From: a bacterium
GTDB lineage: Bacteria > CLD3 > SB21
Length of the DNA: 34,163 nucleotides
Direction of reading: 5' to 3'
NCBI GenBank assembly: GCA_016787925.1
Contig: JAEUSK010000087.1
Span: 1-34,163, forward strand
Both the position numbers and the translations under genes were made by a program. The notes below the pieces were generated by a model. It had not been told where the DNA came from, did no database searches, and worked only from the letters and a program-made list of their open reading frames with translations. Positions 1 through 34,163 of this stretch are shown piece after piece; within the stretch, counting starts at the first letter, position 1; every line of letters begins with the position of its first letter.

Positions 1-198
1 GACAATTTTACTTATTGGGGATTGGTCTCTTAAGGAAATAACCCGATGACCTGGAAATAGGTTTTCATTAAGATGTTTTTTCGTCATTACGGTCACTTTG
101 TATCTTACATGATAGCGTAATTCATCATGAATAAACGTTTCAGAATATGGCAAAAATTTTGTTCGAAAAACTACCGCTAATTTTTTATCATGCATCAT
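1..198 (-). CDS. Glycosyltransferase, N-terminal part (runs off the window)
   Basis: Reading the minus strand from the double ATG at 198 gives 66 codons without a stop up to the window edge. The start, MMHDKKLAVVFRTKFLPYSE, continues with TFIHDELRY. The phrase 'LPYSETFI(H)(D)E' is typical of the first strand and loop of GT-B (GT4-type) glycosyltransferases, where 'P.SETF...E' binds the acceptor side. It begins 51 bases after the stop of the preceding glycosyltransferase, in the same direction, so it is probably the third gene of the same glycan operon. No clear Shine-Dalgarno site is seen. Only the N-terminus is visible, so donor and acceptor cannot be guessed. Confidence 0.72.
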   Translation of the reverse strand, partial: MMHDKKLAVVFRTKFLPYSETFIHDELRYHVRYKVTVMTKKHLNENLFPGHRVISLRDQSPISKIV

Positions 199-249
199 AA
201 CAGCGATTTATTTATAATGGCGAAAAATGCGATGGGCACGTTATTCCAA

Positions 250-1416
250 TCATGTGTTTAATCTGCGGTTTTGAATATTTATAAAGTCTTCAATTTTTTC
301 TGCACGGGCTGACCAAGTAAATTTCTTGGCGGTTTCACGGCATTTTTCCGATAACTGCGTCTGCATATGAGTGTCGTTTAATAATTCCTTTAGTTTTGTG
401 ATCGTGTCTTCAAAATTTTCGGGATCTACCAGTACCGCAGTTTCCTGGTGGGTTAAAATCTCCGAAATATCAGGTAAATCGGGTGCGATAATGGGTTTGC
501 TGGCGGCAAGATATAGAAATGTTTTTAACGGCAATACGGTCTTGCCGCTTTTGAACATAGGGACTGACGACGGGGGGATGATCAGAATGTCCGAAGCGCT
601 GAGGTAATTATGGACCTCACAAGGTTTTACAACTCCGGTGCGGATGACATTTTTCAAATCAAGTTTTCGAACTAAATTGTCAAAAGCCGTATCGTCTTCC
701 TTCCGCGTTGCTCCGCCGACAATGAGTACGGACAATTGCGGAAAGCGTGCTGCGATGTGAAGGATGACATCGGTTTGCTTCATCGTTCCGATCCTGCCAA
801 TGTAACCCAAGACCGTGCAGTGTTCACGAATTCCCAATCGATTCCGGTAGTCGCGCCTCGTATCCGTTTCAGCCGGCTTGATTTCTCCGCATCCGTTGTA
901 AGCAACAAATATCTTTTTTTTATCAATGCCGGCAGTTACAAATGCGTCAAGTGCGATTTTAGAATGCGTGACGATTCCAAAAAGTTTCTTGTGTGAATAA
1001 CAAAAATGTCGCCATAGATAATATCTGGCGCTGAAATTAATATCAATACGGTAAGTTTCAAAAATCGTTCTTTTGCCAAAGAGCAGACAAAAAAATAATA
1101 TTGCCTGGTGTCGAGTGTAGAGAAGATCGTAACCTTTGAACGTGCAATATAAAGGCGCAAGAAAGGCATGTATCCTCTTTTTGGTTTTAGGGCTTAGAAA
1201 TGAGAAGTAATTAAAGAATTTGATATTGACAGCCTTATCTAAGCCGTAATATGTATTGACGTCGTGGGTTGTGCATTTTTTGCCGGCGTATCGCGGCACG
1301 ATAAGTGTAAACGTATGCGAAGATCGGGCGCTTAAAGCCGATAGGCTGTTGAGAACCTGTTCAGAAATGGCAGTTGAGCCCGGAATATCAATGTTGGAAA
1401 TGTATGCTATATTCAT
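250..1416 (-). CDS. GT4-family glycosyltransferase
   Basis: About 388 aa, the usual size for a GT-B fold enzyme that moves a sugar from a nucleotide sugar to a growing glycan at the inner membrane. The C-terminal Rossmann half carries GYIGRIGTMKQ (about residue 208, the 'GR.G..K' donor loop), then a DILIIPPSS segment and a PLKTFLYLAASKPIIAPD stretch matching the 'K..EYMA.G.PVV' donor-site region, although the first acidic residue of the EX7E motif is replaced. The N-terminal half begins NIAYISNIDIPGSTAISEQV. I start at the ATG at 1416. A TTG at 1428 is in frame but lies inside the T-tract of the upstream terminator. There is no Shine-Dalgarno site. It lies between the nucleotidyltransferase and a second glycosyltransferase, all on one strand. 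Confidence 0.9.
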   Translation of the reverse strand: MNIAYISNIDIPGSTAISEQVLNSLSALSARSSHTFTLIVPRYAGKKCTTHDVNTYYGLDKAVNIKFFNYFSFLSPKTKKRIHAFLAPLYCTFKGYDLLYTRHQAILFFCLLFGKRTIFETYRIDINFSARYYLWRHFCYSHKKLFGIVTHSKIALDAFVTAGIDKKKIFVAYNGCGEIKPAETDTRRDYRNRLGIREHCTVLGYIGRIGTMKQTDVILHIAARFPQLSVLIVGGATRKEDDTAFDNLVRKLDLKNVIRTGVVKPCEVHNYLSASDILIIPPSSVPMFKSGKTVLPLKTFLYLAASKPIIAPDLPDISEILTHQETAVLVDPENFEDTITKLKELLNDTHMQTQLSEKCRETAKKFTWSARAEKIEDFINIQNRRLNT

Positions 1417-1426
1417 AGTAGGCGCC

Positions 1427-1465
1427 AAAAAAAAATTCTTGGTAACCCGATGTTACCAAGAATTT
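1427..1465 (-). terminator. Rho-independent terminator after the nucleotidyltransferase gene
   Basis: A perfect 14-bp inverted repeat (AAATTCTTGGTAAC at 1433-1446 and its complement at 1452-1465, loop of 5) is followed on the minus strand by nine T. It lies 38 bases after the stop of the nucleotidyltransferase gene and ends 11 bases before the ATG of the next gene, so it may act as an attenuator inside the operon. Confidence 0.85.
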
Positions 1466-1502
1466 GATTTATTTACAAATATAAACTTTACGGTTTCGGA
1501 AA

Positions 1503-2333
1503 TTAACTCGCTTTTTTCATTCCGGCAGAGCGGTACGGCTGTAAACTAACCGCGTAAAGGCTCGCAGGATTAGTATGCATCATGATGGATTGTTTCATCA
1601 TAGCGGACATTTCAATTTCCAGGTTTTTCAAGTCTTCGAAGAAATCTAATTCGCCGTATTTGAATTCGGTGACATCAGCGAATCCGACATTGTGGCCCAT
1701 ATCAATCATGTGCTGGATTGCGCGCACAAAGTAGGCATTACGTTTGACGTCTTCGATCATCGCAATGTCCATGGCATATTTGAATGCGGCAACGCCTTTG
1801 CCTCTGAATAATCTCAAACCGATCGATTCGCCGCTGGCCGCCAGATTGTCTATGCCTTTGCTGATCTCTACGACATTAGAACCGGCGATGCGAACTTTCA
1901 TATCTTCGTCATCGTAACCTGGGTTTTTGTGAATCGCAACTGAGGCTGTGATGTCTTTTTGCTGTATCATTTTGACGATCGCCCGGCGGTCGAAAACGTT
2001 GTCGCCGTTGATCACGAGAAAATCCGACGTCATTTCATCTTTGGCAAGCCATAAAGAATAAAGGTTATTCGTGATCGCGTAATCTTTATTGTTGATCACT
2101 TTCAATTTCAGATCTAACCCGTGTAATGCAATATACCGGTCGGCGTAGTCTTTTAACTTGTCAACCCGAAAACCGCCGACAAGAACCACTTCTTTCACAT
2201 TGCAACTTGCTAAAGTGACCAATTGGTATTCCAAAATCGTCGTGCCCGATATGTTCAACAGCGTTTTGGGTGTATCCTGAGTCAAAGGAAGTAACCGTTT
2301 GCCCTGTCCCGCCGCTAAAATGATTGCTTTCAT
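1503..2333 (-). CDS. LicC-like sugar/polyol-phosphate nucleotidyltransferase
   Basis: 276 aa. The N-terminus MKAIILAAGQGKRLLPLT (G-x-G-x-R loop, residues 9-13) and PKTLL (Lys23) are the nucleotide-binding signature of NTP-transferase enzymes that make NDP-sugars or CDP-alcohols. The TNNLYSLWLAKDEM segment and the metal-binding INGDNVFD segment (about residues 108-115) resemble LicC-type CTP:phosphocholine and related CTP:inositol/glycerol-phosphate cytidylyltransferases more than hexose enzymes such as RfbA. The substrate is an inference. A GGAG Shine-Dalgarno site lies 7 bases before the ATG. It is first in a minus-strand cluster with two glycosyltransferases, pointing to decoration of an envelope glycan. 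Upstream are a CRP-like palindrome and a sigma-54-like promoter, and a strong terminator follows. Confidence 0.88.
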   Translation of the reverse strand: MKAIILAAGQGKRLLPLTQDTPKTLLNISGTTILEYQLVTLASCNVKEVVLVGGFRVDKLKDYADRYIALHGLDLKLKVINNKDYAITNNLYSLWLAKDEMTSDFLVINGDNVFDRRAIVKMIQQKDITASVAIHKNPGYDDEDMKVRIAGSNVVEISKGIDNLAASGESIGLRLFRGKGVAAFKYAMDIAMIEDVKRNAYFVRAIQHMIDMGHNVGFADVTEFKYGELDFFEDLKNLEIEMSAMMKQSIMMHTNPASLYAVSLQPYRSAGMKKAS

Positions 2334-2395
2334 GTCGTCTCCAAATCTATTTTCATCAGTTCAATTTATCGTTCTCTATTACGAGCATCTTAGCA

Positions 2396-2411
2396 TACAA
2401 TCATCGTGCCA
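2396..2411 (-). promoter_or_regulatory. Sigma-54-like (-24/-12) promoter for the glycan cluster
   Basis: On the minus strand the sequence reads TGGCACG-ATGA-TTGTA. This equals the consensus TGGCACG-N4-TTGCW except for T instead of C at -12. The invariant GG and the -13 G are present with exact 10-base spacing. Predicted transcription would start near 2384, about 50 bases before the nucleotidyltransferase ATG. It was found by eye and not scored against background. Confidence 0.5.
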
Positions 2412-2462
2412 AAAGCCCGCTTGCTGAAACCGTATTTCTAATCATTGTTTTTATGTGATTTA

Positions 2463-2484
2463 TAATGTGATTGTTATCACATTA
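2463..2484. promoter_or_regulatory. CRP/FNR-type operator palindrome
   Basis: A perfect 22-bp inverted repeat, TAATGTGAT-TGTT-ATCACATTA, contains TGTGA-N6-TCACA, the exact core of the CRP consensus. A further TATGTGAT half-site lies just to the left (about 2452-2459). It is centred about 90 bases upstream of the start predicted by the sigma-54-like promoter of the glycan cluster, the only gene it can obviously serve. A CRP/FNR-family regulator is expected elsewhere in the genome. Confidence 0.6.
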
Positions 2485-2574
2485 TGACTTTTGTTAAGTG
2501 ATTATTAAATATTAAAAGAAACAAAAAAATTGCAGATGAAAGAATTTTCTTGCAGCCAGGAGCTTTGGGTGTTC

Positions 2575-2925
2575 CTAAAGCAGATTTTTGAAGTAAGTTA
2601 TTATTATTTCTGCATCGTGCACCGGGTGGAGGGTAAAGTCGACACTGAGCCGATCCTTGACATTGGTGACCAGTCGCTGTGCGGCTTTTCTAATGCTTTC
2701 AGGAAATTGTTCGTCAGCCGAAACGCCCTTTAGCCGGTCAATAGCAGATTGAGGCAGAACAGCGCCGTCTTGTTTTTGAGTCCAATATTCTTTAACAATT
2801 ATTCCAACGGCTCTGCGTGCGCAGGCTCTGGCCTTGCCATCGTTCTTTTCAGATAAAGCCTGCTGTGCCATTGCCAACTCTTCCGCAATCAGTGCTTCCC
2901 ACAACATGTTTTGAGGCTTGGTCAT
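2575..2925 (-). CDS. Small alpha-helical protein, HEPN-like
   Basis: 116 aa, starting at the ATG at 2925, which overlaps the stop of the upstream methyltransferase gene as ATGA. A longer reading to 3009 would lie inside that gene and is rejected. The protein begins MTKPQNMLWEALIAEELAMA and looks entirely helical. The phrase GKARACARRAVGIIVKEYW, with regularly spaced Arg/Ala, recalls HEPN-type helical bundles, but the catalytic Rx4-6H motif of toxin HEPNs is not clear, so this assignment is weak. The 4-base overlap implies translational coupling and perhaps a joint role with the methyltransferase. Function unknown. Confidence 0.7.
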   Translation of the reverse strand: MTKPQNMLWEALIAEELAMAQQALSEKNDGKARACARRAVGIIVKEYWTQKQDGAVLPQSAIDRLKGVSADEQFPESIRKAAQRLVTNVKDRLSVDFTLHPVHDAEIIITYFKNLL

Positions 2926-3839
2926 TTTTTTGATGCGGTAAACATAACAATGCCCTTTATTTCCTGTTGCACGATACGAAAACCGCCTCCGGTAAACAAA
3001 CGATTCCAATTTTCCTGTGAAAAAAAAACAAGGCCGGAGAGCAAGTGGACAAAAGACAGTAACCAGCCGCTCCAGTTGTTCTTTCTGAATAAATTCATAG
3101 TGATGTAGGACCCGCCCCGCTTGAGCACCCGCGCCGATTCCTGAATAGCCTTTTCAGGATGCCGGTATTCATTGAGGCTTCCGCCGCAAGTGACCCTGAC
3201 TGCTGACTCGTTTTGGAGTGGACAGGCTTCAACGTCAGCGAGAATCCAGATTATCCTTTCGCTTACAGAATTTTTTTCAGCCGCCACTACGGCTTGGCGC
3301 AGCATTTTTTTTGAAAAATCGATGGCGATAACAAATCCGGCTGAATTCATTTCTTTTAATTTTCTTGCGATGGCAATGGCATAAAATCCGTGGCTTGTTC
3401 CAAAATCAACGAAAACCGGGTTTTCCGGGAGTTCGTCAAATTCAATCAACTGAATTATTTTTTCCGCCTCCATCGCATTTGGGCACTTTTGACCGCAAAA
3501 AACGCTCATGCACCAGGAACGCCAGCCGCTTTGATAGCTATTTGCCACGAGTCCTATAAAATTACTTTTTTGAGCGATAGACAAACCGGACGCTTTTTCA
3601 ACGAGCACTTCAAGAATGCCGTTCTCATACTTGAAACACGATTGGCATTCATCGCAGACGACAACACAGTGAGTTTGAATATCCACCATAGTTGACTCAT
3701 CGCGGTGAATATCGAACCGGCATTTTCCGCACGATGAACATCTAAGTAATGGCAGAAGCTTCGGCAGTAACTGCGCATTCGTCAAAGGATGTATTTCCGG
3801 CAAAAGGTCTGCAAGCATCGGCTTTATGAATTCTCTCAT
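2922..3839 (-). CDS. Zinc-ribbon (Trm112-like) SAM-dependent methyltransferase
   Basis: 305 aa in two parts. Residues about 30-75 form a Trm112/RlmA-like zinc ribbon with C34-x2-C37 (and C40) followed by a CDECQSC cluster near 62-68. The rest is a class I methyltransferase: VFVDFGTSHGFYAIA (about 140-154) is the glycine-rich SAM loop, IIWILADVEACP is the acidic/motif II region, and CGGSLNEYRHPEKAIQESAR with VLKRGG matches the post-motif region of Methyltransf_11 enzymes. The substrate is unknown; the family includes enzymes acting on rRNA, quinones and small molecules. It has no Shine-Dalgarno site but a possible TTGGAA-16-TATAAT promoter at 3858-3885. Its stop overlaps the start of the next gene (ATGA). 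Confidence 0.85.
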   Translation of the reverse strand: MREFIKPMLADLLPEIHPLTNAQLLPKLLPLLRCSSCGKCRFDIHRDESTMVDIQTHCVVVCDECQSCFKYENGILEVLVEKASGLSIAQKSNFIGLVANSYQSGWRSWCMSVFCGQKCPNAMEAEKIIQLIEFDELPENPVFVDFGTSHGFYAIAIARKLKEMNSAGFVIAIDFSKKMLRQAVVAAEKNSVSERIIWILADVEACPLQNESAVRVTCGGSLNEYRHPEKAIQESARVLKRGGSYITMNLFRKNNWSGWLLSFVHLLSGLVFFSQENWNRLFTGGGFRIVQQEIKGIVMFTASKK

Positions 3840-3857
3840 CTAAAAAACTTTGTCGAT

Positions 3858-3885
3858 ATTATAAATAAGTATAGCCAATTTCCAA
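3858..3885 (-). promoter_or_regulatory. Possible sigma-70-like promoter of the methyltransferase operon
   Basis: On the minus strand TTGGAA and a perfect TATAAT are separated by 16 bases, placing a start near 3851, just upstream of the ATG at 3839. Found by eye, not scored. Confidence 0.35.
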
Positions 3886-3960
3886 TCTTTTTTTTAATTT
3901 GAACCTGGAAAATCTGATGTGTATTCACGGTATTTATCATCAAATTGAGGAGGTTGTGTC

Positions 3961-4884
3961 ATGGAAGGTTCATTGGTTTGTTTAGCATTTACAGCCTTTA
4001 TATTTTTCATTATTTTTTTAGGGGCTTTTTTTGTAGTAAAACAACAAACTGTGGGACTTATTGAGCGTTTCGGAAAATTCAGGCGCATGGCCCATCCCGG
4101 ACTGCGATTCAAAATTCCCGTCGTCGACAAGCTGGTTGCGCGAGTCAATATGAGGGTACAGCAGTTAGATGTCGTCGTTGAAACAAAAACAGCCGACGAC
4201 GTGTTCGTCCATCTCAAAGTCTCCGTGCAGTATTTCGTTATTCCCGAAAAAGTCTACGAAGCTTATTATAAATTGACCAACGTGCATCAACAGGTTACGT
4301 CCTATGTATTTGACCTCGTGCGCGCGCGGGTACCCAAGCTCAAACTCGATGATCTTTTCGAGAAAAAGGACGAGATAGCCGATACCGTCCGGCAGGAACT
4401 GAATCAAACGATGGAAATATTCGGTTATGATATATTGAAAGCGCTTGTTACGGATATTGATCCCGATTCTAAAGTGAAAGATGCCATGAATGAGATTAAT
4501 GCCGCAACAAGAATGAGAATGGCGGCCGTAGAGAAAGGCGAGGCCGATCGTATTCTCAAAGTCAAAGCGGCTGAGGCGGAAGCGCAAAGTAAAGCGCTTC
4601 AGGGCAAGGGTATTGCCGATCAGCGTAAGGCGATCATCGAAGGGTTACGGGATTCTGTGGAGCAGTTTCAGCAAGCGGTCGAAGGTTCCTCGGCCAAGGA
4701 TGTCATGACGCTCGTTCTGATGACGCAATATTTCGATACATTACAGAATATCGGAGAGCATTCGCATACGAATACGATCCTGATGCCGCACTCTCCCGGC
4801 GGCCTTACGGCGATTGCCGATCAAATCCGCGACGCCATGATCATAGCCGGGGAAACAAATAAGACTAAACCGCCGGCAAAATAG
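3961..4884 (+). CDS. SPFH/band 7 (stomatin-like) membrane protein
   Basis: 307 aa. One N-terminal membrane helix (residues about 4-24) precedes VVKQQTVGLIERFGKF and HPGLRFKIPVVDKLV, the opening of the SPFH domain shared by stomatins, prohibitins and plant HIR proteins. Residues about 165-240 are rich in Ala/Glu/Lys (AAVEKGEADRILKVKAAEAE) and should form the coiled coil that assembles large rings at membranes. The general role is a membrane microdomain scaffold or chaperone; the client is unknown. A textbook GAGGAGG Shine-Dalgarno site 8 bases before the ATG fixes the start. The usual NfeD partner is not next door; an FMN reductase follows after 25 bases. Confidence 0.92.
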   Translation: MEGSLVCLAFTAFIFFIIFLGAFFVVKQQTVGLIERFGKFRRMAHPGLRFKIPVVDKLVARVNMRVQQLDVVVETKTADDVFVHLKVSVQYFVIPEKVYEAYYKLTNVHQQVTSYVFDLVRARVPKLKLDDLFEKKDEIADTVRQELNQTMEIFGYDILKALVTDIDPDSKVKDAMNEINAATRMRMAAVEKGEADRILKVKAAEAEAQSKALQGKGIADQRKAIIEGLRDSVEQFQQAVEGSSAKDVMTLVLMTQYFDTLQNIGEHSHTNTILMPHSPGGLTAIADQIRDAMIIAGETNKTKPPAK

Positions 4885-4909
4885 TACGTTTACTTAACGA
4901 AAGGTGCAC

Positions 4910-5455
4910 ATGAAAATAGCTGCGATTGCGGGAAGTTTACGGAAGGACTCGTACAACAAAAAACTCTTGAGCAACGCATTATCTTTTCTGAGTGATCAAG
5001 AAACCGATGTAATTGATTTAAGATCATTGTCTCTGCCTGTGTATGATTTCGATATGCAGGCTGACGGATTTCCAAACATGGTGAAGGAGTTGTCGGCGCG
5101 CATCAAGTCAGCCGATGCTTTGATCATTGCGACGCCGGAGTATAATCACGGTATTCCCGGCGGCCTTAAAAATGCAATTGACTGGATATCCCGGAGCCCG
5201 GAAAAGCCGCTGAACAACAAAACGGCCTTCATTATGGGAGCGTCAACCGGAGGGTTTGGAGCGATGCGCGGAATCTATGCGCTTCGTCAGACGCTGCTGG
5301 TTTTTAATATCATCACGCTGCCGCAAACGGTAATGGTGTCATTTGCCGACAAGGCATTTGATGAAAATGGAAAATTAAAGGATGAAAAGATTTTGGCGCA
5401 GTTAAAGGCCGGATGCGATGAACTGGTGCGGATTACGAGTGCCTTAAAGCGGTAA
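4910..5455 (+). CDS. NADPH-dependent FMN reductase (flavodoxin-like quinone/chromate reductase family)
   Basis: 181 aa. MKIAAIAGSLRKDSYNKKL holds the GSLR-x-S-x-N phosphate-binding loop for FMN, and TPEYNHGIPGGLKNAIDW is the second hallmark of the ChrR/YieF/azoreductase family (FMN_red). Such proteins are small cytosolic flavoproteins that reduce quinones, azo dyes or metal oxyanions with NAD(P)H. The ATG at 4910 is preferred over an in-frame GTG at 4904 because the GAAAGG ribosome site overlaps that GTG. It follows the SPFH gene by 25 bases and may be cotranscribed. Its 3' end overlaps the convergent glutaminase gene by 12 bases. Confidence 0.9.
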   Translation: MKIAAIAGSLRKDSYNKKLLSNALSFLSDQETDVIDLRSLSLPVYDFDMQADGFPNMVKELSARIKSADALIIATPEYNHGIPGGLKNAIDWISRSPEKPLNNKTAFIMGASTGGFGAMRGIYALRQTLLVFNIITLPQTVMVSFADKAFDENGKLKDEKILAQLKAGCDELVRITSALKR

Positions 5456-6250
5456 GATTTGCAATGCATTATTTGAATCTATTGTTACGATGGATCTCTC
5501 TGGAACGGTTTTCCAATTCGTTTCGTCGTTTAACTTTTCAGATGCGATAACTTTGCCGCCGCGAAATGCCGTTGAATCGTCGAGATAATACAAAGTGGCT
5601 TTTCGATTACCTAAATGATGCCGCATCGCGATGACATGGATTCCGTCGGATATTCCTATATTCAGAACCATATCAATTTTATTCTTGTTTGCACTAATCT
5701 CCAGATGGGAAACTGTCTTGCGCAAAGCAGCGACCTGTTCATTTAGCGTGCATGTTGTTTTTTTTGCCGCATCCAGAAAACTCAGCCAGAGTCCAAAGAC
5801 ATGCTCGGAATCGGTATTACCTTTAATCTGATCCCACAACGATGGATGAATGTTCCCCGCAATCTCAGGAAATATTTTTGTCCGGAAATCATCGATGGCG
5901 CCATTGTGCATAAACAAAAAGTTCTTATAACAAAACGGGTGGGTATTGGTTGACGTAACGGGCATGCCGTCCGATGCGCCCCGAACATGGGCGAAAATAA
6001 GTTCGGATGAAATTTTATTCATCATACGCGGCACATTCACATCATGCCATATTGGTTGTGTGTTAATATAGACAGCAGGCGCCGAATCTAACGTGCGGTT
6101 ATACCAACCGAATCCAAATCCGTCGGCATTCAGGCGGCCGGATAACATTTCGTTGGCGTCATAACTTTGTTTGAATAACGAATGCGGAGGGTCGAGTACC
6201 ACTTTACTGATGGACGTCCCGATGCCTTTATAGATAACTAAACGACACAT
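5444..6250 (-). CDS. Class II glutamine amidotransferase, EgtC/DUG3-like
   Basis: 268 aa. An in-frame ATG at 6292 exists, but class II amidotransferases need Cys right after the initiator Met, and MCRLVIYKG begins at 6250 with AAGGA upstream, so I use that start. DPPHSLFKQSYDA, LNADGFGFGWY, TQPIWHD, FAHVRGASDGMPV and LFMHNGAI follow the order found in EgtC (gamma-glutamyl amide hydrolysis in ergothioneine synthesis) and yeast DUG3. No egtB or egtD is nearby, so the biological substrate is open; a gamma-glutamyl amide hydrolase is the cautious name. Confidence 0.88.
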   Translation of the reverse strand: MCRLVIYKGIGTSISKVVLDPPHSLFKQSYDANEMLSGRLNADGFGFGWYNRTLDSAPAVYINTQPIWHDVNVPRMMNKISSELIFAHVRGASDGMPVTSTNTHPFCYKNFLFMHNGAIDDFRTKIFPEIAGNIHPSLWDQIKGNTDSEHVFGLWLSFLDAAKKTTCTLNEQVAALRKTVSHLEISANKNKIDMVLNIGISDGIHVIAMRHHLGNRKATLYYLDDSTAFRGGKVIASEKLNDETNWKTVPERSIVTIDSNNALQILPL

Positions 6251-6330
6251 ATTTTTCCTTTTTATTATCAGCCTAATATAAACCGTTAACATTAAAAATC
6301 AATTCTTTCCGCTAACAAGGAGACTTCATC

Positions 6331-9300
6331 GTGAAAAAAATGATTCTGATATTGTTATTCCTTTATCCCCTGTGCGGCCCGCCGGTCTTTTCCCAACAGA
6401 AAGAAAAAAATTCATCAGCAAAAGTCTACGATAGCAGTCTATTCAAGTCTATGCAGTGGCGAAATATCGGCCCATTTCGCGGAGGCCGCTCCATTGCGGT
6501 TGCAGGACATGCCGATCAGCCTTATACATACTATTTTGGGGCTACTGGCGGAGGCGTCTGGAAAACCGAGGACGGCGGAATTACATGGAACAATGTATCG
6601 GATGGATTTCTAAAAAGCAGTTCCGTCGGAGCCATCGAAGTAGCGCCATCGGATCCAAATGTGATTTACGCCGGCACCGGTGAATCCTGTATCCGCGGAA
6701 ACATCTCACCGGGCGACGGCATATATAAATCCCAGGATGCCGGTAGAACATGGAGCCATGTTGGTTTACAAGAGACTCAATTCATTGGAAAAATCGCCGT
6801 TCATCCAAAAAAAGCCGACGTAGTTTATGTAGCGGCGATGGGGCAGGTCTTTGGACAAAATAAAGAACGGGGAATTTACCGTTCCCAAGATGGTGGCGTC
6901 ACATGGAAGAATGTCTTGTTCAAGAATGACAAGACCGGCGCAGTGGATATTCAGATCGATCCGAATAATCCGCGAGTCCTGTATGCGGCATTGTGGGAAG
7001 CCTATCGTAATCCATGGAGCATGTCCAGCGGAGGTCCCGGAAGCGGATTATATAAATCGACAGACGGCGGCGATACGTGGACTGAACTCACAAGAAATCC
7101 GGGAATGCCGAAAGGCATCGTCGGAAAAATAGGAGTTGCAGTTTCACCGGCTCAGGCGGACCGAGTTTGGGCTGTCGTTGAGTCGGAACACGGCGGAGTA
7201 TTTCGTTCCGATGATGGAGGCGCGACGTGGATGCGCACCAATGAAGAGCGAAACCTCCGGCAGCGCGCTTGGTATTACAGTCATATCTATGCGGATCCGA
7301 AAAATGCCGAATCGGTATACGTTTTAAATGTGCAGTTTTTTAAATCTATGGATGGCGGGAAAACATTCAAATCTATGCCTTCACAGCACGGCGATCACCA
7401 CGATCTGTGGATCAATCCCTATGATCCGAATAACCTGATCATCGCAGATGACGGAGGTGCGGTCATTTCGTACAGCGGCGGCAAATCATGGACGGATCAG
7501 GATATCGCAACGGCTCAGTTTTACCACGTAGCCGTTGACAATCAATTTCCCTACCACGTGTACGGCGCGCAGCAGGATAACAGCACAATTGACATTGTCA
7601 GTCGAACGAACAGCTGGGGCATTGATTTTACGGATTGGCATCCCGTGGCGGGCGGCGAAAGCGGATATATCGCGGTTCATCCGGATAAGCCTCACATCAC
7701 TTTTGGCGGGAGCTATGGCGGTTACCTCACGAAATACAACCATCTGACAAAACAGGAACAGAATATTTCCGTGTGGCCTGATTCCCCGATAGGTTCAGAA
7801 ACGTTGGGTTTGAAATACCGATTCCAATGGACGTATCCGATCATTGTTTCCGTGCACGACCCGCATACCATTTATGTTACTGCACAAAATGTATTACGCA
7901 GTAATAATGAAGGTGTAAGTTGGGACGTTATTAGTCCTGATCTGACGCGAAATGATACAAATAAACAAAAACCTTCCGGCGGGCCGATAACGAAAGACAA
8001 CACGAGCGTCGAATTTTACAACACGATTTTTACGTTGGCGGAATCGCCAAAAGAAAAGGGTTTGATTTGGACAGGAAGTGACGATGGTCTTGTTCACATT
8101 CGACGCGACGAAAAATCTGATTGGAAAAATATAACACCAAAGGATCTTCCCGAGTGGACTCTTGTCAGTATGATAGAAGCGTCGCCGTTTGATGCGGGGA
8201 CAGCGTATCTGGCCGCAACGCGATATAAACTGAATGATTTTCAGCCTTATCTTTTCAAAACGGACGACTTTGGAAAAACGTGGAAAAAAATAACCAATGG
8301 AATTCCATCCGGCGCGTATACGCGGGTTATTCGAGAAGATCCGAATCGAAAGGGGTTGCTGTATGCCGGTACTGAAACCGGAATATATGTTTCGTTCAAT
8401 GCCGGCGAGTCCTGGCAGCCGCTGCAGCTGAATTTGCCCGTTACGCCAATTCACGATATTGCCGTGCAGGCGCGGGATATGGATCTTGTGGTCGCCACCC
8501 ACGGACGGTCATTTTGGATATTGGATGACCTGACGCCTTTGTATCAAATTTCGGATGAAATTGCAAAGTCAGAAAAACATTTGTATAAACCGCGTACTGC
8601 CTATCGTACGGAAGGATTTCAGTATGTACGCCCGGGTTTAGCATTAGGGCAAAATCCGCCCAATGGCGTGCTGGTGAATTATTATTTTCGGGAAAAACCG
8701 AAGGACGAAGTTACTTTAGATTTCATGGATGGCACGGGAATGATTATCATAAGCTATTCCAGCATTAAAGACAAAAAGGGAAAAGCAATAAAACCATCGG
8801 AAGAATTTTATGAAAAACCAAAAGAAACGCGGATGGGCATGGTTCCAGCCGATACGGGGATGAACCGTTTTGTTTGGGATATGCGCTATCCCGATGCGGA
8901 AGAAGTTCCTGGCTCCATTTTTTGGGATGGTTCTATAGCCGGCCCTAAAATGCTACCGGGTATATATCGTGTGCGCCTGACCTGTGGCGTATTTACGCAG
9001 ACAGAATCATTTGAAATCAAAAAGGATCCCAGAGTTGATGCAAGCGAGGAAGATTTGAGGCTGCAATTGGACTTGCTGATGAAGATAAATTCGAAGCTAA
9101 CCGAAACCCATAAGTCGATAAATTCAATTCGGGAGATTCAAAAGCAGATCAATGAATTTTCAGGAAGAATAAAGGATACGAGCGTCGCCAAACAAATCAA
9201 AGAATTTGCGAAACCCCTGCTTGATAGTCTGACGTTTGTGGAAAACGAACTCATTCAGACCAAGATCAAAAGCGGTCAGGATGTGCTCAATTATCCAATG

Positions 9301-9513
9301 AAGTTAAATAATAAATTAGCCTCGCTTGCCAGTGCGGTCGCATCTGCGGATACAAAGCCGACAAAACAATCGGATGAAGTCTTTGATTTCTTGTCAGCTC
9401 AGATTGACAAAAAGCTGTCAATCTGGATGAGGCTGAAGGAAATCGAATTGCCAAAGTTCAACAATTCCGTAAAGGGTCTGAACATTCCAGCGGTAATTCT
9501 GGAAATAAAATAA
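6331..9513 (+). CDS. Secreted VPS10/sortilin-like BNR (Asp-box) beta-propeller protein
   Basis: 1060 aa, starting at GTG with AAGGAG 8 bases upstream; the ATG three codons on is too far from it. A Sec signal peptide (ILILLFLYPLCGPPVFSQ) is followed by about ten Asp-box repeats of the form S-x-D-x-G-x-T-W, for example TEDGGITW, SQDAGRTW, STDGGDTW, SDDGGATW, TDDFGKTW and NAGESW, over residues about 75-700. This implies one or two large propellers. The last third (from about 780) has a beta-rich segment and then a charged helical stretch of coiled-coil type (about 900-1030). Homologues are common secreted proteins of Bacteroidota, Acidobacteriota and Gemmatimonadota, often labelled 'glycosyl hydrolase' without proven activity. 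Probably extracellular or periplasmic. Monocistronic, with its own terminator. Confidence 0.92.
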   Translation: MKKMILILLFLYPLCGPPVFSQQKEKNSSAKVYDSSLFKSMQWRNIGPFRGGRSIAVAGHADQPYTYYFGATGGGVWKTEDGGITWNNVSDGFLKSSSVGAIEVAPSDPNVIYAGTGESCIRGNISPGDGIYKSQDAGRTWSHVGLQETQFIGKIAVHPKKADVVYVAAMGQVFGQNKERGIYRSQDGGVTWKNVLFKNDKTGAVDIQIDPNNPRVLYAALWEAYRNPWSMSSGGPGSGLYKSTDGGDTWTELTRNPGMPKGIVGKIGVAVSPAQADRVWAVVESEHGGVFRSDDGGATWMRTNEERNLRQRAWYYSHIYADPKNAESVYVLNVQFFKSMDGGKTFKSMPSQHGDHHDLWINPYDPNNLIIADDGGAVISYSGGKSWTDQDIATAQFYHVAVDNQFPYHVYGAQQDNSTIDIVSRTNSWGIDFTDWHPVAGGESGYIAVHPDKPHITFGGSYGGYLTKYNHLTKQEQNISVWPDSPIGSETLGLKYRFQWTYPIIVSVHDPHTIYVTAQNVLRSNNEGVSWDVISPDLTRNDTNKQKPSGGPITKDNTSVEFYNTIFTLAESPKEKGLIWTGSDDGLVHIRRDEKSDWKNITPKDLPEWTLVSMIEASPFDAGTAYLAATRYKLNDFQPYLFKTDDFGKTWKKITNGIPSGAYTRVIREDPNRKGLLYAGTETGIYVSFNAGESWQPLQLNLPVTPIHDIAVQARDMDLVVATHGRSFWILDDLTPLYQISDEIAKSEKHLYKPRTAYRTEGFQYVRPGLALGQNPPNGVLVNYYFREKPKDEVTLDFMDGTGMIIISYSSIKDKKGKAIKPSEEFYEKPKETRMGMVPADTGMNRFVWDMRYPDAEEVPGSIFWDGSIAGPKMLPGIYRVRLTCGVFTQTESFEIKKDPRVDASEEDLRLQLDLLMKINSKLTETHKSINSIREIQKQINEFSGRIKDTSVAKQIKEFAKPLLDSLTFVENELIQTKIKSGQDVLNYPMKLNNKLASLASAVASADTKPTKQSDEVFDFLSAQIDKKLSIWMRLKEIELPKFNNSVKGLNIPAVILEIK

Positions 9514-9514
9514 T

Positions 9515-9547
9515 AAAAAATGCCGTCTTTAAAGGCGGATTTTTTTT
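9515..9547. terminator. Bidirectional rho-independent terminator
   Basis: CCGTCTTT at 9523-9530 pairs with AAAGGCGG at 9531-9538 (one G-U pair). It is flanked by six A on the left and eight T on the right, so it can stop both the propeller gene and the convergent small gene. Confidence 0.75.
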
Positions 9548-9548
9548 A

Positions 9549-9875
9549 TCATCGAGGATTGATAACCCGTTTTTTCAGCAGGATGATCTGATCCAACGCT
9601 TCGCGAGGCAGGCCGATAAAAAGAAGCGTGTCGAGATCCATCTCTTCAACTGTTATCGTAAAATTGTTTTCTTTTTTATCTATATCGTACTGAATCTCTT
9701 TTGACGTGTCATATATGCACATATCTTCGCTGGTCTCGAATCCTTCCATATCTCTTTCCAGCAGACGTATCTCACCGTTTACTTCATGGTAGAGAACATA
9801 ATCATTTGCAAAAAATGGGTCTACGGTGACGCGAACCGATTTCGGCTGTATTTGAAATTTAATGCGATCAAACAT
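9549..9875 (-). CDS. Hypothetical 108-aa protein
   Basis: 108 aa with no family I recognise. It starts MFDRIKFQIQPKSVRVTVDP, is strand-rich and acidic in the middle, has no signal peptide or membrane helix, and ends in a short basic tail (LLKKRVINPR). A GAGGAG Shine-Dalgarno site 10 bases before the ATG and codon use like its neighbours support a real gene. It lies convergent to the BNR propeller gene and downstream of the repeat protein gene, from which it is separated by a terminator, so it probably has its own promoter. Confidence 0.75.
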   Translation of the reverse strand: MFDRIKFQIQPKSVRVTVDPFFANDYVLYHEVNGEIRLLERDMEGFETSEDMCIYDTSKEIQYDIDKKENNFTITVEEMDLDTLLFIGLPREALDQIILLKKRVINPR

Positions 9876-9949
9876 AGGGGTCTCTCCTCAAGTTGGCTTA
9901 CATATAAAATGTACAACTATTTTTTTCAATTACAACCCGGATTTGGGAA

Positions 9950-9985
9950 AAATAAAAAAAGCGATTTCCGTAATGAAACCGCTTT
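9950..9985 (-). terminator. Rho-independent terminator of the four-repeat protein gene
   Basis: On the minus strand AAAGCGGTTTC pairs with GGAAATCGCTTT (about 11 bp with one G-U, small loop), followed by TTTTATTTTT. It sits 24 bases after the stop codon at 10009. Confidence 0.85.
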
Positions 9986-10008
9986 ATTTCAGGAGAGAAA
10001 GCTTTTTA

Positions 10009-11736
10009 TTATTTAATAACCTTGATCGTGATTCCCCATTTATCCGGTTGATAGGGCGGATCATCATTCCAGTCTTCAAACGAGTGGGACCCGTCGCTGA
10101 TATACACCACCTCGTATTTTCCGGCATCTAAATAAATAGTGCCGTCGTAAATTCGGTTCTTGCGGGCGCCTCCGGCATTCTGGCTCATGCCGTAGGTCAT
10201 CTCCCAAACGGTCTGTCCCGTGGATGCGTTTTTGATCCAGCCGTAATCATACATGTGCCCGCTTTTGCCTTCACCTAAACATAATATCCGAACTTTGGTG
10301 GTACTCTTGAGAGCAAAATCTTTCGTGCGATACTCATCGTCGCCAACGTGAACGATCTGCGCAAGAAGGTTTTCGTCCTCACTCTCTCTGTATTTGGACA
10401 AATTTTTTGCATCGTTGTTATTGACCAGGCTAAGCGTAATTCCCCATTTGCTTCGGTTATATGGTGGATCGTCGTTCCAATCATCATACGAATGAGAGCC
10501 GTCGGTTTTGTAATTAACTAAGTAATTGCCCGGTTCTAAAGTAACCGTTCCTTCAAACAGACGATTTTTATCAGTCCCGCCGGCAAATTTGGTCTCTGAA
10601 TAATGCATATTCCAAACGGTTTGGCCCGTTTCCGCATTCGTGATCCACCCGTAATCATACATCCGGTGGTCGCGGCCTTCGCCCAATGAATAAATCAAAA
10701 TATCGGTAGATTTTGAAAGCGAGAATCCTTCCGACTTGAATTCGCTGTCTCCTACCCGCGTAATAGAAATAATCTCCTGTTTTTTTGATTTTTTGTAATC
10801 TCGCACATATGCCAGGTCTTCTTCGTCCAGCACGCTCACCGTAACACCCCAATTAGCCGGGTCATACGGCGGTTGCATATTCCACTCTGTGAATGAATGT
10901 GAATCATCAGTTACGTATGTTGCGACGTAATTACCCGCCCGCAGATTAAGAATCCCGGAATAAGACCTGTTCTTCTCTGCGCCGCCGCCATGGGATGTAT
11001 TTTCAAAACGCATTTCCCAAACTGTTTTTGCTGTTTTATCATCGGTGAGCCATCCGAAATCATACATGTGTCTATCCTGGCCTTCTCCAATTCCGTATAT
11101 TCTGACCTTCATGTCTTTTTCAAGCGTGAATCCTTTTTCAAGATATTCGCTGTCCCGGGCGCCGGTCAATGCGCATATGACTTTCTTGGATTTCGATCCG
11201 TCAAACGACGCAAAATTATCTGCAGATGAATTGGTGACAATTCTCAATTTCCATTTATCCGCATCTCTGTAAATATCGCCATCTTCAACAAAAACTTTTA
11301 CTAGGTTCTTGAAAAATTCGCCCATATAACTGTCCGAACGGGATATTCTGATAATTTTTTGGCCGTAAGTGGAAAAATAAGCTTCGTAATTTCCAGGCTG
11401 AATCGCCATGGTTCCTCGATATAGGATATTGTTTGTTCCTGATTCCGAACTTATGTTATTGGGTTTCATTTCCCAGACAATCTCTTTGGTGTCACTGTTT
11501 AATATCCATCCATAGGCGATCATGGGGTTCCAACGATTCCATTTTTCAGATCTTGACATCACGCCGACGGCGTCAATAGTGATAGTTGCCGTACGTTTGA
11601 CCGTAAACCCTTTCACATATACCTTGTCCATTTTAAAATTACCAAGATCAGCTATCACATACTGCGAGAAAAGCGGGCCCGTGCAGGAAACCGTCATTGC
11701 CAAAACAAGCCAGAATCTCTTGATGTCATTAAGCAT
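10009..11736 (-). CDS. Secreted protein of four tandem ~110-130-aa repeats, function unknown
   Basis: 575 aa. The ATG at 11736 is chosen because AGGTGA precedes it and a signal peptide (WLVLAMTVSCTGPLFSQ) follows directly; an ATG at 11784 would add 16 residues in front of the signal. The mature part is four copies of one module. Copies 2-4 are clear: each has 'GEG..RMYDYGW', 'TGQTVWEM', 'GG..KNR.Y.GT..L..G.Y', 'DGSHS...WN..PPY' and 'WGIT' in that order. Copy 1 is diverged (AYGWILNSDTKEIVWEM, ILYRGTMAIQPGNYEAYF). I know no named domain for it. The regular strands suggest a beta-sandwich exported to the periplasm or cell surface. Confidence 0.85.
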   Translation of the reverse strand: MLNDIKRFWLVLAMTVSCTGPLFSQYVIADLGNFKMDKVYVKGFTVKRTATITIDAVGVMSRSEKWNRWNPMIAYGWILNSDTKEIVWEMKPNNISSESGTNNILYRGTMAIQPGNYEAYFSTYGQKIIRISRSDSYMGEFFKNLVKVFVEDGDIYRDADKWKLRIVTNSSADNFASFDGSKSKKVICALTGARDSEYLEKGFTLEKDMKVRIYGIGEGQDRHMYDFGWLTDDKTAKTVWEMRFENTSHGGGAEKNRSYSGILNLRAGNYVATYVTDDSHSFTEWNMQPPYDPANWGVTVSVLDEEDLAYVRDYKKSKKQEIISITRVGDSEFKSEGFSLSKSTDILIYSLGEGRDHRMYDYGWITNAETGQTVWNMHYSETKFAGGTDKNRLFEGTVTLEPGNYLVNYKTDGSHSYDDWNDDPPYNRSKWGITLSLVNNNDAKNLSKYRESEDENLLAQIVHVGDDEYRTKDFALKSTTKVRILCLGEGKSGHMYDYGWIKNASTGQTVWEMTYGMSQNAGGARKNRIYDGTIYLDAGKYEVVYISDGSHSFEDWNDDPPYQPDKWGITIKVIK

Positions 11737-11857
11737 AAAATCACCTGCTGTATTATTAATGAGCCTCAAACCGGAGGCAACCACATAAAAATACGCGACT
11801 AAGAAATAATTGTTTCAATAAAAGTGTAAAAATATTGTTTTTCACAAGTTTATAGCG

Positions 11858-11884
11858 AAAAAGGGATTGTTTTGAGCAACTCCT
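11858..11884 (-). terminator. Terminator-like hairpin, near-copy of the sdhB terminator
   Basis: AGGGATTG at 11862-11869 pairs imperfectly (one G-U, one mismatch) with CAACTCCT, with five T on the minus strand. It would stop leftward transcription out of the AT-rich island. Its sequence closely matches the terminator at 24204-24234 beyond the other end of the island. Confidence 0.45.
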
Positions 11885-11973
11885 CGACAAAGTCAAATAT
11901 GCGCCAGTTTTTCTATTTTTTAAGATTGGCGGGTATTAAACAGGAGCTGTGACCTTATCAGACGTTATTATTT

Positions 11974-12053
11974 TTACGGTTTTGTATTAACAATCAAAAT
12001 GCTCCTAAACCTGAAGCTTGTCATGCATCTGCAGCAGTTACAATGATACTTGC
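11974..12053 (-). pseudogene. Relic: 3' end of a PD40/Ig-domain protein gene
   Basis: Minus-strand translation gives SIIVTAADA*QASGLGAF*, aligning with VTATDAGQASGLGAFKLS, the C-terminus of the intact PD40-Ig gene at 16687-17841. The identity is visible at DNA level too (CTGAAGCTTGTC is shared) and reaches the CCG-TAA stop context. Two TGA codons and a small deletion make it non-coding. It abuts the 3' end of the SDR gene; the rest of the stretch 11737-12072 shows no gene. Confidence 0.7.
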
Positions 12054-12072
12054 TCGACTATTTTTTCGTTCG

Positions 12073-12792
12073 TTACATTCTGTCATAAATTGGTCCAGGT
12101 ATTCGTTTCAAAATTAATGCAATTAGTAGCCAACGTTTTGTAACGTATACTATTTTCTTTTTCATTTTAATTCCTTCATAAATTTGTTGAGTAGTTTTTT
12201 CAACCGACATGACCCAGAATAATCCTTCACCTTTAGCCATTTCAGTATTAACAAGTCCCGGTCTTATATCTGTTACAAAAATGTGTTGTCCTTGTTTTGT
12301 CGCTTTTTGTCTTAACCCTTCCAAGTAATTTATTTGATAGGCTTTTGTTGCATAGTAAGAAGGCGCTTGTCTGCTCCCACGAAGTCCAGCGATTGAGCTT
12401 ATACCGACTAAATGCCCTGATTTTTGCTTTTCAAAGTAGTTATAAGACCAGTCAGCAACACAGGTAAAACCAAGAACGTTCGTATCAATAGTACGCTTCT
12501 CGACATCAAAATCCAGATTCTCATTCATGTTACCAGTTCCTGAACTAATGACTGTCAAGTCAAGTCCACCGAGTTCGACAGTTAATTCTTCTAATTTTTT
12601 TACCACACTTTTACTGTCTCTTACGTCAATGGTTTTGATAAAATAGGAATTGGGGTTTTCTGATTTCAATTCTTCGAGTAATTCAGTTCGTCTGCCTGTT
12701 ATTCCAACTTTATAACCATTGTCAACAAGTATTCTTGCAAGTCCTTGTCCAATCCCCGAAGTCGCACCGATTATGATTGCCTTTTTCATCAT
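12073..12792 (-). CDS. Short-chain dehydrogenase/reductase (SDR)
   Basis: 239 aa, classical SDR. AIIIGATSGIGQGLA is the TGxxxGxG cofactor loop, TGRR the NADP-type end of strand 2, ISSIAG supplies Ser, and YYATK is the YxxxK catalytic pair. After RPGLVNTEMAKG come a short hydrophobic segment and a basic C-terminus, as in SDRs loosely bound to membranes. The substrate is unknown. The start may be the first or second of two ATGs (12792 or 12789); no Shine-Dalgarno site is seen. It lies 80 bases after the MDR gene in the same direction and has the same low GC. Confidence 0.88.
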   Translation of the reverse strand: MMKKAIIIGATSGIGQGLARILVDNGYKVGITGRRTELLEELKSENPNSYFIKTIDVRDSKSVVKKLEELTVELGGLDLTVISSGTGNMNENLDFDVEKRTIDTNVLGFTCVADWSYNYFEKQKSGHLVGISSIAGLRGSRQAPSYYATKAYQINYLEGLRQKATKQGQHIFVTDIRPGLVNTEMAKGEGLFWVMSVEKTTQQIYEGIKMKKKIVYVTKRWLLIALILKRIPGPIYDRM

Positions 12793-12872
12793 ATATTTTG
12801 ATTCTTTCTGTTGTCTGTTTTGGGTTTGCTACAATGACCTCTTTCGTGTGTTGTGCGATCGTTATCTTTTAT

Positions 12873-13847
12873 TTATATTTGAATGGTTACAATTACATTA
12901 CCTCTTTCGAGTCCTCTTTCGATATATCGATGAGCTTCAATCATTTGTCCCAGCTGAAAGCTTTGATCTATTATTGTTTTTAACCTTCCTTCTTTAAATA
13001 GCTGAATAAGTTCTTTGAGAAAGATTAAACGTTCAGAAACTGGTTTGAGTCCTGTAGCCGAAAACACGAATTTCCTACCATTGAACATTGAAGTCCAGAA
13101 GGTTTGAAAAAGAATTGATATAGTTGGATAAGTAGTCAGGTAGAACCCTCTTCTGGTAAGTAAGTTTCTGAACTGTAAAGATGATGGTTTACCTGACACA
13201 TCTAATATGACATCATATGTCAAACCATTTTTAGTAAAACCCTCATCCGTATTATCAATTACGTTATCAGCTCCTAGTGATTTCACCAACTCCAGATTGG
13301 ATGAACTGCACACACCGGTAACTTCCGCCCCAAATATTTTGGCTATTTGTACTGCAGCTGAACCTATACTCCCGGAAGCTCCATAGATGAGAACTTTTTG
13401 TCCACTCTGAATATTTGCGATTGCTTTCAAAAGATTCCATGCTGCCATAGCCCCACATATAGGTGCAGCTTCCTCGTTGGTTATATTTGGTGGCTTTATT
13501 GACAATAAACCAGCTTCAGGTATACACATATACTCGGCATAACAACCGAAACCAAATCCAGTGACACCAAAAACCCTATCTCCTTTTTTAAATATCGTTA
13601 CATCTTTGCCAACTTCTTCAATCTCTCCACAAAATTCAGTACCAAAAATAGGTTTTTTGGGTTTTGTTAATCCAACAAAAACTCGTACAAAATATGGTTT
13701 ACCCTTTCTCTGCATAGTATCCTCTATTCCTACAAAGACCGTAAATACTTTTATAAGTAGTTCTTTATTATTCGGAACAGGATTTTCCACCTCTTTGAAT
13801 TGAAGAACTTCCGGTGGCCCGTATTTTTCACAGACAATTGCTTTCAT
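12873..13847 (-). CDS. Zinc-less MDR oxidoreductase (quinone oxidoreductase-like)
   Basis: 324 aa, medium-chain dehydrogenase/reductase. MKAIVCEKYGPPEVLQFKEV opens the GroES-like domain, and GTEFCGEIEEVGKDV and KKGDRVFG are typical of it. LIYGASGSIGSAAVQIAKIFGAEVTGV is the NAD(P) Rossmann loop and LGADNVID follows. The cysteine cluster of the structural zinc is absent, as in quinone/crotonyl reductases. It ends IERGLERGNVIVTIQI. No Shine-Dalgarno site is visible before the ATG. Probably cotranscribed with the SDR gene. A fragment resembling the end of this family occurs at 18212-18274. Confidence 0.88.
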   Translation of the reverse strand: MKAIVCEKYGPPEVLQFKEVENPVPNNKELLIKVFTVFVGIEDTMQRKGKPYFVRVFVGLTKPKKPIFGTEFCGEIEEVGKDVTIFKKGDRVFGVTGFGFGCYAEYMCIPEAGLLSIKPPNITNEEAAPICGAMAAWNLLKAIANIQSGQKVLIYGASGSIGSAAVQIAKIFGAEVTGVCSSSNLELVKSLGADNVIDNTDEGFTKNGLTYDVILDVSGKPSSLQFRNLLTRRGFYLTTYPTISILFQTFWTSMFNGRKFVFSATGLKPVSERLIFLKELIQLFKEGRLKTIIDQSFQLGQMIEAHRYIERGLERGNVIVTIQI

Positions 13848-13880
13848 TTTTTTCTATATGATTTTATATTCTAATTTTTG

Positions 13881-14105
13881 TTATAGCACTTTATCATGCA
13901 ATTCAATAGATCTAAATTGTCTATAAATTGGTTTTCCGTCTTGAGTTGCATGTAATTCGATTCTGTCAAGATTCATTTAATACGTACCATCAATTACAGG
14001 AACAATACTCAGTATTCCTGCAATTGGACCAATAACGTATAATACACCAACCAAAATTGTTTTTTTCTATTTGAGTTCACTTTCTCATTTTTTATTTTTA
14101 ATCAT
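13881..14105 (-). pseudogene. Relic of a small membrane protein gene (DUF4386-like start)
   Basis: Fills most of the 346-base stretch between two genes. With single-base frameshifts in A-runs the minus strand reads MIKNKNEKVNSNRKK, then TILVGVLYVIGPIAGILS (one hydrophobic helix), IVPVIDGTY, a stop, and MNLDRIELHATQDG with KPIYRQFRSIELHDKVL to a TAA at 13881. The hydrophobic opening recalls DUF4386 proteins; the tail is unassigned. Two stops and probable frameshifts argue against a working gene. Confidence 0.4.
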
Positions 14106-14193
14106 GAGTGCCCCAAGATTATTGAGAATGAAGTAAATCTCATAATTCGCTATTATTGTAAAGTTGCAGCGGCCGCCCGGGTCTTGATAAGAA

Positions 14194-15036
14194 TTATTCA
14201 ATGATTTCTTTTCTGATTTTCTCTATTGCATCTGAACGAACCCAATAAATATCACTTTTCCCATTTTTATCATTATACCTGCTGAAGAAAATATATTTTG
14301 CGTCAGGCGATAAAGATGGACATGTCTCCTCGTATTCAAGAGTATTTATTTGATTGCCAAACTTAATAGGCTCAGTCCATTTGCCATCAACTTTCTTAAA
14401 TGCTATATAGATATCTCCCTTACTATTAAACAATATGAAATCTTCATCTGGCGATATAAAAGGATGTATACCAAACCTTAGTCCTCCTTTTTGAGTTTCT
14501 TTGTATTGTCCGTCTATTAACTGTGATTTATAAATCTGAAAATTAGCTAAATTAGTATAGTACAAGGTTCCGCTCTTTGCAACAGTCGCCCAAAACACGG
14601 GGGTGCTATTCACTGGTGATTCCAATAAAACGGGAGAATCCCACCCATTTACTGATTTTGTAGAATACCATAAACGAGAAGTATCATTAACATCCGATGA
14701 AAAATAAAGTTTTGAGCCATCCCATGTGTAAAATGCTTCAAACTCCCAGCTATTTGTACCTCTTAAATTAGCTACTTCCGGTTTTGACCAATTTCCATCT
14801 TTTAGTTTTCTCATCACCATAAGGCCTAGATTTCCCTCTGTAAAAAATAGTTCATTATACTTTGGTGAAATGGATAAGCCGTATTCATACCTGTCGGGAA
14901 TAGAAATAATCCCTTTTCCAAAAATTTTCGGAATTGAATCCGGGGGGTTTTCAAAAATTTTATTGCTGTCGTTTTGAGCATATCCGATAAACGAAAGTCC
15001 AAATAATAATATTAAAGAGTAAATTAATTGTGTCAT
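14194..15036 (-). CDS. Secreted TolB/PD40-like beta-propeller protein
   Basis: 280 aa. The ATG at 15036 begins a signal peptide (MTQLIYSLILLFGLSFIGYA, then Q). The open frame back to 15174 runs through a decayed hydrolase gene and is not used. The mature part has repeated PD40 phrases such as 'GLSISPKYNELFFTEG', 'WDGSKLYFSSDVND', 'FISPDEDFILFNSKG' and 'SLSPDAKYIFFSRY', that is, strands ending in F-F/Y-F after 'SPD', as in TolB-type propellers. It is a paralogue of the gene at 16687 but lacks the C-terminal Ig-like domain. Periplasmic or lipid-free secreted; function unknown. No Shine-Dalgarno site. Confidence 0.82.
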   Translation of the reverse strand: MTQLIYSLILLFGLSFIGYAQNDSNKIFENPPDSIPKIFGKGIISIPDRYEYGLSISPKYNELFFTEGNLGLMVMRKLKDGNWSKPEVANLRGTNSWEFEAFYTWDGSKLYFSSDVNDTSRLWYSTKSVNGWDSPVLLESPVNSTPVFWATVAKSGTLYYTNLANFQIYKSQLIDGQYKETQKGGLRFGIHPFISPDEDFILFNSKGDIYIAFKKVDGKWTEPIKFGNQINTLEYEETCPSLSPDAKYIFFSRYNDKNGKSDIYWVRSDAIEKIRKEIIE

Positions 15037-15070
15037 TTTAAAATGATTTTTATGGTTGTTGTTGTTTTTA

Positions 15071-15152
15071 ATGCATGCCAACCAGCTAAATTCTATGCCG
15101 TCATATATGTTTTCATAACAGCGAATACATATGTTTGACTCAGCTATTTTTT
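15071..15152. repeat. Intergenic repeat R, copy 1
   Basis: Shares with 16450-16522 the run 'GTCATATAT ... AACAG(C/T)GAATACA(T/C)ATG ... TGAC(T/A)CAG ... TTTTTT'. The copies are about 70% identical by eye with a 6-base gap. Each lies upstream of a secreted-propeller gene start or between two of them. Confidence 0.5.
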
Positions 15153-15155
15153 TAT

Positions 15156-15400
15156 TTATTTGTTGTTGATCCATTTTTTAATAATACCTTCTGCTTGTTT
15201 TACAATTGATTTTCCATTGTGAACCATTTGCTATCAAAAAATATTGCTTGTTTGGGTGCATCCAATTCTCATAAATTGAATCGCAACCTTTTTTGCCAAC
15301 TATATTATCTTTCTCGCCATAAATAAGCAATAGAGGATAATTTGCGGTTTTGGAATAATCAATCATTGAATCCAGATAATATTCAATGTTTAATAATATT
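15156..15400 (-). pseudogene. Relic: C-terminal part of an alpha/beta hydrolase
   Basis: The frame reads EYYLDSMIDYSKTANY and PLLLIYGEKDNIVGKKG, the Asp-bearing strand of alpha/beta hydrolases, followed by QYFLIANGS. One extra A in CACAATGG then shifts the frame; removing it restores GSHGKSIVKQAEGIIKKW and a stop at 15156, including the expected catalytic His. Only about 80 residues remain; the N-terminal half with the nucleophile is missing. The 5' end runs into the stop region of the Kelch gene, suggesting a deletion joined the two. Confidence 0.65.
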
Positions 15401-16354
15401 AGGTGATTCCTCGATAGTTCCCTCATAAACCGTATTATATCCATTCCATGTTGGAGGTCCATCTGTACCTCCAATAATGTATAATTTATTATTCAAAATT
15501 GCTGAGCCCATAAAAACGTTGTTCTTCGGTAGCGGATTACTTTGGCTCCACAAACCCGCAGCAGGATCAAACAAATCTACACGAGTCATATCTTTATCAC
15601 CCGAAAATCCACCTGCGATTAATATCTTATTGTTGATTAAACCTATGCCAGAACCGATTCTTATAGTTGGTAGTGAAGCACAAGTATCCCATTTATTTGT
15701 AGCTGGATCATACACCTCGACACTTGAAGTAAATGACCAAATATCTCCACCTTTATTTGTGTTTCCTCCAAAAATATATATCTTATTATTATAAACTGCT
15801 GCTGAATAATTATGTCTTGGTGTAGGGATAGGTGCCTTTTCTTCCCATGTATTTGTTTGTGGGTTATACACTTCATTCTTTGCTGAAACTTTCGACCAAC
15901 TTTCCAATCCTCCAATAATGTATATTTTGTTATCTACAACAGCAGCTTTTATGTGTTGCCTGGCTGTAAGCATAGGGGCAAGGGTTTGCCAGCTTTCTGT
16001 TGTTGGATTAAACATTTCATTTTTATCAAGAAAACCATCTCCTCCTATAGCATAAATTTTACCCTCAACGCAGGCCGTTGCAAGATTCCAGCGTGCGGTC
16101 GGCATGTTAGGTTTCTCAATCCATTCATCCATTGCTAAATTATATTCGTACATCAGTTTTGATGCAGTTGCTTTACTGGTATCAATTTGTATTTGTCCAA
16201 CGATAAAGTAAATTTTTTCTAGACAAGTTACGGCTGATCCACTAAAACATTTGTTTTGAAGTTCCGCTTTGGGTTTCCATACTATATTTTGTGAATAGGA
16301 ATTAATAAATGTTAAGTATGAAAAGAGTAGCGTAAAATAAATATTTGTTAGCAT
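15383..16354 (-). CDS. Secreted Kelch-repeat beta-propeller protein
   Basis: 323 aa. A signal peptide (MLTNIYFTLLFSYLTFINSY, then SQ) is followed by about six Kelch blades with the usual 'IYIIGG', 'VEVYDP.TN.W' and 'P.PR...A' phrases, for example IYAIGGDGFLDKNEMF, IYIIGGLESWSKVSA, IYIFGGNTNKGG, ILIAGGFSGDKD and LYIIGGTDGPPTW. It ends YEGTIEESPNIIKH. The last few residues may come from the neighbouring hydrolase relic, since the stop lies at the junction, so the natural end may have been slightly different. Exported; binding partner unknown. No Shine-Dalgarno site. Confidence 0.85.
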   Translation of the reverse strand: MLTNIYFTLLFSYLTFINSYSQNIVWKPKAELQNKCFSGSAVTCLEKIYFIVGQIQIDTSKATASKLMYEYNLAMDEWIEKPNMPTARWNLATACVEGKIYAIGGDGFLDKNEMFNPTTESWQTLAPMLTARQHIKAAVVDNKIYIIGGLESWSKVSAKNEVYNPQTNTWEEKAPIPTPRHNYSAAVYNNKIYIFGGNTNKGGDIWSFTSSVEVYDPATNKWDTCASLPTIRIGSGIGLINNKILIAGGFSGDKDMTRVDLFDPAAGLWSQSNPLPKNNVFMGSAILNNKLYIIGGTDGPPTWNGYNTVYEGTIEESPNIIKH

Positions 16355-16449
16355 TTTAATAATTTTTTGAGTTAGACAATCGTTTTATAACATTTACCAG
16401 TTGCTTATCTCTATCCTATTTAGCTCTTACGGAATCGATCCATATTGCA

Positions 16450-16522
16450 AATAACTAGCATATAAGTATAATGTCGTCATATATAACAGTGAATACACAT
16501 GCCTGACACAGTTGTTTTTTCA
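16450..16522. repeat. Intergenic repeat R, copy 2
   Basis: Partner of the repeat at 15071-15152. It lies in the 332-base stretch between the Kelch gene and the second PD40 gene. The remainder of that stretch is AT-rich and holds only the tiny open frame noted at 16525-16623. Confidence 0.5.
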
Positions 16523-16524
16523 TT

Positions 16525-16623
16525 TTACATTCTTTTTTCGTTCTTATTTGGAACGCATCGATAATTGGTTAGTTGCATTAAAGAATTGTATTTCTTAACT
16601 ATTAACCATACCGCAAAAGCCAT
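16525..16623 (-). CDS. Possible 32-aa small ORF with a good ribosome site
   Basis: ATG at 16623 is preceded by CGGAGGTGCTTCAA, an unusually good Shine-Dalgarno site for this island. The product is MAFAVWLIVKKYNSLMQLTN followed by YRCVPNKNEKRM. It could be a small peptide gene or the leftover 5' end of a lost gene. No family recognised. Confidence 0.25.
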   Translation of the reverse strand: MAFAVWLIVKKYNSLMQLTNYRCVPNKNEKRM

Positions 16624-16686
16624 TTGAAGCACCTCCGTAGTGCTGTATTTAGGGTAAATAATTGTTTTCATTTGTGACTATTACTC

Positions 16687-17841
16687 TTACGGTTTGGTGG
16701 ATATTGACAATTTAAATGCGCCTAGACCTGAAGCTTGTCCTGCATCCGTTGCTGTAACTAAGATCTTGAGTTCACCTGCTACTGTTGGTGTACCTGAAAA
16801 AGTCTTTGTAAGAGCATTAAAACTTAACCACGAAGGCAGAGGACTCCCATTAATTAGGGTTGCAGAATAAATAAAGGTGGCGTTGCCGTCCTCATCAAAA
16901 AACGTATCGTCCGGAACCGTAAAACTGAATGGATTCCCAACGAATCCGTTTTGGCTGTTAATTTTGTTTTTTAGGTAGGGCGGAATATTCGTGTGTTTTA
17001 GACTATCGATCAGGCCGTCCACGCGAACCCAATACACTTGGACGTCAGAGTAATCTTGTTTGGTGCCCGTTGAGTAAAACAGATATTTATTATCAGGAGT
17101 GACGAAAGGACCCCACATACCAAGCCCGAAGTTTATTATAGACCCTAACCCTCTCGGGTTGGTCCAATTGCCGTCGTGTTTTGGATAACTGATACTTAAA
17201 CCGAAAGGCGTCGCTACGATCATGAAAGTCTCATCTTTGGAAACAAAGAAATCCAAATTATCCCAAGCCGTATTCAATGGCATTCCCAAACCAATTGCCG
17301 TCGTATCAGAGCTATTAAATTCAATCTTACACCAGTCACTTACTCCGACCGTGTTTTTGGGCCGCGACGAAACATAATAATTTCCTTTGCCGGTAACTTG
17401 CAGATAATGCGCTGAGTCGAGTTTGGATAAAATTCTTTTTGGATTGCCCCAATTCAGGTCCTTTTTTATAGAACAAAACGTTTCAGAATTTGTATTTTCA
17501 AAATACATCGTATCGCCTGTAATAGATAATGCCGGAGCAATATAACCCTCAAATAAATTGAAAGGTCCGGTCCATTTACCGTCGGAATAACTATAACTTT
17601 TGATCCTTGGAGTATTGACAGGGTAATAACCTTTCAACTCTGAATAATAAATTTCCTTGCCATCATTAGAAATTGCCACTCTTTCGGCTGCAAAGAATTT
17701 TGGGCTCACGGAGAGGTTAAATATTTTAGGAGTATCTCCCGGAGGTGTTTGCCCCAGGTATAAACTATCGGTTGGAATTGCTTGTGCAAAACCGGTGCTT
17801 ACCAAGAACAAAGAAAAGATAGAAAAGAAAATCATTTTCAT
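16687..17841 (-). CDS. Secreted PD40 propeller protein with C-terminal putative-Ig domain
   Basis: 384 aa. A signal peptide (MIFFSIFSLFLVSTGFAQ) precedes PD40/TolB-like repeats (ISNDGKEIYYSEL, ITGDTMYFENTN, VSKDETFMIVATP, VTPDNKYLFYSTG) over residues about 35-275. The C-terminal 100 residues form a cadherin-like/He_PIG module: NPFSFTVPDDTFFDEDG, PLPSWLSFNALTKTFSGT and LKILVTATDAGQASGL. AAAGGAT precedes the ATG. It is a paralogue of the gene at 14194-15036, and its 3' end has a decayed copy at 11974-12053, so this family has been duplicated within the island. The GC is a little higher than that of its neighbours. Confidence 0.85.
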   Translation of the reverse strand: MKMIFFSIFSLFLVSTGFAQAIPTDSLYLGQTPPGDTPKIFNLSVSPKFFAAERVAISNDGKEIYYSELKGYYPVNTPRIKSYSYSDGKWTGPFNLFEGYIAPALSITGDTMYFENTNSETFCSIKKDLNWGNPKRILSKLDSAHYLQVTGKGNYYVSSRPKNTVGVSDWCKIEFNSSDTTAIGLGMPLNTAWDNLDFFVSKDETFMIVATPFGLSISYPKHDGNWTNPRGLGSIINFGLGMWGPFVTPDNKYLFYSTGTKQDYSDVQVYWVRVDGLIDSLKHTNIPPYLKNKINSQNGFVGNPFSFTVPDDTFFDEDGNATFIYSATLINGSPLPSWLSFNALTKTFSGTPTVAGELKILVTATDAGQASGLGAFKLSISTKP

Positions 17842-17962
17842 AAATTTATCCTTTAAAAGTTGTAAATAAATTAAATGTGTTTTTATGGCACAAGAATATT
17901 ACATATTTGGTTCTAAGCTACTGCGATCGATTTTCTAATTTAGCGACTCCGGATGGGGTTCG

Positions 17963-18133
17963 CTATTTGTTACATTATATATCACCGGGTATTCTTTCTG
18001 CTTCCTCGAACAATAACTATGACTTTTATATTACGGTTCAATAATTCTCTTACTAGTTCACGTCCAGTAGCGCTATTTGCTCCAATCACTAACGCTATCA
18101 TTATCTAATTCCTTTATTAATTTCAAAAATACT
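17963..18133 (-). pseudogene. Internally deleted copy of the NAD(P)-binding gene at 22650-23432
   Basis: The minus strand from 18101 reads MIALVIGANSATGRELVREL then LNRNIKVIVIVRG, nearly the same as the intact MIALVVGANGATGSQLVREL. The upstream bases to 18133 also match. A one-base insertion after the GGA codon shifts the frame. At about 17984 the sequence jumps to the intact gene's 3' end (shared GTGATATATAATG). About 580 bases are missing, with TATATCA at both joints of the intact gene. Confidence 0.8.
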
Positions 18134-18211
18134 CTATGAGTATAGCGACGTTGCCGCTAACCGGCAGCTTAGAACAGAATGCCAATTAACCGCAACGGTT
18201 TTAGCCTATCA

Positions 18212-18274
18212 TTACAAAGCTATTACTACTTTTTCTTTTTTATGACCTTTATCGACACATCGGTGCGCTTCAAC
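18212..18274 (-). pseudogene. Relic: C-terminus of an MDR alcohol dehydrogenase
   Basis: Minus-strand frame QHVEAHRCVDKGHKKEKVVI followed by AL and TAA. This is the standard ending of zinc-type or zinc-less MDR proteins ('AHRYVDKGHKKGNVVI'), compare IEAHRYIERGLERGNVIV in the intact gene at 12873. A stop lies just upstream, so only about 22 codons survive. With the relic at 17963-18133 it accounts for part of the 507-base gap 17842-18348; the rest shows nothing recognisable. Confidence 0.55.
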
Positions 18275-18348
18275 ATGTTGTTATGTGCAGTCACCCATTT
18301 TATCAACAGTTCGCCACAAATTGGAATTTAGTTCAAACATCTGATTGA

Positions 18349-19197
18349 TCATTCAAGAACATAATTTTTAGTTTCCATTTCAACACTAAATATTTTGATG
18401 CTTGCAAATTCATTTTTAAGCTGAGTTGCGACCTCATTATATCCAACATATTCATCGTGATGAATGTGCATTAATACAATGTGTTTAGCTTTGATATAAT
18501 TTCTTACCAATTCAATTCCTTTGCAATTAGATTCCCAAATAAAACCATTTCCTAAAAATGCAACATCTATATTTTCCTTATCAAGTCTAAAGTGTTCGTA
18601 TTCTGCAATTCCATCTTCATTTGAGTCTCCACTGTGAAATATTTTTACTCCGTCTACATTAAATAGAAAGCCAACATTTTGAACCTTTTGATGTCTGTTA
18701 ATTTCTTCTCCGGTGACCGGATCATCTGTATAGTAAGGCCCGTGAGAAAGTCGGTAAACTCTAACTCCAATACCATTGATTGTTGTGTCTATGTAGGTAG
18801 AATGATCAGGAGTGATTTCGACTAAATTGTTTTTAACCTTTTCATAGTTTTCTTGTTTTTTCAGGTCATCGATAGTTTGTTTACACGAAATTATTTTTCC
18901 TTTTGTATTATTCATTAGATGTTCAATTACAAATGGCGGATAGAAATGATCAACGTGCGCGTGAGTCGTTGCTATTAAATCTATATTCTTAAAATATTTT
19001 TCATTTTTTAAAATTGAATTCATTGTTGCTTCAGTTGGAATATTACAAAACCCGTAATCTTTATCTCCAAATAATGCATCAATTAATATTTTTTTATCTT
19101 CCACTTTTATCAAAAAACCTTCATTGGCTATATAAGTAACTTCAAGGTTCTTGGGTATTGTTTGGGAAAATACAATATTGCCAAACAAGAAAAACAA
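18349..19197 (-). CDS. Secreted metallo-beta-lactamase-fold hydrolase
   Basis: 282 aa from a TTG at 19197. ATTHAHVDHF is the HxHxDH metal site, HSGDSNEDG the later Asp ligand, and LMHIHHDEY the final His. Around it the MBL fold is complete (VTYIANEGFLIKVEDKKILI to the C-terminus). It resembles 'UlaG-like/MBL-fold' hydrolases rather than true carbapenemases. The signal peptide is only complete if translation starts nine codons earlier, at a CTG (19224): LKKFTLISILFFLFGNIVFS, with no ATG available. A GIVEN ATG may have mutated to CTG, or the shorter TTG product is made. Expected periplasmic; substrate unknown. Confidence 0.8.
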   Translation of the reverse strand: MFFLFGNIVFSQTIPKNLEVTYIANEGFLIKVEDKKILIDALFGDKDYGFCNIPTEATMNSILKNEKYFKNIDLIATTHAHVDHFYPPFVIEHLMNNTKGKIISCKQTIDDLKKQENYEKVKNNLVEITPDHSTYIDTTINGIGVRVYRLSHGPYYTDDPVTGEEINRHQKVQNVGFLFNVDGVKIFHSGDSNEDGIAEYEHFRLDKENIDVAFLGNGFIWESNCKGIELVRNYIKAKHIVLMHIHHDEYVGYNEVATQLKNEFASIKIFSVEMETKNYVLE

Positions 19198-19283
19198 GAT
19201 TGATATTAATGTGAACTTTTTCAGTGTATTAAGGCCTTTTAAGTTAAGTAAAAAATATTTTTCAAAGATATCACAAAAACCCT

Positions 19284-19553
19284 CCGTTATCGACCTTTAA
19301 CGCGTAACTGGACTGTTTTTTGTGAAAAAAAAGAGGTAGGGGACCAATTGGAGCGTCCTTCGGGGAGAAAAAGAACCGAACATCAATTATTCCTAAGTTC
19401 TTTTGACAGAAAAAATGTCTCAAATTGGTATTCGGTGTAATGACTCGCGTCGGCATTGAGTGATGAGCAGGTGGGGACTGATTCTGTTCAAGAATATAAG
19501 GGCGTTGAAAAGTATGAGTAAGAATGGTTGGATTTCAAAAAAAATAGACTAAC
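19284..19553. repeat. Long intergenic element E, copy 1
   Basis: Aligns over its whole length with 21187-21479: 'CCGTTATCGACCTTTAAC', 'TTGGAGC', 'GGAGAAAAAG', 'CCGAACATCAA', 'CTCAAATTGGT', 'GATTCTGTTCAA' and 'GGATTTCAA' occur in the same order and spacing. It occupies most of the 445 bases between the MBL and YCII genes. No open frame is conserved between the copies, so it is probably not protein-coding. Confidence 0.75.
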
Positions 19554-19642
19554 AAAACACGTAATTTCATATGAAAAACTTCAGCTCATTGACGGCAGAG
19601 TAGCAGGAAATAGGTTGATATAGTCTAGATTTACTCCTTCTA

Positions 19643-19903
19643 TTATTCCCGAATCCATTCTTTCACCCATTTGCTTTCAATCATGTCCTGAACAACGAAC
19701 GGATCATTCACAGCCAACTCGGTAGCCATTTGCATATTTTCCGCTTCGAATAATATTAATCCGCCGCTTCTGTCACTGAATGGACCACCAGAATAATTGA
19801 TCGGTTTACAGTCGTTCCAATATATAATGTGTTCGGGAACAATATTTCGAATTTTTTCGGGATTATTTTTCATCAGATAGAAAAAAACGAATTGTTTTGC
19901 CAT
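19643..19903 (-). CDS. YCII-related protein
   Basis: 86 aa, starting at the ATG at 19903 with AAGGAG 10 bases upstream; the longer reading to 19930 is not needed. MAKQFVFFYLMKNNPEKIRN, VPEHIIYWND, GGPFSDRSGGLILFEAEN and ATELAVNDPFVVQDMIESKW follow the YCII/dimeric alpha-beta barrel pattern, with the His of the first helix and the 'GPF.D..GG..I' hairpin. Small cytosolic proteins of this family include muconolactone-isomerase-like and dehalogenase-like enzymes; the reaction here is unknown. It lies downstream of the beta-lactamase-like gene in the same direction, and the pair is bracketed by the two copies of element E. Confidence 0.85.
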   Translation of the reverse strand: MAKQFVFFYLMKNNPEKIRNIVPEHIIYWNDCKPINYSGGPFSDRSGGLILFEAENMQMATELAVNDPFVVQDMIESKWVKEWIRE

Positions 19904-19946
19904 CGAAAACGCTCCTTTTCTAATAAGCATAACTATTTAGCGACGT

Positions 19947-21125
19947 TTATTTAGATTGTTGATTGGTGTTATTGACAATTTGTTCAATAATTCTTGTAAT
20001 AAGAATTTTCCCTGCGGGGTTATCTTTTTTAGACCAATTGTATGAAACAACTATTGATACATCTTTTTCGGGAAAGTAAAATGGGAAGCATTCGCCACCA
20101 AATCCACCACCAGGATGCCCTTCCATTTTGTAGCCATTTAGTTCATATTGAGCCAATCCTAAACCATACCCAACAATATTATTATCACGGCCATTTTCTC
20201 GTGCATTTATGTAAATTCTACTCATCTGAAGTGTCTCTCGCTTCAATACTTTGTAATGAAAAAAAGCATCAAGCCAAATCACTAAATCCTCTGAAGTGGA
20301 AGCCATTGAGCCGGCTGAATAGGTGAGAGTACTCCATGATATATTTGATGGTTTAATAACATGCGGTCCAAACGGTAGATATTCATCATAACCGCTAATA
20401 AGTTCATCGGGTAATTGCTTATAATAAGGAAGAAAATAGGTGTTCTTCATTTTTAGAGGCTTGAAGAATTCATTCTCAAGCTGATTAGCAATCTTATCCT
20501 TGCCAACTTTTTCAGCAATTAGTCCTAAAAGTAAATAATTATTGTTTGCATAAACAAAAGACCTCTGATCAATAGGGGTAACTTTCATGTTTTTCATAAT
20601 ATTATTCACTACTATTTGAGCATCCCATTGCTTTTTGTCTGACAGAACGGATTTTATTAAAATCATTGGATTGGTAAAAAGATTTTCTCCTATCCCACTA
20701 TTGTGGTTAAGTAATTCTTTTATTGTTATAGAATTTGCAGAAGGCAAATCGGGGAACCACTTATCAATTGTGTCATCATATGATAATTGACCTTCTTCCA
20801 TAAGACGACTTATCAATGCGGCAACAAACATTTTTGTTGTACTTCCAATTCGAAAAATGTTCTGGTTTGTAATGTAAGACCTCTGGTGTTCAAAATCTTC
20901 TGTACCACTTGATGCCAGCATCATTTTGCCATCAGGAAAAAGAATCCCCGCTTGAAGTCCCGGTAGTTTATATTCATTAATCGCCGAATCTAAAATTTTT
21001 TGTAACTGATTATTATCGTTACTCATTAAATCATTTGGTTTATAGGGTTTGTATGATGCACAACCTACTAAAATAGTAGAAATGATAACAACTGATAGAA
21101 TGGTCATACTTTTGTTAGAATTCAT
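19947..21125 (-). CDS. Class C beta-lactamase/esterase-family lipoprotein
   Basis: 392 aa from the ATG at 21125 (in-frame ATGs at 21131 and 21149 are also possible; no Shine-Dalgarno site decides). The N-terminus MNSNKSMTILSVVIISTILV ends in a lipobox (VGC), so it is a lipoprotein. The serine-hydrolase motifs are present: FRIGSTTKMF (SxxK), VYANNNYLLLG (YxN) and GHPGGGFGGE (the HxG replacement of KTG). The family covers AmpC-like lactamases, D-aminopeptidases and esterases (EstB type). Without the KTG box a true antibiotic-resistance role should not be assumed. It stands 43 bases upstream of the YCII gene, probably one transcript. Confidence 0.88.
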   Translation of the reverse strand: MNSNKSMTILSVVIISTILVGCASYKPYKPNDLMSNDNNQLQKILDSAINEYKLPGLQAGILFPDGKMMLASSGTEDFEHQRSYITNQNIFRIGSTTKMFVAALISRLMEEGQLSYDDTIDKWFPDLPSANSITIKELLNHNSGIGENLFTNPMILIKSVLSDKKQWDAQIVVNNIMKNMKVTPIDQRSFVYANNNYLLLGLIAEKVGKDKIANQLENEFFKPLKMKNTYFLPYYKQLPDELISGYDEYLPFGPHVIKPSNISWSTLTYSAGSMASTSEDLVIWLDAFFHYKVLKRETLQMSRIYINARENGRDNNIVGYGLGLAQYELNGYKMEGHPGGGFGGECFPFYFPEKDVSIVVSYNWSKKDNPAGKILITRIIEQIVNNTNQQSK

Positions 21126-21186
21126 TTGCATACTACTGGATTTGACCATTTATTAAAATATCGCCCAAATTTACCAAAAAGAATGG

Positions 21187-21479
21187 CCGTTATCGACCTT
21201 TAACACGTAAATGGACTAATTCTTAACAAACAACACGAACCTAATGAACTTATTGGAGCATTCCTACGAGGAGAAAAAGCGCCGAACATCAACTATCCCG
21301 AACTTCTTTGACATTAAAAGTGCCTCAAATTGGTTTTGAAGTACTGATTCCCTTCAGCATGCGTTGTCAACGGGTGAAGAGGAGAGAGTGGGATCGGATT
21401 CTGTTCAAAAATATTAGGATGCTGAAAAATAAGAGTGACAACGGCGGACGGATTTCAAGAAAAATTGCCGAATAAACGA
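21187..21479. repeat. Long intergenic element E, copy 2
   Basis: Second copy of the element at 19284-19553, filling almost all of the gap between the beta-lactamase-like gene and the AraC gene. It differs by small indels, is slightly longer, and ends GCCGAATAAACGAC two bases before the AraC stop codon. It accounts for the stretch 21150-21481, where no gene is seen. Confidence 0.75.
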
Positions 21480-21481
21480 CT

Positions 21482-22621
21482 TTAATTCACAGACAACACA
21501 AGGCTTGACCGGCAATTTCTGTCCATCATATATTTTGACCGGTATTCCTGCGGGGTTAAATCTGTATACAATTTAAACTGATTATTGAATGATGACTTTG
21601 AATTGAAACCAACTTTATAAAGGATTTCGAGTACGGTAAGCTCACTGTAGTTCGAATCAGCCAACATTTCCATGCTCTCCTTAATGCGAAACTCAAGGAT
21701 GTAGCTTTTAAAACTCTTGTTGTGCGTTTCATTAATTATCTGTGAGAGGGTTCTGGGATTTACTGAAATTTCGTCGGCAAGAGATTCAAGTGATATTTCC
21801 GGGTTGAGGAATGGTTTATCTGTTTCCATATGGGAATTCAATCTTTGCAGATATTTTCTTCTATCATCTTCCGTAAGTTTGTTGTTTTTGTATTTCGTTA
21901 TGATATAATAAATATCCGGTTTTAACAGCAGAATGAACATAATTGCGTTTACAAATAGAAAAGCGGCCAAGGCATATATACTTGCCGTAAATGCGCACCA
22001 CCACGGCTGCCTGATGATCATATAAACAGCAAAAGAATTTAAATTTATGACCCAGATAACAATGAATCCCAATAGCAACGTTTGAAGCCAAATACTATGA
22101 GAAGAAATTCTAATACTCTTATAAAGATCCCTGAAGCTAATATTCATTGATTTCATTCGTAATACGGACAGCGCTATATATATGAAGTTGTGCGTCAGGA
22201 TAAATATAGTGTCAAATAAGTTTATGATGGATTCCCATATAATAAAACGTTTAGTATTTGCATAAAAAATCAGTAAGAAAAATAGAACAACTGTAAATGG
22301 CAAGAAATGAAATGAACTGCGATAATGGATGATATCATTTCTTTTCAAAAATGAATTGACATAAAAATAAATCAGCGGGCCAATCAGAAAAGAAGTTTGC
22401 CTCAGTACATAAATAGGTTTATGCCAATCTAAGAAACCTTGAAAAGCGTAATAGCTTATCAAAAACGAGTAGATAATCTGAACGCCAAAAATCGCCAGGA
22501 GTACTGCTAATATCTTATTTTCATGACTACAGCCTTTTTTTGTAACAAAGAAGAACAATGACAATATGGTCGTAAGGAAAACACTTAGAAGTGTTATTAT
22601 GGTAAAGAAGTCTAAAGTCAT
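21482..22621 (-). CDS. Membrane-anchored AraC-family transcription regulator
   Basis: 379 aa. Residues about 1-235 form seven hydrophobic helices, the sensor or anchor module common in Bacteroidota. The C-terminal 110 residues are the two-helix-turn-helix AraC domain: ISLESLADEISVNPRTLSQI (first HTH) and TVLEILYKVGFNSKSSFNNQ (second HTH, with the family 'GF.S.S.F...FK'), ending TPQEYRSKY. A strong GGAGG site 9 bases before the ATG sets the start. The ligand is unknown. By position it could control the downstream beta-lactamase/YCII unit or the adjacent NAD(P)-binding gene; neither is shown. Confidence 0.92.
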   Translation of the reverse strand: MTLDFFTIITLLSVFLTTILSLFFFVTKKGCSHENKILAVLLAIFGVQIIYSFLISYYAFQGFLDWHKPIYVLRQTSFLIGPLIYFYVNSFLKRNDIIHYRSSFHFLPFTVVLFFLLIFYANTKRFIIWESIINLFDTIFILTHNFIYIALSVLRMKSMNISFRDLYKSIRISSHSIWLQTLLLGFIVIWVINLNSFAVYMIIRQPWWCAFTASIYALAAFLFVNAIMFILLLKPDIYYIITKYKNNKLTEDDRRKYLQRLNSHMETDKPFLNPEISLESLADEISVNPRTLSQIINETHNKSFKSYILEFRIKESMEMLADSNYSELTVLEILYKVGFNSKSSFNNQFKLYTDLTPQEYRSKYMMDRNCRSSLVLSVN

Positions 22622-22649
22622 GGTTTTGCCTCCGTATCCAAGATTGTTG

Positions 22650-23432
22650 TTACGGATTTATTTTCTTCCTTGTGCATATATAAGGATAGCAAGTATTACT
22701 TGTCCTACTATTTGTTGCATTATATATCACAGGCATTTTTCCTTTCCATTTCTCCCAAATATTATCATTGGTTATTAATTCAGATATGAAATGCCCAACA
22801 TTAATTCTACTTGTTTTGCCGGGATCAAAGATTGGGCTTCGAATGGGTGAAGGAAATACCCGGTATTCAGAAACAGTGGTTTCATTTATTAGTGTATCCG
22901 GTCGAACGATAGACCACTCTATAATCTTTTTATTATTGCCAACGTCTTTTCTTAAATATTCTGCCGCCCGCTCATTATCCAGTTGCGGAGGCAATAGATT
23001 TCTTAAAAGAGAAAAAATTAATTTCTCCTTAAATGATAATTGTTCGCTCATATCTTTGTTGTTAACAGCTGTAGTATTCATTAAAACAAATTTTACAGGT
23101 ATAGTAGGGTTGTTTTCTTTTATCGCATTGCACAACTTTTTTACAGAATCTCTCACAAGCATTTTGGGATTTCCATAAATACCCTTTAGATTTATGTTGT
23201 GTCCCAAACACGATGCGACCGCATCACAATTCTTTATGTAACCCAACACCGCATTGTGACTCAAATGAAGAATACTCGCTTCAATTATTATCAAGTTTTC
23301 ATGTGTTCTTATATCATCGGGTATTTTTTCTGCTCCTCGAACAATGACTTTTACTTTTACGTTACGGTTCAATAATTCTCTTACTAGTTGACTTCCGGTG
23401 GCGCCATTCGCTCCAACCACTAATGCTATCAT
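22650..23432 (-). CDS. NAD(P)-binding (atypical SDR, NmrA/SDR_a5-like) protein
   Basis: 260 aa. MIALVVGANGATGSQLVREL is the GxxGxxG Rossmann loop of atypical SDRs; VIVRGAEKIPDD, CDAVASCLGHNIN, FVLMNTTAVNN and WSIVRPDTLINE follow the SDR_a5/NAD(P)H-binding order. AAGGA precedes the ATG. After KGKMPVIYNA the protein carries a tail (TNSRTSNTCYPYICTRKKIN) that looks non-conserved and may be read-through of a drifted stop. An internally deleted copy is at 17963-18133. Probably a soluble reductase or regulator; substrate unknown. The AraC gene begins 28 bases downstream. Confidence 0.85.
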   Translation of the reverse strand: MIALVVGANGATGSQLVRELLNRNVKVKVIVRGAEKIPDDIRTHENLIIIEASILHLSHNAVLGYIKNCDAVASCLGHNINLKGIYGNPKMLVRDSVKKLCNAIKENNPTIPVKFVLMNTTAVNNKDMSEQLSFKEKLIFSLLRNLLPPQLDNERAAEYLRKDVGNNKKIIEWSIVRPDTLINETTVSEYRVFPSPIRSPIFDPGKTSRINVGHFISELITNDNIWEKWKGKMPVIYNATNSRTSNTCYPYICTRKKINP

Positions 23433-23612
23433 TATCTAATTCCTTTGTTAATTTCAAAAATACGAAAAATACGATAAATCACTTTTGTAAGCCAAGTCAA
23501 CTTTACACGGCAAACCAATTCTGAAAAGCCAAATCCTAATGCGACTCAATATGGAAGCATCGAAGAAGCGGTCGCAGTTGAAGAGTGGGTTATATGGCAT
23601 ATACAGCATGCT

Positions 23613-24044
23613 TTAATTTGATTTTCCTCTGCCTAATAACCAGGCAGCTACTGCTGCTGCAATTGTCATTGCAGTTACACTACAAACGTAATCAACAAAT
23701 AAAGTTGCTTGAGAAAAAAAGTTGGATGAAGCATATAATCCAAAGTTAACGGAACCCCAAAAAAGGAATGCGAGTATAAATCCAGACTTTAGACCAGAAG
23801 CAAAGGAATTTGCACCAGACCATTTTATTACTGTTGTTATTAGAAATCCCATGGATAATGATGTAACAACCATAGCCCACACTATTAACTGGTCTGGCTG
23901 TCGGTGAAGCTGCTTCTGAAATACTTCAGATACTACCGGATGCGACTGATAAAAGTCTTTTAAAATAAATATGTATGAAACCGCATTTAGAATAAGATTA
24001 ATTGCCGTCGTAATTAGACCTGATATAAGAAATTTTTTGTTCAT
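23613..24044 (-). CDS. Small four-helix membrane protein
   Basis: 143 aa, starting MNKKFLISGLITTAINLILN. Four hydrophobic segments are visible at about 8-28, 55-75, 85-105 and 115-137, joined by short loops; the first loop (LKDFYQSHPVVSEVFQKQLH) is the only long polar part. I do not recognise a named family with confidence. It is the first gene of the AT-rich island after the sdh operon and shares its low GC. No clear Shine-Dalgarno site. Confidence 0.75.
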   Translation of the reverse strand: MNKKFLISGLITTAINLILNAVSYIFILKDFYQSHPVVSEVFQKQLHRQPDQLIVWAMVVTSLSMGFLITTVIKWSGANSFASGLKSGFILAFLFWGSVNFGLYASSNFFSQATLFVDYVCSVTAMTIAAAVAAWLLGRGKSN

Positions 24045-24203
24045 AATATATTTTCTTTCAACTTTAAGAATATTTCGAGAGCCAAAACGACGCTGCTTTT
24101 GACCCGTCCGCTATAAGTTCTAAATTTTTAGAAAAGAGAATACGCATCTTATAGATAATTGTTTCACAAAGTATAAAAATAGGGCTCTAGATAGATTAAT
24201 GAC

Positions 24204-24234
24204 AAAAAAAAGGGATTGCTTTTGACAACCCCTT
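24204..24234 (-). terminator. Rho-independent terminator of the sdh operon
   Basis: On the minus strand AAGGGGTTG pairs with CAATCCCTT (one G-U, 7-base loop), followed by eight T, 26 bases after the sdhB stop. A near-copy is at 11858-11884. Confidence 0.85.
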
Positions 24235-24259
24235 CCTAGAAAACAAATATTTACCGAAA

Positions 24260-25018
24260 CTAACTGAATGCCGCTTTTACATACTCCTTACGCATAATGG
24301 CGATATGGGTAATCGATATTTCTTTAGGACACGCGGCCTCGCACTCTCCATGATTGGAGCAATCGCCGAATCCCAAGTCATCCATTTTCCCGACCATATT
24401 GAGAACGCGCTTTTTACGTTCTGCCTTACCTTGCGGGAGGTAGGAGAATTGCGCGATCTTAGCCGCAACGAAAAGTGAGGCCGAACCATTGGGACAGGCG
24501 GCAACGCAGGCTCCGCATCCGATACATGCGGCGGCATCCATCGCTTTTTCTGCCATATCTTTTGGTATCAGCAGACTATTAGCATCGGCAGCTGACCCGA
24601 CGCGGCAGGACGTATACCCGCCAGCGGAAATAATCTGATCAAATGCTGTGCGATCCACGACCAGATCCTTTATAACGGGAAACGCTTTGGAGCGCCAGGG
24701 TTCGATAGTAATGGTGTCGCCGTCGTTAAATTTCCTCATGTGAAGTTGGCAGGTGGCGGTGCTTGATTCCTGTCCGTGCGCGACGCCATTGATGACCAGG
24801 CTGCACATACCGCAAATACCCTCGCGGCAGTCATTATCAAATTCCACCGGATCTTCGCCTTGTTTGATCAACTGTTCATTTAACACGTCCAGCATTTCCA
24901 GAAAAGACATGTGCGTTGAAACATCCGTCAGTTTATAGTCTGCCAATTTTCCTTTGGCGCTCCCGTTTTTCTGTCGCCAAACTTTTAGATTCAGAGTTAG
25001 TTTACTATTGGTATCCAT
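24260..25018 (-). CDS. sdhB: Succinate dehydrogenase/fumarate reductase iron-sulfur subunit
   Basis: 252 aa. It carries electrons from SdhA to the membrane cytochrome in complex [13 protein letters not shown] (Cys64, 69, 72) binds the 2Fe-2S cluster, with a later Cys in the STATC segment. [19 protein letters not shown] and [20 protein letters not shown] hold the 4Fe-4S and 3Fe-4S ligands. The sequence is of the short B-type found with a single cytochrome b558 subunit in Bacteroidota and epsilonproteobacterial-like enzymes. GAGGA lies upstream of the ATG. Last gene of sdhC-(GxxExxY)-sdhA-sdhB, 57 bases after sdhA and followed by a terminator. Confidence 0.96.
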
Positions 25019-25075
25019 ATGTCCTCGTGTTTTTTACCGCAAAAGCGCTTTGAACCAACGTTGCGGTGAAAATTA

Positions 25076-26989
25076 TTATTTGTAACTGCGTTGACTTAAA
25101 TGAACGTTTTCGAATTTCAGCGGTTCTTTATTGAGAATCGGTTTCTTATCTTTACCTGCATATTCCCAGGCGGCGACGTAAGTGAATTTTTTGTCATCTC
25201 GTTTCGCCTCGCCTTCCGGCGTTTGAAACTCCTCACGGAAATGACCGCCGCAGGATTCATTGCGAAGCAGCGCGTCGCGCGCCATCAATTCGCCTAATTC
25301 CAGAAAATCCGCCACACGCCCCGCGAATTCCAGGTTCTTATTGAGGCTATCGCCGTCACGCGGGATCATAACATTCTGCCAGAATTCATCACGAAGTTTC
25401 GGAATTTCCTTTAACGCGTATTTCAATCCTTTTTCATTTCGCGCCATACCCACATGATCCCACATGATCTTTCCCAATTCGCGGTGAAATTCTGTAACTG
25501 TTTTTTTTCCGTTGATCGAAAGTAGTTTTGTGATCTGCGATTTGGCCTCTTGAGTTGCCGCTGTGAATTCCTTTTGATCCTCCGTGATTTTTGAAAAAGT
25601 ATTCGTTGCGAGATAATCGGCCAAAGTGTAAGGGATAACAAAATAGCCGTCGGCAAGACCCTGCATCAGAGCGCTTGCGCCGAGGCGATTGGCTCCGTGA
25701 TCGGAAAAATTAGCTTCACCGAGAACGAACAAGCCGGGAATCGTGCTCATTAGATTGTAATCAACCCATAACCCTCCCATGGTATAATGTACCGCGGGAT
25801 AGATGCGCATGGGAGTCTGATACGGATTATCACCGGTGATTCGTTCATACATGTCAAAAAGATTTCCGTATTTTTCCTTGATATCCGCTTCGCCCAAACG
25901 CTGGATCGAGTCGGAAAAATCGAGATACACAGCGAGGCCGGTTTCGCCCACGCCGCGACCTTCGTCACAAACGGCTTTGGCGTTACGCGACGCTACGTCG
26001 CGTGGAACGAGATTGCCAAAACTAGGGTACTTGCGTTCCAGATAATAATCGCGCTCAACTTCCGGAATCTGGTCCGGGGCGCGTTTATCTCCTTTATTTT
26101 TTGGAACCCATACGCGGCCGTCGTTACGCAAACTTTCGCTCATCAGCGTCAGTTTGCCCTGGTAGTCGCCGCTCTGAGGAATGCACGTCGGATGTATTTG
26201 AGTGTAACAAGGATTTCCGAATGCGGCGCCTTTTTTATAGCAGCGCCAGGCAGCGGTGGCATTAGAGTTTTTAGCATTGGTGGAAAGATAGAAGACATTA
26301 CCGTAACCTCCGGTACATAGAAGCACGGCGTCACCTGAATACGATTCGATTTTCCCATTAATAAGATTTCGTACGATGATGCCGCGCGCTTTGCCGTCTA
26401 CGACCACAAGGTCGAGCATTTCTCTGCGGGCATACATCATAACGCGGCCTTCGTCAACCTGGCGCATCATGGAACCGTATGCGCCAAGCAGAAGTTGCTG
26501 GCCGGTCTGTCCGCGGGCATAAAACGTGCGTGATACCTGTGCGCCTCCGAAGGAGCGGTTGTCGAGTTGCCCTCCGTACTCACGGGCGAATGGAACACCT
26601 TGGGCCACGCATTGGTCGATGATATTCACGCTCAGTTCGGCAAGACGGTGCACGTTGGCTTCACGAGCGCGGTAATCGCCGCCTTTGATCGTATCATAAA
26701 ATAATCGCCAAACGCTGTCGCCGTCATTGGAATAATTTTTGGCCGCATTGATTCCGCCCTGAGCGGCGATGCTGTGCGCGCGGCGCGGCGAATCCTGAAT
26801 GCAGAACGATTTGACATTATAGCCTAGTTCGCCCAAAGTCGCTGCCGCCGAACCGCCGGCCAAACCGGTTCCAACTACCAAAATAGTATATTTACGGCGA
26901 TTGGCCGGATTGACCAATTTCATGTCAAATTTATGTTTGTCCCATTTTTCGGCAAGAGGGCCGTCGGGAATTTTCGAATCCAGTTTCAT
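25076..26989 (-). CDS. sdhA: Succinate dehydrogenase/fumarate reductase flavoprotein subunit
   Basis: 637 aa, full length. It oxidises succinate to fumarate (or the reverse) at the membrane face. [20 protein letters not shown] is the FAD-binding loop and [18 protein letters not shown] contains the His that bonds FAD covalently. [11 protein letters not shown] and the [10 protein letters not shown] region belong to the active site, as does [34 protein letters not shown] is the second FAD contact. GAGGAG lies just upstream of the ATG. Between it and sdhC stands the GxxExxY gene, which is not part of normal sdh operons. Confidence 0.97.
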
Positions 26990-27022
26990 TTATATTCTCC
27001 TCAGATTTTTTACCCGTGAATT

Positions 27023-27051
27023 TTTCCCACGGAACACACGAAACACACAAA
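27023..27051 (+). repeat. Inverted repeat, left copy, flanking the GxxExxY gene
   Basis: TTTCCCACGGAACACACGAA followed by ACACACAAA. Its reverse complement recurs at 27443-27472 with three or four differences. It lies 4 bases beyond the stop of the GxxExxY gene. Confidence 0.8.
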
Positions 27052-27055
27052 GACG

Positions 27056-27436
27056 TTAAAGAACGATTCGTTCATATTCTAATTTGGGATAATGACCAAA
27101 ATTTATTAATAAGCCAAGCTTGAGGCCGGAGGCGTTTAAATAATTTAACACTTGTGCCCGATGTTCATCTGCAATCTTAGAAACCGCTTTAAGTTCTACA
27201 ATTATCTTATCGTAGCAAATGAAATCAGGTTTATAAGTTTGTTTCAAAATTTTACTTTTGTAACTGAGCTTGAGATCTTTCTGTGATTCGAATGGGATTT
27301 TTTGAATTCCAAATTCAATCTCCAGACACTCTTGGTATACCGCTTCCAAAAAACCACATCCCTTATCTTTATATACATTGAAGATCGCACCCAAGATTGC
27401 ATAACTTTCATTTCGAAAAATTAATTTTTCGGACAT
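27056..27436 (-). CDS. GxxExxY protein (PD-(D/E)XK nuclease-like), inserted in the sdh operon
   Basis: 126 aa. G28-F-L-E31-A-V-Y34 is the GxxExxY signature of this family. Y68-KPDF (Asp71) and IVELKAV (Glu81-x-Lys83) fit the PD-(D/E)XK nuclease active site, so a DNA- or RNA-acting enzyme is likely, though no activity is established to my knowledge. The gene lies between sdhC and sdhA in the operon direction and is enclosed by about 29-bp inverted repeats (27023-27051 and 27443-27472), giving a compact unit of about 450 bp that looks like a non-autonomous or self-acting mobile cassette. No Shine-Dalgarno site; translation may depend on the operon mRNA. Confidence 0.93.
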   Translation of the reverse strand: MSEKLIFRNESYAILGAIFNVYKDKGCGFLEAVYQECLEIEFGIQKIPFESQKDLKLSYKSKILKQTYKPDFICYDKIIVELKAVSKIADEHRAQVLNYLNASGLKLGLLINFGHYPKLEYERIVL

Positions 27437-27442
27437 TATTCA

Positions 27443-27472
27443 TTTGTGTTATTTCGTGTATTCCGTGGGAAA
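27443..27472 (-). repeat. Inverted repeat, right copy, flanking the GxxExxY gene
   Basis: Minus-strand TTTCCCACGGAATACACGAA followed by ATAACACAAA pairs with 27023-27051. It begins 3 bases after the sdhC stop codon and ends 6 bases before the GxxExxY ATG. Confidence 0.8.
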
Positions 27473-27475
27473 CAT

Positions 27476-28156
27476 TTATTTTATTAATCCAAAATAAATA
27501 CACAACGGCATTGACAAGAAACCAATTGCAAGAAGGAACGACAGAAAAATTCCAAGTCCGTAAACGATCGTTTTCATTCGGGGATTGGTCAAACCGAGCG
27601 ACTGGAAGGCGCTCCAAAAACCGTGACGTAGGTGAAATCCAAGAAGAATCATCACGATGACATAGCCAAACGTATAAGATGGCCTCTGAAAAACTTCGAT
27701 GACCAACCGGTGCAGATCACGCATTTCTTCCCCGTCAATGAAGGTGGTATAGTGCGGTCCGTACTTAAAAGTGATAAGGTGTAAAACCGTGAACACCAGC
27801 ATGATCAGGCCTGTCCAGATCATGGTTTCGGACGAGACCGTTTTTTGACTATTGCCGGTCGCGTCACCCGATTTCATGTAAGGTTCCGGGCGCGCTTCCC
27901 GTTTCTTCAGGTAAATTGAGATACCGATGATGGCGTGAATGACAAACACACTGACCAATCCGATTTCGATAACATAAAGGAGCAGACCCAGGCTTTCCAG
28001 TTTTTTGGTATATGAGTTAAACGCCACGGAACCGATAAAAAGACTAATGTTGCCGGCCATATGACCGATCACAAAAAGGGTTAGCAGAATGCCGGTAATC
28101 CCGGTCAATATTTTTTTACCAACCGATGACCATAAAATAGATGAAAAAGGAAGCAT
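27476..28156 (-). CDS. sdhC: Succinate dehydrogenase cytochrome b558 subunit
   Basis: 226 aa, five membrane helices. It anchors SdhAB, binds two haems and passes electrons to or from quinone. Histidines in the helices fit haem ligation: His32 (LFVIGHMAGN), one in VFVIHAIIG, one in FTVLHLITF and one in GFHLRHGFWSAFQ. It starts MLPFSSILWSSVGKKILTGI, usual for the b558 family (single cytochrome subunit, no SdhD). GGAG precedes the ATG. It is first in the operon, with a promoter-like TTGCTT-17-TATAAT about 130 bases upstream. Its stop codon lies 3 bases from the inverted repeat of the GxxExxY unit, so the insertion barely missed its 3' end. Confidence 0.95.
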   Translation of the reverse strand: MLPFSSILWSSVGKKILTGITGILLTLFVIGHMAGNISLFIGSVAFNSYTKKLESLGLLLYVIEIGLVSVFVIHAIIGISIYLKKREARPEPYMKSGDATGNSQKTVSSETMIWTGLIMLVFTVLHLITFKYGPHYTTFIDGEEMRDLHRLVIEVFQRPSYTFGYVIVMILLGFHLRHGFWSAFQSLGLTNPRMKTIVYGLGIFLSFLLAIGFLSMPLCIYFGLIK

Positions 28157-28282
28157 AAACGAAGCTCCGAAGTTTTATTAGCTGTTTCATTGGTGTATTA
28201 TTCGAAAGAATATGATATGCATGAGGCTGTGCGGCGAATAGGTGACCGATTCGTCTCCTGTAGGCTTTATTTTCTGGTAAAG

Positions 28283-28311
28283 ATTATACCTTTTTTGAAA
28301 AAAAAAAGCAA
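28283..28311 (-). promoter_or_regulatory. Promoter candidate for sdhC
   Basis: Minus strand TTGCTT, 17 bases, TATAAT. The spacer is a T-run followed by an A-run. It predicts an mRNA start near 28276 and a leader of about 120 bases. It shares TTGCnT-17-TATAAT with the nrdJ candidate on the other side of the divergent region. Confidence 0.5.
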
Positions 28312-28593
28312 GAACTTTATCAGACGCAGCACAAAACTTTAAAAAATGGCGAAGATCGAACTCATAACAATCTGCTTCGATGTCTAAAAACGTCTATATT
28401 TATGGTGTTATAATATCATGCTGAAACCAGTTCAAAAATTATCATCTTATGTCAAATTTTTGCACCGTACTTTGTTCAGAACTTGTGCAAATAAATATTA
28501 TGTTAATAACTTTTTTTTGTTGTCTGTACTTACTGTTTTTACTACATTAACAATGTTGATAACTTGTGGATTATGTGAATTCACAAAAATTTC

Positions 28594-28622
28594 TTGCGTT
28601 TGAAAACAAGGTGCTTTATAAT
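28594..28622 (+). promoter_or_regulatory. Promoter candidate for nrdJ
   Basis: TTGCGT, 17 bases, TATAAT, giving a leader of about 235 bases before the nrdJ ATG. The rest of the 710-base divergent region (28157-28866) is AT-rich. It holds no convincing gene, and I see neither a cobalamin riboswitch box nor a clear NrdR box pair. Confidence 0.4.
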
Positions 28623-28866
28623 GTTCATACCCCTGTTAGAATTGTCTTTCCTAGAGAGAAGGCATTTCAAGAAAAATATTAACTGTCTGTTACATTTGAT
28701 GGCAGTCATGTTTGCAGTACTTTCAAATGGTCTTATTTTCTTTTTTTGAAAAAAGTACCACAGAAGCAGTGTCTTTATTTTCTTTCAGATTGTATTTTCG
28801 GTTCGCAACTATAGATTTTTTTAAAACATTTTTTACAAATAACACAAACCCATAAGGATTTTAATC

Positions 28867-31800
28867 ATGGCCGTTCAAAACCCAGAAGTGCAAGTGAAGG
28901 ACGTGAAAAAGGCATCGCCAAGTAAGGCCGGAAAAAGCGAGATCAATGGCATTTCATACGAAGGCGCCAAAGGATTGCGTTTCAAACGACACTTTACGCA
29001 AGAGGGCGTCCATCCCTTCGACACGATCGAATTTGAAAAACGCACAAGTATGATCACCGAGCCTGACGGCTCGATCGTTTTTGAAATGAAAGATCTGGAG
29101 ATCCCAAAAAGCTGGTCTCAATTAGCGACGGATATTGCCGCATCCAAATATTTCCGCAAAGCGGGAGTTCCTGGAACCGGCCATGAAACAAGCGCTAAGC
29201 AGTTAGTTCATCGCGTTGCTCACACGATTCGTGCTGAAGGCGAAAAACACGGTTATTTTGATACGTCGGCGGATGCGGAAATATTTGAAATGGAACTTAC
29301 GCATCTCCTGATCAATCAAATGGGCGCGTTCAATTCTCCCGTATGGTTCAACTGCGGCCTCTATCATGAATACGGAATATCGGGAACCGGCGGCAATTAT
29401 TTCTGGAATGCGAAGACGGGCAATATTGAAGCAACGGACGATTCCTATTCGCATCCACAGTGTTCCGCGTGCTTTATTCAGTCGGTTGGCGACGACCTGA
29501 TGGGTATTTTTGAATTGGCCAAGAATGAAGCAAGGCTGTTCAAATACGGTTCCGGCACAGGCAGTAATTTTTCCTCATTGCGCGGTAAACAGGAAAAACT
29601 TTCGGGCGGAGGCACGTCGTCAGGCCTGATGTCCTTTCTTGCTGTTCTTGACCGCGGAGCCGGAGCTACAAAATCCGGCGGCACCACGCGCCGTGCGGCT
29701 AAGATGGTGTGTCTTGACATGGATCATCCGGAGATTGTGGATTTTATTAACTGGAAAGTCAAGGAAGAGAAAAAAGTCAAGGCCCTGATAGACGCAGGTT
29801 ACGACTCCGATTTTAATGGCGAAGCCTATCAAACGGTTTCCGGACAAAATTCAAATAACTCCGTTCGCGTATCGGACAAGTTCATGAATGCCGTTCTCGA
29901 GGACGGCAAATGGAATACCATCGCTCGTACGACGGGCGAAGTGGTCGACACGTACAAAGCGCGCGACCTCTTTGACCAGATTGCCAATGCGGCATGGGGT
30001 TGCGCCGATCCCGGTATTCAGTTTGACGACACAATCAATGACTGGCACACTAGTCCTAACACCGCCAAAATTAATGCATCTAATCCGTGTTCCGAATACA
30101 TGTTCCTCGATGATACGGCGTGTAATCTTGCGTCCATCAACTTAATGAAACTCACGGATGACAGAGGTAAGTTTGATATCGATGGATTCCGCGAAGCGAG
30201 CCGTATTTTCATTATAGCGCAGGAAATTTTGGTTGACATGTCGTCGTATCCGACGCAAAAGATCGCACAAAACAGTCACGATTATCGTCCGCTCGGATTG
30301 GGTTATGCCAATCTCGGCACGCTGCTCATGGTCAACGGAATTCCGTATGACAGCGAAGAAGGACGCGCATGGGCGGGCGCGATTACCGCGATCATGCATG
30401 CATGGGGTTATCGCGGCTCCGCGGAGGTTGCTTCGATCAAAGGTACTTTTGCAGGTTACAAGAAAAACGAAAAACCGATGATGCGCGTGATGAATAAACA
30501 CCGTGATGCGGCGTATAAGATCGATGCGGAAAATTGCCCGGAAGATCTGCTCAAAGCGGCTCGCGAAGATTGGGACGCCTGTGTGGCGATGGGAGAAAAA
30601 TTCGGTTACCGCAATGCGCAGGCCACCGTGCTTGCGCCGACCGGAACGATTGGGCTTCTGATGGATTGCGATACGACCGGCGTTGAACCGGAATTCTCGC
30701 TCGTCAAATGGAAAAAACTTGCCGGCGGCGGCTATTTCAAGATCGTGAACGGTTCAATCCCGCAGTCGCTGCGCAAACTCGGTTATAAATCCGAAGAGAT
30801 CGACGGTATTATCAAATATATTCTCGGGCACGGTACGTTCAAAGGCGCGCCGTACGTGAATCCGGAGCAGCTCAATCAATTAGGATTTACCGATGCGCAG
30901 ATTGAAGAAGCGGAAGGGTATGTCAATAAGAATAAATCGCTCGACGAATGGACGCCGCACATCAATATAAAGACACTCAAGGCTCGCGGACTATCCGGCG
31001 AACAGATTTCCCGCGCAGTGATCTATATCGGCGGCGCGCAGACCGTGGAAGGTACGCATTTGCTCAAAGAGGAACATCTGGCGGTGTTTGACTGCGCTAA
31101 TAAGTGCGGTATCGGCAAACGCTTCATCGATCCGATGGGCCACATCAAAATGATGGGCGCAGTGCAGCCGTTCCTTTCCGGAGCGATTTCCAAAACTGTA
31201 AATATTCCAAGCGAAGCTACGGTGAAAGACATTGAAAAGATTTATTTCGAAGGCTGGAAGCTCGGACTCAAAGCCGTGGCCTTGTACCGCGACGGATCAA
31301 AATTTTCTCAGCCGCTGAGCAATAAATCGTCGAGCAGCGATATGGATGATATTGCCGGTACGATCACGCAGGAACAATTAGACAAAGCCGTCAAAGACGT
31401 TGTTGACCGGATGAGCAAGGAATTAAAACGCGGCCAGAAAAAACCCATTCCTCATAAGCGGCATGGATTTACCCAGGAAGTTACGCTCGGCGGACATAAG
31501 ATTTATTTCCGCACCGGCGAATATGATAACGGGGAACTGGGCGAGATCTTTATCGACATGTTTAAAGAAGGCGCCGCGTACCGCAGTTTACTCAACTGCT
31601 TCGCCGTCGCCGTGTCGATGGGTCTGCAATACGGTGTTCCGCTGGAGAAATTTGTCGAGAAATTTACGTTCACGCGATTTGAACCGAGCGGATTTACGAA
31701 TCACCCGAATATCAAAAATGCAACGTCCATTCTGGATTTTATTTTCCGTGTGCTCGGCATGGAATATCTCGGACGTATGGATTTCGTGCATGTGCCACCG

Positions 31801-32031
31801 ACACTGGACGGACAACTTCAACCGACTGACATTGTTGAGCCGAAGCCTGAGGAAAAAAACTCACCTGACATCACCGAAGATTCCAAAGCGGCCCACGCGA
31901 GCCTGATGGAAAGACAGCTCAGCGAGATGATGGGCGATGCTCCGGCTTGCGACGTATGCGGACACATGACGGTGCGCAACGGCGCGTGTTATAAATGTTT
32001 GAACTGCGGCAACAGTATGGGGTGTTCCTAA
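28867..32031 (+). CDS. nrdJ: Class II adenosylcobalamin-dependent ribonucleotide reductase
   Basis: 1054 aa. It reduces ribonucleotides to deoxyribonucleotides using a radical from adenosylcobalamin, so it works with or without oxygen. QCSACFIQS (about residue 198) carries a redox Cys. The NPCSEYMFLDDTACNLASIN stretch (about 405-425) holds the radical Cys and the Asn/Glu of the active site. ATVLAPTGTIGLLMDCDTTG (about 585) is the phosphate-binding loop. The C-terminus ends in a CxxC...CxxC zinc-ribbon (CDVCGHM and CYKCLNCGNSMGC), usual for the long NrdJ subfamily and thought to help re-reduce the active site. The ATG follows AAGGA after 9 bases. Cytosolic. Preceded by a long leader. Confidence 0.97.
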   Translation: MAVQNPEVQVKDVKKASPSKAGKSEINGISYEGAKGLRFKRHFTQEGVHPFDTIEFEKRTSMITEPDGSIVFEMKDLEIPKSWSQLATDIAASKYFRKAGVPGTGHETSAKQLVHRVAHTIRAEGEKHGYFDTSADAEIFEMELTHLLINQMGAFNSPVWFNCGLYHEYGISGTGGNYFWNAKTGNIEATDDSYSHPQCSACFIQSVGDDLMGIFELAKNEARLFKYGSGTGSNFSSLRGKQEKLSGGGTSSGLMSFLAVLDRGAGATKSGGTTRRAAKMVCLDMDHPEIVDFINWKVKEEKKVKALIDAGYDSDFNGEAYQTVSGQNSNNSVRVSDKFMNAVLEDGKWNTIARTTGEVVDTYKARDLFDQIANAAWGCADPGIQFDDTINDWHTSPNTAKINASNPCSEYMFLDDTACNLASINLMKLTDDRGKFDIDGFREASRIFIIAQEILVDMSSYPTQKIAQNSHDYRPLGLGYANLGTLLMVNGIPYDSEEGRAWAGAITAIMHAWGYRGSAEVASIKGTFAGYKKNEKPMMRVMNKHRDAAYKIDAENCPEDLLKAAREDWDACVAMGEKFGYRNAQATVLAPTGTIGLLMDCDTTGVEPEFSLVKWKKLAGGGYFKIVNGSIPQSLRKLGYKSEEIDGIIKYILGHGTFKGAPYVNPEQLNQLGFTDAQIEEAEGYVNKNKSLDEWTPHINIKTLKARGLSGEQISRAVIYIGGAQTVEGTHLLKEEHLAVFDCANKCGIGKRFIDPMGHIKMMGAVQPFLSGAISKTVNIPSEATVKDIEKIYFEGWKLGLKAVALYRDGSKFSQPLSNKSSSSDMDDIAGTITQEQLDKAVKDVVDRMSKELKRGQKKPIPHKRHGFTQEVTLGGHKIYFRTGEYDNGELGEIFIDMFKEGAAYRSLLNCFAVAVSMGLQYGVPLEKFVEKFTFTRFEPSGFTNHPNIKNATSILDFIFRVLGMEYLGRMDFVHVPPTLDGQLQPTDIVEPKPEEKNSPDITEDSKAAHASLMERQLSEMMGDAPACDVCGHMTVRNGACYKCLNCGNSMGCS

Positions 32032-32110
32032 CCACCCACTTTGTTCTTTGAACCGGATGAACTTTGCGATCGGAGCTTCTTAACTGACAACGAAAGAGCC
32101 GTCTGCCATA

Positions 32111-32911
32111 GTGAACGTTCAACACAAGACATCGAAAAGGCATAAAGGTACAGGATTTCCTGCCCTATATGCCTTTTTTTCTTTTAAGGCAGCCCTCATC
32201 TTTATTTTACTGAATTTGTCTGTTCTGACCAATACGGGTTCGGCCCAAACGCAGGAGGATACCGGGCAGAGTTTTATCGTACTTAAATCAAAAGAATCGA
32301 TCTACGGAAAAGTGGAACTCAAATCGCCGCTTTTCGGCTCTGAATATTTGCTATTTAACGACACAGCTAAATATTCCATTCAACAGATACGCGCATTTCA
32401 AAACGACCAGGGCTATTTTGCCAATTTGCATACCGGCGGATATTACGGTACGCAGAAGCTGGTCAAACGCACTCAAACAGGCAAGGTCAATTTATTTACG
32501 ACGTATCAAATGTATTCCACAGCCGGATCGTGGAATTCCATGATGACGCCCGGAGGGAGAGTGACCTACTATAACCCAGGCACGACCACGCTTGCACGGT
32601 TCGACTATTTTTCAAAAGATACGAACGATATATTACCCGCCTCCCGCGATAATCTGATGGCCGCGCTGTCCGATAATCCAAAAAGCATACAGCTTTTGCG
32701 AGAACATAAAAATCTTGGCGTTGCCAAAATCGTGCTGGTTCTGGCCGGGCTGGGATTGATCGGATCGGCTTTCATCGGCGTGGATAAAGATCATCCGCCG
32801 TCGGTTGAACTCATGGTGGCGGGCGGCATCGTGGCGAATTTATCATGGATACCGTATTTTATGCAGGCAGGTAAAATTGAAAATGCGATAGAAGTTTATA
32901 ATAGTAAATAA
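32111..32911 (+). CDS. Exported protein of unknown function with a C-terminal membrane segment
   Basis: 266 aa from a GTG at 32111, the only usual start before the signal region. A basic start (HKTSKRHKG) and a hydrophobic stretch (KAALIFILLNLSVL) ending GSAQ look like a long signal peptide. The mature part begins QTQEDTGQSFIVLKSKESIY, is strand-rich, and carries hydrophobic segments near 208-225 (IVLVLAGLGLIGSAFIG) and 235-250. No family recognised. A strong terminator-like hairpin lies inside codons 9-25, so the true start, or the expression of the gene, is uncertain. It follows nrdJ by 79 bases. Confidence 0.65.
   Translation: MNVQHKTSKRHKGTGFPALYAFFSFKAALIFILLNLSVLTNTGSAQTQEDTGQSFIVLKSKESIYGKVELKSPLFGSEYLLFNDTAKYSIQQIRAFQNDQGYFANLHTGGYYGTQKLVKRTQTGKVNLFTTYQMYSTAGSWNSMMTPGGRVTYYNPGTTTLARFDYFSKDTNDILPASRDNLMAALSDNPKSIQLLREHKNLGVAKIVLVLAGLGLIGSAFIGVDKDHPPSVELMVAGGIVANLSWIPYFMQAGKIENAIEVYNSK
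32135..32184 (+). terminator. Strong terminator-like hairpin after nrdJ, inside the next reading frame
   Basis: AAAAGGCATA at 32135-32144 pairs with TATGCCTTTT at 32168-32177. An inner CAGGA/TCCTG stem sits at 32151-32162, and TTTTTTTCTTTT follows. It is 104 bases beyond the nrdJ stop and is the likely nrdJ terminator, yet it lies within the 5' coding part assigned to the following gene. Confidence 0.75.
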
Positions 32912-32940
32912 ACAGCGTAACTATTCTGCGATGAATAACA

Positions 32941-33080
32941 AACTTTCAAAAAAATCAAACATCAAGCATCAAATAACAAATAATACTCAATGACAAAAAT
33001 ACAAAACATTACTCACAACGGATGTTTCGGTCATTTGCGTTTGGAATGTATTTGTGATTTGTTTTTTGAATTTTGAATTT
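32941..33080. repeat. Large imperfect inverted repeat, CAAA/TTTG-rich
   Basis: The left arm 32941-32994 is made of short AAATCAAACATCAA-like units and ends CAATGAC. The right arm 33030-33080 starts GTCATTTG and continues with TTTGTGATTTGTTTTTTG-like units. The loop is about 35 bases. It fills much of the 342-base stretch between the exported protein and PhoH genes. The remaining part (33081-33184) contains an open frame with no support. Confidence 0.5.
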
Positions 33081-33184
33081 AATTATAAGACCTCTGTCTT
33101 TGGTGTTATTAAACGTCAGCCTTTTAAATGGACGGAATATTTAGATGGTTCGATTACATACAATGCAATTACGAAAATGTTTAT

Positions 33185-33221
33185 AAAGCGCAGGATCAAT
33201 TATCCATGTGCTTTTTTTTTT
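33185..33221 (+). terminator. Rho-independent terminator
   Basis: AAAGCGCAGGAT at 33185-33196 pairs with ATCCATGTGCTTT at 33202-33214 (one G-U, one bulged base), followed by a run of ten T. It ends only 32 bases before the PhoH start codon, so the PhoH transcript must begin in that short gap or read through. Confidence 0.8.
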
Positions 33222-33253
33222 GAACAAACGATTTATTCACCAACCCGCGAGGC

Positions 33254-34163
33254 ATGATGACAACACGTAATCAAGATGAAAAGAAAAGACTTTTTATCCT
33301 GGACACGAATGTGATCCTGTACGATTACACCTGTATTTATAATTTTAAAGAACACGACGTGGTGATACCGATCGTCGTGCTGGAGGAAATCGACACTTTC
33401 AAAAAAGGGAGCGACCTGATCAATTTTCAGGCGCGGGAATTTATTCGGGAAATGGACAAACTTTCCAAAGATCAAATATTTAAAAAAGGCTTGCCGCTCA
33501 GCAAAAATCACGGACGGCTTTTTGTTGAAGTCGGGGACCCGTACTCGGAGATGGTTTCCAACGCGTTTACTGTGAATAAGCCCGATCACCGGATTCTTGC
33601 GCTGGCCGATCAGTTACGTACCAAGCGCAAAGACCGCGAGGTCATTATTATCAGTAAGGATATTAACCTGCGTATGAAGGCCAAATCCCTCGGCATACCG
33701 GCAGAGGATTATGAGACGGGAAAGATCCGAAACATCGATGAGTTGTATACGGGCATTCAGATGCACCAGGATTTTGACACGACGGTGATACGTAAATTTT
33801 ACGAGCAGCCGCATGGTGTGGCTCTCGACGAGATCCGGCTTCCGAAAAAACCGCTGGCGAATGAATATTACATTTTGAAAAATCACAGCAGCAGCGTGCT
33901 GACGCATTTTAATCCCGCGGCGCACGTTTTGGAGAAAGTTGTGAAAAGGCCGGCGTACGGCATAGAGCCGCGAAATGCAGAGCAAGTGTTTGCGTTAGAC
34001 GCGCTTATGCGGCAAGAGGTTTCGGTTGTCACGCTCACCGGCAAAGCAGGAACGGGCAAAACGCTGCTGGCTTTAGCGGCGGCTCTGCAACAACGACAAA
34101 ATTACAGTCAGATTTATCTCGCTCGGCCGGTTGTTCCTCTCAGTAATCGGGACATGGGTTATT
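33254..34163 (+). CDS. PIN-PhoH fusion ATPase (PhoH2-like), cut off by the window end
   Basis: 303 codons are visible, with no stop by the window end. The N-terminal PIN domain begins LFILDTNVILYDYTCIYNF (first Asp), continues PIVVLEEIDTFKKG (Glu/Asp) and has VNKPDHRILALA (third acidic site) and IIISKDINLRMKAKSLGI. After a linker the PhoH domain starts with GIEPRNAEQVFALDAL and TLTGKAGTGKTLLALAAALQ, a Walker A P-loop, then IYLARPVVPLSNRDMGY. Such PIN-PhoH proteins are RNA helicase/ribonuclease-type enzymes, in some bacteria linked to toxin-antitoxin pairs. Two consecutive ATGs (33254 and 33257) are possible starts; GAGG lies just upstream. A terminator precedes it closely. Confidence 0.93.
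   Translation, partial: MMTTRNQDEKKRLFILDTNVILYDYTCIYNFKEHDVVIPIVVLEEIDTFKKGSDLINFQAREFIREMDKLSKDQIFKKGLPLSKNHGRLFVEVGDPYSEMVSNAFTVNKPDHRILALADQLRTKRKDREVIIISKDINLRMKAKSLGIPAEDYETGKIRNIDELYTGIQMHQDFDTTVIRKFYEQPHGVALDEIRLPKKPLANEYYILKNHSSSVLTHFNPAAHVLEKVVKRPAYGIEPRNAEQVFALDALMRQEVSVVTLTGKAGTGKTLLALAAALQQRQNYSQIYLARPVVPLSNRDMGY

Follow-up and report, generated by a model that had tools for sequence, protein, structure and literature searches.

A 170-bp relic of an NAD(P)-binding protein gene as the shortened arm of a probable insertion scar in a bacterium of the lineage CLD3; SB21

Results

Organization of the locus

The window analysed here is a stretch of 34,163 nucleotides (positions 1 to 34,163 of contig JAEUSK010000087.1, assembly GCA_016787925.1, GTDB lineage Bacteria; CLD3; SB21), to which all coordinates given without a locus or contig name refer. 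It contains an intact gene (22650-23432) whose 260-aa product belongs to the NAD(P)H-binding family NAD_binding_10 (75.4 bits against a cut-off of 27.2). In a search of named genomes the most similar protein came from an Ignavibacteriales metagenome-assembled genome (locus L044, 68% identical), so that the bacterium is probably an ignavibacterium. A relic of the same gene lies on the far side of a block of four other genes, and a search of the whole genome revealed no copy besides these two. For comparison within the genus two genomes were used, G001 and G002, while G004 represents a relative from the same family. The features of the region are the following:

16687-17841, reverse strand: secreted protein gene with a C-terminal putative Ig domain (He_PIG); in G002 directly beside the full-length orthologue of the NAD(P)-binding gene
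17842-17962, reverse strand: ancestral 3'-flanking sequence of the NAD(P)-binding gene that extends into the leader of the next gene; similar to G001 and G002
17963-18132, reverse strand: the relic, left arm of a direct repeat of about 756 bp, cut to 170 bp by an internal 587-bp deletion
17963-17984, reverse strand: 3' piece of the relic, 21 of 22 positions identical to 22708-22729; the joint TATATCA (17978-17984) is common to both pieces
17978-18132, reverse strand: 5' piece of the relic, leader plus the initial 123 coding bases, interrupted by a 1-nt insertion; 89% identical to 23310-23463
18133-22707, reverse strand: inserted block between the arms, 4,575 bp, four genes
18349-19197, reverse strand: metallo-beta-lactamase-fold protein (metallo-hydrolase), insert gene
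19643-19930, reverse strand: YCII protein, insert gene
19947-21149, reverse strand: serine beta-lactamase-family protein (serine hydrolase), insert gene
21482-22621, reverse strand: AraC-type regulator, insert gene
22650-22707, reverse strand: replaced 3' end of the intact gene (about 19 final codons) and junction with the insert; no similarity to the relic or the G002 orthologue
22708-23463, reverse strand: right arm of the direct repeat, containing the intact NAD(P)-binding gene (Pfam NAD_binding_10)

Structure of the relic

Both pieces of the relic lie on the same strand as the intact gene. Alignment against the window matched 17978-18132 to 23310-23463 with one gap and 138 of 155 positions identical (E value 1e-53). 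The initial annotation, made from the letters of the window, had described this match as about 130 coding bases plus the leader; the match itself was recovered, but it comprises 123 coding bases and approximately 31 bases of leader. The 3' piece, which that annotation had likewise proposed, aligns over 17963-17988 with 22708-22733 at 24 of 26 positions. Similarity to the left of position 17984 is thus present as predicted, and it reaches even further left, through 17842-17962, than had been described.

In the intact copy, the heptamer TATATCA is found at the two sites first reported (22723-22729 and 23310-23316), 587 bp apart, and the relic has it once. Junction homology of at least 7 bp was obtained in 0.13% of random breakpoint pairs lying 300-700 bp apart in the NAD(P)-binding gene unit, which agrees with the earlier proposal that some 580 bases were deleted between short direct repeats. 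Such deletions are the classical outcome of RecA-independent slippage or annealing, and the relic, which has kept one 7-bp repeat at its joint, shows nothing unusual in this respect.

The frame of the relic is broken after about 34 codons by the one-base insertion that had been noticed before (GGAAGCA versus GGAGCA), and a glycine of the glycine-rich nucleotide-binding motif has been replaced (GANGATG to GANSATG). Among 33 codons compared between the relic and the intact copy, 6 differ non-synonymously and 7 synonymously, whereas the same codons of the intact copy and the G002 orthologue show 4 non-synonymous and 12 synonymous differences, which is consistent with relaxed constraint on the relic. 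It is a well-resolved, ordinary pseudogene of a known kind.

One ancestral gene in two arms

G002 possesses a single full-length NAD(P)-binding gene (C56:2509-3243, 82% protein identity) that directly adjoins the He_PIG gene, at the position syntenic with the relic. Since the gene to the left of the relic has a full-length copy as its immediate neighbour in G002, a full-length copy once stood at the site of the relic, which supports the deletion model. The left flank of the relic together with its 3' piece is 93% identical to G001 (128 sites) and 79% identical to G002 (118 sites), and this flank corresponds to what follows at the natural 3' end of the full-length gene in these sister genomes. 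The likeness of the intact copy to both the relic and the G002 orthologue, in contrast, ends at 22708, and the next 58 bases, which supply its stop codon, are different. At the other end, relic and intact copy share their leader up to 18132 and 23463, respectively, and diverge beyond. Since the left flank of the relic continues the natural 3' end, the likeness of the intact copy ends at 22708 and the leader is common to both, the two represent one ancestral gene in two arms, forming a direct repeat of about 756 bp. The intact copy carries the 5' side and has lost its native 3' end at 22707/22708, and the relic keeps the ancestral 3' end and the downstream junction. On the 5' side of the gene G002 carries an extra gene, so that the 5' context is imperfectly matched.

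The initial annotation had regarded the relic as a duplicate of the intact gene. Two copies are indeed present, but neither is simply a duplicate of the other, as one ancestral gene has probably been split into two arms by an insertion. The deletion between short direct repeats is well supported and the deletion model was right, while what had been called a duplicate is more aptly seen as one of the arms of a probable insertion scar.

Age of the duplication

At the DNA level the relic and the intact copy are 89% identical to each other, while the G002 gene is 84% identical to the intact copy and 82% to the relic. With L044 as the single outgroup, 5 sites unite relic and intact copy, 2 unite intact copy and G002, and 2 unite relic and G002. 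The bootstrap value for relic plus intact copy was 55% on about 150 sites, a rough figure because the tree included the mis-oriented outgroup rows G008 and G053; at this value a two-copy state older than the split of the genus keeps a low probability. From these comparisons, a duplication after the split from G002 appears favoured but not proven. One G001 contig starts at the repeat boundary (C78:1) and was considered as a collapsed second copy; as neither the insert nor a second copy was found in G001, this contig start is taken as coincidence.

The inserted block

The limits of the insert are the limits of the repeat (18132/18133 and 22707/22708), and only the relic continues into ancestral flank. 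DNA matching the four-gene block was sought in both same-genus genomes, G001 and G002, and none was detected; a protein search of the same two genomes yielded no relative of the metallo-beta-lactamase-fold gene. A plasmid origin of the block was rejected, as no match at the DNA level was obtained in the plasmid collection. Integron cassette sites and RNA elements were rejected as well, because no Rfam family matched anywhere in the window. Candidate attC-like words (TGTTATGTGCAGT) were seen by eye at 18280-18315, downstream of the metallo-hydrolase gene.

Other direct repeats in the window

Further direct repeats surround or subdivide the same gene cluster:

16679-16768, reverse strand: second repeat, right arm, tail of the He_PIG gene in the intact copy
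11966-12052, reverse strand: second repeat, left arm, orphan He_PIG tail in ancestral downstream context, 79% identical to the intact tail
19252-19569 and 21155-21489, no strand: third direct repeat, non-coding, about 330 bp, around the YCII and serine hydrolase genes, 70% identical
11790-11900 and 24139-24250, no strand: fourth, weaker direct repeat, terminator-leader-like, around the whole gene cluster, 72% identical

The orphan He_PIG tail continues into an ancestral downstream region common to G001 and G002, and between the two tails lies a second insert of 4.6 kb (12053-16678), for which a comparison with G001 and G002 gave no matching DNA at this junction. The third repeat contains well-conserved blocks, and no copies of it were found elsewhere in the genome; a coding function was discarded, since no frame is open in both copies. 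The fourth repeat flanks the whole accessory cluster, which is bordered by the succinate dehydrogenase operon on one side and the gene at 10009-11784 on the other. In G004, sdhB is directly joined to the orthologue of this gene by one such intergenic region. In G005, another long gene stands between the succinate dehydrogenase gene and that orthologue, and the empty outer site is therefore not universal in the family. The fourth pair was given less weight because it is short and consists partly of terminator and leader. Within 12 kb, the window holds several such patterns.

Similar scars elsewhere and controls

Comparable structures were observed at other loci in sampled stretches. At L084, an inserted gene, presumably for a DUF1016/YhcG-like nuclease, follows a gene that we take to encode an M28-peptidase-like protein and whose tail is copied over 164 bp (2873-3034 and 4228-4391). 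In G001 and G002 the insert behind this M28-like gene is another one, and the repeat there measures 42 bp. At L058, a 58-bp duplication of the tail of what we assume to be maeB (4325-4382 and 5890-5947) encloses a presumably lipoprotein-like gene, and the corresponding site is empty and cleanly single-copy in G000 and G001. L101 shows the same anatomy, with a pair that is presumably HipBA-like following a gene taken to be PAP2-like. Short intergenic repeats of about 60-95 bp near maeB (L058 3650-3745 and 4245-4320) belong to a dispersed repeat family with dozens of occurrences in G000 and G001.

A strict scar pattern, defined as a direct repeat with one copy in a gene, one non-coding copy and a gene in between, was counted in sampled DNA. 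It was encountered twice in 400 kb of G002 and twice in 346 kb of G000 (window excluded), and once each in 400 kb of the control samples G004 and G055. The idea of a genus-specific excess was dropped, and given the similar rates in the controls we claim neither an enrichment nor a speciality of the lineage.

Discussion

The comparison with the sister genomes led us to a history that we consider likely, namely that the G002 state is ancestral, that the block was inserted together with a duplication of its target and that the downstream arm then decayed to the 170-bp relic. The ancestor would have carried one NAD(P)-binding gene beside the He_PIG gene, and the four-gene block would have been inserted by a process that duplicates its target (insertion with long target duplication). 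The copy on the upstream side would have remained an open reading frame because the insert supplied a stop codon, and the copy on the downstream side, although retaining the natural 3' end, would have become redundant. This second copy would then, in either order, have acquired the frameshift and been shortened by 587 bp when the two TATATCA repeats slipped or annealed, and the relic would be what remained of it. A target duplication is supported by the similar case at the maeB tail in G002, where the 58-bp repeat has clean single-copy empty sites as counterparts, and by the neighbouring He_PIG gene, which shows the same layout with a tail duplication of about 87 bp. Counting against it, the insertion leaves neither an enzyme nor a target motif.

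The same anatomy can also be produced by homology-facilitated illegitimate recombination, a process known from Acinetobacter, Pseudomonas and Streptococcus that presupposes a competent or conjugating host taking up linear DNA. In this case, DNA of a related strain would have brought along both its own form of this gene and the four-gene block, one end entering by homology and the other being joined illegitimately upstream of the resident gene, whose copy would be the orphan. Such a combination of one homologous and one illegitimate end can leave a resident orphan downstream of the new DNA, as has been proposed for T6SS effector arrays in Vibrio, where orphan genes downstream of inserted modules were explained in this way (PMC5361080). 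If the incoming DNA carried a related allele, the copies would have differed from the outset, which the 11% divergence allows, and at the M28 gene in L084 the sisters are matched by the orphan but not by the intact copy at 7 sites, nearly as many as the 9 at which the orphan alone departs from them. However, the two NAD(P)-binding copies resemble sisters more than a donor and a recipient. They group together and neither groups with G002, so that the donor would need to have been a close relative. Moreover, over five loci the differences from the sisters comprise 34 orphan-only, 20 intact-only and 49 shared changes, and the surplus of orphan-only changes is as expected for copies that were identical and then decayed. 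These site patterns would fit copies that started out identical and of which the orphan decayed faster, but they do not tell a donor allele from a resident one and are also compatible with a close-relative donor. Altogether, we regard an origin by this route as possible, though rather unlikely.

A simple tandem duplication of the gene, after which the four genes were inserted between the copies in an unrelated event and one copy suffered a deletion, would need common types of events only and would account for the direct orientation of both arms. Nevertheless it seems improbable, since the ends of an independent, later insertion should not fall on the repeat limits, and the same layout is repeated at the adjoining He_PIG locus. 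An equally low probability is given to the idea that two copies are ancestral to the genus and that G001 and G002 lost one copy and the block by recombination between the repeats. This would indeed restore exactly one copy, and the phylogenetic support for a later duplication is weak; the relic and the intact copy are, however, closer to each other than to G002. That the relic serves as a short gene for a 40-aa peptide or as a regulatory element is very improbable, for although a 40-codon frame from the original ATG and the leader are preserved, the motif has lost its glycine and the frame then shifts, roughly half of the codon differences are non-synonymous, and the window has no Rfam match. 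An assembly artefact might be suspected in a genome of 312 contigs, but it is hardly credible for a relic that shows 17 differences from the intact copy in 154 aligned sites, is joined at 7 bp, which is not normal for assemblers, and has a left flank whose synteny extends to two other genomes.

Insertion with long target duplication, the process that we favour, has been described for Helicobacter pylori, mainly with restriction-modification genes (Nobusato et al. 2000, as reported in PMC1643837, PMC3031569). The locus studied here resembles those cases in that the block is missing from relatives, a long direct repeat of the target surrounds it and the empty site holds a single copy. It differs from them in its cargo, which consists of ordinary enzymes and a regulator instead of a restriction-modification system, and in one arm having since been cut to 170 bp.

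On a larger scale, we suggest only tentatively that the cluster between sdhB and the gene at 10009-11784 may grow by repeated transposase-free insertions, each of which would duplicate a native flank (756, about 87, about 330 and about 111 bp), and that the diverged repeats and orphan tails might record the nested order of these gains.

Annotation usually passes over orphan tails of genes and small relics in intergenic regions. When related genomes are available, they mark the points at which accessory genes entered, the length of the duplicated target and the copy that took over, and in the present case the relic reveals that the C-terminal end of the protein encoded by the intact gene has been replaced. 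Read in this way, transposase-free insertion with target duplication would carry ordinary metabolic genes as well.
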